64,000 nucleotides of DNA from Prostheceraeus crozeri (taxonomy: Eukaryota; Platyhelminthes; Polycladida; Euryleptidae), in assembly GCA_907163375.1 (NCBI GenBank), contig CAJQUW010007737.1, positions 558,001 through 622,000 on the forward strand, in the 5' to 3' direction. Position 1 is the stretch's first letter. The number at the start of each line of letters is the position of its first letter. Positions 1 to 64,000 of this stretch are shown in pieces. The notes below the pieces were generated by a model. It worked only from the letters and a program-made list of their open reading frames with translations, did not search any database and was not told the origin of the DNA. The translations under genes and the position numbers were made by a program.

Positions 1-99
1 GAAAAGTTGATATTACCACAGCCCCAGAGCGCATGAGCATTGCTTTTCAGTCCCTGTTCAACTTTTCAGTCCTTGGTCAGCACTTTACAGTCCCTGGTC

Positions 100-1030
100 A
101 ACTTTGCAGTCTTTGCGGTCAACATCTTGCAGTTCGTGAATTTTTGTGCTGCAAAGTTGAACAGATGAACTCTTTACAAGACTCACTCTCAGACATCAGT
201 AGATGTGGTAACAAGTGGCAATCGTCTATCTCCATTCCGAAGACTAAATCTATATCGTTTGGTTCAACATTTAATCGGCTATATCATTTGAACAATGTGA
301 GCATAAATGCATCATCTGCGTTTCGCAATATTGGTGTTCTTTTCACATCAGATCTCAAAGTTTCCTTCCATTGCAACAATGTGGCCTCAAAGGGAATGTC
401 TCGAGCTTATTTGATCTTGCGTTGTTTTTCGACTAATCAATCATCTCATGAAGGCATATATTACTTATGTTCGACCATTAGTCGAATATTGTTCTCAGGT
501 ATGGAGTCCTTATCGCATTAAGGATATTAAAGTGGTCGAAAAGGTACAAAAATACTACACCAAAAATGTATGTCGACGAGCCAACTTGACTTTCTCTGAT
601 TATAAATCCCGCCTTTCTATACTAGGCATTGAATCTCTTGAGGCGAGAAGGATCTTTTTGGACTTAGTATTGGTATATAAAATGATCAATAACAAGGTCG
701 ACTTGCCCTTCGATAATTTCTTCCAGTTCTCCGACACCATCACACGAGGACATTCTTACAAACTGAAAGCGCTCGGAACTCCACATTATGACTGCAGACG
801 TTATTTTTTCAGTCACCGAATAGCGGCGATTTGGAACAGTCTACCGGACACCGTGGTTAAGGCGAAATCAGTTTCGATTTTTAAAAAGAGACTTCGAATG
901 TACGATTATTCATCGCATTGTAAAGTATTTAAATAATGTATTTTTTGTTGGTGCGGGTTACGCGTAAGTGTCGCTCTAGCAACCTGTGCCACCTATTGTA
1001 TTTTCTATACAATAAAAAATTCATTCATTC
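100..1030 (+). mobile_element. Decayed non-LTR retrotransposon (LINE) 3' end
   Basis: Two overlapping frames (about 150-520 and 448-936) read as the C-terminal part of a LINE reverse transcriptase. The second contains the 'YVRPLVEYCSQVWSPY' type motif, followed by a tail in which 'IAAIWNSLPD' is typical of CR1/L2/Jockey-like elements. The two halves are in different frames near 440, so at least one frameshift has killed it. The 3' end shows an AATAAA-like stretch and then an ATTCATTC repeat near 1010-1030, the usual microsatellite tail of such LINEs. Clade assignment is tentative. Confidence 0.7.
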
Positions 1031-3244
1031 AAAAGTATATTTTCGTCATGATTTTATTTTTCCTATGTATTAATTTGATTGTATTTGCGTTAAATGCCCT
1101 TGACAAGTGCCTGAATCTAGCAATTGACAACAAGAGCATTACAATGTGCTCAATTTTTATATCGACCCAATTCAGAATCAAAAATATGAAATTGGTAAAC
1201 GATTTGTTATTGACAGAATTATCAACATTACTGGTATTTTGGTTTTCTGTCAGATAGCTGACAACATTCGATAAAATTGACTCCTCAATCTTCCCATCTT
1301 TTACTACTAGCTTCGTATCTTTCACAAACTGTTATTTTCTTTATTATCATTTCTGCGGTTCTTCTGATTTTTAAGTCGCTATTTGGTTCATTAATAGAAT
1401 GTGACAAATACTGGACACTAATTTAGATTCAAAAAGTCTTCTATTGCAATGTTTCGTAGCCTATGTCTATTCTTAGTCCATGGATAGAAATATTATGCAC
1501 TTCTAAGTATGGTCATAGACTTCTTGATGTCATGGTATGGCCGACAAATAGGACGCTAAGATATCTAACATATTTCAGATTGAGATGCATGCATAGAAAT
1601 AAATTACCTTCACTCGATTAAAAACATAGAAGTAGATAACAGTACACTAGAATGGAAGTTTGATATCTTGACTATGTACAATGACGGCACATGGAAAAAT
1701 CTATGGTTTCTAGATCATATTCGATCTAAAACATTATATTATAGTCAAACTATTTGCCAGGTTGGTTGTGGAAGTTGTTGACAGCAAATTGCAGGATTTT
1801 CATGAAAAGAATTTTAAGTGAGATGGCGGCATTGTTTCATGTGAAATAGCCTACTATTCCATGGATTAATATGCTGTGTCTATTTGTACCAGTCATTGAC
1901 AACTATTTTCCAATTTTTCAACACTGGAATATGAATTGAAATTTGGTTCACAGAGTCATAATCAAAAGTAGTCGGTGTTATGGTTGGAAGAAGATCTCAA
2001 GAATTCAAAGATTAAAATTCTAAGTATTGGATAATTTTCCTTCTAGTGTTCAAGAAACCTAGCGCTTTTCTGGAATAAACACATCGAAAGTTTCTTTAGC
2101 GACAGCCATTTATCAGATAAATGAAATGTCGCAGGAAATTTTCAATTAATCACTAAATGACTTATGTGACATAGTGTGATGATATTTTGGAGGCTCATAT
2201 TCGAAAGCATGCAAAAGTTTTGAAAATTGTTCAAATATATTGAACAGAGGAATCCTTCAAAGTAAAATTTCTTGGCTTCCGATTTCAAGCTGGAGCAATG
2301 CATGCTCTGTAAATCGACATTACAAGTTGTATATGTATCTGATTATACTCTTGATTGATTATAGGAGCGATATTTCAAAATGATGAACGTACAGAACATT
2401 TTAAAGGATTTCCTTCTTTGTCATCCTGTTGCTGCACTATTTTGCAAATTCACTATTGCTTTTGTGTACATGACATTTGGACAAGGGGCAACAATCCAGA
2501 TCACAAATTGACTTGATAATTAAAAATGCCAACCAGAAAACAAGAAAACCAGTTCGCAAAATTTGCTTTTTGCCCCAACTAAGTTCCCCCGGAGTGTGTC
2601 ATAATTTTCATGCAATTTCCATTCTAGTACTTTCTATGGTATTGTTAATTTCTATGATTAAAAAGTCCTTTTCATTTTCTGTGGTAGTGAAAAGATATCT
2701 CTTCTATGTAAATTGCGGGGATGAAAAATCAACTTTTCAGTCCCACGGAATCACAAAGCTAACTTTTCCTACCGCAGATAACTTTGCTTGTGTAAGCTTT
2801 TGTGTAAAAATCATAGAAGTCTGTAAACAAGTTATGATCAGCCAGAGACTACCAAGATATAGACCCGACGATATAGACGATATAGTCCCTGGATCACCTC
2901 ATTCATAGATTTCGCGGTATAGCCGTCAATCATAGACCATAGACTCTTAATAAATAAATTTTTAAAAATATAAATTTAGAAGTCTATGCATCAATTTCAC
3001 AATGAACAATAGACATCTAAAAGTCACAAAATGAAAAGCTACATTGTCCTAAGCTTTTCCATGATAGTTTCCCCAAAACTTATCATATCAATGCGCTGAA
3101 AAAACACGATATTTTCTCATTGAATATTATTTACATGAATATATCTATGACTCAAATTACCTTTTTGTCAAACATAGCAAAAAGTCACGCTTTTTTCTGC
3201 ATTGTTTCAGGTATTTTCCCATAGAAATACAGCTTAGGACAATA
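1031..3244. other. Host intergenic sequence without recognised genes
   Basis: AT-rich sequence with only short, low-quality open frames (for example 1029-1325 minus and 2477-2908 plus) that lack recognisable motifs. A block near 2568-2610 (TTGCCCCAAC then AAGTTCCCCCGGA) recurs inverted near 40980-41012, so part of this is a dispersed repeat. Runs rich in TATAGAC-like words occur near 1500-1560 and 2860-2990. I see no exon. Confidence 0.5.
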
Positions 3245-3297
3245 TCATTATTACGTAGATTTTGCTATGTAACAATGCAAAATCTACATAATAATGA
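3245..3297. repeat. Short near-perfect hairpin
   Basis: About 20 bp beginning CATTATTACGTAG at 3245 is repeated inverted at 3277-3297 with one mismatch, around a 12-bp loop. It looks like the remnant of a tiny palindromic element. The following stretch (3330-3510) also holds imperfect inverted words around GATATCGTT. Confidence 0.6.
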
Positions 3298-3609
3298 CAC
3301 ATTCTTTCGAGAGGAAGTAAACGTTTCCTCCCTTAGCTATCTGTCGATCCCTCGCTGCGCTCGGGCTGTACAACACAGCTGAGGGAGGAAAAGTTGATAT
3401 TTCTTCTCTCAAGAAAATAGCTATTTCAGTACTCTGAGCGATATCGTTGTCTCGATCGCTGCGCCCTCTCGACAATGATATCGTTCCTCGTACTGAAAAG
3501 TTGACTTTTTAATCTTCGTGAAAATAATTGTAGGGTGCATCGTGTCCGCAACGTGTGGGGAAGCGGTAGCAAAAAATACATAGTTGGAATAAAACAGATG
3601 TGTCAATGA

Positions 3610-3615
3610 GATGAA
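3610..3615 (+). repeat. Left target-site duplication of the Polinton (GATGAA)
   Basis: GATGAA immediately precedes the AGTAGT terminus and is repeated at 26374-26379 immediately after the ACTACT terminus. A 6-bp duplication is the known Polinton/Maverick signature. Confidence 0.93.
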
Positions 3616-5345
3616 AGTAGTAAGGAAGTGACAAACACCAGATAGCGCAAGATGGCCGCCATCGCTGACTCCCCCCCCCCTCTGGAACGGCAGAGTGTCG
3701 TGGTCGGCCGCCGTGGTGCTTCGGGTCTGAGTCCCCCCCCCCTCTGGAACGACAGAGTGTGAGACTCGGATGTGTTGGTCTCGTATGGGTTGACGTGACC
3801 GACCGCCAGGATTAGTGTTGAGGCTATAGTGTGTGATGTTTTTGGTGCAATCTGCTGAATGTTGGGTTGTAAATGGGTTGTTTCGAGTGGAAGGAGTGTT
3901 CGGATGAGAAAACGGAGTCCAGATTCGGAATCTACGTGAAATTTTGGGTTAGGAAGGATGTTTCCAGCGAAATCGGAGAGAAAAAATTTTCAACATTTTT
4001 CGAAAAAACGACAGAGTTAGAATTTGGGATGTTTTGGTGTGTAGCGCCCAAACGAAGCATCGGATGAGAAAACGGAGGCCAGATTCGGAATCTACGTGAA
4101 ATTTTGGGTTAGGAAGGATGTTTCCAGCGAAATCGGAGAGAAAAAATTTTCGGCTGACGTCCCCCCCCCCTCTGGACAGCTTGCTTCGATTTTGGCTTCC
4201 AGTGGACGGATTTTGTCGTGCGATAGCTCGTTTGAAAGCTAAGAGTGAGACAAATTCAGTGAAAGAATCGGCTTGTTCCTATCTGTCTTCGTTCAAAAGT
4301 TAGAGCGGTTACAAGATTTTAGGTCGGAGCTCGCTTACCTGAAAAAATCCTAAGTGTCAGAGTGACTTTGTATGGGTAAAAATTTGAAAATTTTCCAAAG
4401 TGTGGAATTTCGACCTGGGACCGTCACCAAAACATTTTTCATCAAATTTTGAAATTTCACTGACGCCCCCCCCCCTCTGGACAGCTTGCTTCGATTTTGG
4501 CTTCCAGTGGACGGATTTTGTCGTGCGATAGCTCGTTTGAAAGCTAAGAGTGAGACAAATTCAGTGAAACAATCGGCTTGTTCCTATCTGTCTTCGTTCA
4601 AAAGTTAGAGCGGTTACAAGATTTTAGGTCGGAGCTCGCTTACCTGAAAAAATCCTAAGTGTCAGAGTGACTTTGTATGGGTAAAATTTTGAAAATTTTC
4701 CAAAGTGTGGAATTTCGACCTGGGACCGTCACCAAAACATTTTTCATCAAATTCTGAAATTTCACTGACGTCCCCCCCCCCTCTGGAGAGCTCGCTTCGA
4801 TTTTGGCTTCCAGTGGACGGATTTTGTCGTGCGATAGCTCGTTTGAAAGCTAAGAGTGAGACAAATTCAGTGAAACAATCGGCTTGTTCCTATCTGTCTT
4901 CGTTCAAAAGTTAGAGCGGTTACAAGATTTTAGGTCGGAGCTCGCTTACCTGAAAAAATCCTAAGTGTCAGAGTGACTTTGTATGGGTAAAAATTTGAAA
5001 ATTTTCCAAAGTGTGGAATTTCGACCTGGGACCGTCACCAAAACATTTTTCATCAAATTCTGAAATTTCGCTGACGTCCCCCCCCCCTCGGGAGAGCTCG
5101 CTTCGATTTTGGCTTCCAGTGGACGGATTTTGTCGTGCAATAGCTCGTTTGAAAGCTAAGAGTGAGACAAATTCAGTGAAAGAATCGGCTTGTTCCTATC
5201 TGTCTTCGTTTAGATGTGAGACGCCATTTAAGATTTTGGGACATTGGCGAAAAACGACAGAGTTAGAATTTGGGACGTTTTGGGCTGTAGCTTCAAAACG
5301 AAGGCTCGGATGGGTAAACGGAGGTCAGATTTGGAATCAGCTTGA
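3616..5345 (+). repeat. Left terminal inverted repeat, expanded
   Basis: The sequence matches the reverse complement of about 25505-26373. It is about 860 bp longer than the right copy, mainly because a 306-bp module is tandemly repeated (spacer marks CTGACG followed by poly-C at about 4154, 4461, 4767 and 5073). Short open frames inside (4118-4303, 4705-4914, 5011-5361) translate the same repeat and are not genes. Confidence 0.88.
4150..5220 (+). repeat. 306-bp tandem repeat, about 3.5 copies
   Basis: Each unit begins CTGACG then C8-10 then TCTGGA, runs through TCGATTTTGGCTTCCAGTGG, and ends TCATCAAATTCTGAAATTTC. The first two copies carry 'GGACAG' and the third and fourth 'GGAGAG' after the poly-C, so they have begun to diverge. 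The right terminal repeat has only one copy of this segment (about 25610-25790). Confidence 0.88.
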
Positions 5346-5394
5346 TGTTATTGCCCAATGAGGATCATCATCCAATGAGAATCAAGCATTTCTG

Positions 5395-5402
5395 TATAAA
5401 TA
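5395..5402 (+). promoter_or_regulatory. TATA box of the left transcription unit
   Basis: TATAAATA lies just inside the left terminal repeat, about 100 bp before the ATG mini-exon at 5501. It probably drives the spliced left-hand genes. Confidence 0.7.
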
Positions 5403-5500
5403 GCGAGCCTTCCACAGTGAGAATCATTCCATCGTTGAATCATACGAGTGACGGACGCACATTTTCTCTCTCTAGTTCCCTGTTCTATTATCCAACTAAA

Positions 5501-6276
5501 ATGGTAAGTCGCTACTTCCCTCCCTCTCCTCCCTTGAACGTAAACTTAATACAATCTTTTTTCATTTTCAGGCATCTACTCCATCTGCTGCACTAGTAGG
5601 ACAAAATGGCGGTCAAACGATACAAGGTTCGCTACGGTCAGATCATCTACAACTGAGGCCAGTGGAAGAAACATCCAAGGTACATAATCCTACACCGCTT
5701 CAGCGTAAATTTAAACAAGCCTTGCGTTATGATAATCATAGCGTAGTACTCCAAACGGGAATGCTCCCTTCCACGGATGTCAAGATAATGCACAATCAGT
5801 ATGGGGACTACATACTGATCCCCGTGAGTCCGTACATTCGCCACCAACTTGATATTATTGAGGAGTACGTGACATTAAATATGGACATTCCTACTCCTCT
5901 TGCTCAAGAGTGGAAGGCGAGAGATGACAAGGATACTCCCTATAGAAAGATTTGGGATGGTAATCACATTTGCCTACCGGTATCACATTGGTGTACTTAC
6001 TATAAGAAGGATGGAGATCAGTCAATACCCATCAGATGCGATGAGCTCGGAGAAGGTACTTGGGATATCCTTTTCAAAGTGAATGGGCTATATTATGGTC
6101 GACACAAAGATAATAAAATAGCCTCTCTCTCCATGCATATGGAATCCATCCTATATATTCCGAAACCACCCAACGTGGACGACATAATTGATCAAATCCT
6201 TAACAGCAGTGGTACGAAGCGCAAGTCGGAGAAGAATGCTACATCAAAACGCAAATCAAAGAAGGAGAATTGCTAG
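5501..6276 (+). CDS. Spliced Polinton protein, leftmost gene (unknown function)
   Basis: Proposed structure is join(5501..5503, 5572..6276), 235 residues. The unspliced frame has no ATG in front of the conserved part. An ATG directly abutting GTAAGT (5501-5509) and an acceptor TTTTCATTTTCAG (to 5571) restore a start with M|AS at the junction and keep the frame open. The intron is 68 bp. The body has a globular, aromatic-rich region ending 'GTWDILFKVNGLYYG', then a lysine-rich tail with two KRK-type nuclear localisation signals and the stop at 6274-6276. I do not recognise the family. Being early-type, nuclear and next to a terminus, a single-strand DNA-binding or genome-terminal protein is possible, but that is speculation. 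Confidence 0.75.
5504..5571 (+). other. 68-bp intron after an ATG-only coding exon
   Basis: The donor GTAAGT sits immediately after ATG, the tract CTTTTTTCATTTTCAG is an excellent acceptor, and the downstream frame stays open for 234 codons. The same architecture occurs in the polymerase gene at 21637-21568. Confidence 0.78.
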
Positions 6277-6310
6277 TCCTTTCCTAACTCTACCCTATGA
6301 CAATTCGCTT

Positions 6311-6436
6311 ATGTGCTTTGAGTGTCGTAGACGTGGTCTTATTAGATACATTTTACTTCTTCGTTGCCATCATATCATTTGTGTATTTTGTCGTGAAAAG
6401 CATCGATGTAATTCTTCATTTTGTAATATGTTATAG
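6311..6436 (+). CDS. RING-like cysteine/histidine mini-protein
   Basis: A 41-residue frame opens with ATG TGC and has the ordered pattern CFEC, then CHHIICVFC, then later Cys residues, resembling the first half of a RING or B-box zinc site. The frame stays open upstream into the preceding gene, so a spliced start or a longer product is possible. It sits between the leftmost gene and the exonuclease-like gene. Polintons and related viruses often carry small RING proteins, sometimes acting as ubiquitin ligases. Here the C-terminal half of the metal site is short, so it may be a remnant. Confidence 0.4.
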   Translation: MCFECRRRGLIRYILLLRCHHIICVFCREKHRCNSSFCNML

Positions 6437-6470
6437 AACGTTTCCTTAGATGTGTAAATTTCCGTTTTAG

Positions 6471-7019
6471 GCTTCTATCATCATTTTTATGGATTGTGAG
6501 GGTGAACCTGTACAGGAGCTCAGTGCTATTGCTATGAACAATTGGACATATCAGATTGTTAGTGTCTATCATCATCATGCCAACTGCGATCCCAATGTTG
6601 ATCAATGGGCGAGAAAACACATTCATGGACTTAATCTGAAATATTTGCAAGACTATGGCTTTTCTTGTGAAAGTGCTCTTCTTATTGACTTTAAACGATG
6701 GTTAGCTGCTTTCAATGTTATACGCATCTTTTGTAATAATCCTGGTAAGGAGAGGAAAGTATTTCCCAATCTAATCATTGATGATATTTTGCTCCCGCCT
6801 TGGGATAGTAGAGTGAATCAACATTATCATGAAGTTACGAAACGTTTTAAGGATTTGTGTGTTCCTATTTTGTCTGTTCGTTGTAGTAGCTACGTTCATA
6901 ACCAATGCTTCTTTCCTCCTTACCTCAACACTGCCAAAGTCCTGTATGGTTATCATTGCTCGCTGTATGATAGTTATCAGCTGTATCTATTTTATCTCTT
7001 TCAAACCATTGATTTATAA
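6471..7019 (+). CDS. DEDDh (DnaQ-like) exonuclease-like protein
   Basis: An open frame follows the acceptor TCCGTTTTAG (to 6470). Without splicing the first ATG is 6489, which would cut off the hydrophobic first strand of the fold. With a start delivered by splicing the product begins M|ASIIIFMDCEG (about 183 residues). Motif I is DxE (D9, E11) and motif III is HCSLYD (H163, D168), the H-x4-D of DEDDh 3'-5' exonucleases. Between them is a conserved-looking 'WARKHIHGLN' segment. The motif-II region reads FCNNP with no obvious aspartate, so activity is uncertain. The nearest ATG mini-exon on this strand is 5501, implying alternative acceptor use. A polyadenylation signal follows at 7042. Confidence 0.62.
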   Translation, partial: ASIIIFMDCEGEPVQELSAIAMNNWTYQIVSVYHHHANCDPNVDQWARKHIHGLNLKYLQDYGFSCESALLIDFKRWLAAFNVIRIFCNNPGKERKVFPNLIIDDILLPPWDSRVNQHYHEVTKRFKDLCVPILSVRCSSYVHNQCFFPPYLNTAKVLYGYHCSLYDSYQLYLFYLFQTIDL

Positions 7020-7041
7020 TGCATGCTTGTTACCGTTATTC

Positions 7042-7047
7042 AATAAA
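7042..7047 (+). terminator. Polyadenylation signal of the left spliced unit
   Basis: AATAAA lies 23 bp after the stop of the exonuclease-like gene and ends the early-type transcription unit before the next gene begins at 7107. Confidence 0.5.
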
Positions 7048-7106
7048 TGTTACTATGAGAAGAGTTGTTGTTTTCATGCAATGGATGGGTTAGATAAAGG
7101 GCGATC

Positions 7107-7517
7107 ATGTCTTTCTCAAACGACTGCGGAACATTACGTTTTCATAGGCAAAGTTTAAAAGGAGCTGTTCAAGATTATGTGATAAATTTTCATAAAGATG
7201 AGACCGACATCGAAGCAGTGGTCGATGATGCTAGCACTCTATTTCTAGAGTTAATGAATACATTCTCTGATAGCATTGTCATGGCGCGATTAGTTGCGAA
7301 AATTAAGTTTAGTCATTTTGGAAAGGAAGAGGTGGAAAGTCGCTCTTTCCATTTTGCTTCTTATTCAATGGAAGTGGTAGATCACCCCGAAGAATTTTTT
7401 AAAAGACATATGATAAAAATTGCTGAACGTCTTAACGCATTTAACCATCATGGTAGCAGTCTAGTGATTGAAGCGATTTCAGATATTCACATTCAACTTT
7501 CCATAAAGAAAAATTGA
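7107..7517 (+). CDS. Stand-alone homologue of a polymerase N-terminal domain
   Basis: This 136-residue protein starts at ATG 7107. It aligns over most of its length with the region after the second zinc finger in this element's own DNA polymerase (about residues 117-246 there). Shared features are a start of the type 'LRFHRQSLKGAV..Y' against 'IRLTEVSINNLVRNY', a middle 'SIVMARLVAKIKF' against 'FRMKALIYLKIKY', and a C-terminal 'AISDIHIQL' against 'ESALFKISLL'. The function of this domain is unknown to me. A separate copy suggests it works as a partner or competitor at the polymerase complex. An ATGCAAT word 31 bp upstream resembles the late-type motif. Confidence 0.65.
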   Translation: MSFSNDCGTLRFHRQSLKGAVQDYVINFHKDETDIEAVVDDASTLFLELMNTFSDSIVMARLVAKIKFSHFGKEEVESRSFHFASYSMEVVDHPEEFFKRHMIKIAERLNAFNHHGSSLVIEAISDIHIQLSIKKN

Positions 7518-7519
7518 AA

Positions 7520-7843
7520 ATGCAGTGGTACTTGATTGTAGCACAACTGGTTTTCGAGCTATGTCTGCTCACTCTCGAAGTATATTCCTTCTGTACATGC
7601 GTCTATTATTTAGAAAAGGCTAGCAAATTCATATCTTCAAAAAGACTTGCTATAGACATCAGTAACGGTGAAACTATGTGTTGCGATGTATGTAAACGAA
7701 AGGATGGAAATGAAAAGCGCATCTTCAAGAGATGTAAGCATGCTTTTTGTCAACGCTGTTTCATACGTAATTGCATTCAACTTTGCCAATGTAACCACTG
7801 TGACATTGCTCATTTCGAGTGTCACTTATGTCGCAATAGTTAG
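7520..7843 (+). CDS. Membrane-anchored RING-like zinc protein
   Basis: 107 residues starting at ATG 7520, two nucleotides after the previous stop. Residues 3-30 form one hydrophobic segment (WYLIVAQLVFELCLL...), a probable membrane anchor or signal anchor. The second half is a zinc module: CCDVC, then CKHAFCQRC, then CQCNHC and CHLC, in the order expected of a RING finger (C-x2-C ... C-x-H-x2-C-x2-C ... C-x2-C). RING domains bind E2 enzymes and confer ubiquitin ligase activity, so a membrane-tethered E3 acting on host proteins is plausible. Family membership beyond that is not recognised. Confidence 0.55.
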   Translation: MQWYLIVAQLVFELCLLTLEVYSFCTCVYYLEKASKFISSKRLAIDISNGETMCCDVCKRKDGNEKRIFKRCKHAFCQRCFIRNCIQLCQCNHCDIAHFECHLCRNS

Positions 7844-7848
7844 TGCCT

Positions 7849-7855
7849 ATGCAAA
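7849..7855 (+). promoter_or_regulatory. Late-type motif ATGCAAA
   Basis: ATGCAAAT lies 60 bp before the start of the basic protein at 7909. It is one of six exact copies placed before structural or late-type genes. Confidence 0.5.
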
Positions 7856-7908
7856 TGTGGTAAAGATAGGTTTTAGCAAAGACTAACACGGAAAATGGCG
7901 AAACGTAA

Positions 7909-8250
7909 ATGACGAAACGTAAAAGTCAAAAGTTTTCTTCAGCCATTCAAGCTCTCCGACGAATGAAAGCAAATCAGCGATACAATGCTATACGACATGC
8001 TAACGATAAATTCATTTGTGAAATTATTTCTCATGTGAGGAAGTTGAGGACGAAGAAATTAGCACCAAAACAACGAAAGTTACTTAAGCGATATGCTACA
8101 AAATTGCGTTTCATCTCCAATCCTAAAGTCGCCCTTCAAAGAAAGAGGAAAACTCTAACACAAAAGGGCGGTTTCCTTTCAGCAATACTTCCAATGATAG
8201 CTCCTGCCGTGGGCAACCTATTGGGAAATATCTTTGGCTCTAAGCGTTAA
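7909..8250 (+). CDS. Small basic protein with C-terminal amphipathic Gly/hydrophobic tail
   Basis: 113 residues. The first 85 are very rich in Lys and Arg. The C-terminus is a hydrophobic, glycine-spaced stretch (GGFLSAILPMIAPAVGNLLG) ending SKR. This layout is common just before the ATPase in Polintons and resembles adenovirus-type internal or core proteins with membrane-active helices. The likely role is DNA condensation or membrane interaction in the particle (inference). An alternative ATG at 7896 closes after a few codons. The stop at 8248-8250 abuts the next gene's promoter motif. Confidence 0.7.
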   Translation: MTKRKSQKFSSAIQALRRMKANQRYNAIRHANDKFICEIISHVRKLRTKKLAPKQRKLLKRYATKLRFISNPKVALQRKRKTLTQKGGFLSAILPMIAPAVGNLLGNIFGSKR

Positions 8251-8252
8251 TT

Positions 8253-8259
8253 ATGCAAA
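8253..8259 (+). promoter_or_regulatory. Late-type motif ATGCAAA
   Basis: ATGCAAAT is 29 bp before the ATPase start codon and directly after the preceding stop codon. Confidence 0.55.
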
Positions 8260-8281
8260 TGTTGAGTTTCAAAGTAATAAA

Positions 8282-8899
8282 ATGGATTTCAGACTTCAAT
8301 GTGATAAAGTTCTGACTGTATCAGGTCCATCTCATGCAGGTAAAACTGTTTTCACGCTGAATTTATTGGATAAAAGAAGGGAGTTGTTTAAGGAACCTAT
8401 CAATCGAGTGATTTGGTGTTATGGTATTTATCAACCGTCGCTGTTTCAGGAATTGCAAAGTCGCAACTTTATTCGACATGAAGGAATTATTCCAGTGGAT
8501 AAACTTCAGTCTAATGATGTTGTTGTATTGGATGATTTATTAAAAGAAAGTAAGAATTCAAAAGATGTTACAGATATGTTCACTCGCGCAGCACACCATA
8601 AAAGGTGTTTTATCATCTATATTACACAAAATTTGTTTCCTGATGGAAAAGAAGCTCGTACACGAAACCTGAATACACACTATTATGCTATTTTCAAGAA
8701 TCCGCGAGATAAAAGTCAATTTGAAATTTTAGCGCGACAAGTTGCACCCAGAGGATCAAAAGCCTTAATTGAAATTTTTCAAGCAGCTACTGAAAAACCA
8801 TACGGTTACTTATTCATTGACTTTACGCAAGAGTGTCCGGAAGAATTTAGATTTCGAAGTGATATTTTGAAAACTCCCATGATTATCTACAAACTATGA
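8282..8899 (+). CDS. FtsK/HerA-type genome-packaging ATPase
   Basis: 205 residues from ATG 8282; the frame is open upstream but has no earlier ATG. The Walker A motif is GPSHAGKT near residues 14-21, the Walker B is VVVLDD, and a following 'IIYITQNLF' segment fits the sensor strand with glutamine. This is the A32-like packaging ATPase conserved in Polintons, virophages, adintoviruses and large DNA viruses, which pumps the genome into preformed capsids. Length is typical of Polinton versions. Its stop overlaps the next start (ATGA), so the two are probably co-transcribed. Confidence 0.9.
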   Translation: MDFRLQCDKVLTVSGPSHAGKTVFTLNLLDKRRELFKEPINRVIWCYGIYQPSLFQELQSRNFIRHEGIIPVDKLQSNDVVVLDDLLKESKNSKDVTDMFTRAAHHKRCFIIYITQNLFPDGKEARTRNLNTHYYAIFKNPRDKSQFEILARQVAPRGSKALIEIFQAATEKPYGYLFIDFTQECPEEFRFRSDILKTPMIIYKL

Positions 8900-9588
8900 G
8901 TTCTTATTCTCGCATGATTGTTATTCCTCAGGATGAATATGTACAATTGACTGCCATGCAGCAAGTAAAGCAACCTCTTGCAAATCAAATGTATAGGAAA
9001 GAAATAGATTATCAGCAAAATGTTCACATCAAAGATCCACATCGTGCTGTATTATTACAATCGGAAACTGTTGAGCAATTGAAAAACTTGAAGAATAAGA
9101 TGCGTGACTCTGTATCGACTGCTACACCTTTAGCATCTCGCGCACATGCCATATCTCTTTTCAACAGTATTGAACCCCATCTCAATGTAAATGATAGAGG
9201 AGAAATCATTACAGATGAAAATAAAGTGATTGATGCTTCACGTTATGAAGACTTGATTCAGTATGCAACACGTAGAAAGCGCCGTCAGGGCTATGTTCCA
9301 CCTGGTTGGTCATACTTTCTTAAACTATTGAAAAAGCATAATGTGCCAAAATTTGCTTTAAATAATGAGACATTGAAAGAACTTGATTCAACAGTGGCTA
9401 CTACTCCAATGCTTCAGGCGATGAAAATGCCAACAAATTGGTTTAAGACGTCACCTGCTACATCCCCTCCCACACTCACTAAGCAAACAAGAGGAAGAAC
9501 TCGACGTAGATCTACATCATCACTAAAACTGGTAAAAGGAAAACGTAAAACAGCTCCTCCTAGGAAATACATGTTCTCAGACTATTAA
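8896..9588 (+). CDS. Conserved Polinton protein downstream of ATPase
   Basis: 230 residues overlapping the ATPase stop by 4 nt. The N-terminal half is polar and helical. A central segment contains 'YVPPGW' followed by 'FLKLLKKHNVPKFAL', a pattern I associate with a widespread Polinton family of unknown function. The C-terminal 50 residues are Ser/Thr/Arg-rich (RGRTRRRSTSS, KGKRK), suiting nucleic acid binding or nuclear import. Position inside the packaging and capsid block suggests a virion or assembly role. Confidence 0.72.
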   Translation: MSSYSRMIVIPQDEYVQLTAMQQVKQPLANQMYRKEIDYQQNVHIKDPHRAVLLQSETVEQLKNLKNKMRDSVSTATPLASRAHAISLFNSIEPHLNVNDRGEIITDENKVIDASRYEDLIQYATRRKRRQGYVPPGWSYFLKLLKKHNVPKFALNNETLKELDSTVATTPMLQAMKMPTNWFKTSPATSPPTLTKQTRGRTRRRSTSSLKLVKGKRKTAPPRKYMFSDY

Positions 9589-9589
9589 T

Positions 9590-9805
9590 ATGAAGCAGAT
9601 GTGTTGCTTGCCATGTAATGAGCCGCCAGAGGTGAATGTCGTTGTCACTTGCACTTGCTGCGCCAGCTCTCATAATGAAACCCCTAAGCAATGTGAACAC
9701 GATCGCAAAACCGCTAAAGCTAAATGCTGCAGTTGTTGTAAATGTAGAAAGGCAAGAAAACAAAAAGATGAGAAGGAGGAAAAAGAGTCAGCCGTCATCG
9801 ACTGA
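9590..9805 (+). CDS. Cysteine-rich small ORF overlapping the integrase start
   Basis: 71 residues starting two bases after the preceding stop. It contains CC, CTCC and CCSCCKC clusters (11 Cys) followed by a charged Lys/Glu tail. It overlaps the N-terminal part of the integrase gene in another frame. It could be a genuine metal-binding protein, an uORF affecting integrase translation, or fortuitous. The immediate ATG after the upstream stop and the clustered cysteines are the only support. Confidence 0.35.
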   Translation: MKQMCCLPCNEPPEVNVVVTCTCCASSHNETPKQCEHDRKTAKAKCCSCCKCRKARKQKDEKEEKESAVID

Positions 9806-10856
9806 ACGTTTGAAGTCAATCTATTATGATGTAAAACATCCGGCAGGATTTGCATCTATCAAGAAATTATCAAAAGCGAGTGGTCTTCCACAATCACAAG
9901 TGAAACGATGGTTAAAGGGTCAGGCTACCTATACACTCCACAAACAAGCGAAAAAGAAGTACCGCACCCGCCATTATATTGTTCATGACATCGATGAACA
10001 GTGGCAAGCAGATTTGTGCGATGTTGCCTCCATTTCAAAACATAACTCGGGCAATAATTTTATTTTAACCGTCATTGATATTTTCTCGCGTTATGCGTGG
10101 GCTCAACCTTTAAAAACTAAAGAAGGGAAAGGAGTAGCAAAAGCATTCCAAACAATTTTTCGAGAAGGTCGCATTCCAAAAAGAATTCAGAGTGATCAAG
10201 GAAAAGAGTTTGAAAATCAGCATGTGACAAGATTATTTGAGAGGCATGACATTGAGTTGTTTAGTGTAAAGAGCGCTTATAAAGCTGCACTCGTTGAACG
10301 TTTTAATCGCACATTAAAAAATCGCTTGTGGCGACATTTTACTGCCAACTTGACACAAAATTGGACAAAGGTTCTACAAGATACACTCCATGCCTACAAT
10401 CACTCTATCCATCGTTCTATTGGACTCAGACCAGTAGATGTAAATGCTGACAATGTAGATAAAGTGCGCGAATCATTCCAACGTAAACGCACTCATGTGA
10501 AAAGTGATGTGAAAATTGGCGATAAAGTTCGTATCTCAAAAGTGAAAAGTGTTTTTGCTAAAGGGTACCTTCCGAATTGGACAGAGGAGGTATTTACAGT
10601 ATCAAGGATTAATCAAAAAGACTCTCCGACCACCTACAAGTTGAAAGATTACGATAATGAAGAAATTGAGGGTAGCTTTTACCGCGATGAGATTGAGGTA
10701 GTCACTGAAAGTGAAACATATTTGGTAGAGAAAATCATTCGATGTAAAAAACGGCAAGGTGAAGAATGGTGTCTTGTTAAATGGACTGGTTATCCTTCAA
10801 GTATGAACTCTTGGATGCGTCGTGCCGACATCTTTCATCTAAGTGATCGACAGTGA
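9675..10856 (+). CDS. Retroviral-type integrase with chromodomain
   Basis: About 393 residues if started at ATG 9675; a later ATG at 9768 is equally possible and would still contain all domains. The rve catalytic core has the triad D113 (WQADLCD), D174 (QSDQGKEFEN) and E208 (LVERFNR). A helix-turn-helix-like region 'ASIKKLSKASGLPQSQVKRWL' lies before it. The C-terminus carries an SH3-like segment and a chromodomain with aromatic cage candidates ('EEWCLVKWTGYP...SWMRRADI'). In Polintons this enzyme inserts the linear genome with 6-bp target duplications, as seen around this copy. The chromodomain may steer insertion to methylated-histone chromatin. Confidence 0.95.
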   Translation: MKPLSNVNTIAKPLKLNAAVVVNVERQENKKMRRRKKSQPSSTERLKSIYYDVKHPAGFASIKKLSKASGLPQSQVKRWLKGQATYTLHKQAKKKYRTRHYIVHDIDEQWQADLCDVASISKHNSGNNFILTVIDIFSRYAWAQPLKTKEGKGVAKAFQTIFREGRIPKRIQSDQGKEFENQHVTRLFERHDIELFSVKSAYKAALVERFNRTLKNRLWRHFTANLTQNWTKVLQDTLHAYNHSIHRSIGLRPVDVNADNVDKVRESFQRKRTHVKSDVKIGDKVRISKVKSVFAKGYLPNWTEEVFTVSRINQKDSPTTYKLKDYDNEEIEGSFYRDEIEVVTESETYLVEKIIRCKKRQGEEWCLVKWTGYPSSMNSWMRRADIFHLSDRQ

Positions 10857-10859
10857 TTC

Positions 10860-10866
10860 ATGCAAA
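10860..10866 (+). promoter_or_regulatory. Late-type motif ATGCAAA
   Basis: ATGCAAAGTTG lies 38 bp before the start at 10898. The extended form ATGCAAAGTTG is also found at 14374, so the conserved motif may be longer than seven bases. Confidence 0.55.
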
Positions 10867-10897
10867 GTTGTAACTAACAATGTTTAGGGTTTGAGCT

Positions 10898-11353
10898 ATG
10901 AATCCAACTGCCTCATTTTATTCACGACCCTCCTATGTAAGTGGCGGAGGACAAATTTACATCGGTGCTCGCCGCCAACGTGGAGGAAGCATACTTGGTG
11001 CACTGAAATCTGTTGTAGCACCTCTCATATCCAATGTCGGTAGATCTTTAAAACGAAATGTTTTAAGTAATGCCGTTGGCTTTGCTGGTGATGTTGCTAG
11101 TGATCTTTCCAGAGGTAGAAGTTTTAAGAGCAGTTTGTTGAATCGTGGGAAGGAACGCGGTTTAAAAACATTGAAGCAGACCATTGCTGGTGTTACTCAA
11201 GGAAAGAAATCACCTAAACGAATGAATAAAGGAAGGAGGAAACATCGCGGAGCTGGTAAGGTGCGATCTTCAGTCAAAAGGCATTCACGCAAACGTCGCA
11301 GAGGCTCTAATCATTCATCAGGCGCTAAACGACGACGCTGCTATAACTTCTAA
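10898..11353 (+). CDS. Basic glycine/arginine-rich core-like protein
   Basis: 151 residues. A Gly/Arg-rich N-terminus (YVSGGGQIYIGARRQRGGS) leads to an alternating hydrophobic helix region (ILGALKSVVAPLIS...), and then a strongly basic tail with repeated Lys/Arg/His (RRKHRGAG, KRHSRKRRRGS). It resembles adenovirus-type core or precursor proteins that condense DNA and are cut by the viral protease. A 'GG' followed by hydrophobics is a possible cleavage context, but this is not proven. It ends 2 bp before the capsid gene start, so both probably share the transcript from the ATGCAAA motif upstream. Confidence 0.65.
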   Translation: MNPTASFYSRPSYVSGGGQIYIGARRQRGGSILGALKSVVAPLISNVGRSLKRNVLSNAVGFAGDVASDLSRGRSFKSSLLNRGKERGLKTLKQTIAGVTQGKKSPKRMNKGRRKHRGAGKVRSSVKRHSRKRRRGSNHSSGAKRRRCYNF

Positions 11354-11355
11354 TC

Positions 11356-12633
11356 ATGGAGTGTAAAACTTCCGGTTTTTGTTTGTTCGATCAACAAGCC
11401 ATACAGACAGATATTCTTAGTTCAAGTATTGTAGATTATCATCCTCGAACAGCTGAGAATGCTGGCCCCATTGAATTTGTTATTCCTGGTGGTAGTGATG
11501 ACTACATAGATTTGAGTTATGCGATGCTTGATTTGAGGTTTAGAATTCAGCAAGCAGATGGAACTGCTATTGACGATGCACATAAAGTTGGACTGAACAA
11601 TTTACCATTGACTACATTACTTCGTGATGTTTCTCTAACGATTGGAGAGCAGCAGGTGGAAGGTGGTCAAAGCGATTATCCCTATAAATCATATTTCAAT
11701 CATGTATCACAGTTTCATCCAGCAGCACAAAAAAGTCATATGGAAGCCATGGGATGGTACAGAGATGAAGCAGGAAAATTTGATGTTGAAACAAACAGTG
11801 GCTTTGTAAAGCGATCTGCTATGATTAAAGATAGTAGAGTATGTCAGCTATATGGTCCGCTGAATTTAGACTTCTTTAGACAGTCAAAGTTTTTACTGTG
11901 TAATACCAGCATGCGACTCAAGCTGACATTGAATAAGCCTGAATTTGCGCTGAATGCATTTGCTAAAGTTGACAATTTTAGAATTCATGTGGAAGATATT
12001 GCACTTTACATTCGTCGAGTAGTACCGAATCCAAGTGTCATTAGAGGGCATGCTGAAGGTCTTAACCGCCAAAATGCCATTTACCCCGTTCAGCATACAA
12101 AGCTTCTCACCTTTACAATTCCGAAAGATCAAAAGAGTTTCATGAAAGATGGCCTCTTTCCATCGGAAGCGCCGAAGCTCCTCATGGTGGCAATGGTTGA
12201 AAATGATGCATTTAATGGTAATATAAAGAAGAATCCTTTCAATTTTAAACACAATCAGTTAAGTGAAATTGCTTTACGTGTTAATGGTGTGAGCCATCCT
12301 GGTCCACCCTACAAACCAGATTTTGCTTCGGATCAATTTATGCGCAGTTATGTTGATTTTATGGATGTTTTTGGCTTTTACAATACGGATGATACCAACG
12401 GACTGACTATGAAAGAGTTTAAGAGTGGATATACTATTTATGCATTTGATTTGACTGCTGACAGCGATATTAGTGCACCCTATCGTCAAGCGAACGTGCC
12501 TCATAATATTCGTTTGGATTTGACGTTCAAAAGAACACTACCTGAGACGATCAATGTATTAATTTATGCAGTCTTCGATTCAAATATTGAAATTACAAAG
12601 TATCGTGACGTGATTCTTCAGTATAATCGTTAA
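11356..12633 (+). CDS. Double-jelly-roll major capsid protein
   Basis: 425 residues. It belongs to the family often labelled 'F54H12.2-like' in animal genomes and recognised in Polintons as the capsid protein. The N-terminal strand 'IEFVIPGGSDDYIDLSY' and the C-terminal 'GYTIYAFDLTAD' followed by 'RLDLTF' and 'VLIYAVFD' match the signature ends of the double-jelly-roll fold shared with large DNA virus capsids. Length is short compared with mavirus but within the range of the fold. The stop and the protease start share a base (TAATG). No frameshift or internal stop is seen. Confidence 0.85.
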   Translation: MECKTSGFCLFDQQAIQTDILSSSIVDYHPRTAENAGPIEFVIPGGSDDYIDLSYAMLDLRFRIQQADGTAIDDAHKVGLNNLPLTTLLRDVSLTIGEQQVEGGQSDYPYKSYFNHVSQFHPAAQKSHMEAMGWYRDEAGKFDVETNSGFVKRSAMIKDSRVCQLYGPLNLDFFRQSKFLLCNTSMRLKLTLNKPEFALNAFAKVDNFRIHVEDIALYIRRVVPNPSVIRGHAEGLNRQNAIYPVQHTKLLTFTIPKDQKSFMKDGLFPSEAPKLLMVAMVENDAFNGNIKKNPFNFKHNQLSEIALRVNGVSHPGPPYKPDFASDQFMRSYVDFMDVFGFYNTDDTNGLTMKEFKSGYTIYAFDLTADSDISAPYRQANVPHNIRLDLTFKRTLPETINVLIYAVFDSNIEITKYRDVILQYNR

Positions 12634-13094
12634 TGAGTTGGTTGACTGCTGACGATATTAAGACTAAAGTGCAGCGTAATGCAGACGAAGCGACGTTGAA
12701 AGCTTTCGATAATGTCTATTCACTCGATACCTTACCACCTGCAGTAAATCACTATCCCATCTTTATTGTGCTAAACACTCATTCACAGAATTTAGGCGGT
12801 GAGCATTGGAAAGCGATCTTTATTGGAGAAGACCGACGTGGTGAACTATTTGACTCTCTTGCTCAACCTCCAAATATACCGACACAGCAGTGGTTGAGAA
12901 AACATACGCGTCAATATCAGCGAAATGAACGCATACTACAACATCCACTTTCATCAACGTGTGGTGCTTTTGTACTGTACTTCATCTTAAAACGTTTACA
13001 TGTATCTCGATTTGCATCTGTTATTCAAAACTTTTCATGTAATCCATCCTCTAATGAAAAAATGATTTGTAAGTTCTATCATGATTTGAAATAA
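12633..13094 (+). CDS. Adenain-like capsid maturation cysteine protease
   Basis: 153 residues, overlapping the capsid stop by one base. The catalytic set is visible: His58 in GGEHWKA, Asp74 in ELFDSLAQPP, Gln103, and Cys110 in SSTCGAF, with the seven-residue Gln-Cys spacing of adenain (C5/C48-type). In Polintons and adenoviruses this enzyme processes structural precursors late in assembly. Its position directly after the capsid gene is usual. The stop codon is embedded in an AATAAA signal (13090-13095). Confidence 0.93.
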   Translation: MSWLTADDIKTKVQRNADEATLKAFDNVYSLDTLPPAVNHYPIFIVLNTHSQNLGGEHWKAIFIGEDRRGELFDSLAQPPNIPTQQWLRKHTRQYQRNERILQHPLSSTCGAFVLYFILKRLHVSRFASVIQNFSCNPSSNEKMICKFYHDLK

Positions 13095-13125
13095 AAACAT
13101 CATGTTGGAAAAATTGTTTTTTATT
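13090..13125. terminator. Overlapping convergent polyadenylation signals
   Basis: Plus-strand AATAAA at 13090-13095 overlaps the protease stop. Minus-strand AATAAA at 13125-13120 overlaps the stop of the TBP-like gene. The two convergent genes are therefore separated by only 26 bp. Confidence 0.65.
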
Positions 13126-13666
13126 TTACAATCCGCTGGGTACGTACATACTCAATGAGATAGTCTAGGATCATATTTGCTTGTTCATGAGATTTTAGTC
13201 CAGTAATGATCACTTTACTATTATGAAAGATTGCCACATGCACAGGTAACCAACAACTAATGAGAGCTGCAGGAAAAAGTTCGGGTTCATAACACAAACT
13301 GTAACTGCTGGTACGAATCTTCAAAAATGATAGACTGTCACTCAATTGAGTAGAGATCACCATATTGTCCACAGTCAGATTCGACATCACACACCTCTCC
13401 CTCTTCCATATCCGACGTAGTAGTCTTTGTAGCTCTAAGCGCATTGACTGCGCCGATGAATGAGAAAGGGCGCCGAGAATCTGTACAGTCCCATTTGGGA
13501 AGAGTTGAAGATTCCGTGAATTGTTCATCTTCACCACTAACATTTGAGGACGGCCCGGGTAATACTTGCTGTTTGGAAGCTGTTGGTGTAATGTTGTGAG
13601 ATCGATTTTGGTGTAGAGTCTGAAGCGACGGAGAATGTTGACGATGGTGTAGCGATGGCGCTTCAT
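13121..13666 (-). CDS. TATA-binding-protein (TBP) homologue
   Basis: 181 residues from ATG at 13666, almost exactly the size of the conserved TBP core. Two pseudo-symmetric repeats are visible. Repeat 1 (about 8-88) has 'IVNILRRFRLYTKIDLTTL', then 'NSKYYPGR', then 'LFPNGTVQILGA'. Repeat 2 (about 98-176) has 'VDNMVISTQ', then 'CYEPELFPAALI', then 'HNSKVIITGLKSHEQA'. The SYEPELFP-like box and the paired 'F.NG.v...GA / F..SKvI.TG.K' strands are diagnostic for TBP. The protein should bend promoter DNA and recruit TFIIB-like factors. Divergence suggests specificity other than canonical TATA. The frame remains open upstream of the chosen ATG, but only through the neighbouring gene. Confidence 0.82.
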   Translation of the reverse strand: MKRHRYTIVNILRRFRLYTKIDLTTLHQQLPNSKYYPGRPQMLVVKMNNSRNLQLFPNGTVQILGALSHSSAQSMRLELQRLLRRIWKRERCVMSNLTVDNMVISTQLSDSLSFLKIRTSSYSLCYEPELFPAALISCWLPVHVAIFHNSKVIITGLKSHEQANMILDYLIEYVRTQRIVK

Positions 13667-13988
13667 GATGAAAGAATGAGTAAATTGAGCGATGTACCTT
13701 CCTTTTATACTTTTCCCAACTACCTTGATGAAATGTGAAGTTAGTATGCAGTTGGGAATGATAGAGTTGAATTCGCCGATTGTTGACGCGCAGCCAGATG
13801 CGATTTCCAATACGTGAATGTCTTTTCATATAGAAGTATTTCAAGTCCTTCATGATATGATGTAGAGATTGAAAATGACGATAAGATAAAGCAAACTCTC
13901 TTCTCACATTTCCAGTTGAATCTTTGAAATAGACGTTTCGATCATGATCCGTTTCAATACGTTGTAGGGAATCCAATTTCCAACTCAT
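13338..13988 (-). CDS. Possible PC4-fold DNA-binding protein, copy 1
   Basis: 216 residues. The first ~108 align with the neighbouring 14011-14367 protein: 'LDSLQ', 'NVYFKDSTGN', 'FALSYRHFQSLHHIMKDLKYF', then 'RIWL', 'IQLYHSQ' and 'WEKYKRKVHRSI'. The strand-strand-strand-helix pattern, repeated twice, recalls the PC4/p15 single-strand DNA-binding coactivator fold, but no residue is diagnostic and this is tentative. The last ~107 residues overlap the TBP-like gene in another frame. That tail is Ser/acidic (DMEEGEVCDVESDCGQ) and may be overprinted or fortuitous. An ATGCAAA motif is 35 bp upstream. Confidence 0.55.
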   Translation of the reverse strand: MSWKLDSLQRIETDHDRNVYFKDSTGNVRREFALSYRHFQSLHHIMKDLKYFYMKRHSRIGNRIWLRVNNRRIQLYHSQLHTNFTFHQGSWEKYKRKVHRSIYSFFHHEAPSLHHRQHSPSLQTLHQNRSHNITPTASKQQVLPGPSSNVSGEDEQFTESSTLPKWDCTDSRRPFSFIGAVNALRATKTTTSDMEEGEVCDVESDCGQYGDLYSIE

Positions 13989-14010
13989 GATGTGTGGTAG
14001 TCATGTCTGA

Positions 14011-14367
14011 TTAAGATTTGCATAGTAGGGCGATGAACTCACGACGAATAAATGTCATGATGGAGCGATGTATGTATCTTCTATACTTCTCCCAATTGTA
14101 TTTGCGAAATGAGAAACAGTTTGCGGAATGAGAATGGTAGATTTGAATTTCATTTCTGTAATGTTGAAGCCAAACTTGATCACCCAAGGAGATGAATCTT
14201 AATGTTTCAAAATATTCCAAATCCCTCATGATATCATTGAGGTTGACAAATTGTCGCCATGTTAATGTAATTCCTCTTGATGTATGACCATGAGAATTTT
14301 TGAAATGTACGTTTCCATCACGATCAACTCTGATATATTGTAGAGAGTCCAAAATCCAAGTCTTCAT
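14011..14367 (-). CDS. Possible PC4-fold DNA-binding protein, copy 2
   Basis: 118 residues from ATG at 14367. Paralogous to the adjacent gene over its whole length, including at the DNA level around the start (ATCATGAAGACTTGG against ATCATGAGTTGG). Motifs: 'LDSLQYIRVDRDGNVHFKN', 'RGITLTWRQFVNL', 'LGDQVWL', 'EIQIYHS', 'NYNWEKYRRYIHRSI'-like helix. It lacks the long acidic tail of copy 1. The fold guess (PC4-like) rests on pattern only. Only 35 bp separate its ATG from that of the divergent gene at 14403. Confidence 0.55.
   Translation of the reverse strand: MKTWILDSLQYIRVDRDGNVHFKNSHGHTSRGITLTWRQFVNLNDIMRDLEYFETLRFISLGDQVWLQHYRNEIQIYHSHSANCFSFRKYNWEKYRRYIHRSIMTFIRREFIALLCKS
14017..14023 (-). 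promoter_or_regulatory. Late-type motif ATGCAAA (minus strand)
   Basis: ATGCAAA read on the minus strand, 35 bp before the start codon at 13988 and inside the 3' end of the upstream gene. This minus-strand copy shows the motif follows gene direction. Confidence 0.5.
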
Positions 14368-14402
14368 GATGTTATGCAAAGTTGCAGATTAGCAATATAA
14401 AA
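14368..14402. promoter_or_regulatory. 35-bp bidirectional promoter region
   Basis: The whole interval between two divergent start codons contains ATGCAAAGTTG at 14374 (plus orientation), then TTAGCAATATAA before the plus ATG. There is no room for long leaders, so both transcripts must have very short 5' UTRs, or start inside the opposite gene. Confidence 0.55.
14374..14380 (+). promoter_or_regulatory. Late-type motif ATGCAAA
   Basis: 29 bp before the start at 14403, the same spacing as the ATPase gene motif. Confidence 0.55.
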
Positions 14403-15800
14403 ATGTCGTTTTATCATATTTTGCTTAGCAATGCGGCTACAAAGAGATTTACTAGCAATCGAGCCGCACTCTTTTCTACTCCCATTGATCATGCACAACA
14501 GCTAAATGGAAATTGGGAAGTGGGTGTCACTCAACTTGTTTATAGCAACTGTGTCTATACTTTTGATCATGAGGTGATGACTATTAATATGAGGCGTACA
14601 GCTGCTTATCAATGTGAAAAGGGGTGCCGAGTATACATTCCACAGTGGCCAAAGAAAGATCTCTTATCATGTAAAAAGTTTATATATGATTTCTTGAATA
14701 AAGCGTGTAAACATATTGTCCAATTTACTCCGCACAATGATGATTATAATTATGTACATCATGTAGTTGAGAAAGATTGGATTGTTGGTTTAAGTCCAAG
14801 TTTAAGAAATGATTTAGGCTACCTCGCTAGCGCCTTAACAAGCTATGATAATTTTAACGTTAATTACCACATAAGTGGTCATAAACAGTTAATATATCGA
14901 GAGGAAGCTTATTATGTAGATCTTATTCCAAGAAATGAGAAGACGTTGGTGAAGAAGATTGTGATTAAACCAAGAAAGACAAACATGACTCCTGAAACAT
15001 TATTGAAGAAATTTAATTATCTCCTTCGAGTTGATGGTAAACAAGTGGCAACATTGACTTATATCAAATCATCTAATCATATTGCAATAAGCAAATTAAA
15101 TGATGATGATCTAGTATTAGTTTGTTCAAAAGATTTTCATCAGTTCTTACGACATCGTTCTGCAGCTGTTCATGGAAAATCTGATATGCAACATTTACCA
15201 TGTGAAAGGTCAAATCAATTTGATACAGAATGGGCCGTATCTTTATACAGAAAGTGTGTAGAGCCTTTTGGTGGTTTCTTACATGAAACAAGAGTGTTGA
15301 TGCCTCGCATTATTACTTCGGTTAAATTGGTTGTAGATTATTTAAATGAAGTGATTAATGAGCAACATATTTCATTTTCTGAAAAAGAAGGTACTTTGTC
15401 TCTCACTATAAGTGGAAAAGGTATTGAACTAATTATGGATAAAACTCTAATGGACATTTTGGGTTTTGACCAAAATATCTTTAAAAGTGGTACTGTAACC
15501 AAAGCTAGCGCAGACATGTCGCTATCGCGTCGTATTAACTATTTTCAGATATATTCCAATATTGGTGAAGATGTACGTGTGGGAGATGTTGAAGCTCCAT
15601 TGCTAGCAATGATACCATACCAGCCAAAGAGCTGCAGTATTTTATCTGAGCATACTTTCAAGAAAGTGCATTATACAAAGCTGAAATCAAACTACATCCC
15701 ACAAATTGATATTGCCATTTATGACGATGCTGGTGCGTTGATTCCTTTTCATAAAGATGCTGTGACAAGTATCACACTCCATTTCCGAATGAAGAGTTAA
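14403..15800 (+). CDS. Polinton minor structural protein, paralogue A
   Basis: 465 residues from ATG 14403; the frame is open upstream without an ATG. The N-terminal module 'LLSNAATKRF...' leading to 'LNGNWEVGVTQLVY' and the C-terminal module 'VGDVEAPLLAMIPY', 'AIYDDAGALIPF' and 'ITLHFRM' define a family found in many animal Polintons next to the capsid genes. Similar segments repeat inside, for example 'IVGLSPSLRNDLGY' and 'ELIMDKTLMDILGFD', suggesting a multi-domain beta-rich particle protein such as a vertex or fibre component. The exact role (penton or spike) is inferred from position only. Confidence 0.7.
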   Translation: MSFYHILLSNAATKRFTSNRAALFSTPIDHAQQLNGNWEVGVTQLVYSNCVYTFDHEVMTINMRRTAAYQCEKGCRVYIPQWPKKDLLSCKKFIYDFLNKACKHIVQFTPHNDDYNYVHHVVEKDWIVGLSPSLRNDLGYLASALTSYDNFNVNYHISGHKQLIYREEAYYVDLIPRNEKTLVKKIVIKPRKTNMTPETLLKKFNYLLRVDGKQVATLTYIKSSNHIAISKLNDDDLVLVCSKDFHQFLRHRSAAVHGKSDMQHLPCERSNQFDTEWAVSLYRKCVEPFGGFLHETRVLMPRIITSVKLVVDYLNEVINEQHISFSEKEGTLSLTISGKGIELIMDKTLMDILGFDQNIFKSGTVTKASADMSLSRRINYFQIYSNIGEDVRVGDVEAPLLAMIPYQPKSCSILSEHTFKKVHYTKLKSNYIPQIDIAIYDDAGALIPFHKDAVTSITLHFRMKS

Positions 15801-15806
15801 TGCAAA
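15800..15806 (+). promoter_or_regulatory. Late-type motif ATGCAAA
   Basis: Overlaps the stop codon of paralogue A and lies 40 bp before the probable start of paralogue B at 15840. Confidence 0.5.
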
Positions 15807-15839
15807 CGTATGCTAATATATTTTTCCAATGTGAATAAT

Positions 15840-17360
15840 ATGGAAAGTGAAAATAAGGACTCGTTTCTAATCTACTTGCCCAGTAATGCTTCTATGAATA
15901 AATTTCCCAAAAATAAACCATCAGACTATCGAGTAGAATTAAATCGCCCACTGCATTTAGAAGGTGAATGGGAGGTTGGCGTTTCTAGTATTTGCTATGA
16001 TAGCAATATTCAGAATGTGAATGATTTGGAAGAAATGATATTGACTCCTCGCACCCATGATGGAATAACGATGAATAATGCATTTCAGTTCCCATACAAT
16101 TTAACATCAGATGGAAAGTGGAACTATGAATGGATTCAGATAAAATCAGATTCTTATGAGCCATTTGGGAATGAGAAAATTATTAAGGCATTCAACAGTG
16201 GTAATACTTCCATCATGAAGAATAAAAATCAGAAAGCTTATGAGTTTACTATCTATCATTGGAGTGGGAGACAGTTCCTCCGCTTTCATTCTTTTACTAA
16301 AGGTCTTACGCTGAGGTTGGATAGTGAATTCTATCCACATCTTGGTTTTGGTCATGGACTACATCTAACGTCAATTGCTACTGCAAATGTTAGAAAAGTT
16401 TATTCAAATCGAATCAACAAATTTCATTATAGATTTAAAATATTTGATGAAGATGTTGTAGAATGCGAAGAACGCATCATTTTGAAAAAGCGTGGTGTTC
16501 AACCTTTATCACTTATTGAGTTAGTAAAACGATGGAATGAGACTGTGGGTAAGAAGTATGGAGAGAAAATTATGGCGGACAAAAATAAGTTGGTTATTCA
16601 GAAATATAATGACAAACTTACAGTTTATTTCTCTCCAACCTTGCGTCATTTTGTAAGACATTATACACCTATTATTGGAAGCGGTGTGGTGTATGCTTCT
16701 CATGAATATCACACTAAAGCTGATTCAGTTAATGATGAATGGTGGGTGGACATCTATGGCGATCGCATCAAGAAAATTTACCAGTCTTATGAAGAATCTA
16801 AAGTTGCTATCAATATAATGCCGCGTCTATATCATACAGTTGAAAGCTTCATTCATGTAGTAAATCCTTATATACAACAGAAGTTGAAGCATGTGATGAA
16901 AAGTAAATATGATGTAAAGACACACCACATTTCGTTTTCAATTGAAAATCAACGCGTTGTTCTGAAACTGGGTGATGACATTCAATGTCAATTGAGTAAA
17001 AATTTGAAAAAACTCTTTGGTTTTTCAATGCTACAAACTGTGTTTGCTGCTGCGCATACGATTGGTATAGAAACACCAATGACACTTGATAAACATGAAC
17101 AGCACCTTTACATTCAAAGTGATTTGATTCTACCTATTTCTGTTGGTGAGAAAAAAGAATACATTTTACGTGATTTCATTCATGATAAAGACGCTTCATA
17201 TGGAATAGTCGAGAAGATGTTTGAATCTATTTTCTATCATCCCGTCGTCAAACAAACTATACCCTCTATTGCTATCAAAATTACCAATGGTTTACAAGAG
17301 TGCATCCATGTGAAAGATACTAAATCCCTCATAACGTTAGTGTTTCGGAAAACAAAGTGA
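15840..17360 (+). CDS. Polinton minor structural protein, paralogue B
   Basis: 506 residues from ATG 15840; an in-frame ATG at 15810 would overlap the promoter motif and adds a poor leader. The N-terminal 'FLIYLPSNASMNKFP' followed by 'LHLEGEWEVGVSSI' is the canonical form of the family described for paralogue A. The C-terminal 'LYIQSDLILPISVGEKK' and 'ITLVFRK' correspond to the same terminal module. The two genes are therefore a tandem duplication that has diverged strongly. Paralogue B keeps the more usual N-terminus and paralogue A the more usual C-terminus. Probable capsid vertex, spike or fibre protein. Confidence 0.7.
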   Translation: MESENKDSFLIYLPSNASMNKFPKNKPSDYRVELNRPLHLEGEWEVGVSSICYDSNIQNVNDLEEMILTPRTHDGITMNNAFQFPYNLTSDGKWNYEWIQIKSDSYEPFGNEKIIKAFNSGNTSIMKNKNQKAYEFTIYHWSGRQFLRFHSFTKGLTLRLDSEFYPHLGFGHGLHLTSIATANVRKVYSNRINKFHYRFKIFDEDVVECEERIILKKRGVQPLSLIELVKRWNETVGKKYGEKIMADKNKLVIQKYNDKLTVYFSPTLRHFVRHYTPIIGSGVVYASHEYHTKADSVNDEWWVDIYGDRIKKIYQSYEESKVAINIMPRLYHTVESFIHVVNPYIQQKLKHVMKSKYDVKTHHISFSIENQRVVLKLGDDIQCQLSKNLKKLFGFSMLQTVFAAAHTIGIETPMTLDKHEQHLYIQSDLILPISVGEKKEYILRDFIHDKDASYGIVEKMFESIFYHPVVKQTIPSIAIKITNGLQECIHVKDTKSLITLVFRKTK

Positions 17361-17665
17361 AGTCTTTATACAACATTTATTGAAATATGTACATGAATGT
17401 GAAGCAATAGACTTTATACAACATCCACTGAAAATATATACATGAGCGCACTTCAATAAACATTGTTATATACAAAAAGTCTTTTTACTTCGTGAAGGGT
17501 GGAAATATACAGGGATAGGAAAAATGTCTTTCAGTGGAAAAGTCATCACATGGGGAATGTACAGATGTGGACACATATTCACAAGGAAAAAACAATCTCA
17601 TGCGATACATAAAACAACAATGTTTATCTACAGAAATCAACATCAAAATACTAAGTTAAGGATGA
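17361..17665. terminator. Convergent 3' ends with polyadenylation signals
   Basis: Between the stops of paralogue B (plus) and the polymerase (minus). Plus-strand AATAAA is at 17455-17460, and minus-strand AATAAA at 17381-17376. A ~50-bp segment (CTTTATACAACAT...) is imperfectly repeated at about 17363 and 17410. No gene is seen. Confidence 0.55.
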
Positions 17666-20600
17666 TTATGCTAAGACGTCTCCTGAATGTGGTAGTGTGA
17701 GTTTAATTCTTTTGGGTGGTGGTATGTTTGTGTCAGGATGTCCATGTGGAAGAGATATGTTGTGTTCTAGCCAGCACCTCTTATCCTCCCATGCTGAAAG
17801 CGCCCGTTTCCTAAAAGTATGAGTTTTGATCTCATGCGACTTAGATTTTAAGATTGTCATATTGACAAACGTTATATTTTTATTTCTATAGGCTTTCCTG
17901 AAATTCTTATGTTTCATATTTTGCACAATGGATTTTGATATGCCTTTAGCGCGCTTAATGCTATCGTCGCTATCCTTTAATTTCATACTGTACATTTTTG
18001 GACGGAGGAGAATCATTTCATCTATTTCCTTCCCTGCTGTCTCATCCTTAAAGCAGCCAAGTTTTGCCTTATTTTTGATGGAGTAGAGTGGATGATCAGC
18101 AGGATAATTTGATGTATCAAAATATCTTTCTAAAGATTTTCCTACTTCATTGAAATTTAAATCTTTTTGAGTGGTAATACCTAAGAAGAAACTATCTGTA
18201 TCACCACCCAACAAACGAACCTCTTTTACGAGAGGACATGGTTTTAGTATTTTATAAAAGAGTTGGTACATTTCAAGCTTTGAGTAATCTAGTACAGCTT
18301 GACCAATATAGATGGGTTTGCACAACTCAACTTCAGATTTTATCATTTTAACACCTATAAGGTCCTCATCGATAATGTCTCTATCGATGAATAGAGGTGA
18401 TGAGACCAATTTGTGATACTTTTGATCATCATTAACTAGTTTGTAGTTTACGCGCTTTCTAACATCCTCCATCGTCTTACCAAATAGACTGTTGTTCTTA
18501 TATTTATAAAAATCTTTTTCAAAATTATTTTGGGCTAGTGCACGTTTCTGGCTGTTGCTATCAATATATGGTTTGAGGAAGGCTTTCTGTCTAAATTTAA
18601 TAATGCGGTGAACTCTTTTTAAAATCATACCCATTTCTAAATAAAATTTTAAGATGCTAAAGTGGACTAGATAGTTTTCTTTATCATACTGGGTGAGTAA
18701 AAGTTTGCGGCAAGGCTTATAGTCGGGTTGACCGCATGATTCTAAATCTTTATGAAATTGTTTCATAAAGTCGGAAAACATATCTTTGGTCACTTCACCT
18801 GATTCGGGTGCGAGTGGAAAATCCACGGTTTTATGTTTAATATTATTTGGATAGATTAGATCTATCTCAAAATAATATCCCCAATCACCTTCATCTGGAA
18901 TTGCTAGTATGTTGGAAGGGTTGGAGAAATGTTGAATTTCACTATCATCTAACCAGCTAAACTCAGAGTGAGGTAGCGGTTTGGATAATGAACTACCATA
19001 CAAATTATTTTGGTCATAATACTTCAGATGAGTCTGGTCATTGCCTACTATTTTTGATTTTAACCTATGTTTATTTACAAATGTGAGACCACCGCGAATT
19101 CCTCGCTCAAATAAATTATACATCTCTGGATCTTGTAAGAGATGAATGGTCTCACCAGTCATTTTAAAAGCAGACTTAAATGACATGGCTGGCAGACTGA
19201 CAAAGTGGACGGGATCTAACTTATCTTCTTCTAATGCCACTCGTCGAAACTCCTGAAATACATCAGCCAGCAAAAATACATCTAACTTAAGGTAGGCAAT
19301 CATATATTCACCAAATGTATGGCAGTCAAATTTTATCCATGCATCTTGTGCATGATCATAATCTTCGGTCTTACATTCTGCACCGGTCAAATCATTTTTA
19401 AATTTATCTATGGGCGGAAGAGAAGTCTCGCCGAGTTTACTAATTGCATCAAAATATGCATATGGAAAGACTCCTTTCCGTGTGATGACTTCATCGGTTA
19501 GATTTGGGTATTGTTTCTTAAGATTTTGTGTTAGTGGAAGAGACTTTAGATTTTGCACGAGAGAGGCCAGTGATGCAGTCATAAATTGGTAGGAATCTAA
19601 AAATTTTATATCAAAATAGACCGTCTTATTTTCTTTAGTTTTATCGACAGGCACTTTTGCTGTCATGGCCATAAACTTCTCTCTCGTTTGCGCTATTACA
19701 TCAAGCTTCCACTCTTTCATTTGACCTAAACCTCCTTTTATTATCATATGGCTGTCGTAGCCCTTGAAATTATGGAAAATGACGGGTAATGTACGCCGCT
19801 TCATCCTCAGCGAAAAATTACATTTTGAACAGAGTGCGTTTCTAAATTTACCAGTGATGTGATCATGGTCGCGCACTTTCTTAATCTTATCATCGTCAAA
19901 TGTTTTCCTACATTTGGGGCAAACGTTGCAACTATCAAATTTTGCTTGATCATCTGCTGTCATATGCAATGATCTGCGATAGAGTTCACCATCATACTTT
20001 TGTTGAAATTTTACAGCCTGTTCGAGGAATTGTAGGAATTGGTAAATACAATCCTCACCTTGCCAGACGCGCATTTTATTTTGCCTACTCCTAAAGTGAT
20101 CATGCCATACTTCATAGCAGGAAATGGCTGCTGGTCGATGGATGTTATCATCGATATAGCATTCGATGTCAGCATAGATGACACGAAGAGGACTTAGTTC
20201 ATCACCATTCTCTCTATATGAAAACTCCTTATCTTTGGGCATGCGTTCCATTTGCAGTTTACCTCGCTTACACCACTCATAATGAGTTTCAAATTTAGTT
20301 TTCCTCCTAAAGTGGCGAATACATCTGTCGCAGTAATATAACTCTCTACTCGAGTTTTCTAAGTGGTGGTATAAGCGAGAGATTTTGGGAATACCGCAGT
20401 AGTGCCATTCCTCACTATCATCCTGTTTTACTAATAACAGGTTTACTGTACGTTCATAACAACTCGAACGCGAGTTGTAGCGCACACCCTTCAATCCTTT
20501 TTCCCAAACATGGAGAACTATTTTAATGTTGTTCAATTTTTCAAATTTTTCTATATCTTTAATTTTCATATCGTCACTATTACAGTCATCGAAGTTTAAT

Positions 20601-21637
20601 TCATTCTCCCACTGCCTATAGCTATATGTGCGATTTCGATTCGCATTGATGTCATTATAGTGGAGAATGGAGAGGACAGCATATTTAAAACATTGCGATT
20701 CGCAATCGACATTGATGACTGCTGTTTTGTTTTTTAAATTTTTTGGAAGTTTAAAGGAGCCTCGACCACTATGATTTCCTAATAGACTGATTTTAAATAA
20801 GGCGGACTCAATGCCGTCAAAAATGAGACCGCTATCGCGCTCGTTAAATTTATCAATATTTAATTTTAATCCTTGGATGTGAAAATTTATCCAAGACTCA
20901 TAGTCTACAACCTCGGTTGCAGGAGAGGAGGGTATGTGAAACTCTAACCTCTCTATTATTTGTCCAGTATGGTGGTCGATTTTTACATATTTTATTTTAA
21001 GATAGATGAGCGCCTTCATCCTAAAATTGTCTAAATTGTTGAAGAGCGCTTCTATCAATGATGAATTTTGATGAAACCATTCCTCAAAGTTAGCAATGGT
21101 TTCTGAGGAGTCCATCTGGTAGTTCCTCACTAAATTATTTATGGACACCTCAGTGAGTCGGATAGAGGAGGTACCGTTGGTGTAGGTATCGTTCGTGTGT
21201 GTATGTTGAAGTCTGTGCGAAGATAGTTCAAAACGTGTCTCGAAAGACTGAATGCACAAGTCGCAAGAAAAGGAGACATCGTTAACAGAATCATCCCTAC
21301 CTTCGGAGATTGATGCCGGCTTAGGTCGACAAACACCTCGCTTGATGTGTCGGGTGAGATCCCATTTCCTCGTGAAGATGTGCCCACAGTCAGCACATTC
21401 CCACTCGTTGCCATATCGCGACAGTTCTGAGCTGGAACTCGCATCACCTGAAAGAGAAATCATTCTATCATCTCTGTTCAAGCCTCAGTGTAGTGTTACA
21501 ACCTACCTTGACTCAATAACTCTAAACTTTCCTCGAGAAGAGAGGGCGTTGGTGATGAAGTTGATGCCTGAAATTGAGGAAGATGCTATTAGCTACACGT
21601 TTGAGGGAGATGAGAGAGGAAATTTTCAACTTACCAT
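17666..21637 (-). CDS. Protein-primed-type DNA polymerase B, three exons
   Basis: Proposed minus-strand join of 21637..21635, 21567..21507 and 21447..17666, 1281 residues. C2H2 zinc fingers lie near residues 38-61 and 83-105, with another Cys/His module near 394-414. Next come Exo I (YADIECY, about 447), Exo II (HNFKGYDSH) and Exo III (YLKLDV). An endonuclease-VII-like HNH patch (RDHDHITGKFRNALCSKCN) sits between Exo I and Exo II. Polymerase motif A is YYDQNNLYG, motif B KNNSLFGK and motif C GGDTDSF. It replicates the linear element, presumably from a protein primer. The first exon is only ATG, and the exon 1-2 junction reads M|AST. No disabling change is seen. Confidence 0.93.
21448..21506 (-). 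other. Polymerase intron 2 (59 bp)
   Basis: Donor CAAG|GTAGGT and acceptor TTTCTCTTTCAG|GTGATG. Removing it joins a split glycine codon and replaces the artificial start that the unspliced frame would need. Confidence 0.75.
21568..21634 (-). other. Polymerase intron 1 (67 bp) after ATG-only exon
   Basis: ATG|GTAAGTTG at the donor and CCTCAATTTCAG|GCATCA at the acceptor. It is nearly identical in length and design to the 68-bp intron of the leftmost gene. Confidence 0.78.
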
Positions 21638-21806
21638 TTGAACGAAATTATGTTTAAGCTTGATACTTCAACAAGATAGAGACTTCACTCAAATTTGAAA
21701 TTCACTAAAGAGCAGTTCACTTGTACGCCTCAAATACAGAATTCGTCAGAGAACAGTTCAATTATGCGTCTCAAAGACAGAGTGAAATGATACGGATATC
21801 ACTTTG

Positions 21807-21814
21807 CTTATATA
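21807..21814 (-). promoter_or_regulatory. TATA box of the polymerase gene
   Basis: TATATAAG on the minus strand, 170 bp before the ATG exon. The same octamer precedes the coiled-coil gene at 25210-25203. Confidence 0.68.
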
Positions 21815-21911
21815 CTTTCATTCTCTTCATTCATTGGATGTTCATTCTGATTGGCTGCTTGTGTATACTTAAGAATTAGAAAACATTTCAAAGTCATTAT
21901 TCACAGTCAAC

Positions 21912-22367
21912 ATGACAAGCCCTCCAACAACACCAAATACCGCATTGGAGTTCTCCTCTCCATGCTCAACACCAAAGGCGCTCGTTACACCAAATGCACC
22001 AAGAAAGGCGAAGGTGGAGAAGGTGTACCGACTGGACAATATACGAAAGTTATCATTACCAGCGGACGAGGAAGAGGAGAGTGTATGTGAGAAGGAGTGT
22101 CCCGACTTAACAGGCGTGAGGTGGAAGTATCTCCAGTACGATACTGACGATGTGATGGAGATGACCAGCAAGTCGCAGTTGCATCAAATATGGGAGTGGT
22201 ACACCCCTAACTCCCAACCGCGAACCGTGGCGGAGTGGGCGTACATTGACAACGTGAGGGACGCTGCAGAAGAACGTTTAAAGCAGCTCAACTGTTTTTG
22301 TGATCTATGTGAAGTCAGACTCTGGGACGATATTGACGATGAAGACCTTTTAAAATACATGCCATAA
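21912..22367 (+). CDS. Polinton accessory protein of unknown function
   Basis: 151 residues, transcribed divergently from the polymerase. The N-terminal 30 residues are Pro/Thr/Ser-rich (PPTTPNTALE, STPKALVTPNAP) and basic, the middle acidic (ADEEEESVCEKE). The C-terminal half is aromatic ('GVRWKYLQYD', 'IWEWYTP') and ends with a Cys pair (CFCDLC) and an acidic tail. I recognise no family. A TATACTTAAG word 48 bp upstream could serve as promoter. Its stop overlaps AATAAA (22366-22371). Confidence 0.55.
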   Translation: MTSPPTTPNTALEFSSPCSTPKALVTPNAPRKAKVEKVYRLDNIRKLSLPADEEEESVCEKECPDLTGVRWKYLQYDTDDVMEMTSKSQLHQIWEWYTPNSQPRTVAEWAYIDNVRDAAEERLKQLNCFCDLCEVRLWDDIDDEDLLKYMP

Positions 22368-22379
22368 TAAATGTTTATT
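22366..22379. terminator. Bidirectional polyadenylation signal
   Basis: AATAAATGTTTATT reads AATAAA on both strands: plus for the 151-residue gene, minus for the transcript of the coiled-coil gene, which would then have a ~1-kb 3' region. Confidence 0.6.
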
Positions 22380-22429
22380 TCGTATTATCTTTGCTTTCAT
22401 ACTGACTTACTTGAATGGGGCTTTAGTGA

Positions 22430-22827
22430 ATAATTTAACCATGTATACTTTTTCATTTGGAAATAGTAGCACGCTTAGTCTAACTTGCAAATCTTATAAC
22501 ATTTCATATGGGTGATAATGGTAGATGAAATAGTGTCAAATAAAATTAAGATAGCTTACACTTCTGATACAGGGATAGCAATCGACTGCGATCCATGTGT
22601 AAAGAGCTTGTTAGACTACGGATGGGGTTAAGTGGATGATTTAACCATGTATACATTTTCATTGGGAAATAGTAGCACGCTTAGTCTAACTTGTAAATCT
22701 TAAAACATTTCATATGGACGATGATGATAGATGAAATAGTGTCAAATAAAATTAAGATAGCTTACACTTCTGATACAGGGATAGCAATCGACTGCGATCC
22801 ATGTGTAAAGAGCTTGTTAGACTACGG
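22430..22827 (+). repeat. 206-bp tandem duplication
   Basis: About 200 bp from GTGAATAATTTAACCATG (near 22430) to TTAGACTACG (22620) is repeated at 22637-22827 with roughly 95% identity. The second copy continues into the larger open frame and the first is cut off with GGATGGGG, so the duplication is internal to a former gene. Confidence 0.8.
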
Positions 22828-23377
22828 AAGAGAGAAGTGTGTTATGTTGCGTGTGGCGCGTGAGTGTCCTCCCATTTCATTCCATTCATCAATTCGTCTC
22901 AGTGATAGAGACAGGTAGAACTCATGGTTCTCATAACGTATGCAATGGAAAGTTTTAGGTAACCTTCGACAGTTGGCTAAATGTCGCCCTGGCGCGAATG
23001 CATACTACGTTGAGACAGAGGCAATCACTTGCAAACATGACGCAGAGAGGTTTAACAAGATTGACCATTGCCGAATGTCCCTTGCGGTATACATAGCTAC
23101 GGGTTTCACCGCCGCCCTTTACAGGAACGCCCGTCGAAAGGAAGTATTACACCGAACTTCATTTGCAACGTTCAAGTTGACTGATAGCAGATTCAACTTA
23201 ATGATAGTATTCGCCAGTCCGAAGACTGCCCAGGGCAAACCGCGTGGAGGTTCTATCATGTCTTGCCCCATGGTGGCCCTTAAGAGAGCCGATGGTTCGT
23301 TCTCGTCGTATCTGAAAATAGAAGGAAAAATAGATGAAATATATTCAAGTGATAGAGATGATATTAACTTACCATAA
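22721..23377 (+). pseudogene. Interrupted Polinton ORF of unknown function
   Basis: Two frames (22721-22918 and 22940-23377) lie in the same register, separated by TAG at 22916 and TAA at 22931. Read together they would encode about 210 residues, with 'IAIDCDPCVKSLLDYG' and later 'MSLAVYIATGFTAALY' and 'GGSIMSCPMVALKRADGS'. I see no splice pair that removes both stops. The tandem 206-bp duplication lies at its 5' end. Either it is a decaying gene or only the 145-residue downstream frame is used. Confidence 0.4.
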
Positions 23378-23384
23378 GAGAAAT

Positions 23385-24482
23385 TTAGCCGGTTCGCGAC
23401 CCCTTCGATGGTGATGGTTGAGGTAAGTATTTGGCCGGCAGTTTCCGCTTCCGGTGGCGCAGCTCCTTTATTTCGCCATCATGCTTTATAGAGACATGGA
23501 GACAGCGCATCTCCGCCATTGCTCCCTCGTAGCACTCGAATGTGGAATCCAAGTCCTCACTCTCAAGGATGATGCTGTCGACGATTCTGCTCTTGATGAT
23601 GGGAATGTGGAGCGTTGTTCGTCTCTCTTCTTTCTTCTGACTCTCAGTCAGGCTAGTCTTTAATTGCTCAATTTTTAAATTTGATACCTCTTCTTCAGCT
23701 TTTAATGATTTTATGTAAGTCGCCTGCTCAGTAACGCGTTTTTCGCTGGCAAGCGCCCTTTCGCGGAAAGATTCTAAATTGATCACTTGTGTCTTGAGGG
23801 CCCGAATCTCGGCTACCTGACCCTTCAGGTGGAAATTGTCATCCCTAAGGGCCGAACATTCATTTTTGTAACGAGTGAGCTCATCTTTTAATTTTGTGAG
23901 TGCATATTCCTGGCTCACTTTTGCGATCTGGGTATCCTTATTCCAGCTGTTCGTCTGCTGCTTAATCCCCTTCTTTACTGGGGAAGGTGCGATTACTTTC
24001 TTTTTCGGGGAAGACTGATTTGTTGGTTTTCCTATCTCTTCCGTGTCTTTAGTAATGACGACCTCCTCAGAATCGGAGTCATCTGAGCTGTCCAAATCGC
24101 TTAGTGGGGCCTTCTCTTCTGCTGTTGATGAGGTAGTGGCCGAAGCAGCAGGCTCCAAAATTGTTGCAATAGCCTCTTGTAGTGCTGCGTCAAGATCGAC
24201 TGTTTCTTCGTTGAAGAAGGGTGCGATCACTTTGCCGATGTCTGATGTTATGTAATTGTTTGCCTTTTTGAGCGGACAGTCGGCGTGGGCGATGTAAAAT
24301 TCCTCATGCTCTTTGCCTTTCAAAAATTTCAGGCAATGTGTACAGCCGGAAATAACGGCTCTTTCCTCGTGGAAGTGAGGCGTATTCTTGTACTTATTAA
24401 TGTGACGTTTGAATTCGCCACCCCTCTTTATTTCTCCGCAAGAGCACTTTTTAAATAAAAATTTTGAGTTGCCTCCCATTTT
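23385..24482 (-). CDS. Coiled-coil protein with N-terminal Cys/His module
   Basis: 365 residues from ATG 24482. The first 70 residues carry spaced C12, C14, H26, H35/H37, C46, C49 and C68 (KCSCGE, HINKY, CTHCL), a probable zinc-binding module. Next is an acidic Ser/Asp region (SDLDSSDDSDSEE) and a Lys/Pro patch. Heptad-rich helices follow (about 195-290; 'LTKLKDELTRYKNE', 'EIRALKTQVINLESF'), predicting a coiled coil. Coiled-coil proteins are reported in Mavericks, but the role here is unknown. An acceptor CATCCTTCCTTTACAG lies just upstream of the ATG, so a non-coding first exon is likely. Confidence 0.7.
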   Translation of the reverse strand, partial: KMGGNSKFLFKKCSCGEIKRGGEFKRHINKYKNTPHFHEERAVISGCTHCLKFLKGKEHEEFYIAHADCPLKKANNYITSDIGKVIAPFFNEETVDLDAALQEAIATILEPAASATTSSTAEEKAPLSDLDSSDDSDSEEVVITKDTEEIGKPTNQSSPKKKVIAPSPVKKGIKQQTNSWNKDTQIAKVSQEYALTKLKDELTRYKNECSALRDDNFHLKGQVAEIRALKTQVINLESFRERALASEKRVTEQATYIKSLKAEEEVSNLKIEQLKTSLTESQKKEERRTTLHIPIIKSRIVDSIILESEDLDSTFECYEGAMAEMRCLHVSIKHDGEIKELRHRKRKLPAKYLPQPSPSKGSRTG

Positions 24483-24497
24483 GTAACTTATGTATCT

Positions 24498-25156
24498 GTA
24501 AAGGAAGGATGAAATAGAATTACTAACAGGCGACATTGGCAGTCATTCTTATAATCATACAGCTAAATTGTGAGATTGGTGGAAAGTGTCGAACCTTTGA
24601 ATCCGTTACAGGCATTACTCAGAGGGGATCTTATCCCAACTCCAAGGCCTCGGCCCACAAATCCAACCTCCCGCGGACAGAGCGTGCGTCATATCACTGT
24701 GTTGGTATCCGGACCCCGATTTTGACATGAAAATCAGTGGATTGTTTACAAAGGTTGCAAATTCCAAGCCGAAGCTTGCCTCCCACAACTTTATAAATGT
24801 CTTAGTTGAATTCAGAAGGTTTGAAAATCCCGAAAATTGCCAAAAAATAGCGAATTTAAATTTTTCAATTTTTTAGCACTACTTATGAAATTTTATAAGT
24901 AGTTTATCACTTAGGGCAGGTCAATAGCGACCGAACCTTTTTTGAATCAAGTCAAACGGACTTGTAGAAGCAAAGTTACAAGCCTTTAAAGTTTTGGAGT
25001 CTTTTATGGCCTGGAGACGAAGGCCATCTCCTGGCTAACCTCTAAGTCTAACGCCTTAGCTGATATCAGCAATGAAATTTTCTAAGTCGGTTTCTTACAG
25101 AAACTCGGGATTTGGAATGTCCGAAGCTATCATCGGAGCTCAGAGAGACGACTTAC
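24498..25156 (-). other. Probable 5' UTR intron of the coiled-coil gene
   Basis: A donor ACG|GTAAGTCG at 25156 (minus), 47 bp after a TATA box, and an acceptor near 24498 just before ATG 24482. GTAAGTCG is identical to the donor of the leftmost gene, but here the exon ends ACG instead of ATG, so translation would start in exon 2. No other gene is seen in this stretch. Confidence 0.5.
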
Positions 25157-25202
25157 CGTTGACTATCTCTCGTATTAATGACAAGTCTCTCTCGGTTCCC
25201 AG

Positions 25203-25210
25203 CTTATATA
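25203..25210 (-). promoter_or_regulatory. TATA box of the right-end transcription unit
   Basis: TATATAAG on the minus strand, matching the polymerase TATA box octamer, near the inner edge of the right terminal repeat. Confidence 0.62.
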
Positions 25211-25504
25211 GTGTGTGGCGATCAGCTGATGACGTAACACCCATCATCCAAACACTAAAAAACCCGTCTATCTCCGGTTCTAGTGCTCCGATTGAGCTGG
25301 AAATACACCATTTCCATGTAGAATTTGACGCTGAATCCGAATCTGGCCTCCGTTTTCCCATCCGATGCTTCGTTTTGGCTCTACAGTAGGCAGCCATCGC
25401 AAAAATTCTAACTCTGTCGTTTTTCCGAAAAAATGTTGAACATTTTTCTCGCCGATTGACTTGAAACTCTCCGATTGACTTGAAACTCACCATACATATA
25501 AAGA

Positions 25505-26373
25505 ATTTCACGCTGATTCCAAATCTGGCCTCCGTTTTCCAATCCGATGCTTCGTTTTGAAGCTAGAGCCCAAAACGTCCCAAATTCTAACTCTGTCGTT
25601 TTTCACCAATGTCCCAAAATCTTAAATGGCGTCTCACATCTAAACGAAGACAGATAGGAACAAGCCGATTGTTTCACTGAATTTGTCTCACTCTTAGCTT
25701 TCAAACGAGCTATCGCACGACAAAATCCGTCCACTAGAAGCCAAAATCGAAGCAAGCTGTCCAGAGGGGGGGGGGGGACGTCAGCCGAAAATTTTTTCTC
25801 TCCGATTTCGCTGGAAACATCCTTCCTAACCCAAAATTTCACGTAGATTCCGAATCTGGCCTCCGTTTTCTCATCCGATGCTTCGTTTGGGCGCTACACA
25901 CCAAAACATCCCAAATTCTAACTCTGTTAAAATTTTGAAGAAAAATTTTTTCTCGCCAATTGACTTGAAACTCACCCTACCGATGCAGAATTTTACGCTG
26001 AATCCGAATCTGGCAGCCATTTCACCATCCACGACAACCTAGACGGTCGCCCACGTCAACCTAGACGGTCGCCCACGTCAACCTAGGCGGTCGGCCACGT
26101 CAACCTAGGCGGTCGGTCACGTCAACCCATACGAGACCAACACATCCGAGTCTCACACTCTGTCGTTCCAGAGGGGGGGGGGAGTCAGCGAACATGTTGT
26201 GAACCCACCTGGCCGGCACACCACGACAGACTCTGTCGTTCCAGAGGGGGGGGGGACTCAGACCCGAAGCACCACGGCGGCCGACCACGACACTCTGCCG
26301 TTCCAGAGGGGGGGGGGGAGTCAGCGATGGCGGCCATCTTGCGCTATCTGGTGTTTGTCACTTCCTTACTACT
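25505..26373 (-). repeat. Right terminal inverted repeat
   Basis: Reverse complement of the left terminal repeat, ending CCTTACTACT. It has one copy of the 306-bp-type module, one extra ~70-bp poly-G block near the terminus and a private 22-bp tandem array. Open frames here (25603-25842, 26100-26288) are repeat translations, not genes. Confidence 0.88.
26020..26125. repeat. 22-bp tandem repeat, about 4 copies
   Basis: CACGTCAACCTAGGCGGTCG-type units are repeated about four times, with A/G variation. Only a single unit-like trace exists in the left terminal repeat (GACGTGACCGACCGCCAGG). Confidence 0.75.
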
Positions 26374-26379
26374 GATGAA
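26374..26379 (+). repeat. Right target-site duplication of the Polinton (GATGAA)
   Basis: Identical to 3610-3615 and directly outside the element terminus. Confidence 0.93.
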
Positions 26380-27389
26380 CACAAAGCTGTTAATTCATAT
26401 GCTCTCCTACATTTCTCTATTTATAGTTGTCCTTCATTCTCCTTAAACGATGATCGATCGAAATAGTTGCGTATATGTAGATTTATTAAAATGTAAATTT
26501 CATATATGAAGTTAATGCGCAAGTGATGATTTTCACGTATATAAATTAGCAGACAATAAAACAAAACAGATGGTTGTAGGATTTGAGAATTATTAAATTG
26601 TTGTATGGACCTAAAAATATTTCAAAATGTTGATCTAATGTTTATATAATTTACAATGTCGTGATTTTGAATTGATGATAAAGATCTATTACAAACTTGA
26701 ATAGACATGCATAAATGATATTGTAATATACGTTGACATTTATACATTACTTTAAATATTAGGTATGTGAAAAAATGCACACATTTTTCAAGTGTAAATG
26801 ATGTAACCTGTATATGAATAGAAAGTTGTGCGAAGTGGAGTCCTGAGTGAGGGAGTCGAAAAGTGCCATTATATTGTGGACGTCATTTATATGTGTCCCC
26901 TAATATGATGAACTACTTTTACGTTTTGTAACTCATTCATAACATTATGAGAATCGAATTTTGGGAGCATTGAAATAGTCGCTCCGTGTTGTAGGCCTTA
27001 ATTACGGCAAAATTTGAAATGTTATCTTCCTGTTTATGTTGGTATACGAAGCGTGAAGCATCACAAAATCCCGTTATGTGGGTCCATGTGCTTCTGAGCT
27101 TGGTACACTTAATAAGGTAGTGATTTAACATTCAATTAACCCCTCAGAATGAGATTTGTCATTTTTGTGATTTTCATCGCACTTTTAGGGCAAATTTCTC
27201 CCACAGTAGGCAAAAATGTGATTTCCTCATATCCAGTAGCTTAGCCGATTTGATCTTAAAGATAATGTAAATGTCATGACAACTGATGTTATTTTAATGC
27301 CACATTTTGTGGCAGTTTTCGGATATCCGCACTCATTAACGCGACAATTATGATCGTCTCCTTATGTATTCCCTGTTGAATAATTGCAG
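26380..27389. other. Host sequence between Polinton and AIP exon
   Basis: AT-rich sequence with no convincing exon. A 5' UTR or promoter of the host AIP gene could lie here, because the next coding exon begins at 27390. Confidence 0.4.
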
Positions 27390-27488
27390 ATGAATGAATT
27401 GGGCATCACAAAGAAAATTCTCCACTCAGGTCATGGAGGTAATCCCTTGAGTTATCCGAAGGAAACGAAATTCATCTTTCACTATCAG
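27390..27488 (+). CDS. AIP: AIP orthologue, first visible coding exon
   Basis: 33 codons beginning ATG and ending at donor CAG|GTAAGAG. Residues 'GITKKILHSG' and 'ETKFIFHYQ' match the start of the FKBP-like domain of aryl-hydrocarbon-receptor-interacting protein (XAP2), an HSP90 co-chaperone that stabilises client receptors in the cytosol. A CAG acceptor-like triplet precedes the ATG, so an extra upstream exon is possible. The exon ends in phase 0, in agreement with the next exon. Confidence 0.8.
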
Positions 27489-27815
27489 GTAAGAGTCAAA
27501 TGGTGAATATTCATGCTTCTGCTCAATCTTTCTTGTCGACTTCATGTTTGAAAGTGATATTATTTATGCGAAGATGAAAATCATCCCAGCAGTCATTTAT
27601 AACAGAATATGATTCTTCGTCATTTGAGTAATTGATTGAAGGAGTCCTAATGAAGACTGATGTCGTTCTCCAATCCGTATGTTTGAAAGTGCAATGCTGT
27701 TGTAGCCATTGGATTAACCAGTTACTAAAAAAACTCAATGAAGCTTTTTTGTGATGACGAATTAAAATGGATCAACTTTGCCCCATTATCTGCTCTTACA
27801 ACATTACTAAGAACT

Positions 27816-28451
27816 CAGGTACTTATGGATTATCTCCCCCCAGGTTTTCAAATTTGTCTGAAATTCGTAGAAATGAATCAATCTTCACAAAACTGTATGC
27901 ACACGTCAGTGAGGATATTTTCTACCTATGAGTACATACCAAAATTTGTTCATATCGGACAAGTGCTTTTTGAATTAGGAGCGATATCTTGAAGTGCAGT
28001 GATGCATGCAACTTGATTTGACTTCTTCTGATCTCATCGTCTGAACAGAAAGCACTTGAGGTCAACAAAGGCATTTCCCGACAACTCGTGAAGTGATGAC
28101 CAGGCCACATCTCTTAGACTGACATTTATAACTTGAAAAAGGTGTGGCAAGGTAGTGGTCATGGGAAGATTTCAAATAGCAGTGGATGAGACGAAGACGG
28201 AAAGAGAACAATGCACATACGAGTCACAATAACGCGTCGAACAGACGAAGTGAAATCAGACTTTGACATCGCTACACTTCACGTTATCGGCTCTACTGCA
28301 AAAATTATGTGTTCGATCTGCATAAATTATCGTTTGTGGGTAGAAAATATGCTGAAGTACGTCTACCTGAACTTTGGTGATAATTGATTCATATTTGCAG
28401 AATTTAGACAAATTTGAAAACCTGGTGGGGGAGATAACCTATAAGTACCAG
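27816..28451. mobile_element. MITE with ~60-bp inverted termini
   Basis: GGTACTTATGGATTATCTCC...CAAATTTGTCTGAAA at the left is mirrored by ACAAATTTGAAAACCTGG...ATAAGTACC at the right. The 636-bp interior has no transposase. No clear target duplication is visible. Confidence 0.7.
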
Positions 28452-29219
28452 CACTTATTCCACACAATGCGGCACACAACAGAGACGCCTCATATACTGC
28501 ACATGAACATAGTAGTGGAAATTGAAAAGGAAAAGTCACCAATAATTTCTGAAATATAAAGAGTATGGAAATTATCATCAAACAACATGAAACCGATGGT
28601 TAAAATGTAAAATGGAGGCGTAAATAGAGTGACAATGACACTATAATGGAATATAGCAGTAGTGATGGTTCATTCAAAATGTGATTTTGATTTGAACTTT
28701 CATTCTAACCCAACGAAGATGAGATTCTGAGATTCGTATTGATTCCTCAATCAACGGACATTGAAACCGATTGAACTAAGAATTAACATTAAGAACTCAG
28801 TATTATTGTCTGGAAGAAAACTCACCGTCAAATATCTATATTTCGTTAAACAGGCATTACTATCGTGATTAACGATAATAATCAAAATTCGAGATTTTGA
28901 ATTCCAACTCATCAGGGACCCATTATAAAACCTCCCGTGGCACTGCTGTTTGGAGGTGCTGGGTTAGACTATCCAGGGAATTCTAGATGGCGACGCTACG
29001 GATGACCATCTAGGGTTCCATGGAATATCAAATTAGATTGTTAGCTGTCTTTGCAATCTTAATTGAATGAGCATCGGTAGCTTTGATATTCGACTTCAAT
29101 GGAACTTCTGTGTCCACTCTATCGGACATCAATGTACATGCAAAGTTTCGGCTAGCGTGTGTGCGGAATATGTGCATTTATGTCCTCCAAAAGTGTATTT
29201 TTGTTATCACAATCTCGGG

Positions 29220-29766
29220 ATCAAGAAAAATGAGTGATTGTGGAATCAATGAGTTTGAAAAGTATACCGTTCTGTGGTGAAGCCATAGCCCAGGATGTCA
29301 TCGGTTGAGGCGCAGCAGCGTGAGGGTTATCTTGTGAATAAATGAACGTATTGTGTTTATTAACGGAATCGTTCTCATGAAATTTTGCCTCGTCATTGAA
29401 ATTTATGTTCATCACAAAGCTGCGAGCTCTGCGATGTCTCTGCAAGATCGTGTCAGAAAAAGCTTTGCGCATAACAAAGTCATCTGTTTGGAGCTCTTGC
29501 ACAGACTGAACTTCCAGGGATGGAGGAAGTCTTCTTTCAATATCCGATTCACGCTGGCTGGTGACACTTGACATTGCTGTGCGACTTTCCGTTGTTCTGT
29601 AGTTGTTTTTATCACCAAGCGCAACGAGGACTTCGTCTTTTTTCGAGTGAGGATGAAGTGACAGAGTTTCCATGAAGCGGTCCTTCCAGTATCGTAGAGT
29701 TCGAACAAAGTGGCGGCTCTTTATCATTTTCCTTTTGGAACATCCATCGAACTTTCTCACAATCAA
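29220..29766 (-). mobile_element. Decayed Tc1/mariner-type transposase
   Basis: Two overlapping minus frames preserve parts of a mariner-like transposase. One is a helix-turn-helix region ('QRKVAQQCQVSPASVNRIL', 29412-29708). The other is a DDE-type segment ('NINFNDEAKFHENDSVNKHN' then 'YSQDNPH', 29221-29766). The frames are out of register, so the gene is dead. Confidence 0.7.
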
Positions 29767-29884
29767 AAGTGATGCAATGTGCTACAATTGTAGCAATTTC
29801 AAAGTTCGTCAAATCTTTGTACTTCATTTCTGATTGAAACTGAATGAAACTCACACGCACTGGCAGACCTCTTGAAACTATCTT

Positions 29885-30200
29885 GTGAAGTCTAAAGATC
29901 GTGTCGATTCTGTGGATCACTGTGGAGTGGTATACGAGATTGGTTGTAAAGACTACAACAAAGTGTACGTTGGGCAGACCAAGAACAGTCTTAACACCAG
30001 ACTTCAACAACATCAAGCCGCATGCAGACTTCTGCAACCAGAGAAATCGGCATTGGCGGAACATTCCATTAAAGAAGACCACGTCATAGATTGACCAAAT
30101 GCAAGAGTAGTAACATGGCAGACGTACTGGCGCTGGAGGACATTTACTGAAGCATACTACACGAAGCAACGAGGCAGGGACGCGCTGAACAGATGTGACC
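29885..30200 (+). mobile_element. Penelope-like element fragment with GIY-YIG domain
   Basis: The 69-residue frame holds 'GVVYEIGCKDYNKVYVGQT', then 'LNTRLQQH' and 'SALAEHSIKEDHVID'. This is the C-terminal GIY-YIG endonuclease of Penelope-like retroelements; the reverse transcriptase part is absent. Confidence 0.75.
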
Positions 30201-30534
30201 ACAGAATTAGATTCATCTGCGCGCGCTTCGGTTTCCTAGAAAGGAAGAATTGTACGTAACTTTAATCTCGAAATGGCACATCACAGAATTAGACAACTTG
30301 CTCCTTCTCGAATGGATAATTCGCGTATCGTTTGCAACGGTGTATTGCTTGTATCGGAAATGGCAAACAATAAGCTATCAGCAGAGGACACCAGAGCCAC
30401 TGAGAGATCTGTGCGTGCTGTGATATCACTTCGCACACACCAAAACACACATCGATGCCTGGCTTCGATTCAATGTATGCACTATGCAGTGAGAAATGCC
30501 GAGGAGAGGATGTGAAAACATCAAGTGAACTAAT

Positions 30535-30740
30535 TTTCGCACGCCTGCTACTTTTTTTTAAAGATGATAGGAAGGGCCAACATTATGGAGAAAACTTGCG
30601 CGCAATGATCTGAATTTTTCAAATCTGAAGGAATTTTGGCAATCGAAGCACTTTGCTGAAACTCACATTTATTCGCAAGCGACGCACGACCTTTTTTTCT
30701 ATCTCTGTAAGGTATTAGGAATTCCTTCTAATAAGTTCCT
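30535..30740 (+). repeat. Dispersed repeat, copy 1
   Basis: GCACGCCTGCTA...CCAACATTATGGAGAAAAC...TATCTCTGTAAGGTATTA is repeated in inverse orientation at about 40690-40895, with roughly 75-80% identity. Confidence 0.7.
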
Positions 30741-32947
30741 CGATGTGCCGTCAATTTCGTATTAATCACACTTCCAGCAAACCGAAGCAGATAAACAAAA
30801 TATTTAATTCTGTCGATGTTACATCTGATTATCCACGGTATGCAAGACATTTTTAATGCTGCTTAACTTTGGCCTGACGACGTGTGCCTCACTAGGCACG
30901 AAAATCTGCCTTTTTAATTTGTGATTTTTTATTTTGAATATAAATCGGATTCGCGAAGTCTTTTCACACGCAACGAATTCATGCAGTCACATTCCTTTCT
31001 AGAACAATTCATGCGTTGACAAAATTACTGTTTTTGGTATAATAAGTGAATCATTACAGTACCTTTAAAAAAAGGATTGTATGAGCAAAAGAAATAGATA
31101 AATGGGCCAGATCAACTGAAGCACCCGTATATTCAATATCACACAATCTGATTTCTATTTCTCAAATGAGAATTCCGTTACTGATGTCCGTTTTTGGATT
31201 GTTTCTTCATATGCCAGATTTCTTCTTTTGTTCAAAACATAAATTTTACATAAGAATTTAGAATTCTTATTCGCGAAATAAAAATCAGATTGTGCAGAAA
31301 ATAACTTCCAATTGCTGAAAACATGTATTCTGACGTCCCATCTTTGGCGGCGTGTGTTCACTACAACTTCATCAAAGGAAGCACACTGGGTGTGTTTACA
31401 GGACACTTGCTGTCACCAAATCTGGGATGTCGAGTTTACGCTGTGTGCAACATCATCTTCCATATGCTGTCAGTTCCGAACTCCCGGATGCGCCTTAATT
31501 TGGACAGTCACACCTCCCCAAGATGATAATTGTGGACGCCAGTCAGTCTACCGTAACTGATCACGTGTTTGGTTCTGACAGTGATGATGCTTGGTCAATT
31601 GTCTTTTGTTTGTGAGGCATGACCATTAGCCGTTAATTAAACAATCTGGACCGCATGTATCAGAATTCTGTAGCAAGCAGAGAGATCGAATAATAACTAG
31701 CTCGATGTCAGCTTCTCTTTTATATTTGTGCGTAAGTTCACTATGTTATTCCGGTGCTTCCACTGATTAAGCAGGAATAATTTGAGAATGTCATTATTAG
31801 TCAATGTGTCACCTGACTCTTGTTGTCAATGTTTTGCTACTTCATGATGGTCGCAGCTCTATCAAACACGTCTATTGCATCTTTTTGTCCGTTATCTATG
31901 CATCCTCTACCGTTCAAATTCATGCATACTCGCGGTACAAAAGCGGACACATCTGCATAAAGAACGTACAACGTTACAAATAATGATCGGATTACAGTAG
32001 TGTGCGTGTCTATCTGAATCAAAGGTGTGGAAGCGGAAGCGATCGTTTTCATTAAAGGTTTGCACCTGTATTACCTTATTCAGTGTAGTCACTTATAATC
32101 TTCTCATTATGATGAAAACGAAGGTTTATTATCTCAGAATACTGGTATTCGAAATCAGAACACCTCAGTATCATCTTCCCAATGACAACTTTACACAATG
32201 CGAATTGGCGTGTCTTGAGGCAATTTCATTGTAGCATTCTCAAACACTCTCTTGGTCGTTTAATATTTTTTTGCACTCACGTGTTGGGAAAATATGACGT
32301 TTTTATTTCACAATTTCCCAAAGGTCAAAATTCTCAGTAAATTTGAAAAAATATTTGACTTTTTGTCAAGTAAAAAAAAAACGCTTACAAATCAGCTAGG
32401 GTTTACGACAGAAAGTTCATGGAGACTGCGAAGTGTTAACGTCAGAACCTATAACTCGTAAAAAAGTGGAAAATGAAGAAAAATGGGCTCGAAATAGGGA
32501 GGTGTGAAGTCCATGTCCGGTCTCCAATAATTGGAAGCGGAAGTGAATATAAATCAATCGCTTTCGCAGCCCTGATCTGAATCATTGAAGTGACATTCAA
32601 TTCCCTGCATTTGTGATATTTTGGAGTTCCTTGTTCGACTTCAACATGTGCGCATTGTTACCGAAGAGTTAGAATAAATTCCCGTCGCACATAAGTAGTT
32701 ATTAATGGTCGCTAAAAAATAACCATAATTATTTTTTCCTGTAGGGTAAGAGCAACTTTCCATTTCTTCCAAAAATCTTATCTCTAAACCATTTCTTCAT
32801 AAAGTACATACAAATCTCATATATCATGGATATCAATTTATTTCACTATTTCCTGGTAAATGTATCACCATTAAATCGAAGATCTGATAATGGATTACAT
32901 TCATTCATAAAACCAGGAACACTGGAAAATGCGTAACTGAGAGATTT

Positions 32948-33120
32948 GGTCTCCGTGGTACAGTGGATTGGTGCTCAGCTTAGTGATCCTATGGTCGAGT
33001 GGTCGAGTCCTGCGAGTGTCATTGGAAGTCAGCCACACCGAGAGTGTCACTCCTCGCCAATGCAAGTCTGACTATGTTCAAACCCCGTTGTGCGCACTGA
33101 TGTTAAAACTTAAAGCAATC
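32948..33120 (+). mobile_element. tRNA-derived SINE
   Basis: The head GGTCTCCGTGGTACAGTGG holds an A-box-like TGGTACAGTGG, and 45 bp later a B-box-like GGTCGAGTCC. It is followed by an unrelated body with AAGTCTGACTATGT. The same head and body words occur inverted at 39155-39239. The spacing and degenerate stem rule out a working tRNA gene. Confidence 0.7.
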
Positions 33121-33382
33121 ATGTCCCTCTGGTTTCTTGACGATGAATGTCCAATGAACTATGCCTCACCTTTAGCTGGAAGAATACATAGCTTTCGATC
33201 CTCACAGATTCTGAGCATTTGTGTCTTGAAGTCAATGGGATAATTTGCACTTAATTTCTTTACTTCATCATCGATTCCTCTTCATATCATTTTCCAAGTT
33301 TGTCGCTGTCTGGTGAACTCAGAAAACAAAGTTACCCACTCTTTCATTCGCTCCTTCAATTTCATTTTCGTTGCCATTTCAG

Positions 33383-33649
33383 ATCAGGAAAACTGATTAT
33401 GACCGCACCATCTTGGATGATACACGGAAATATGGAAAACACATGGAATTGTACAGCGGGAAGAAATTCCAACTGGAAGCTTGGGAATTGTGTCTGGAAA
33501 CGATGATGTTGAATGAAGTCTCCTCATTCTTAATAGACAAACGTCATCTTCGTGCATTTCCCGCCGTCAATAAGAAATTGCGGGATTTCATGACTGGCAA
33601 GAGCGAGCGTGGTGAAGCCAAGCATTGTTGCGGAATGATGGCCCTACAG
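33383..33649 (+). CDS. AIP: AIP orthologue, exon 2
   Basis: 89 codons in phase 0, acceptor GCCATTTCAG and donor CTACAG|GTAAGAG. It encodes most of the FKBP-like domain: 'TILDDTRKYGKHMEL', 'GKKFQLEAWE', 'EVSSFLIDKRHLRAFP' and the 'HCCGMMALQ' end all match AIP and AIPL1 proteins. As in other AIPs, key prolyl-isomerase residues of true FKBPs are not conserved, so it is a binding rather than a catalytic domain. Confidence 0.92.
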
Positions 33650-33868
33650 GTAAGAGTCACGGATATGTGTGGGTTGATGAATCCTGGTTTCCAGAGAAGT
33701 TCAGTTTTACTTGAATCAAAATTAATGATGAGCATCCGCGGCATAGATTCTGTACATTCAAATTAATGTCAATCAATAACTCCTCTTTCACACAACTTTT
33801 TAGAATGTCTTTCAATATGCCAAACTGCTTGATTTTGTGTGAACTTTCAACGTCTGTGCGGCCACTGT

Positions 33869-34520
33869 AATCCGACAGTCAGAATGTTTTTCTGCAGGGA
33901 ACGAGGCCGACAATGAGACTTTCACAGAATGATGAACACCTCACAGTCCGACAGTCAGAACGAGTTTCTGCAGGGAACGAGGCTGAAAATGAGACTTTCA
34001 CAGAATGATGTACACCTCATAGTCCGACAGCCAGCACGAGTTTCTATAGGGAGCGAGGCCGACAATGAGACTTTCACAGAATGATGTACACCTCATAGTC
34101 CGACAGCCAGCACGAGTTTCTGCAGGGAACGAGGCCGACAATGATGCTTTCACAGAATGATGTACACCTCATAGTCCGACAGCCAGCACGAGTTTCTATA
34201 GGGAGCGAGGCCGACAATGATGCTTTCACAGAATGATGTACACCTCATAGTCCGACAGCCAGCACGAGTTTCTATAGGGAACGAGGCCGACAATGATGCT
34301 TTCACAGAATGATGTACACCTCATAGTCCGGCAGCCAGCACGAGTTTCTGCAGGGAGCGAGGCCGACAATGATGCTTTCACAGAATGATGTACACCTCAT
34401 AGTCCGACAGCCAGCACGAGTTTCTGCAGGGAACGAGGCCGACAATGAGACTTTCACAGAATGATGTACACCTCATAGTCCGACAGCCAGCACGAGTTTC
34501 TATAGGGAGCGACGCCGAGT
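33869..34520 (+). repeat. 76-bp tandem array, about 8.5 copies
   Basis: The unit runs TCCGACAGCCAGCACGAG, TTTCTGCAGGGAACGAGG, CCGACAATGAGACTTTCAC, AGAATGATGTACACCTCATAG. Variants alternate CTGCAGGG/CTATAGGG and GAGAC/GATGC in patterns suggesting higher-order duplication. There are no unique spacers, so this is not CRISPR-like. Confidence 0.88.
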
Positions 34521-35751
34521 TCTAACTGATTCCTCTTCTTGGCGGACAGGATCAAAGAAAAACACATGTAAATCCAATTGGACGCAGATTTGAAGTTTTT
34601 GGTCAAAATGAAATCTTTTTCTTTTCTCAGATTAAGTGTAGAGTAATAAGTCCAGACCTGTAATTTTTGTCATGGAATGACTAGGCCATTTCCTATCCTG
34701 TGCTCTTGTTACTATTATGTTTCCGATCGGCGATGTATTAGGAAATGTGGTTATATGTGGATAAAGCTGACCAATATGTATGTGGGTTTTCCCGAATGTG
34801 TCTAGATTTACATTGTGTTACTCTTCACTAAATAAGAGAAAACGTAGAACATTTCATTTTTGCCAAAGAGTTAACCCTTTAGGCCCCCATGGTCGCATTA
34901 TTGCGACAAGCAATTGCAATCCTGTTCAGTCATGCCTACTTAACTAAAGCGATGTATTTATCTACATTGGTCGTCTCTCGAGTCGTGTAGATCCATTATT
35001 GCACCTCATGACGACTGAATGAACTACTTTGGGCAATTTGATGAGGCAATCAGAGGCGAGATATTAATTCAACGGCTGCTTTGTGAGTAAAGTTTTGTCT
35101 TGTCCGTTCTTGAACGGATTGTCACAATGTCAAGACGTAGTTTTGATGCAGAGAGTGCCGCAGAGTTGATTATTCAAATCGCAGGAAGTGAACGGTTTCT
35201 GAAGACGAGGATATGATTTACAATTATCAGGCCCTGGATATGCGTTTCAAAATAGTAATCAAAACTCTGGACCACAAAGTTGTCGACAGCGCCGTAATGA
35301 TGTAAGACACACACCAATATCATCTGAGGTATGGTCCATTCATGATGGTCCTGAGCAACTGTCACCAGACAATTGGCTTATTGAGCTCAATGCAAACACC
35401 GGATTTCAACATCCGTGCAGTTCCATTCAACGATACCACACCCACGTGGACTTCAAATTGTGTCATTTAGATATGTTACAATGAAACAATATGACGTCAT
35501 GCATGTGCAAAGAAGGATTGTTTTGTACCAAAAGAGATACTGATTATGATAATTCAGAATAACTCAGGTTTTCTGTGACATAAGTTGACATAAAATCATA
35601 GGTAACTGTTCTAAAAGAAATTCGGCGATTAAGGGAGTAGTCTCCTGTCATTAGATTGTGCGTGTTTTTCTTTGATCCTGTCTGACAAGAAGAGAGACAA
35701 GCTAGAACTCGGCAGACGCGCAGATTCGTAGTAGCCATAGGATGTACAGCA

Positions 35752-35825
35752 TTCTGTGAAAGTCTCATTCTCGGCCTCGTTCCCTGCAGAAACTCGTTCT
35801 GGCTGCCAGACTACTACAGACATGC
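35752..35825 (-). repeat. Single inverted copy of the 76-bp unit
   Basis: Reverse complement of the array unit (CATTCTGTGAAAGTCTCATT...CCTGCAGAAACTCG), 1.2 kb downstream of the array. Array and single copy may be the two termini of one element, with the left terminus amplified. Confidence 0.75.
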
Positions 35826-37280
35826 ATAAAATGCATCGGAATTAAAAATTGTACCAAGAAATCAGCAAAATGTGCCAAAACATGCTTTGTATTCACTGCT
35901 TTATTATATATCATTGATTTTAGGTTTCAGAATTTCTATGTACATGACTTCTCGAAGACGAAGGTTGATGTTATCCTTGTCTGAGGCTACAGTAGAATTG
36001 TTGGGAGAGGAAAGTTGTTTGTATACACTGGACTCTTTCCTAGTAGTATCATGTTTTACGAAAATAAAACAGGGCTTGTGTTAAATTTCAGTTCGAATTA
36101 TGACCTTAGGGCTGATTTTTGAAAGATGTTTAAGATTTAAGACGTGTTCAGGAAGATGGTGTTGATATATAACCATTCTGAAGGTGAAAGACCGATGAGA
36201 TATGCGGATGGGTAGGTTCACACTTTTGAAAAATCTTAATTTTACAAAAATCAAATTAATTAATTAAATCGTAATTTGCAGAATCCGAAATGAATGGCAT
36301 TTGAAGTGAAAATAATTTGTTCTTCCAGGAATTTGTGGGCGGTGGGTGTGAAGAAAGTGACGTGTCTAATCATTTATTGAAATTCTTCATTGCAAACTTC
36401 TCGATCTTCGATCTTCTTACTAACCCCCGTGATATTTAATAATTGTTCAATAGGAATAACAGAGTGGCAGCTAACAAATGCCAATCAACAATTTTTACAG
36501 ATTTTTGAACATAATTCTGATTGACAATTAATGATAGTATCAATTCTCATGAACCATGCACGGTACATAAAAGTTCTAAAACTTGAAATTATAATAGAGA
36601 ATAATGCAGTAACTACAAAGCTTGCTTTTCTGATTCGTTGGTATATTGTTCGATTTGTATGTCGTTTTTTGTATTATCTGTAGACTTCCTTTTTGTGTGA
36701 ACAATGAACATTTATAGAATGTTGACTCCGATTTATACAGAATACTTGTCCGGACGACTGACTCGTTTCCGCATCTGGGCTCGACTTGATCCGTCATGTA
36801 TCAAATCTGGTGCCCAGGCACGGTCGATCCCTGTTGCCAACCATATCCTTGTGAGTCTGATCTCCTGTTGGGAAGGTGCCACCGCTCACACTTGAGTCTC
36901 ATAACCTTTTCCGTAGATTTTCCGTGTTATGGTTTCGTGCTTTGCTAGGACAGGAATAAGTGCTGTGAATATCAGCTAGCCTAGGCATAAGCATTATATG
37001 AGACCAAGCATAGACCTAAACCACCATTGCTCTGCACTGTTCTTCGTCTTCATATAATATTTTCATCTTTCTTCCGCACTGAACTTTGGACTGTTATAAC
37101 TGAGAAACAGGGCCTGGGATCGGTTAACCGGTTACACTTTCTCTTAACCGGTTAAAATCGGTTACGACGTTTGATTAGGTCAATGTAATAAAATAATTTA
37201 GCATTTTCCATGTTAATTCATTGACATAGAATTTAGCATTGAATGAATTGAAATCGTTTAACATTAGATATTCAACATTA

Positions 37281-37390
37281 TAGCCATATAGCTATGAGAT
37301 TCATACGACATCTCAAAATATAGCACGAGGCGCAGCCGAGTGCTATATCTTTGAAATGGAGTATAAATCGAATAGCTATATGGCTATTAT
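37281..37390. repeat. Palindromic MITE-like unit
   Basis: TAGCCATATAGCTATGAG at one end and TAGCTATATGGCTA at the other surround ATATAGCACGAGGCGCAGCC. A related unit is at about 54012-54112. Confidence 0.6.
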
Positions 37391-37419
37391 TGAACGCTCC
37401 ATAGAAAGTGACTATACTA

Positions 37420-37826
37420 TGTACAATAAAATCCGGTTATCACTCCCTTTAGTTTTTGCCGATAAGTAAAATTGAATAAATTGAATAAAAACAACGTGTG
37501 TTTTCTACTCGGACGTTTCGGGTCCCTACCCTTTATCAACGAGTTTTGGCATCAACTGCAGTTACAAGTGGTTTTATATACTTCGGACATCTATGCGGTG
37601 TGACCATTTAATACCATTCAGACAGCTCATCACATCGATTCAACACCGGACTAGATGTCTGAAGTATATAAAACCACTTGTAACTGCAGTTGATGCCAAA
37701 ACTCGTTGATAAAGGGTCGGGACCCGAAACGTCCGAGTAGAAAACACACGTTGTTTTTATTCAATTTATTCAATTTTACTTATCGGCAAAAACTAAAGGG
37801 AGTGATAACCGGATTTTATTGTACAT
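37420..37826. repeat. Fold-back element with ~172-bp arms
   Basis: 37420-37591 is mirrored by 37653-37826 with near identity. Arms run from GTACAATAAAATCCGG through CGGACGTTTCGGGTCCC to AAGTGGTTTTATATACTTC, with a 61-bp loop. The sequence style resembles the termini of Penelope-like elements, which often occur as inverted pairs (inference). Confidence 0.85.
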
Positions 37827-38043
37827 AATGAAGAACCTCCCGTTTACAGCCATTACTTAAGTGACTATACTGTTTATTTCTATGCATTAACACCACAAAG
37901 TCATCTATGGACTATTATTTGGATATGCCTAAAAGGCCCTGATATCCAGCTAGAAAAATATGCCTTAACATGGAAATGACTGTTTTTCGGATTTTCAAAT
38001 TTGATTCTGGATAGCTGCCATAGAAAAGTTGATACCTTCATAG

Positions 38044-39167
38044 TTGATATTTGCAAAACTTCCTTTCATGACGGCAAACAAACGACGCTTCCTGCTGGAC
38101 ACAAATACTCAAAAAGAAGATTTATTGTCAATAAAAGTTTCAAAGAAAACCGTATATGCCGAGAATTCTGCTGTAAATGCTTTACGTGAATATCTGGGGT
38201 TGCAAAGTCCATCACTTACTTTGGAAGAACTTGGGCTACCTGAGTTAGATGATGTGCTAGCTAATTTTTTTTCCTCATTACGAAAAGGCGATGAATATTA
38301 CAAGAGAAATACATATCTCACCATACAACAGGGTCTCAATCGTTATTTTAAGAGAATTTATGGAGAAAGCAGGATCGACATAATAAACGATTCAAGAGCA
38401 TTTCCAAAATCAATTGAAATATTTTCATGTCTTTTAAAGAAGGTAAAAATGGAGGGATTTGGAAATACTGTAAACTACAAAGAAATGCCAATCGATGATC
38501 TGAAAAAAATTACCGAAACGTTAGACTGTCTTGTTCCTCAACAACTACAATGGATGGTTTTCTTTTTAATTGGGATATTTTTTGCAAGGAGAGGGTGTGA
38601 AAATTTTGACAGTATGCAGAAATCCAATATTGTCATACAAAAAGACCAATCTGGCAAAAGATTTGTTTCACTTAAAAAAGAAGAACTGACGAAGTGTCGT
38701 CGTGAAAATAATACAGAAAGAGGAAATAATGGACGCATATATGAGACAGGGATCACCAATGTCCTGTAAATATAATAGAAACTTATTTAAGTAAGCTTAA
38801 CGATAAAAATATCTTTTTGTGGCAGCGGCCAAGAATCTCATATAGAAGTGATGATGCGTGTTGGTTTGAAAACAAAAAGATCGGCATCAATACTTTTCAG
38901 AAATTCATGGCTAACATCAGTCAATTTTGTCAATTATCTGATGCATATACCAACCATTCATTGAGGGTGACAACCTGTACAATACTTGGTGAAAATCATG
39001 ATGAAAATGACATCAAGGCGGTGTCCGGTCACCAATCAACATCATCTTTGGGCATTTATAAGAGAATCAAAGATTCCAGAAAGGAAGAAATGTCTTTTGA
39101 TATAAGCAAGGAACTTGGATTGGCACCATCCAGTTCGAGCCCATACTTGGGGCTTGGACGGTGCTGA
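38044..39167 (+). pseudogene. Crypton-type tyrosine recombinase, frameshifted
   Basis: Two frames, 38044-38769 and 38817-39167. The first has an N-terminal SAM-like region ('YYKRNTYLTIQQGLNRYFKR') and a 'FFARRGCENF' segment carrying the first catalytic arginine. The second has 'TNHSLRVTTCTIL' and 'VSGHQSTSSLGIYKRI', the H-x-x-R, [H/K] and Tyr motifs. They are out of register near 38765, so one indel inactivates the gene. The domain set matches DUF3504/Crypton-derived recombinases. A SINE head overlaps the tail. Confidence 0.75.
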
Positions 39168-39239
39168 CATAGTCAGACTTATGTAGCGTTGTAGTACTTT
39201 TAGGCCAAGCACTTAACCACTGTGCCACGGAGACCACCA
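39155..39239 (-). mobile_element. SINE copy (minus strand)
   Basis: On the minus strand it reads GGTCTCCGTGGCACAGTGG, then TTAAGTGCTTGG, and body word AAGTCTGACTATGT, matching the SINE at 32948. Confidence 0.65.
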
Positions 39240-40434
39240 ATTGTGATAATGAATGGAAATTGTCGAAAAACTTTGACAACTAAATAAATACCGGGGAATC
39301 CTCATTTAACCGTTTAAAAATATAATCGGTTGACCGGTTACAAAAAATTGACTGGTCCCAGCCCTGCTGAGAAATGAGATCAACATAAATTCCATGACAT
39401 AGATTTTAGCAGTGAATGAATTGAAACCGCTCAACTTTACTTTTTTAACATCACTTTTAACTAAATGCCGCTGATGAGTTGCACTTCTATGCCAAAGATA
39501 TTCATGTCACGGATATCTTCGTTACATCTCTCTATAAATCTATGGCCTGATTCATTGATATGATCTGCTTTAAATATAATTCGCATGGTTGATCGCGATG
39601 TATTCAACAATAGTAATGTTAATATTCGTCTATGCTCACTAACTGGCTTCGCTCGTTCTACATTTTCAATGTCACATGGATATCGTATTAACATTGCTAT
39701 AATCTTTCACTAAAGTTATTCATGCAATGCAGTCGCTCCAGCGAAATCGTGGACAGCTGATATTTACAATTACGATTGAAACTTTCAATTCCTCAGAAAC
39801 ACATCGGCGCACACTTGGATCTGTGGGTTAAAGGCGCGCATTTCTGTATGGAATTTTATTGAAAATTGATTTCATTTCATTCAATGGTTGTATCCTTTTT
39901 TAATGATACAAATTTGAACCTCTTAATGAAGATGAGGTGAAGGATATTGGACAAAGATATCTACCCTTCATCTTCCTGTCTTTCTTCTGCATAAGCGTTC
40001 TCATCGTCACACGATCTGTTTGATTTGATGATATTAGTTGGCTTGAGTGTGTGCGTTGTAAGAAAATCATAAATCAAAGACAGTTGTTTCATTAAAAATT
40101 GAAATATTCTTCAAAATTGATTCCCTAGAAAGAGGCGACAATGATTTGTTTCTTTTGATGCATGCTAGAGATTTGAAGTTGTCCGGATGTGTGTATGTGG
40201 GTGGTTTGAAAGAGAAGAGGGTTCATCGTGAATTTATGTCACGCGAAGAAGAACACGCGACCATTGATTCACAATTGCCACTCAATACCGACAATAACTT
40301 CCTTCGGAACCTTCTGAAGTTAAAGGCGACTTCTCATTAAAAATTGGCAGATACGGACTTGAATAGTACTTTTATGCTCGATAAAGACACAAATCATTCT
40401 GAAAGGAGTGAATGACAACACCTTCATGCACTGG

Positions 40435-40510
40435 AAATTGGTCTCCCCGGGTGTCGAACCGATAACCTTGCATACATCAAAGCGGTCACTGAAACATCCG
40501 AGCTGCCGAA
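40435..40510 (-). repeat. tRNA-like 3' half in a repeat
   Basis: The minus strand has GGTTCGACACCCGGGGAGACC-like sequence (B box plus acceptor-like end) and no complementary 5' half, so this is a repeat-borne tRNA relic. Confidence 0.45.
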
Positions 40511-40689
40511 ACATGCAGGTGCTGTATGCGCATAGAAACAAGCAGAGAAATCGAATTTTTTTGTTTCTACGTTTGTTACTACGTGTACGGACGTATAACA
40601 AGAGAGGAAACCACAGAATTAGATTGTTTAAGCGTGTTACTTTACTAGAAGTGCAAACTGATTCAAAACGATGACACATGCAGGAACTT

Positions 40690-40895
40690 AATAAGTGGGC
40701 AAAAAGAAATTTTTAATACCTTACAGAGATAGGAAAAATGGTCGTGCGTCGCTTGCGGATTGCTCTGAATTCCTTCAAAATGCTCCGATCGTCACGACTC
40801 CTTCAGATTCGAAGACTTCAGATCATTGCGCAAAAGTTTTCTCGATAATGTTGGGCCCTCCGATCATTTTTAAAAAAAGTTAGCAGGCGCATGAA
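40690..40895 (-). repeat. Dispersed repeat, copy 2 (inverted)
   Basis: Inverse copy of 30535-30740; shared words include AATACCTTACAGAGATA, GTCGTGCGTCGCTTGC and CAATGATCTGAAG. Confidence 0.7.
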
Positions 40896-41584
40896 AAAAA
40901 CGTTCACAAACTTTTCTGTACATAGAAATATATTGTTTATCTAAAGTTGACTAGAATGGAAATTGACTCAAGGTCGCGGCACATCCGGGGGAACTAAGTT
41001 GGGGCATGGATCACCAATGAAAAGCTTAGCATTGCACATGTGGCTGATTCTAACCCAATGAAACAGCCGTTGACAAGTGTATCTAAGTTGAAATGCGTGC
41101 GATTTTTGCATGAAGCTTCATTTCCATTCTAGAGGTTTCATTATTATCAATTTCTATGTTTCTGTAGAACTTGACATCGTCTGTCTCTTTGCTGTGTGAT
41201 CCGGTTGATAACTATCACTGAAACTTCGCACAATTTGGCGTGTTTAATGTTGAACTGGCTGCTCATTGTTCGATTGCTATAGTATTATGTCAGCAGATTG
41301 TGCCATTTTACAGGTTTTTGCAGGAAATAACGGCGTTTCCTCAATTGATTACGTCATTTGGCATAGAATATCGTCAATATGCAATGATTAACGGCATAAC
41401 AATAGAGACTAACGGCACAAACAAAACATTCCGTCCTTTTGTACTTTATTACGACGTAGGCCCATTGCTTTACTGGCGCTTGCAAAACTGAATGGCAATA
41501 AGGTGAGTGTTGATCGGCAATGTCAAAACGTTACGACATGATGCAGTATTTAAGGACAGCCGGCGCTGTGAGCGCGCACAGTTG

Positions 41585-42060
41585 GAAAAATGAGACGAAG
41601 AAGAATGATACTGTTGCTGGATAAAAAGAGAATTGTGGATGCCTATGAGAATCCAAACTCTGACTATGTCGAGGTAGCTGCGGCGCTTAACATTCCGCGA
41701 GGGACAGCCTGGTCAATCATACGTTGCTATCTGGAGGCTTAGTACATCACACTATCCGTGAAGGAGGAACGACAGCAGATGCATTTAACGACTTTTTGGC
41801 GGACTTTATCAACGACCACTTCCTTCCCAATGAAGAGGCTGTCCTTCTCCTTGACAATGCACCCTGTCATCGCCGTGCCACGGACGTCATCGATCAACAT
41901 GCCAACGCTGATTTACATTATCTACCACCCTATTCACCTTTCCTAAACGCAGCAGAAAATTGTTTCAGCATTTGGAAGGCGGGTCTACGCCAATTGGAGG
42001 TGAGGGAAGTTACTTCGCCAGCCATATCAAGAGCAACTGGCCACTCTTAACTCAGCACTC
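41585..42060 (+). pseudogene. Internally deleted Tc1/mariner-IS630-type transposase
   Basis: The N-terminal helix-turn-helix is readable from 41590 ('DKKRIVDAYENPNSDYVEVAAALNIPRGTAWSI' in two parts). It then jumps in another frame to the end of the catalytic domain (41724-42050), with 'AVLLLDNAPCHRRA' (second Asp) and 'YLPPYSPFLNAAENCFSIWK' (final acidic residue). The first catalytic Asp region is missing, so the copy is dead. Confidence 0.75.
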
Positions 42061-44758
42061 AGCTTGCTGAGCAAAATTTGGTGAAAATCACTCCAGCTGG
42101 TTGTAGTGCTGCCCATCGGCGAACAAGACGCATCTACCGCATGCATACAGATGCATGACATAAGTGATGACCATTGAATAAAAACTGTCTTGGATATATT
42201 GAGTTTTGCAAAATGACGTAGTATTTAGATGAACCGCCGTTATAACTGACACATGCTACTGTTTAGTGAAATTGAAATTTGAAATTGACGGAGTGTTTAA
42301 CAGTATTTGTCGTTAACAGATGAACCGATTTCATTTGTGATTAAAGCCGTTAAGTTACGCATTATGCCACTCTGTAATGCACAACTGCCTCTATTAAACG
42401 CAAAAACTTGTTAACGTTACATGTTCCAATGTTTCTTTTCTAGTCAAATAAAAGAAGAGACGACCTGTCTAATTCTGTGAAGGGAACTTTGTTTAAAAGC
42501 TTGTTTCAATGGCTTCTAAAGCAAACCGTGTGCTAGACATGATTAGGAGCCTATTTGACAGCTGTCCTTGAGTTTGGTAGCATTATATGATGACCATTCT
42601 CTCGGTCGAAACTCGTGATGCAACTTCAAATATCATTTGTGTTGTTTTATAAATTAATGTATATTATAGAGATCAGATGCCTATGCTATGGAAGTTTAGA
42701 GAGGACCACAAGTAGCTGTGATGGCACCAGTCTGGATTCTGACAACCGGTCTGATCTAGTTCACGACTTCTGTCTTTATTTTGAGATAACTTCTGATGTA
42801 AATGCCTTATAACCTGAAATCTACACGCAGAGCAAGATCCACTTGAGAGATGTCACCTGTACCTGTCCGAAACTTAATGAAATGGTGCCGTTAACTGAGG
42901 CTGTGGGTCGCAAGAAAGAAAATGATAAATATGTAGTTGACCCTTCGACCACAGATTTCGTTCCCATTTTAGACATGATTGATCTTCATAACCCTACCAA
43001 CGATCATGATCAGGGCGATATTCCAGCAAGTCATTTTGCTAAATTTGGTGAAATTTGATTTTCGAATATTAATAACCATTTTGAATGAATTGCCTATTCT
43101 GGAGCATAGATGACGAGATTATGCTATAACACACTCACATATGACTCACCAGTTATTCTTCAGTTAAGAGGCTTCAGTTCTGTGAGATGATTAATTTTTC
43201 CACAATGAGCGCTGCCCGACATCATTTCAATTACAATTCATTGATACGATGATAAAAAAGTCAATAAGAGATGTCACATTTTGGCTGATTGGTGCAGCTA
43301 CGTCCACTCTAGGTAGAAATATAGATGTCGGAAGTGTTTCTTCAAATGAGACAGATTTACTAATTATTTAGTTAATGAATCATTTGCGGATGACATTTAT
43401 TTGAATTTATATCGTTTCCGTTCAAAATACATGTCGTACATATTTCATGTCCCCTCTGTATTAAGATAGCATAGATATCTAGCAATCTGACCTTTATGCT
43501 GTGAATAAATGTCAAAATCTAATGTCAGCAATAATGTGTAATCAGTTTCTGCAGGTGATCTCACGAACAGATCTCACGGAACACGTCAAGGCCTTAGTGA
43601 AATGATGAACTTCGTCTCGCTCCTTCATATCTATAAAATCATAAAAGGCAACGCTGTTTCAATTATTGGAGTTGTCTTCTCATGTCTTTTATAATTCCAA
43701 TGCTGTCCTTATAAGAGAAGTTGATATTCCACCTGGAATTGAGGTAGATGGTTGACAAGTGTTTTGGCGTTCATCGATGATGCGGAGAAACCTATCTCTC
43801 ATCTCAGACCATAACGAAATGCGAACAGACGGCGCCAAGACAATTTAATGGATATTTCCCTGATAGATTAAGGTGTTAGAAAGTCGCATGTTTCGAGCTG
43901 AGAGAAGATGGGATCGTGAGTGCAATGAAGCGAAGATCAGAAACCTGGCAGGAAATCTTTTCCTGTAACGATCTCTTAGTATCCAAACGGAGGTCAAGTT
44001 ATTGATTTCTATCATTTATTGATGCAGTATGAAATCTTTCTGATGATGTCTTTTACGTGATAAAGAAAGTAGGTTGTCTATGAATCGGAAAAGACAAGAA
44101 AATGTAGAAATTCGAATATGTAATTTATGCAAAGAAAGAAATGAACCTTGTTTATACTTGGAGGGACATTTTGCAGGTGCCTTTCCATGTGACCGAGTTT
44201 TATCCATCCCACTCTCATTCCTTTGTACTGAGTGTTACTGCGCTGGTCAAAGAAAATCGCATACAGAACAGTGCAGTACAGTTGAGTTCACTGTACAATC
44301 CCGAAGCTGTACAATGACCGTTGGAAGGCGCTGGACGAGGAAGGTCCTGTACTTTTTAAACAGAGGTCTTATCTGTTGATCTACTTTCAAACAAGTTTGA
44401 AAAATGACTTGTTTTTTTTCGAACTTGAAGGAGAAGGTACACTCATTTTGAAAAAAGTTGACATTTATTTTGCAGATACCGACATTGGAATCCTGAAATG
44501 CCTGATTGGACTCCTGAAATGGTTGAATACCGGCATAGAAAAACACGAACTATGAAATGATATGTCACAAAATCCAATTGAAACGATGCCTGTACCAAAG
44601 ATTGAATAGGGTGGATAGTCGCATTTTCTTGTTGTCTTGTGGATAGTCGTATCAAATCATCATTCAAGTGCATAAATCATTATTTCTTGATTATTGAAGA
44701 TTATTTTCGAAGGTCAAATATTGAATAGTTCACATGATGACTATAAATAAGCATCTTT

Positions 44759-45176
44759 GGTACTTCTATTCTTCCCCCCCACATTTTTCAAGTTTTCCAA
44801 AATCATCAAATTTCGCCAAAGTTAGTCACATTGGGTTTAGAATAGACTTGATCTGTCACTGAGTGACACCCCAGCACGACTGAGAAGTCTTACGTGAACC
44901 CTGGGATGAAGGATTGGTCCCTTGGATACTCAGTTAGAACACAAGGTACAGCTGTGATCATGAACTTCGTGTGATTGTTGTCTACATACAATTGATGAGC
45001 AGTTATAATTCTGAGGCTGTAAATGTTCTACAAGTCAGACAAGAGGAGTTTTTACACACTCTACGCTTCTGCGGCGGTAGTGAGAACAAGTAGGAGCAAG
45101 AGAAGACCGTTGAAGATGCAACACTTCTGGGTGTCAACAACAGAAATGTGGGGGGGGGGGGGAGAATAGAAGTACC
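44759..45176. mobile_element. 418-bp MITE with G/C-run inverted termini
   Basis: GGTACTTCTATTCTTCCCCC at the left mirrors GGGGGAGAATAGAAGTACC at the right. The right arm contains 12-14 consecutive G, the left 8 C. Confidence 0.65.
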
Positions 45177-45823
45177 GCATCTTTTCCTTCAGTGACGAAT
45201 TCACAGTTTCTGTTATTCCAATTTCTGTACAAAGTAATGTCGGTCGCGAATTGATTAAGAGCATGAATAATGAGAATGTAATATGTGCAGGCGGCTGTTC
45301 TCAGACTTGACGTTTTCAGAGCTTAATTCCCAGGTAGCCGTCTTACAAGGACTTTTACTGACGCATTGATGGGTCCATGCTGGGACGGAACACAGCGTTT
45401 GCGGTTGCTAAGGAATTTAGAGTTTAAAGTGCTCAAGTCTAGGACATGTTTCCAGTCGACATATGTTTCAATTGCGGAATGAATTACGTCGACAATTCAA
45501 AATATAGTTGTTAATTATGAAAATGATTGATGTGATATCAGCACAAAATGAAATAAGCTGTCAATTTGTAATTGAAAATCTTCGAAATTCTGAATTAAGG
45601 TATCATTTTTTCTCGATTTCAAATGTAAACATTTATATTTCATTTTTTCGTCACATTGTGTTAATCATATCACCTCAATTATGGACTTCATAATCACAGA
45701 ACTGATTTTCAGCCATATGTTTTGATCAGCTGTTCCTTGTCATATCTGAATATTGCTTAAATTCTTCAAATTAGGCTATCTGTGAAGAATTCACTTGTAA
45801 GAAGAATTTATTATCTGTTTCAG

Positions 45824-45906
45824 GAACAAGGAGGACTTGGCTATACAGATATGGACACTTTGATGGCGAATCCAGAGGATCTTGAATTCATATTTGAGCT
45901 TGTTCG
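45824..45906 (+). CDS. AIP: AIP orthologue, exon 3
   Basis: 27 codons plus two bases, with acceptor ATCTGTTTCAG and donor TTCG|GTGAGT. It reads 'EQGGLGYTDMDTLMANPEDL', then 'FIFELVR'. This is the end of the FKBP-like domain and the linker to the TPR region in AIP proteins. Phase 2 at its end fits exon 4. Confidence 0.9.
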
Positions 45907-46426
45907 GTGAGTATTTCATTGAACAGGTTGGGAACAAATGCATTTTTAGACACAGATGCACACACCGCACATCATTGCAGAAATTCTAGAATCCGGCTCC
46001 AATGCATTTCAATACACATAAAGTACAAAATCATCTCTCTGTGAAGCTTGTCCATCAGTTCATGGACGATACATTCTCTCAAGTGAAGAAAGTCTGTCTA
46101 GTCCTTAGATCTAAAGTAAAGCTTTGAAATATCTTTTACTGCTCTCTTTCATAAACTGCAGTTTTAAATAATCGTAAAACTGAATTATGTCCCCAATTTT
46201 CCTAATCCTAAAAGACTCTAAGACTGTAGAATTATTCACAGATGGAATACTTCCCGAATTCATTTTGTCCTCAATGAAGACAGCGAGCCATTTCTACACA
46301 TAAATTTGGAGCTGCCATAGACATTTTGTAGTGGTTGTGGATATCTTTGGTTTCCAAATTTCACACGAGTTAGTTGACTGCATATTTCACTGTCTTTGTC
46401 ATAGAAATGGATATGTTTTCATGCCA

Positions 46427-46686
46427 TCTAAAGAAGTTGTGCGTCGATACGGGAGGTTCCTTTCAGGATACGTAATTTCCAAATAAATGAAAATAAAGAA
46501 GTCACTCCCTTCTATTTACGACTTTTTATTCCAATTTAAAAATAAGCACCCGACGCGTTCCGTCCGAAGACAGTCTCAAGGGAGCTTCGGGTGCTTATTT
46601 TTAAATTGGAATAAAAAGTCGTAAATAGAAGGGAGTGACTTCTTTATTTTCATTTATTTGGAAATTACGTATCCATCTAAAGAAGA
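46427..46686. mobile_element. Fold-back element with 86-bp perfect-looking stem
   Basis: 46467-46552 (GATACGTAATTTCC ... AAGCACCCG) pairs with 46588-46673 around a 35-bp loop. The word CCATCTAAAGAAG occurs on both sides (about 46428-46440 and 46673-46685), a possible 12-13-bp target duplication. Confidence 0.85.
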
Positions 46687-47764
46687 CTCCTTCTTCTATG
46701 CATAGAGCGAGCGATGTATTCTATGATCGTTGTACAGGCCGAATTAAAGATGCCTGCCGATATTTCAGACAAAAATCGCTCACCGCCCAAACAATAGAGC
46801 CATCACTTTTGCTGTAAATGTTGTAACATCTTTTCTCAGCACCTTCAGTAATCGGTGTTTCACTAGTCTGTTCGCTCTCATAATGCTATCGATTTATATT
46901 TATTGAAAAATCAACGTGCGTGGGGTGCAGAAGCAGAACCCCGACTTGCAAGGCGTCAGTTGTATCAGACTTACATGAATTTCTGAGAAGCATTCGTTCA
47001 CTTCAACCAAATTCAGATGTTATTTCATCCTCAAGTATTTCATTTTCTATTCTTTAATGAGAATTCCCGAAATCTTTCATGTAGCAGATGTCTCATACAT
47101 CATTGTCCGATAGACGCATTCTTGCAGTCAAATTCTCTTTTTCAACGTCATCGTGTTATTAGTCAATTGAAACCGAATGCGGCAAGTCGAGTGAGTTATT
47201 CAGAAGATGAAGCGGATGATTGAGCGGATCTATGAAGAATTATTTTCACTGAGAAGTCGATAAAAGCTTCGGAGATTACTAGAGATTATTACTAGAGATT
47301 ACTTAGAGATTACTAAGCTTATGTAATCATGGATTCCTATATTGTAGGTATATTGGACTTGACTCGTCAAGGAATCGTTTTTGCAGCAAACTGTGTACTG
47401 GTTGGATAGTACAGTGATTAGATATCTAGGCAGCGCTGCTGGTAAAACCACTGGAGTAGGACATGACTCAATCGTGTCCAATCGACTCAGTTACTATGAG
47501 AGAATCCATACAAACTAACATGATATAAAGTATGAGATACTGGTATTATATACAAGTGAATAGCATAATAAATGTGCATATTTCCTGCTCCAGACACTGG
47601 TGAACCACATTTGGAAGTGTATGATCTCTGCATTCAGTAGATTCAGCTGAAGAATCCAGTCAAGGGTTAACAGTGCTCTACATGAATCAACAAAATCACA
47701 GAAGTTACTCTGTAGCCTTTATTAATTCCGGTAATTTTGCGCTTTCTTTATATTTTAGCATACA

Positions 47765-50425
47765 TATTTGATCATAGGACCTAATTATCAAGACTGCGAT
47801 GGAGCATGCGAATAACAAGGGAGGGAAAGAGATATTCTTATCCATGTCAACTCTTTTTCGATGAGTTTCTCTTTGATCGTTTTAATCTCACGGTAGTTGA
47901 AAGTTCAGGAATGTCACCACTGCCCGACCTTACTTCAACGAATGATGGTTGCAGAAAATTTGTCAAACAAGTGAGCTCGAAAAATCTGGATAGGATTTTG
48001 CAATCGAAGCTGGTCGCCATATGACATGCGTGCCGCTATTCGCGCCCTATGTTCAACTGATGTACCAGACTTCTCAGATGAAGCAGAAGTAGAATTGAGA
48101 ATAAAACATCCGCTAGCTTTTCAAGATGAGTCATTTCAGAATCTTGATGATACAACCGTAGATTTGCGTGTGAAAGTCACGATCCATGATGTTCGAAAAT
48201 CCATCAAGTCCTTTGCGGGTGCTTCAGGAAGCGGATTAGATGGCGTTTTGCCTCTCCATCTCAAGGACTGAACAGCAGACAGTGTTGGTGATGCCGCAAA
48301 TCGATTGCTTGCTGCTATTTTCGCAATGAGCACCATGATTATCTCTGGTTCGCTTACAAATTTCGGCCGTGAGCTAATTTATTCAAGTCGCCTAATTGCC
48401 TCAAAGAAACGGTGTGGTGGAATTCGACCTATCGCAGTCGGATCCGTTCTGAGACGAATGGCATGTAAAATTTCCGTTAATACGTCAACACGTCGTTTGG
48501 CAAATGAATCGGAACCCGTGCAAGTAGGCGTCGGTGTTAAGTCAGGATGCGAATCAGCTGCTCAAGCATTCCGTTCTCTATTATCCACTGAACTTCCACA
48601 AGTTTTGATAGCTGTAAAATTGGACGTCGAAAATGCATTTAACTCGATCCGACGAGACAAGATGATTGACGCTGTAGCAAACCGTGTACCTGAGCTCCTT
48701 CCAATGGTGAATCAATGCTATCGATCATCATTATTCATCATTATTTTTCCAAGAAAATATTATTAAATCTGAGAGAGGTGTTCATCAAGGTGATGTAGCC
48801 GGACCACTTATCTTCTCTCTATCACCGTTGATCCCATTGTGAGAGCCATGAAATCTCCATTCAATCTATGGTACTTGGATGATGCCACAATTGCCGGACC
48901 ACTAAAGACAGTTTGCGCCGATATACAAAAGCTTATTGACGACTTTCAGGAGATCGGTCTCGAAATTAATTCATCGAAGTCTGAAATGATTAACATTGGA
49001 CTTTGTGAGTGCTTTCCAAGATGCAGAAATTCGTATGCGGAATCTACTACCGTCTTTTATATGTCCCGGAGAAAACTTTTCTTTCCTTGGATCTCCAATG
49101 ACAGTTCATGCTACCAGTAGAGTCTTGACTGAGAAGGAGGCGATAATAAAATTGTCTGTCATCGACTGGAAGAAGTCAACAGTCATGTCGCATTTTTTCT
49201 CCTCAGCCGCAGTCTATTAATTCCGAGACTGACTTACCTTCTGCGATCAGCTCCTTGCTTTGATGAAATAGAAGCACTAAAGCGCCTGGATCTAGTGATC
49301 AAATCCGGATTAGAAAAAATAATGGACATAAATTTCGAACAGCGCTCATGGGTACAAGCGAAGCAAACAATAAGTTCTGGTGGCCTTGGAATTCGACAAC
49401 CATCTGATATTGCTCTCCCAGCCTATTTATCCTCGTCATTTTCATCACGTCAACTTGTCATGAAAATCCTCACAGGCATTTTCACAGGATCCTCTCATGT
49501 CAGTCGACTAAACAATGTTCTTGATCGGTGGACGGATAAGTATGATGAGAATAATATTCCACATGAAAATGTCAGGAATCAACAGCGTGTTTGGGACAAA
49601 GCTCAATATGATCATCAAATTCGGGAATGGCTTGCAAACGCTAACAACGTGGAACGAGCAAGACTTCTTGGAGCACAATCGGTTTACAGTGGCTCTTGGC
49701 TACATGCTGTCCCAATCGCCAGCACCGGAACAATGCTGGATAATCAATCCTTTCGGTTTGCTGTTGCAATGCGTGTCGGCAGTAGAGTTTGTGAAGAATT
49801 TACCTGTGTGTGCAAAGGCACGATCGATAAGCTTGGAATTCACACATTGTCTTGCCGGTACAGCGCAGGTAGAACTTCACGCCATGCAGCTCTGAATGAG
49901 ACAGTGCGTCGAGCCTTATCAAAATGTGGTCTTTCACCCATTATTGAGCCTCCAGGATTGGACCGCGGAGATGGCAAGCGTCCAGATGGCATAACTCTTT
50001 TTCCTTTCATGAGAGGCAGATGCATGGGATGGGATGCCACATGTTCCGACACGTTCTCTTGCATGAATTTTTCGGCATCTGCCACTGGAGCTGGAGCTGC
50101 TGTGAATGCGGCTGAAGCGAGGAAGTTAGCCAAATACATCACTCTCGCTGACCGCTTTGTATTCCAACCAGTGGCTGTTGAGACGTGTGGTACGATTGGG
50201 GAGTCGACCAAGGCCTTCTTGGAATCAGTTGGGAGGCGTCTCACAATGACAACAGGAGACAGGAGGGAGGCTGCGTGGCTGATGCAGAGAATTAGTCTCG
50301 ACATCCAGCGAGGGAAAGCTGCCTGTTTGCTAGAAGCAGGGAAATAGGACTTTTTTTATTAACTTTTTATTACTTGTAGTGTTCATCCCTTTGTAAAACC
50401 CTTTTTTTCTTGAAATAAAGACTAA
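47765..50425 (+). mobile_element. LINE with C-terminal restriction-like endonuclease, decayed
   Basis: Successive frames (47806, 48026, 48305, 48839, 49295) show a reverse transcriptase: 'RCGGIRPIAVGSVLRRMACK', 'AVKLDVENAFNSIRRDK', 'GVHQGD' and 'LWYLDDATIAG'. A 350-residue open C-terminus follows with a zinc-knuckle-like C-x-C...H...C ('CVCKGTIDKLGIHTLSC') and 'RPDGI...WDATCSDT', a PD-(D/E)xK-type endonuclease as in R2/R4/NeSL/Hero-like elements. At least four frame breaks make it inactive. AATAAA lies at about 50415. Confidence 0.75.
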
Positions 50426-50892
50426 GCGAGAATGTGCCAGTTGAAAGTTTCTATTTCAATAATTCACGCACAATATGTGTGGTACATAAAGATGTGCCGT
50501 TTCATGCAGTGTGTAGGATATTGTAGTTATGAACGGGACTCATTATTGCAATTATGAAGGTTTTATCGTGGTCTTAGCAGGTTTCCACGTAAGCTTAGAC
50601 ATTTCACAGCAAGTCTGCAGGAAGCTATAATTCTAAATATTTGCTACATAAGCTGCTGATCTATGTATGCGATTTGGAGGGCTGCAGTCATCGGAAATTT
50701 GCACTCAACAGGACACGAAGTTTTCTGCTGATCCACGAACGCGACTCCCAGAAGGGCACGACTGCCCTGCGACATTTTTCATATCATGGCATTTTGCCTC
50801 TACAGATTTGGAAGAGGCTGGGTATTCTAAGAACCCAGGAGGGCAAGAAATGTAGAAATCCGAAACCGTGAATTGTAGCATTTGTCTTTCAG

Positions 50893-51163
50893 AGTAGAAT
50901 TGCCGGAGAATCAAACTCAACGGGAGACGTGGCTAATGAATGCACAAGAACGTTTGTCCGCCGTGGAACCGCTGAAGCAGGAAGGGAATGACTTGTATCG
51001 TCAAGGTCAGCATGCAGATGCCTCCGCTAAGTATCTTCAAGCGTATACTCACCTGGACCAGCTGATGCTGATGGAGAAGCCAGGAGACGAAGAGTGGAAG
51101 GAATTAAATCAACGGAAGTTGCCCCTTCTTCTCAATCTTGCTCAATGCAAGCTCTGTATGGAG
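50893..51163 (+). CDS. AIP: AIP orthologue, exon 4 (TPR start)
   Basis: 271 bp, acceptor TTGTCTTTCAG and donor TGGAG|GTGAGTG. The first base completes an Arg codon from exon 3, then 90 codons follow. The sequence 'AVEPLKQEGNDLYRQGQHADASAKYLQAY' is the first TPR motif of AIP, and 'LPLLLNLAQCKLCME' starts the second. The remaining TPR repeats and the C-terminal helix that bind HSP90 and client proteins were not found downstream in this window. Confidence 0.92.
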
Positions 51164-51606
51164 GTGAGTGCCGGTCTTTACTTTTCATGTTCTGATTCAA
51201 GGCATTTTATAACGTGCGCTTCAATATATCACAGATTACAGCCCTTTACCGTGTGCTAACTGTACATCAGTGCAGTACATCAAATAGTAGATGTAAGCAT
51301 TCGTCATGAACTGATGACGCACAGAAGTCTTCACATACTTGAACTATTTCAGCACAGACTTCCTTCAGGAGACGCTGAGTTTCGTCCTATATGGACTCTA
51401 CAACACGGCGACGAAAGGCCTGAATACATGTAAAGGCATGGCCGAAAGCAATGATCAGAGACCAAATAGTTGTCCAGTGAATTTCTTATCCAAAATTGAT
51501 GTTTTGCGATGTTTTGATCCTCTCCTAGTTGTACTGATGAGTCTGTGAAGGGCGAGACCATGGAAGCGTGAGCTCATCAAGTCTGTGTGCACATTTTCCA
51601 TGCTAT

Positions 51607-53425
51607 ATGCCCAGCAGAGTTGGAAGTGGGTCAACGAAACTTGATCCATGACCCACCTGACCCACGGCACATGTGACCCACCGACTTTTCACAAAAACAT
51701 GACAAACGAGCCACGACCCACCTGACCCACAGGGTACCCTGACCCATGACCCACCTGACCCACCACATCTTTGACCCACTTGACCCACCTGCTGCAAGGA
51801 TGAACGATGTAAGTGCAATTTCATTGTCTGGCATCATCTTTAGTTTCATTTTCATTCAAGATTCTAGGTCTACATGTATCTAGGTAGGGCCTCGTATCAA
51901 AATTGTTGTCAAGATTTGTTATGAAGATTCAAGTGTATCAGATCACTTGTCACATGATAGATAGACATGTAGCCTCATCAAAATTATCTTATAATCAAAG
52001 TTCATTCTAAAATAATTTAAACGATTCTGTTTCTTGTTATAGTTCTTGACTATCCTTTTTAGTGCTACCTATTTAACTCGTAGAGAGATGATTAGTTAAG
52101 TTGAGGGTCCTACAGACTAAATTTCAAATTTTACATTTCTTAATCAAATGAAGTTAAAAATAAGATTGCAGTTGGTCTAAATCATTTATTCATACATTTA
52201 TTATGTGAAATTACATTTATACGTGTGAAAATTATCCCAGAAAAATCGTCAAATTATTATTTTTTTTTGCTTTTGATAGCAATCGATTCAAATTTCATTA
52301 ACTTCCGCTAATATTAGATTTAAGTAGAAAGTTGTATATTTGATGTAAGAATGACATTCATTGAAAAGCAAATGGAGTAAACATGCTAAACGCATGTATA
52401 TAAAATTGCACGAGGACAAGAATATAATTCAAGAATTAGCTTACAATGTACATATAGATGAACTGATATATTTGAGTGGCGCTACATGTACGAGTACTTT
52501 GTAACAACTATCACTGGTAACATCATGTAAATATTCCTACTTTTATTGATACCAAATCAAATATCAAAGCGAAACTTGTTATTGATACGATATGTCAAAA
52601 AATATCTCATCACAAGGCTCTGCCGTAATAAGTCTGTGTGAAAGGTATAAGTCTATATCAATGACCGTCGTCAGATTATCATGCATCGAATAAGCAATGA
52701 GATGCATGGAACATGTATGATGCGAAAGTAGACTGAACAGCTAGATAATTTAGATATGAAGCATGTATATTATCAAGATATTTTGATCAATTACATATTT
52801 TGAAAATATTTAGGCTCTGATCAATCTTTACCAGAGATTTACATTCTAATCTCCACCAGGATATATTTTCTACGAAAGACCTACAAAATCAAACGAAACA
52901 AACAAAAGAAAGTCAGCTGTCATTGCAAGAAAATTTTCAAGATGAATAAGACAGACCTCTGAATACATGACTTCTTCAGTAGCTGTATCTCTGAAATCAA
53001 GGTCACACATCATTGGTATCGTCAGACATAGCGACAGAGAATCGAGCATGCACAATTGTGCTCAAACAACTTCTCTTCATCAACCAACATCTCTCAGTAG
53101 ACAACAGCAATTGTTTTCGAGCCTTTAATTTGTGTGAATTCCGCCCCCTTTCGAAACTGTATTAGGCTTGTAAAAGTCAATGGTGTTGCATATTTTGACT
53201 GTGTGCATCCATCGACCCTTTCAGTGACACTGACTCAATCATTTTTCATGAATGATAAGAATACGAATAAATAAAGTTAACTGTATTTGAAATTGTCAAA
53301 TCTATCATGGGTCAAACTGGTTGGAAGTGGGTCAACGAAGTCTGACCCACGATCCACCAGACCCACGCGATTTTGTGACCCACCTGACCCATGACCCACG
53401 ACCCACTTCCAATTCTGATGCCCAG
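51607..53425. mobile_element. Non-autonomous hAT-like element, TSD ATGCCCAG
   Basis: ATGCCCAG at 51607-51614 and 53418-53425 flanks 51615-53417. The ends are CAGAGTTGGAAGTGGGTC and the mirror GACCCACTTCCAATTCTG. Both subtermini are clusters of GACCCAC/GACCCAT units (51630-51800 and 53330-53410). The interior is AT-rich and has no transposase. Frames on the minus strand here are translations of the GACCCAC array. Confidence 0.85.
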
Positions 53426-54011
53426 GCGGTTAGGCTCTCTGTAATCTCTGAATTAACAAAATGTTGATGCTTACTTGAACTTTCATCTTTTCGTATTATT
53501 ACTGTGGCGAAGGCGGTCTGTGTGCCACTGTGTGTCCGTTTATGAGGCTGGCGCTGTAAAATGCTCCTTATAAACTAGAAATCTTGTCATTCACCCGGTG
53601 GTTGTTCTTGGTCGGTCTCACGAATGTGGTAGTCACATTTAGAACATGAATATACGTAAAATCTACATGCATTCGTAAAAATCATGCTTCTTATTCCGAC
53701 AGCATAATGTAATGCACTCGGGCTTTTCGTCGTGTATCGAAGTAAGAAAAGAAGTGTCTGATTGAGCGTTTTTTCCCAGACATATACATATCCTGTGATT
53801 TATGAGATTATGCAGATACATCTGGTGCATTTGATAATTTGGTTCATTCAATAATTGATAATTTGCTCCTTAAGCTCTTTCTGTATTGAAATTATTTGAA
53901 GATGGGTTCCCATTTTTCAACTGAGGATGTGACTCAACATTGATTGAATTATTCTATTTACATGGAGATATCTGCATTAAACTATGAGTTACTTATGAAG
54001 TACATAATTAG

Positions 54012-54112
54012 ATAACTATATTATAGTTATATAGCTACGACATTCCAAAATATAGCACGAGGCGAAGCCGAGTACTGAGTACGGATGGAGTAGCTGTACG
54101 AGTATAACTATC
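54012..54112. repeat. Palindromic MITE-like unit
   Basis: ATAACTATATTATAGTTATATAG and the downstream AGTATAACTAT surround ATAGCACGAGGCGAAGCCGAG. It is the same family as 37281-37390. Confidence 0.55.
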
Positions 54113-55893
54113 TATAGGTTTTCCGACATGAATGTAGAAATATGCAGATCAAATGTAGACATATGCAAATTAGATATCACCCTTTGCAAATGAAATATTA
54201 TTTTCAGATCAAATGTAGACATATGCAGATCAAATGTAGACATATGCAGATCAAATGTAGCTGCTCATCAATAAATTGTACAGATTAATCATCAATCACT
54301 ATAGAGACGATCATTTAGGATGATGATCAAAGATTCGAGTGTCAGTCAAGGTACCTTTCATAATTATTTACCCCTCATAACATCTAGCTTCTCTAATGCA
54401 GCTCATGTGTCGTGCTAACCAAGTCGAGAATTGAAAAGATGAAACAAATTGATGAATTTGATGCAAACAATGTTTATGCTAAAACATGTATTAACTCCTC
54501 TGTTGCCATTTGTGGGTAATGGATCATGACATTTGGGGTTGTGGAAGTAGGAGTCCAAGCCAGGGAAAATCAAGTCTTCGATGTCATTCAGTGTACGGTA
54601 GTGGAGATTATCGAAAACATAATGAGCTCACATTGGAACAAATAAAATCTGACCTTTGATTGCGTAAACCTCATCAATCTCACATCTCCATTCTTTGATT
54701 ATGCAGTTTTCTTGTGACAGTTGTGGCTATTTGGGCCGTGTGATAACTCGCCGGATTTCATTTTCACGCTTTTGAGTGATGTGATGATCTGTAATGTGGC
54801 TGAAATCGTCTTGAAAGCGACGAAGCAACGAAGGCAATGAGAGAAAGCGCTCGAGACTAGTTGCTCAAAATTGAAGCGACCCTCTCGCTGTATTTTGAGG
54901 AGATCTTGAAGGAGACTCAATGCTAACCCTAGAATGAGCTGGAGTATCATCAAAAATAAAATGAGCTTCAATACCTGGGAGAAAGTTAGGTACAGGTGGT
55001 ACACCAACACAGTTTGTGGCGACACCGCAGTGATGTTTGGCCCCTGCTTTCAGCCACCAAACGAGCAGTGTATACGTGCTCTCCCCAACGTACTGCTTGT
55101 TTATATGCAAATCAAAGCCAGCTTCAATATACAATTCTTGAAAAAGCAAATTCTTGAAGTAAACACTCAGCAAAATCGTGACATTCATCTGGACGTGTGT
55201 GGAATTTCTTTCAGTGGGGCATCTTCAAGCTTCTTCATTGAAGTCATCTCTCCATCAAGAAAACTGCATAACTAGAAAATGGAGATGTAAGATTGATGAG
55301 GTTTACGCAATCAAAGGTCAGATTTTATTTGTTCCAATGTGAGCTCATTATGTTTTCGATAATCTCCACTACCGTACACTGAATGACATCGAAGACTTGA
55401 TTTTCCCTGGCTTGGACTCCTACTTCCACAACCCCAAATGTCATGATCCATTACCCACAAATGGCAACAGAGGAGTTAATACATGTTTTAGCCTAAACAT
55501 TGTTTGCATCAAATTCATCAATTTGTTTCATCTTTTCAATTCTCGACTTGGTTAGCACAACACATGAGCTGCATTAGAGAAGCTAGATGTTATGAGGGGT
55601 AAATAATTATGAAAGGTACCTTGACTGACACTCGAATCTTTGATCATCATCCAAAGTGATAGTCTCTACAGTGATTGATGATTAATCTGAACAATTTATT
55701 GATGAGCAGCTACATTTGATATGCATATTTCTACATTTGATCACATCCATTTCTATGCTTCCACATTTCATACTGCATATGTCTACATTTGATCTGAAAA
55801 TAATATTTCATTTGCAAAGGGTGATATCTAATTTGCATATTCTACATTTGATCTGCATATTTCTACATTAATGTCGGAAAACCCATATAGATA
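54112..55893. mobile_element. DNA transposon with ~550-bp inverted termini
   Basis: The left arm (54112 to about 54690) and the right arm (about 55290 to 55893) are inverted copies, sharing AGGTACCTTTCATAATTATT, GGGTAATGGATCATGACA and the end GGTTTTCCGACAT. Subterminal AGATCAAATGTAGACATATGC units are tandem. The ~600-bp interior keeps a minus-strand fragment 'AHFIFDDTPAHS', like the DNAPAHS motif of DDE transposases, with no intact gene. Confidence 0.8.
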
Positions 55894-56038
55894 TCGATAT
55901 CTATCTTTGTCTGCCGATCTCATATGAACAACCAGATATCATTGTGGCCCCTCTATTATGTCTATGTTAATTTCCGTAGCGCAGAGATGGATCTAAAGAT
56001 AGACAAGTTAAAGACAGACATAGACTTCTAGATAATGG

Positions 56039-56164
56039 TTAGAGGATAATTTGGTAAAACTATCATAGATAGAAAGGTATCATTAACAAAGATATGCCCG
56101 AGGGCATATCTATGTTAATGATACCGAGATATCAATGATAGATTTGCCAAATTATCCTCTAAGC
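56039..56164. repeat. Hairpin of ~60-bp arms
   Basis: TAGAGGATAATTTGG...ATATGCCCGAGGGCATAT...CCAAATTATCCTCTA folds symmetrically around CCCGAGGG. It abuts the left end of the recombinase element that follows. Confidence 0.75.
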
Positions 56165-56313
56165 AATTTAGAGAATGTCTGTCTTATTTCTATGCATTTG
56201 TAAGAATTACCTAGGGATTTCTTACAATCTAATAACACCCTAGAAATTTTGTTTATGGTATTCAAACTTCGTTTGCAATGATTCCATTTTAGATCAATCA
56301 TTCATATTGAAAC

Positions 56314-57802
56314 ATGTCTCTATCTAACGAATTGTTTGATGATGAAGATTTTAACACACTTGACGAATTTTTGGCGAATTACGATTTTTCAACGAATACA
56401 ACTTCAACAACTCTAAATCTGAACACCATAGTCCAACAGCAGCAATCATCCTCAATATTTACACCGCTCAACTTAGAAAATGAACAATCAAGGACATCAC
56501 GAAATGAGTTACCATCCTCCATCTCTGATAGTTATTTAAGAATAGAAAAACAAACTCCACAAAAAACATTAAGCAATGCTAAATGGGCATGTGGAACCTT
56601 CAACCAGTGGGTCCGAGAACGAAACGAACACATTTTGGCAAGTAATTCAGAACCTTGATGTTTCTATCTGAGAATGGACATTCGTCTCTCAAAGATATAA
56701 CAAAAGCCAATCTTAATTCGGCATTGAAGTTTTTTGTGTTTGAAGTGCGAAAAAGAAATGGTTTGAAGTATCCGAGCGAGTCTTTAAGACAACTTATTAA
56801 CGGTATAAATTATTGGCTTCGCAAAAAAGAAAAGAAAAACTGGAATATATTTACGGACTCCGACTTTGAAGATGCTCGAAACGCGCTAGACGGCGCCATG
56901 AAGGAGACCGCTAAGGAAGGAAACGATGAACAGCCGAAAAGAGCGGTATCTATAACAGAAGAACAGGAGGAAGATCTATGGAACAGATTTTATCTTGGGG
57001 ACGATAATCCGAAGAAGCTGAATCGCACTTCGCTTTATTTGCTTTCAAAGCATTGTGCATTAAGAGGAGGAGCTGAATTACGACAATTATCATATGGAGA
57101 AAATGGCAATCTATATCTTGTTCAGTACAAAACAAACATTGAAATCTTGGAGTATTATAAAAACACATCAAAACCAACAATCATGGCCTAAAGCATCATC
57201 ACATCGAACCAAAATCTGTGAGAATCTGGCCGTCAGAAAATGCCAATCGTTGTGTGATAAGACTTTATAAGAAGATGATAAATCTCAGACCAGCTATATG
57301 CAATACACAAGCCTTATTTCTGCAACCACATCCGCACCACACAGCTACCAAATGGTATAATCCCATACCCATGGGTCACAATACATTGTCTTTGACTATT
57401 CGATCACTCATGGAAGCGGCTGGATTTGACGGAAATTACACCAACCAAAGTGGAAGACGAACAGCAGTTACAAGAATTATTGAGAAAACAGGAGACAAGA
57501 AACTAGCTAAGAAAATATCCGGCCATCGTAGTGAATGTATTGATGTATACGATGAGGTATCGGACAAAAGAATGCGATTAGCTTCGAATGTGTTATCTAA
57601 TCAAGTGAATAACTCAAACATAGAATGCAGCAACACAATAACAACAATTACGGATACTGTAACAACGAATACTATTGAACAATCTGTCGGTGGACCCACC
57701 ACTTTGAATGATCTAAAAGATTTCTGCAAAGAATTGAAAATTGCTCCAAAAAGAATAAGTGTACATAACTATGATGGCTCATCTCTTGAGATGAACTTTT
57801 GA
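56314..57802 (+). pseudogene. Crypton/DUF3504-type tyrosine recombinase, near-intact
   Basis: Three consecutive frames (56314-56658, 56655-57191, 57218-57802) read one protein of about 490 residues with two frame breaks. The N-terminus is Ser/Thr/Gln-rich and includes 'WACGTFNQWVRERN'. The middle has a SAM-like core ('LRQLINGINYWLRKKEKK'). The catalytic region shows 'KHCALRGGAELRQL' (Arg), 'TNQSGRRTAVTRI', and 'KISGHRSECIDVYDEVSD' (His, Arg, Tyr). The high similarity to domesticated DUF3504 proteins and few disruptions suggest recent activity. The 57191 break could alternatively be an intron, but no good splice pair is evident. Confidence 0.78.
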
Positions 57803-57981
57803 TTTATGATATTATTAAAGATGATTTGTTTTCTGCATGGACTTCTAAATAAAAGGCTGAAAATAAACAGGTAGACTAAGTTGAATTAAATCATACGATC
57901 ACAGTCAAATTATTTAGAAGTCCATCGTTTATGTTATTTCATCTTATTAAGATGAATTGTTTATCTTATAATTGTAGCCTA

Positions 57982-58246
57982 CTCCTGGATATCGTTGCAC
58001 TGCATATGTTAAAAATCTAGGAATCGATGAGTAACGATGTAAATTCATGTAAAAATAGCGATGATATTATTATAGTATTATAATTATATAGATTATTAAA
58101 TATAGATCATATAAAATTATATACTATTATAACATTATAGATATAATATTATTATCGCTATTTTTACATGCATTTAATAGGCCTATATCGTTACTCATTG
58201 ATTCCTAGATTTCTTAATATGTGCAGTGCAATGATATCTAGGAGTA
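57982..58246. repeat. Large palindrome, ~110-bp arms
   Basis: CTCCTGGATATCGTTGCACTG...GATGAGTAACGAT is mirrored by ATCGTTACTCATTGATTCC...CAATGATATCTAGGAG, around an AT-only centre. Confidence 0.8.
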
Positions 58247-58373
58247 CAATTACTGCTATTTTGCGTGCATATTCATGTCTTTGGTAAATATATTTCTTAA
58301 AGTAAAGGTATTCTTACAAAAAAAGAAAATATATTTAATAGGATATTTACATGGGAAATAAGACAGACATTCT

Positions 58374-58397
58374 CTAAATTTCTCTGGACAGATAGGT
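58374..58397. repeat. Inverted word shared with 63965-63988
   Basis: CTAAATTTCTCTGGACAGAT at 58374 is mirrored exactly near the window end. The two copies may be termini of a 5.6-kb composite containing the RTE LINE. Confidence 0.5.
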
Positions 58398-59319
58398 CGA
58401 AATTGACTTCCTACATGATCAGGCCAGCAATCCTAAATTAGACTATCTTACAAATAGACTGTCAGTAAGCATTATCAAATGTTTGTCACAATGCGTGTCA
58501 AGCACAGAATGCATGCTTATTTATGAACTTTAGGGGTTAAGACGCATGGGCTTTCATGCTCATGCGCCAAACTCATGTGCTACACCTCCGCGTTTTTTTT
58601 TTGCTTATTTTGAGATTTTTCTCACAACTTTCTCTGAACTGAGACACCTGAGATTTATAGACAAATTTCTTGCACATGCTGCTGACAAATTTCATTGAAA
58701 TTTCGTAAATTTGATTGATGTCCGTGTGTACAGCGAGATTTTACGAAGAGGTAATCGCAAAAAATCATCAAGAGTCATCAAATATTCATCAAAATTCTGA
58801 CCACTGCCCTTTCGTTTTTTAAAGCAAGAGACTATTTTCTTAGGCAGCTATTCAGTTTGATCTCATGGAATACCCTCCAGCAAAGAATTATAGTTGAATC
58901 TCAGTGTCAGTATTGAAAATAGTACAACTCACATCATGTGAATTTTTAGGATTCATATTGAAATTAGTCTTTGCATGCAAACATTCTGATCAATTGTGTT
59001 TGACTGCATGATATTTTATCATCAACATCTCTCAAACTGAATCCAGAAAACTTCAATAGAGAAATTGTTTTTAATTTCTTAACACTCTCCTTAAGTTGAC
59101 GTATGGACATGAAATAGTTTCCTCCACTCATTTGACGTATATCCAATTAAAGCACTTCTCAAGATAATCCGACTGTGCTTTTCCGAGTATTGGTCATTAG
59201 TATCAAAAGAATCTCCATCACAGCTCGGATCGCTCCACATCCGTTCAGACCTTCTCAGAAGTGGCTGCCGAGGTTGGGAATGCTTATTGTGTCCATCTTT
59301 GTTAACAAAAAAAGGAATC

Positions 59320-59475
59320 AGGGATCAGGATATAAAAGTGAACTATACGGAGATCTTTATTTGCATTTGCTTTCATTAAAACATGTTTTAATGAAAGTAA
59401 ATACAAAGAAGTATCTCCGTATACTTCTTATATGGATACTTCTCCGTATCCATTTTATGTTCTGATCCCTTTTCA
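59320..59475. repeat. Palindrome centred on AAAACATGTTTT
   Basis: GGGATCAGGATATAAAA and TATACGGAGAT on the left mirror ATCTCCGTATA and TTTTATGTTCTGATCCC on the right. Confidence 0.7.
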
Positions 59476-59779
59476 GACATTCATAGTGTAAGAATCGGCG
59501 GCTTCTCTTTTGCTCTCGAAACTGTCCCATACCATGGTCAATGCAATGTTTGGATCCACTGTTAATCTTCCGTACGTTGACTTCGGTTTCAACAGCACCT
59601 TCAGACAAGGCAGTTTCAACAACCTTGTCAGTCTTTTCCAATTACAAAATAATTGAATCCGATTTCGAATTTCTATCACTGACTGATCATCCAGGGACTA
59701 TACAAAAGTCATCAGATTGATAACTTTGGAAAACTTTGGATAGATCATAGGTGCTTGTTGTAATGGATTTCTCTCTGTA

Positions 59780-62760
59780 CTTACTTATACTTATTCCATT
59801 TAACGTCGATTGCTCCATCCATGTTGGGTACGACGATTCGCTTGTATGGCGGCTCTCCATTTCGCTCGGTCGTTTGCATCTTCGACACGGAGCCCGAGTG
59901 CTCGAAGGTCTTCGTTGATGTTATCGCTCCATGTCTTCTTTGGACGTCCAACTGGTCGGCGCCCATCCACGATCAATTTCCGCACGCGCTTCACCCATTG
60001 ACATTCGTCCTTTCTTTCTATGTGGCCACACCATCTTAAACGACGTCTTCTTATGGAGTCGCCGATAGGCTCCAGGCACACTCTAGCTCTCAGCTCCTCG
60101 TTTGAAATGCGGTCGCGAGAGGAGACCACCCGCATTTCATTCACTTCAAGACGCCTCAAACACTCAGCTGACAAGGCCCAAGTCTCGCTACCATACAGCA
60201 TGCTGGTGCGCACACAAGACTTATAGATGACTGCCTTCATTGAGAGTGCAGTTGCTCTAGATGTTAAAAAGGGAGCCATCTCACGAAACCTGCACCAACC
60301 GCTTCGGATCCTCGCTCTGACTGCTGCACTTGCACCTCCGCCAGCATCAATGACATCACCGAGGTAACGGAAGAGCCCAAAATTGACATATTGTGCACTT
60401 GATGGAATTTGAACCGACACCTTTGCGGCACACTGCACATGGATCATGGCCAGAGGGTTCTGTCTTCCCCTTGCCAGGGTGTGAAAGCATGACCTTTGTC
60501 TTACTGGAGTTGACGATCAAACCTTTACTGTGAAGAACGCCCGTCCAAGATGCCATTTTGCCCGCAAGCTCTTCCTCACTCTCAGCCACCAGGAGTAGAT
60601 CATCATCAAAAAGAGCCTCCCAAGGTAGGCCATTTCTCACGCTCTTTGTAACGGCTTCCAGAACACATGCGAATAGAAGAGGCTCAGGACCGACCCTTGG
60701 TGAACGCCTGCACTTACATCGAACATTCTACTGTCAACAGAATTCCATCTCACTACCGACTTTGCGCCGTCAAATAGAGTCATGATCGCTCTCACTAACC
60801 ATTCGCAGACCCCGAGATTGCGTAAAGCCCAACTCACAACAGGGCGAGGGACACGATCGAATGCCTTCTCTAGGTCGACAAAAGCCAGATACAGGCTTCT
60901 CTTCTTTTCGAGGTACCTTTCATGGAGTTGACGGACCAAAAATATTGCGTCAGTGGTTCCTCTACCTGGCATGAACCCAAATTGCATTTGATCGATGGTG
61001 ACCGTTTTCACGAATTTTCTGCTCCAACGTGCGCTCGAATATCTTCAATACCTGGTCCATGAGTTTGATGGCCCTATAGGAATTGAAAGATTGAGGATCG
61101 CCTTTGCCTTTGAATAGTGGAATGATGACGCTTCTTTGCCAATCAGATGGAATGCATTCTTTTGCAAGGATAACATTAAACAGGTTTGTTAACCAGTCCA
61201 CTGCGATAGCACCCGAAGCTTCGATCATTTCGATAACGACACCGGAAGGACCTGGAGCTCTTCTTCTGCGGCTTTTCCGCATGGCACTTGTTACATCTGC
61301 TTCAGACAACTCAATACCTGGACCCTCAGTCAGCATAGCATCCTGAAGGTACTCGAACTGATTCTGAGTATTCAGTAAGGAGCTCATAAAGCTTCTTTTC
61401 ACGCAACGTCACCTCATCTGTCAGCAAGTTTCCCTCGTCATCTTTCATGTAGGCAGGAGGAGTGGGGTCCTCCCTCTCGTTCTTCATTTGCCTTGCGACC
61501 TTGAATATGGCCTGACCAGAGTAGCGGTGTTCCAGATCTTGCGTCAACTCACACATTTTTATCTGTTGAGCGCTCCAAACCGTTTGCCGTGACTTTCGAC
61601 TAGCCTCGCGATAACGTTCGCGATCTGACTCCTGACCTGACCTTCGCCACACGGAATACCAATGCCTCTTTTCCGCAACTGCTCTTTCCACTTCGTCGTT
61701 CCACCACCAGGTTTCCCTAGTGCGCGCGGGAGCCTTTGTTTTGCTGCATGTTAATTCAGTTGCCTCTAGCCAAATGGTCTTCATTGCACTCCACTTATCC
61801 TCCACATTTGTCGCAATCTCCACTTCACTAGCTCTTCTCTTCACCTCGGCTTCAAACCTTTCACGGACGGCCTGATCACGAAGTTTCCATAACTTCAGTC
61901 TGGGGACAAACTTCTTCCTTAAGGTTTTGATCTTCTTGATGGAGTAATCGGCCACTACAAGGCTGTGTTGTTGGATGCATTCTTCATTTGGTATTGCCTT
62001 CACATTTAGAACTTCCTTCAAATCTCTCTTTCGGACAAGGATGAAGTCTATCTGGCTCTTGTTTCCACCGCTATTATACGTAATAAGGTGGTTCTCCGGT
62101 TTCACGAAGAAAGTGTTGCATATAGCCAGATCAAACATGTTACCTAATTCGAGAATGCTCTCTCCGTCGTTATTTCGAACTCCGTATCCTCTACCTCCAT
62201 GCACCCCTTCATAGCCATCGCTTTGACGACCCACGTGACCATTTAAGTCACCACAAAGGATAATGGATTCGGCTGTGTTGACATTTCGCATTGAATCGTG
62301 CACTGATTTCCAGAAATCTTCCTTTTCGTCAGCTTTTCTTCCTGTTTGAGGGGCTTAACCGCTAACAATAGTGAAGGGACGGCGGTTAATTAGCAGCTTC
62401 AACACCATTAACCTGCTGCTGATGCGATGCACGCATGCTACAGTTTCGATTAATTTTTCAGCTATCAACACGCCCACTCCAGCAGTCCCATCTTCGCCAC
62501 CGCTCCAAAAGAACTTGAACCTTGAACCACTCGGACCAAGCCATTTTGCACTCTTCCCTCTCCACCTCGTTTCTTGAACGCAGCAAATATTCACGCGTCT
62601 CCGTCTTAACACCTCAATCAACTCGCCAGCTCTTCCGGACATGGAACCAATGTTCCATGTTCCCACTCTGAGTTTGTCAACCATCTCACCTCTGCGTAAC
62701 GCATCAGGCAGCGTGCCATCATTAACCGCTACGCATGAGGTCCCGTCTCCCACCATTCTT
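59780..62760 (-). mobile_element. RTE-type LINE with APE endonuclease, frameshifted
   Basis: Minus-strand frames in order: 62756-62355 endonuclease start ('VGTWNIGSMSGRAGEL', 'CCVQETRW'), 62303-61326 endonuclease end and linker ('LCGDLNGHVG', 'SQIDFILVRK'), 61402-60962, 61011-60637 ('FMPGRGTTDAIF', 'FVDLEKAFDRVPR', 'GVHQGSVLS'), 60640-60356 ('FDDDLLLVAESEEEL') and 60447-59800 (C-terminus 'RRLRWCGHIERKD'). At least four frameshifts. The combination and the common mis-annotation as 'craniofacial development protein 2-like' fit the RTE/BovB group. The 3' end carries ACTTACTTATACTTATT. The 5' part may extend to about 63230. Confidence 0.85.
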
Positions 62761-63964
62761 TTTTCGTAGGCTGGTGGAGACGCCCACGGGGTGCACTGGG
62801 CTGCACCCTGCCCATTTCATTTATTGCCATTTCCATACAAGCATTGAAGGAGTATTTCATGGCCGGATGCCCTTCCTGACGCCAACCCTTTCTGTCTGGG
62901 TGGGACCCATAGCCTTGCCAATCCAAAATCTACCAAGGCAGTAGAGGATTTGATTAGGCAGAGTTACCTTCTCTGCAAAGTGTGGGTACCAAAAAAGTTT
63001 CGATGGCATTTCCTCCATCAGGGTTCCACTACCCTCCCAGATTGTCCGGGTAAAGCCAGGTTTTTGAAGCCGCCCAGCACTCGGCAGTGGTTGATTTAGT
63101 TACTACCGGCAGGAAAGATGGCAGTATCCGGGGAGCACGACCTACAAGCGCCACCAAGTACGTAGTTCAAAAGGTGGTCGGAACCTGGACCTAGTGAACT
63201 CGTGGACGTACAACCAATGCCCCCTGTGATGGATTCAAACATTCGCAGATTCTTCGACAGTCAATAATGCGACGACACTAAAGGGAAGATTTCAACTCAT
63301 GATCGCCATATTTAGTTCATGATCGTTTTGAGATACCACAGATACAAACCCAGATTGAATGGTTTCCTTGTAGATTTTAGACCAAATCGTCATAAGAGGA
63401 TATTTGATCTCTCCCGATAAAATTTTCCGAATGTGTTTCCATTGCCAGGACATGCACTTGAATGCACTTGAAAACGTGGCCATACCGCATCATGGCTTTG
63501 GAGTTGCTTGAAGAAGCATCCAGACTGATTTAGGAAATTTTATGGCACTGTCGTTTAGATTACTCATCATCACTTTTTCAATTTTCCTTCTTTGCTTGCG
63601 ATAATGATTGAGGTCCTTCGAGGTGGCATTGAAGTCAGGTTTATGGACGTGAAGGTTGCACAAGAAGAAATGTTTAGTTGGGATATAATACTAACTCGAT
63701 GCAGCTACAAATTCAAATTTCTTTGTCATGCAGAGGAATGCATTGATGCTTCACTGTCATTGCATTTCGGTTGACAACCATCAGCGGTATATTTGTTTGC
63801 TATTTTGCATTGGAATGAATTGCTCAGGAGACTCATTTCAAATAAAAATTGATCAGTTCCATTAGCTACAAAATTCGAAATATTGAAATATTGAAATACA
63901 GAATTTTGAAGTACAGAAATGTTGGTTGGCCTGATTATGTAGAAAATCATTTCAAATTTTGCTC

Positions 63965-63988
63965 ACCTATCTGTCCAGAGAAATTTAG
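63965..63988. repeat. Inverted word shared with 58374-58397
   Basis: ATCTGTCCAGAGAAATTTAG mirrors the word beside the recombinase element's right terminus. The partner structure runs off the window. Confidence 0.5.
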
Positions 63989-64000
63989 AAGTCTATGAGA

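Follow-up and report, generated by a model that had tools for sequence, protein, structure and literature searches.

The window analysed here is a 64,000-nucleotide stretch of the genome of the flatworm Prostheceraeus crozeri. It contains a 22,758-bp unit bounded by inverted repeats, with AGTAGT...ACTACT ends and GATGAA on either side (Table 1). Terminal inverted repeats, AGT-type ends, a 6-bp target-site duplication (TSD) and a retroviral-type integrase with a chromodomain are features that the unit shares with Polinton/Maverick elements; for vertebrate Mavericks, (AGT)2//(ACT)2 ends and a 6-bp TSD are described in the available text of PMC8097293. No interruption is seen in the integrase, ATPase, protease, capsid and long-ORF frames, which suggests a young and possibly active element.

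The putative capsid frame has 263 homologues but neither a match in Pfam nor a named family; from its size and position we take it to be the major capsid protein. For the 1271-residue ORF, the label of protein-primed DNA polymerase B (PolB) is likewise our assumption, made by eye only from polymerase motifs; no DNA_pol_B family match was found in Pfam or NCBIfam, and no polymerase among PDB sequences. Within this polymerase-like ORF, the profile matches are to endonuclease VII and C2H2 fingers. The small basic protein encoded at 7909-8250 (+) weakly matches adenovirus core protein X (0.0023, under cut-off). Two adjoining long genes (14403-15800 and 15810-17360, both +) have N-termini that resemble paralogues by eye, and no Pfam family above cut-off. 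Among the scanned ORFs of the 22.8-kb element, no match to RNA polymerase or TFIIB was above cut-off, RNA_pol_Rpb2_45 giving one sub-threshold match (0.045). A polypyrimidine-CAG stretch ahead of the first ORF (5550-5571, +) looks like a splice acceptor by eye and suggests a spliced leader exon. In the host flank, a QRICH1/DUF3504-type tyrosine recombinase lies in two frames (56655-57802, +), a Crypton-like relic.

Table 1. Features of the element and candidate promoter words, in positions of the window
Feature	Coordinates	Strand	Basis or remark
Polinton/Maverick element, complete	3616..26373		inverted repeats, ends
Target-site duplication GATGAA, 6 bp, left copy	3610..3615	+	
Target-site duplication GATGAA, 6 bp, right copy	26374..26379	+	
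Left terminal inverted repeat	3616..5345	+	~305-bp tandem repeats within; inner limit approximate
Right terminal inverted repeat	25322..26373	-	shorter than left; inner limit approximate
Probable packaging ATPase	8282..8899 (scanned as 8234-8896)	+	Pfam Pox_A32 0.019, under curated cut-off
Integrase	9636..10856	+	Pfam rve core 1.3e-10, chromodomain (Chromo) 6.4e-07
Probable major capsid protein, 425 aa	11356..12633	+	263 homologues; without Pfam match
Probable Ulp1/adenain-type protease	12633..13094	+	Pfam PF02902 0.0012, just under cut-off
TBP homologue, 181 aa, ATG-started	13121..13666	-	Pfam, phmmer, structure model
Second small gene	13338..13988	-	~108-residue domain paralogous to 14011-14367, plus 108-codon tail
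First small gene, 118 aa	14011..14367	-	tandem beta4-alpha fold predicted, resembling Pur-alpha repeats I-II, Whirly and PC4
Long ORF, 1271 residues	17666..21481	-	C2H2 and endonuclease VII matches
Word TATGCAAA	7848..7855	+	61 bp before ATG of 7909
Word TATGCAAA	8252..8259	+	30 bp before ATG at 8282 (ATPase)
Word CATGCAAA	10859..10866	+	39 bp before ATG of 10898 (leads 10898-capsid-protease cluster)
Word TATGCAAA	14017..14024	-	36 bp before ATG of 13338-13988 gene (cluster includes TBP); inside end of upstream ORF
Word TATGCAAA	14373..14380	+	30 bp before ATG at 14403
Word AATGCAAA	15799..15806	+	11 bp before ATG at 15810, or 41 bp before in-frame ATG at 15840

The gene of main interest encodes a homologue of the TATA-binding protein (TBP). 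A sequence-only reading of this DNA had given the exact limits of the ATG-started frame, leaving its strand (minus) unsaid, and had described a full two-repeat TBP core within a Polinton; both the core and the setting were borne out. PF00352 (TBP) matched the frame with an E-value of 4.6e-21 (74.9 bits, cut-off 22.9) over two stretches that correspond to both repeats. NCBIfam TBP models reached 1.5e-19 over residues 4-175, every one under its own curated cut-off. With phmmer, 35 distinct PDB sequences were matched up to E 1; all are TBPs or fusions containing TBP (one bears only the name ECU04_1440 protein), and the top match is the archaeal TBP of Methanococcus jannaschii (2z8u, 2.8e-14). Modelled over its whole length, the frame folds into a complete pseudo-symmetric saddle of two repeats, 19-27% identical to solved TBPs in structural alignment. 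A missing saddle or a missing profile hit had been named beforehand as refuting the assignment; what was found is a predicted saddle and a strong PF00352 match. The CYEPELFP box is present as C125-Y-E-P-E-L-F-P132. The "F/NG...TG" strand pairs are indeed found in both repeats, but they are not both canonical: repeat 1 reads F56-P-N-G...L64-G65, with L replacing T, and repeat 2 reads F147-H-N-S...T155-G156. We regard it as virtually certain that this Polinton encodes a homologue of TBP.

Among 5.8 billion proteins searched, 61 homologues were found; all carry a TBP domain, and identity in the aligned part is 34-82%. Two alignments were made, one of 37 homologues and P0001 (38 sequences, with 20 invariant columns) and another of all 62 family sequences. 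Residues were mapped onto the yeast TBP positions with roles in DNA contact, kinking and TFIIB contact; counts refer to the 62 sequences unless fewer have a residue at that position. In the C-terminal repeat, N159, V161, E188 and F207 are each kept in 62/62 sequences and E186, F190 and T215 each in 61/62, so that the TFIIB-contact residues of the C-terminal stirrup are retained (E186 and E188 as above, L189 in 55/62). The N-terminal repeat keeps F116 in all 62. Elsewhere in this repeat, F99 is replaced by P in 58 of the 59 sequences having a residue there, V122 by Q in 62/62 and T124 by L, M or F in 62/62 (kept in none), while V71 is kept in one of 55. Three of the four DNA-kinking Phe are kept in the family and the canonical TBP set (four kinking Phe and both central Thr) is incomplete; because F99 and T124 are lost, we file the protein as a diverged TBP homologue and not as a canonical TBP. 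K138, a TFIIA-contact position, is E in 42/62 sequences, so that use of host TFIIA is doubtful. The phosphate-contact positions R196 and K120 also vary within the family.

As aligned, the N-terminal half of the saddle is altered alike across the family and the C-terminal half is retained. In established TBP-TATA structures, the 5' half of the box is read by the C-terminal repeat, which also holds TFIIB, and the 3' half by the N-terminal repeat. From this asymmetric residue pattern, the box is predicted to be normal in its 5' half and abnormal in its 3' half, and host TFIIB to remain in use. That F99, V122 and T124 give way to fixed new residues in the whole family is an argument for selection on an altered DNA surface.

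Words of 6 to 8 letters were counted in the 80 bases ahead of the first ATG of 20 ORFs. ATGCAAA was found upstream of 6 of the 20, against an expectation of 0.26. For TATGCAAA, which has 4 copies in the whole element, the count was 4 ORFs against an expectation of 0.13. The best-word score for 7- and 8-letter words was 6.46, a value reached by none of 2000 random sets (95% point 4.59, maximum 6.17); each set consisted of 20 80-mers from the element core, coding DNA included, so that non-coding composition is not controlled in this comparison. The genes preceded by the word are the ATPase, the leader of the capsid-protease cluster, the two long genes, the 7909 gene and the small-gene/TBP cluster. 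It is missing before 14 of the 20 ORFs, integrase, capsid, protease and PolB among them. Five of the eight core copies of ATGCAAA sit in the 308 non-ORF bases of the 9517-base structural block (one of the five overlaps an ORF by a single base); the other three, among them the sixth of the upstream copies, lie in ORFs. Overall, ATGCAAA is not enriched, with 8 copies in the element versus 16 in the other 41 kb. The word fits the residue prediction, since TAT is kept and the 3' half is changed; this fit is suggestive, for a word found post hoc in one element and a match noticed after the residues had been tabulated.

The reading that we prefer, and that we place just short of probable, is that of a true TBP-fold core-promoter factor that serves the virus as its private selector of promoters for host RNA polymerase II (Pol II), with a presumed DNA specificity of its own. 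Its C-terminal repeat keeps the means by which cellular TBP reads the TATA 5' half and contacts TFIIB. The protein would bind a box that is canonical in one half only, TAT with a non-TATA 3' half after it, bend the DNA and recruit host TFIIB and then Pol II, which would start the structural gene clusters of the element, a form of late-gene control. The best candidate box is (T)ATGCAAA, which also stands before the cluster ending in TBP and might allow self-amplification. In this manner the element may choose its own promoters, as the sequence-only reading had proposed; the asymmetry of the DNA-contact residues and the word found near gene starts lend this idea indirect support.

Canonical TATA boxes are also present in the element: TATAAAAG at 13709, 43 bp before the TBP ATG, and two others. 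Together with SIK...H.F strings in the N-terminal extensions of some relatives, TATAAAAG was considered as a conserved TBP core promoter and rejected as independent evidence, the same window bases encoding the WEKYKR/HRSI stretch of the upstream gene in another frame. By eye, TATAAATAG at 5395 (+) near the left repeat and TATATAAG at 21814 (-) in the divergent PolB/21912 region are canonical, and each has a TCATT-type start-like sequence downstream; these two boxes are possibly early promoters read by host TBP.

The existence of these three boxes, upstream of TBP, at the left end and at 21814, speaks for a virus-encoded TBP that binds ordinary TATA boxes and has no new specificity, either boosting the element's canonical TATA promoters or competing with host TBP for TFIIB and DNA (squelching). 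The retention of three of the four intercalating Phe and of the TFIIB-contact residues would suit such a protein equally; however, the fixed new residues at F99, V122 and T124 throughout the family argue against it, and we regard it as rather unlikely.

The candidate word has a real alternative identity as well. ATGCAAAT, found at the three of the six word sites where T follows the word, is also the POU octamer. The TBP could then be real and (T)ATGCAAA the octamer of a host POU factor, or another activator site, unrelated to it. This is unlikely in our view, given that the final T is present at only 3/6 sites and that the word keeps a core-promoter distance, with 4/6 sites 30-39 bp before the start codon and, taking the later ATG as the start, a fifth 41 bp before it.

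Two small genes lie upstream of TBP. A tandem beta4-alpha fold of ssDNA-binding type is predicted for the product of the first by a structure model that rests on six sequences (pLDDT 83.8). The likeness to Pur-alpha, Whirly, PC4 and MRP1/2 ssDNA-binding folds comes from this model, in a gene lacking a Pfam sequence match: no Pfam family was found for 14014-14379 up to E 1, and the sole match of 13341-13988, Nudix_hydro (0.06), is under cut-off. The tail of the second small gene, which has an acidic end, runs in the +2 frame through the first 108 TBP codons (13338-13666, -). This frame is open beyond synonymous expectation, and the region is probably dual-coding. Pur-alpha and Whirly folds bind ssDNA. 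The two upstream proteins would be likely partners of the TBP, holding melted promoter or replicating DNA.

With these genes included, the preferred reading can be extended, tentatively and with considerable doubt that all its parts hold, to an ancient virus-only TBP clade in a lineage of Polintons. It would combine a half re-tooled saddle, reading TAT and holding host TFIIB through its C-terminal repeat and reading a new 3' half-site, that of TATGCAAA, through its N-terminal repeat, with ssDNA-binding cofactors of Pur/PC4 type dedicated to it, one of which would be read through the TBP gene in a second frame. Such a set would form a minimal private pre-initiation module steering host Pol II to the virion genes of the 23-kb element. 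The upstream Pur/PC4-like genes and the TBP might instead serve DNA replication, by origin melting and ssDNA coating, as the predicted ssDNA-binding fold would permit; efficient viral DNA replication also requires KSHV ORF24 according to the available text of PMC6541308. The TFIIB-contact residues kept in the TBP speak against this alternative, which we regard as quite improbable.

For seven of the 61 TBP homologues the longest contig measures 15-24.7 kb, which would be compatible with the size of a Polinton genome. When the contig sizes of the 61 TBP matches were compared with those of the 120 listed of the 263 capsid matches, one coincidence was observed (7106, P0016 and P0154) versus a mean of 0.5 in shifted controls. 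Other equal sizes were those of capsid P0069 and small-gene P0066 (11119) and of TBP P0002 and small-gene P0064 (1771). Equal sizes do not prove a common contig, and TBP-capsid linkage in the relatives is only suggestive. P0069, an 86% relative of the 11356-12633 capsid protein, is labelled in NCBI as part of a Pseudomonadota MAG and is probably Polinton DNA mis-binned into a bacterial genome. No relatives were found in the scanned viral contigs and genome contigs, and neither the TBP nor the capsid protein had a match in phage records.

A maximum-likelihood tree of 69 rows sets the family of 62 opposite seven cellular sequences, with support 100/100 and branch lengths of 1.51 and 2.26 changes per site on either side of the root. 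Because the root is a midpoint chosen for drawing and the cellular sample is limited to seven sequences, TBPL1 among them, the tree, made of family and cellular sequences only, shows long separation and not the direction of transfer. For the choice between host capture and ancient viral origin, for which a tree had been proposed as a check, the result is a long-separated family and nothing more. Although viruses and large transposons acquire host genes, it is highly improbable that a host TBP, or a factor like it, was recently acquired as cargo with no conserved function, in view of the low structural identity to solved TBPs, a score of 44.9 bits versus 301.5 for human TBP against the microsporidian TBP 4wzs, the separation of the family in the tree and its invariant columns.

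Compared with eukaryotic and archaeal TBPs (PF00352), the Polinton protein shares the two-repeat saddle, the minor-groove Asn, three of the four kinking Phe and the TFIIB-contact Glu. It differs from them in its low structural identity, in the F99 to P, V122 to Q and T124 to L changes of the N-terminal repeat, and in being encoded by a Polinton. Metazoan TBPL1/TRF2 is also a diverged TBP paralogue with an altered DNA surface, and F99 is lost in both (V in TBPL1); however, F116, F190 and V161 are changed in TBPL1 and retained in the Polinton family, and the reverse is true of T124, present in TBPL1 and lost in the family.

The sequence-only reading held TBP to be a host monopoly outside archaea and some giant viruses, which is roughly right but omits mirusviruses, algal- and amoeba-virus groups, asfarvirus B263R and herpesvirus mimics. 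In the available text of the papers cited, TBP is among the genes common to Mimiviridae and relatives (PMC3620924) and is encoded by megavirus chilensis (PMC11464507), by three prasinovirus-like Yellowstone Lake phycodnaviruses (YSLPVs) together with TFIIB (PMC4602308), and by CpV-BQ1 with two TFIIBs, proposed to redirect host RNA polymerase (PMC12085832). The available portions of further papers report TBP in 59% of mirusvirus genomes versus 0% of Nucleocytoviricota for that gene cluster (PMC10132985), name B263R as the asfarvirus homologue (PMC5825884), and link green-algal elements with TBPs to mirusviruses, not to the Polinton-like viruses of the same paper (PMC10675990). All these, as described there, are virus-encoded TBP homologues like that of the Polinton; they belong to large genomes, several of which encode an RNA polymerase or TFIIB of their own, in contrast to the 22.8-kb Polinton, a distinction of genome size and gene content.

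In functional terms, the closest working analogue of the Polinton TBP is the beta/gammaherpesvirus TBP mimic (ORF24, BcRF1, UL87), which makes contact with host Pol II and serves TATT boxes lying ~30 bp ahead of late starts (available text of PMC6541308). Both would be viral TBP-like factors combining a changed TATA box with host Pol II, a likeness of function alone and, for the Polinton TBP, of a function only proposed. The herpesvirus mimics, putatively similar to TBP in structure, work as part of a viral complex of six members (same text), whereas the Polinton TBP is a bare core with clear sequence similarity.

The sequence-only reading did not know TBP as a standard Polinton gene, and it is missing from the eight core vertebrate Maverick genes in the available text of PMC8097293. 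No report of TBP in Polintons was found in the open-licence PMC literature, preprints being outside the search, and the available portions of PMC10675990, PMC10132985, PMC12220804, PMC4602308, PMC11464507, PMC12085832, PMC3620924, PMC4722103 and PMC7786948 place no TBP in a Polinton. As far as found, viral TBPs are known and a Polinton TBP is seemingly unreported; the half-changed saddle is family-wide, as set beside cellular TBPs only.

If true, a private TBP in a 20-kb virus that lacks an RNA polymerase would show how such a small genome can impose a promoter code of its own on host Pol II, as a compact counterpart of the late-promoter machinery of herpesviruses. As a natural experiment, the half-altered saddle bears on the way in which TBP reads each half of the TATA box, and the long-branch family bears on the origin of TBP diversity in viruses.
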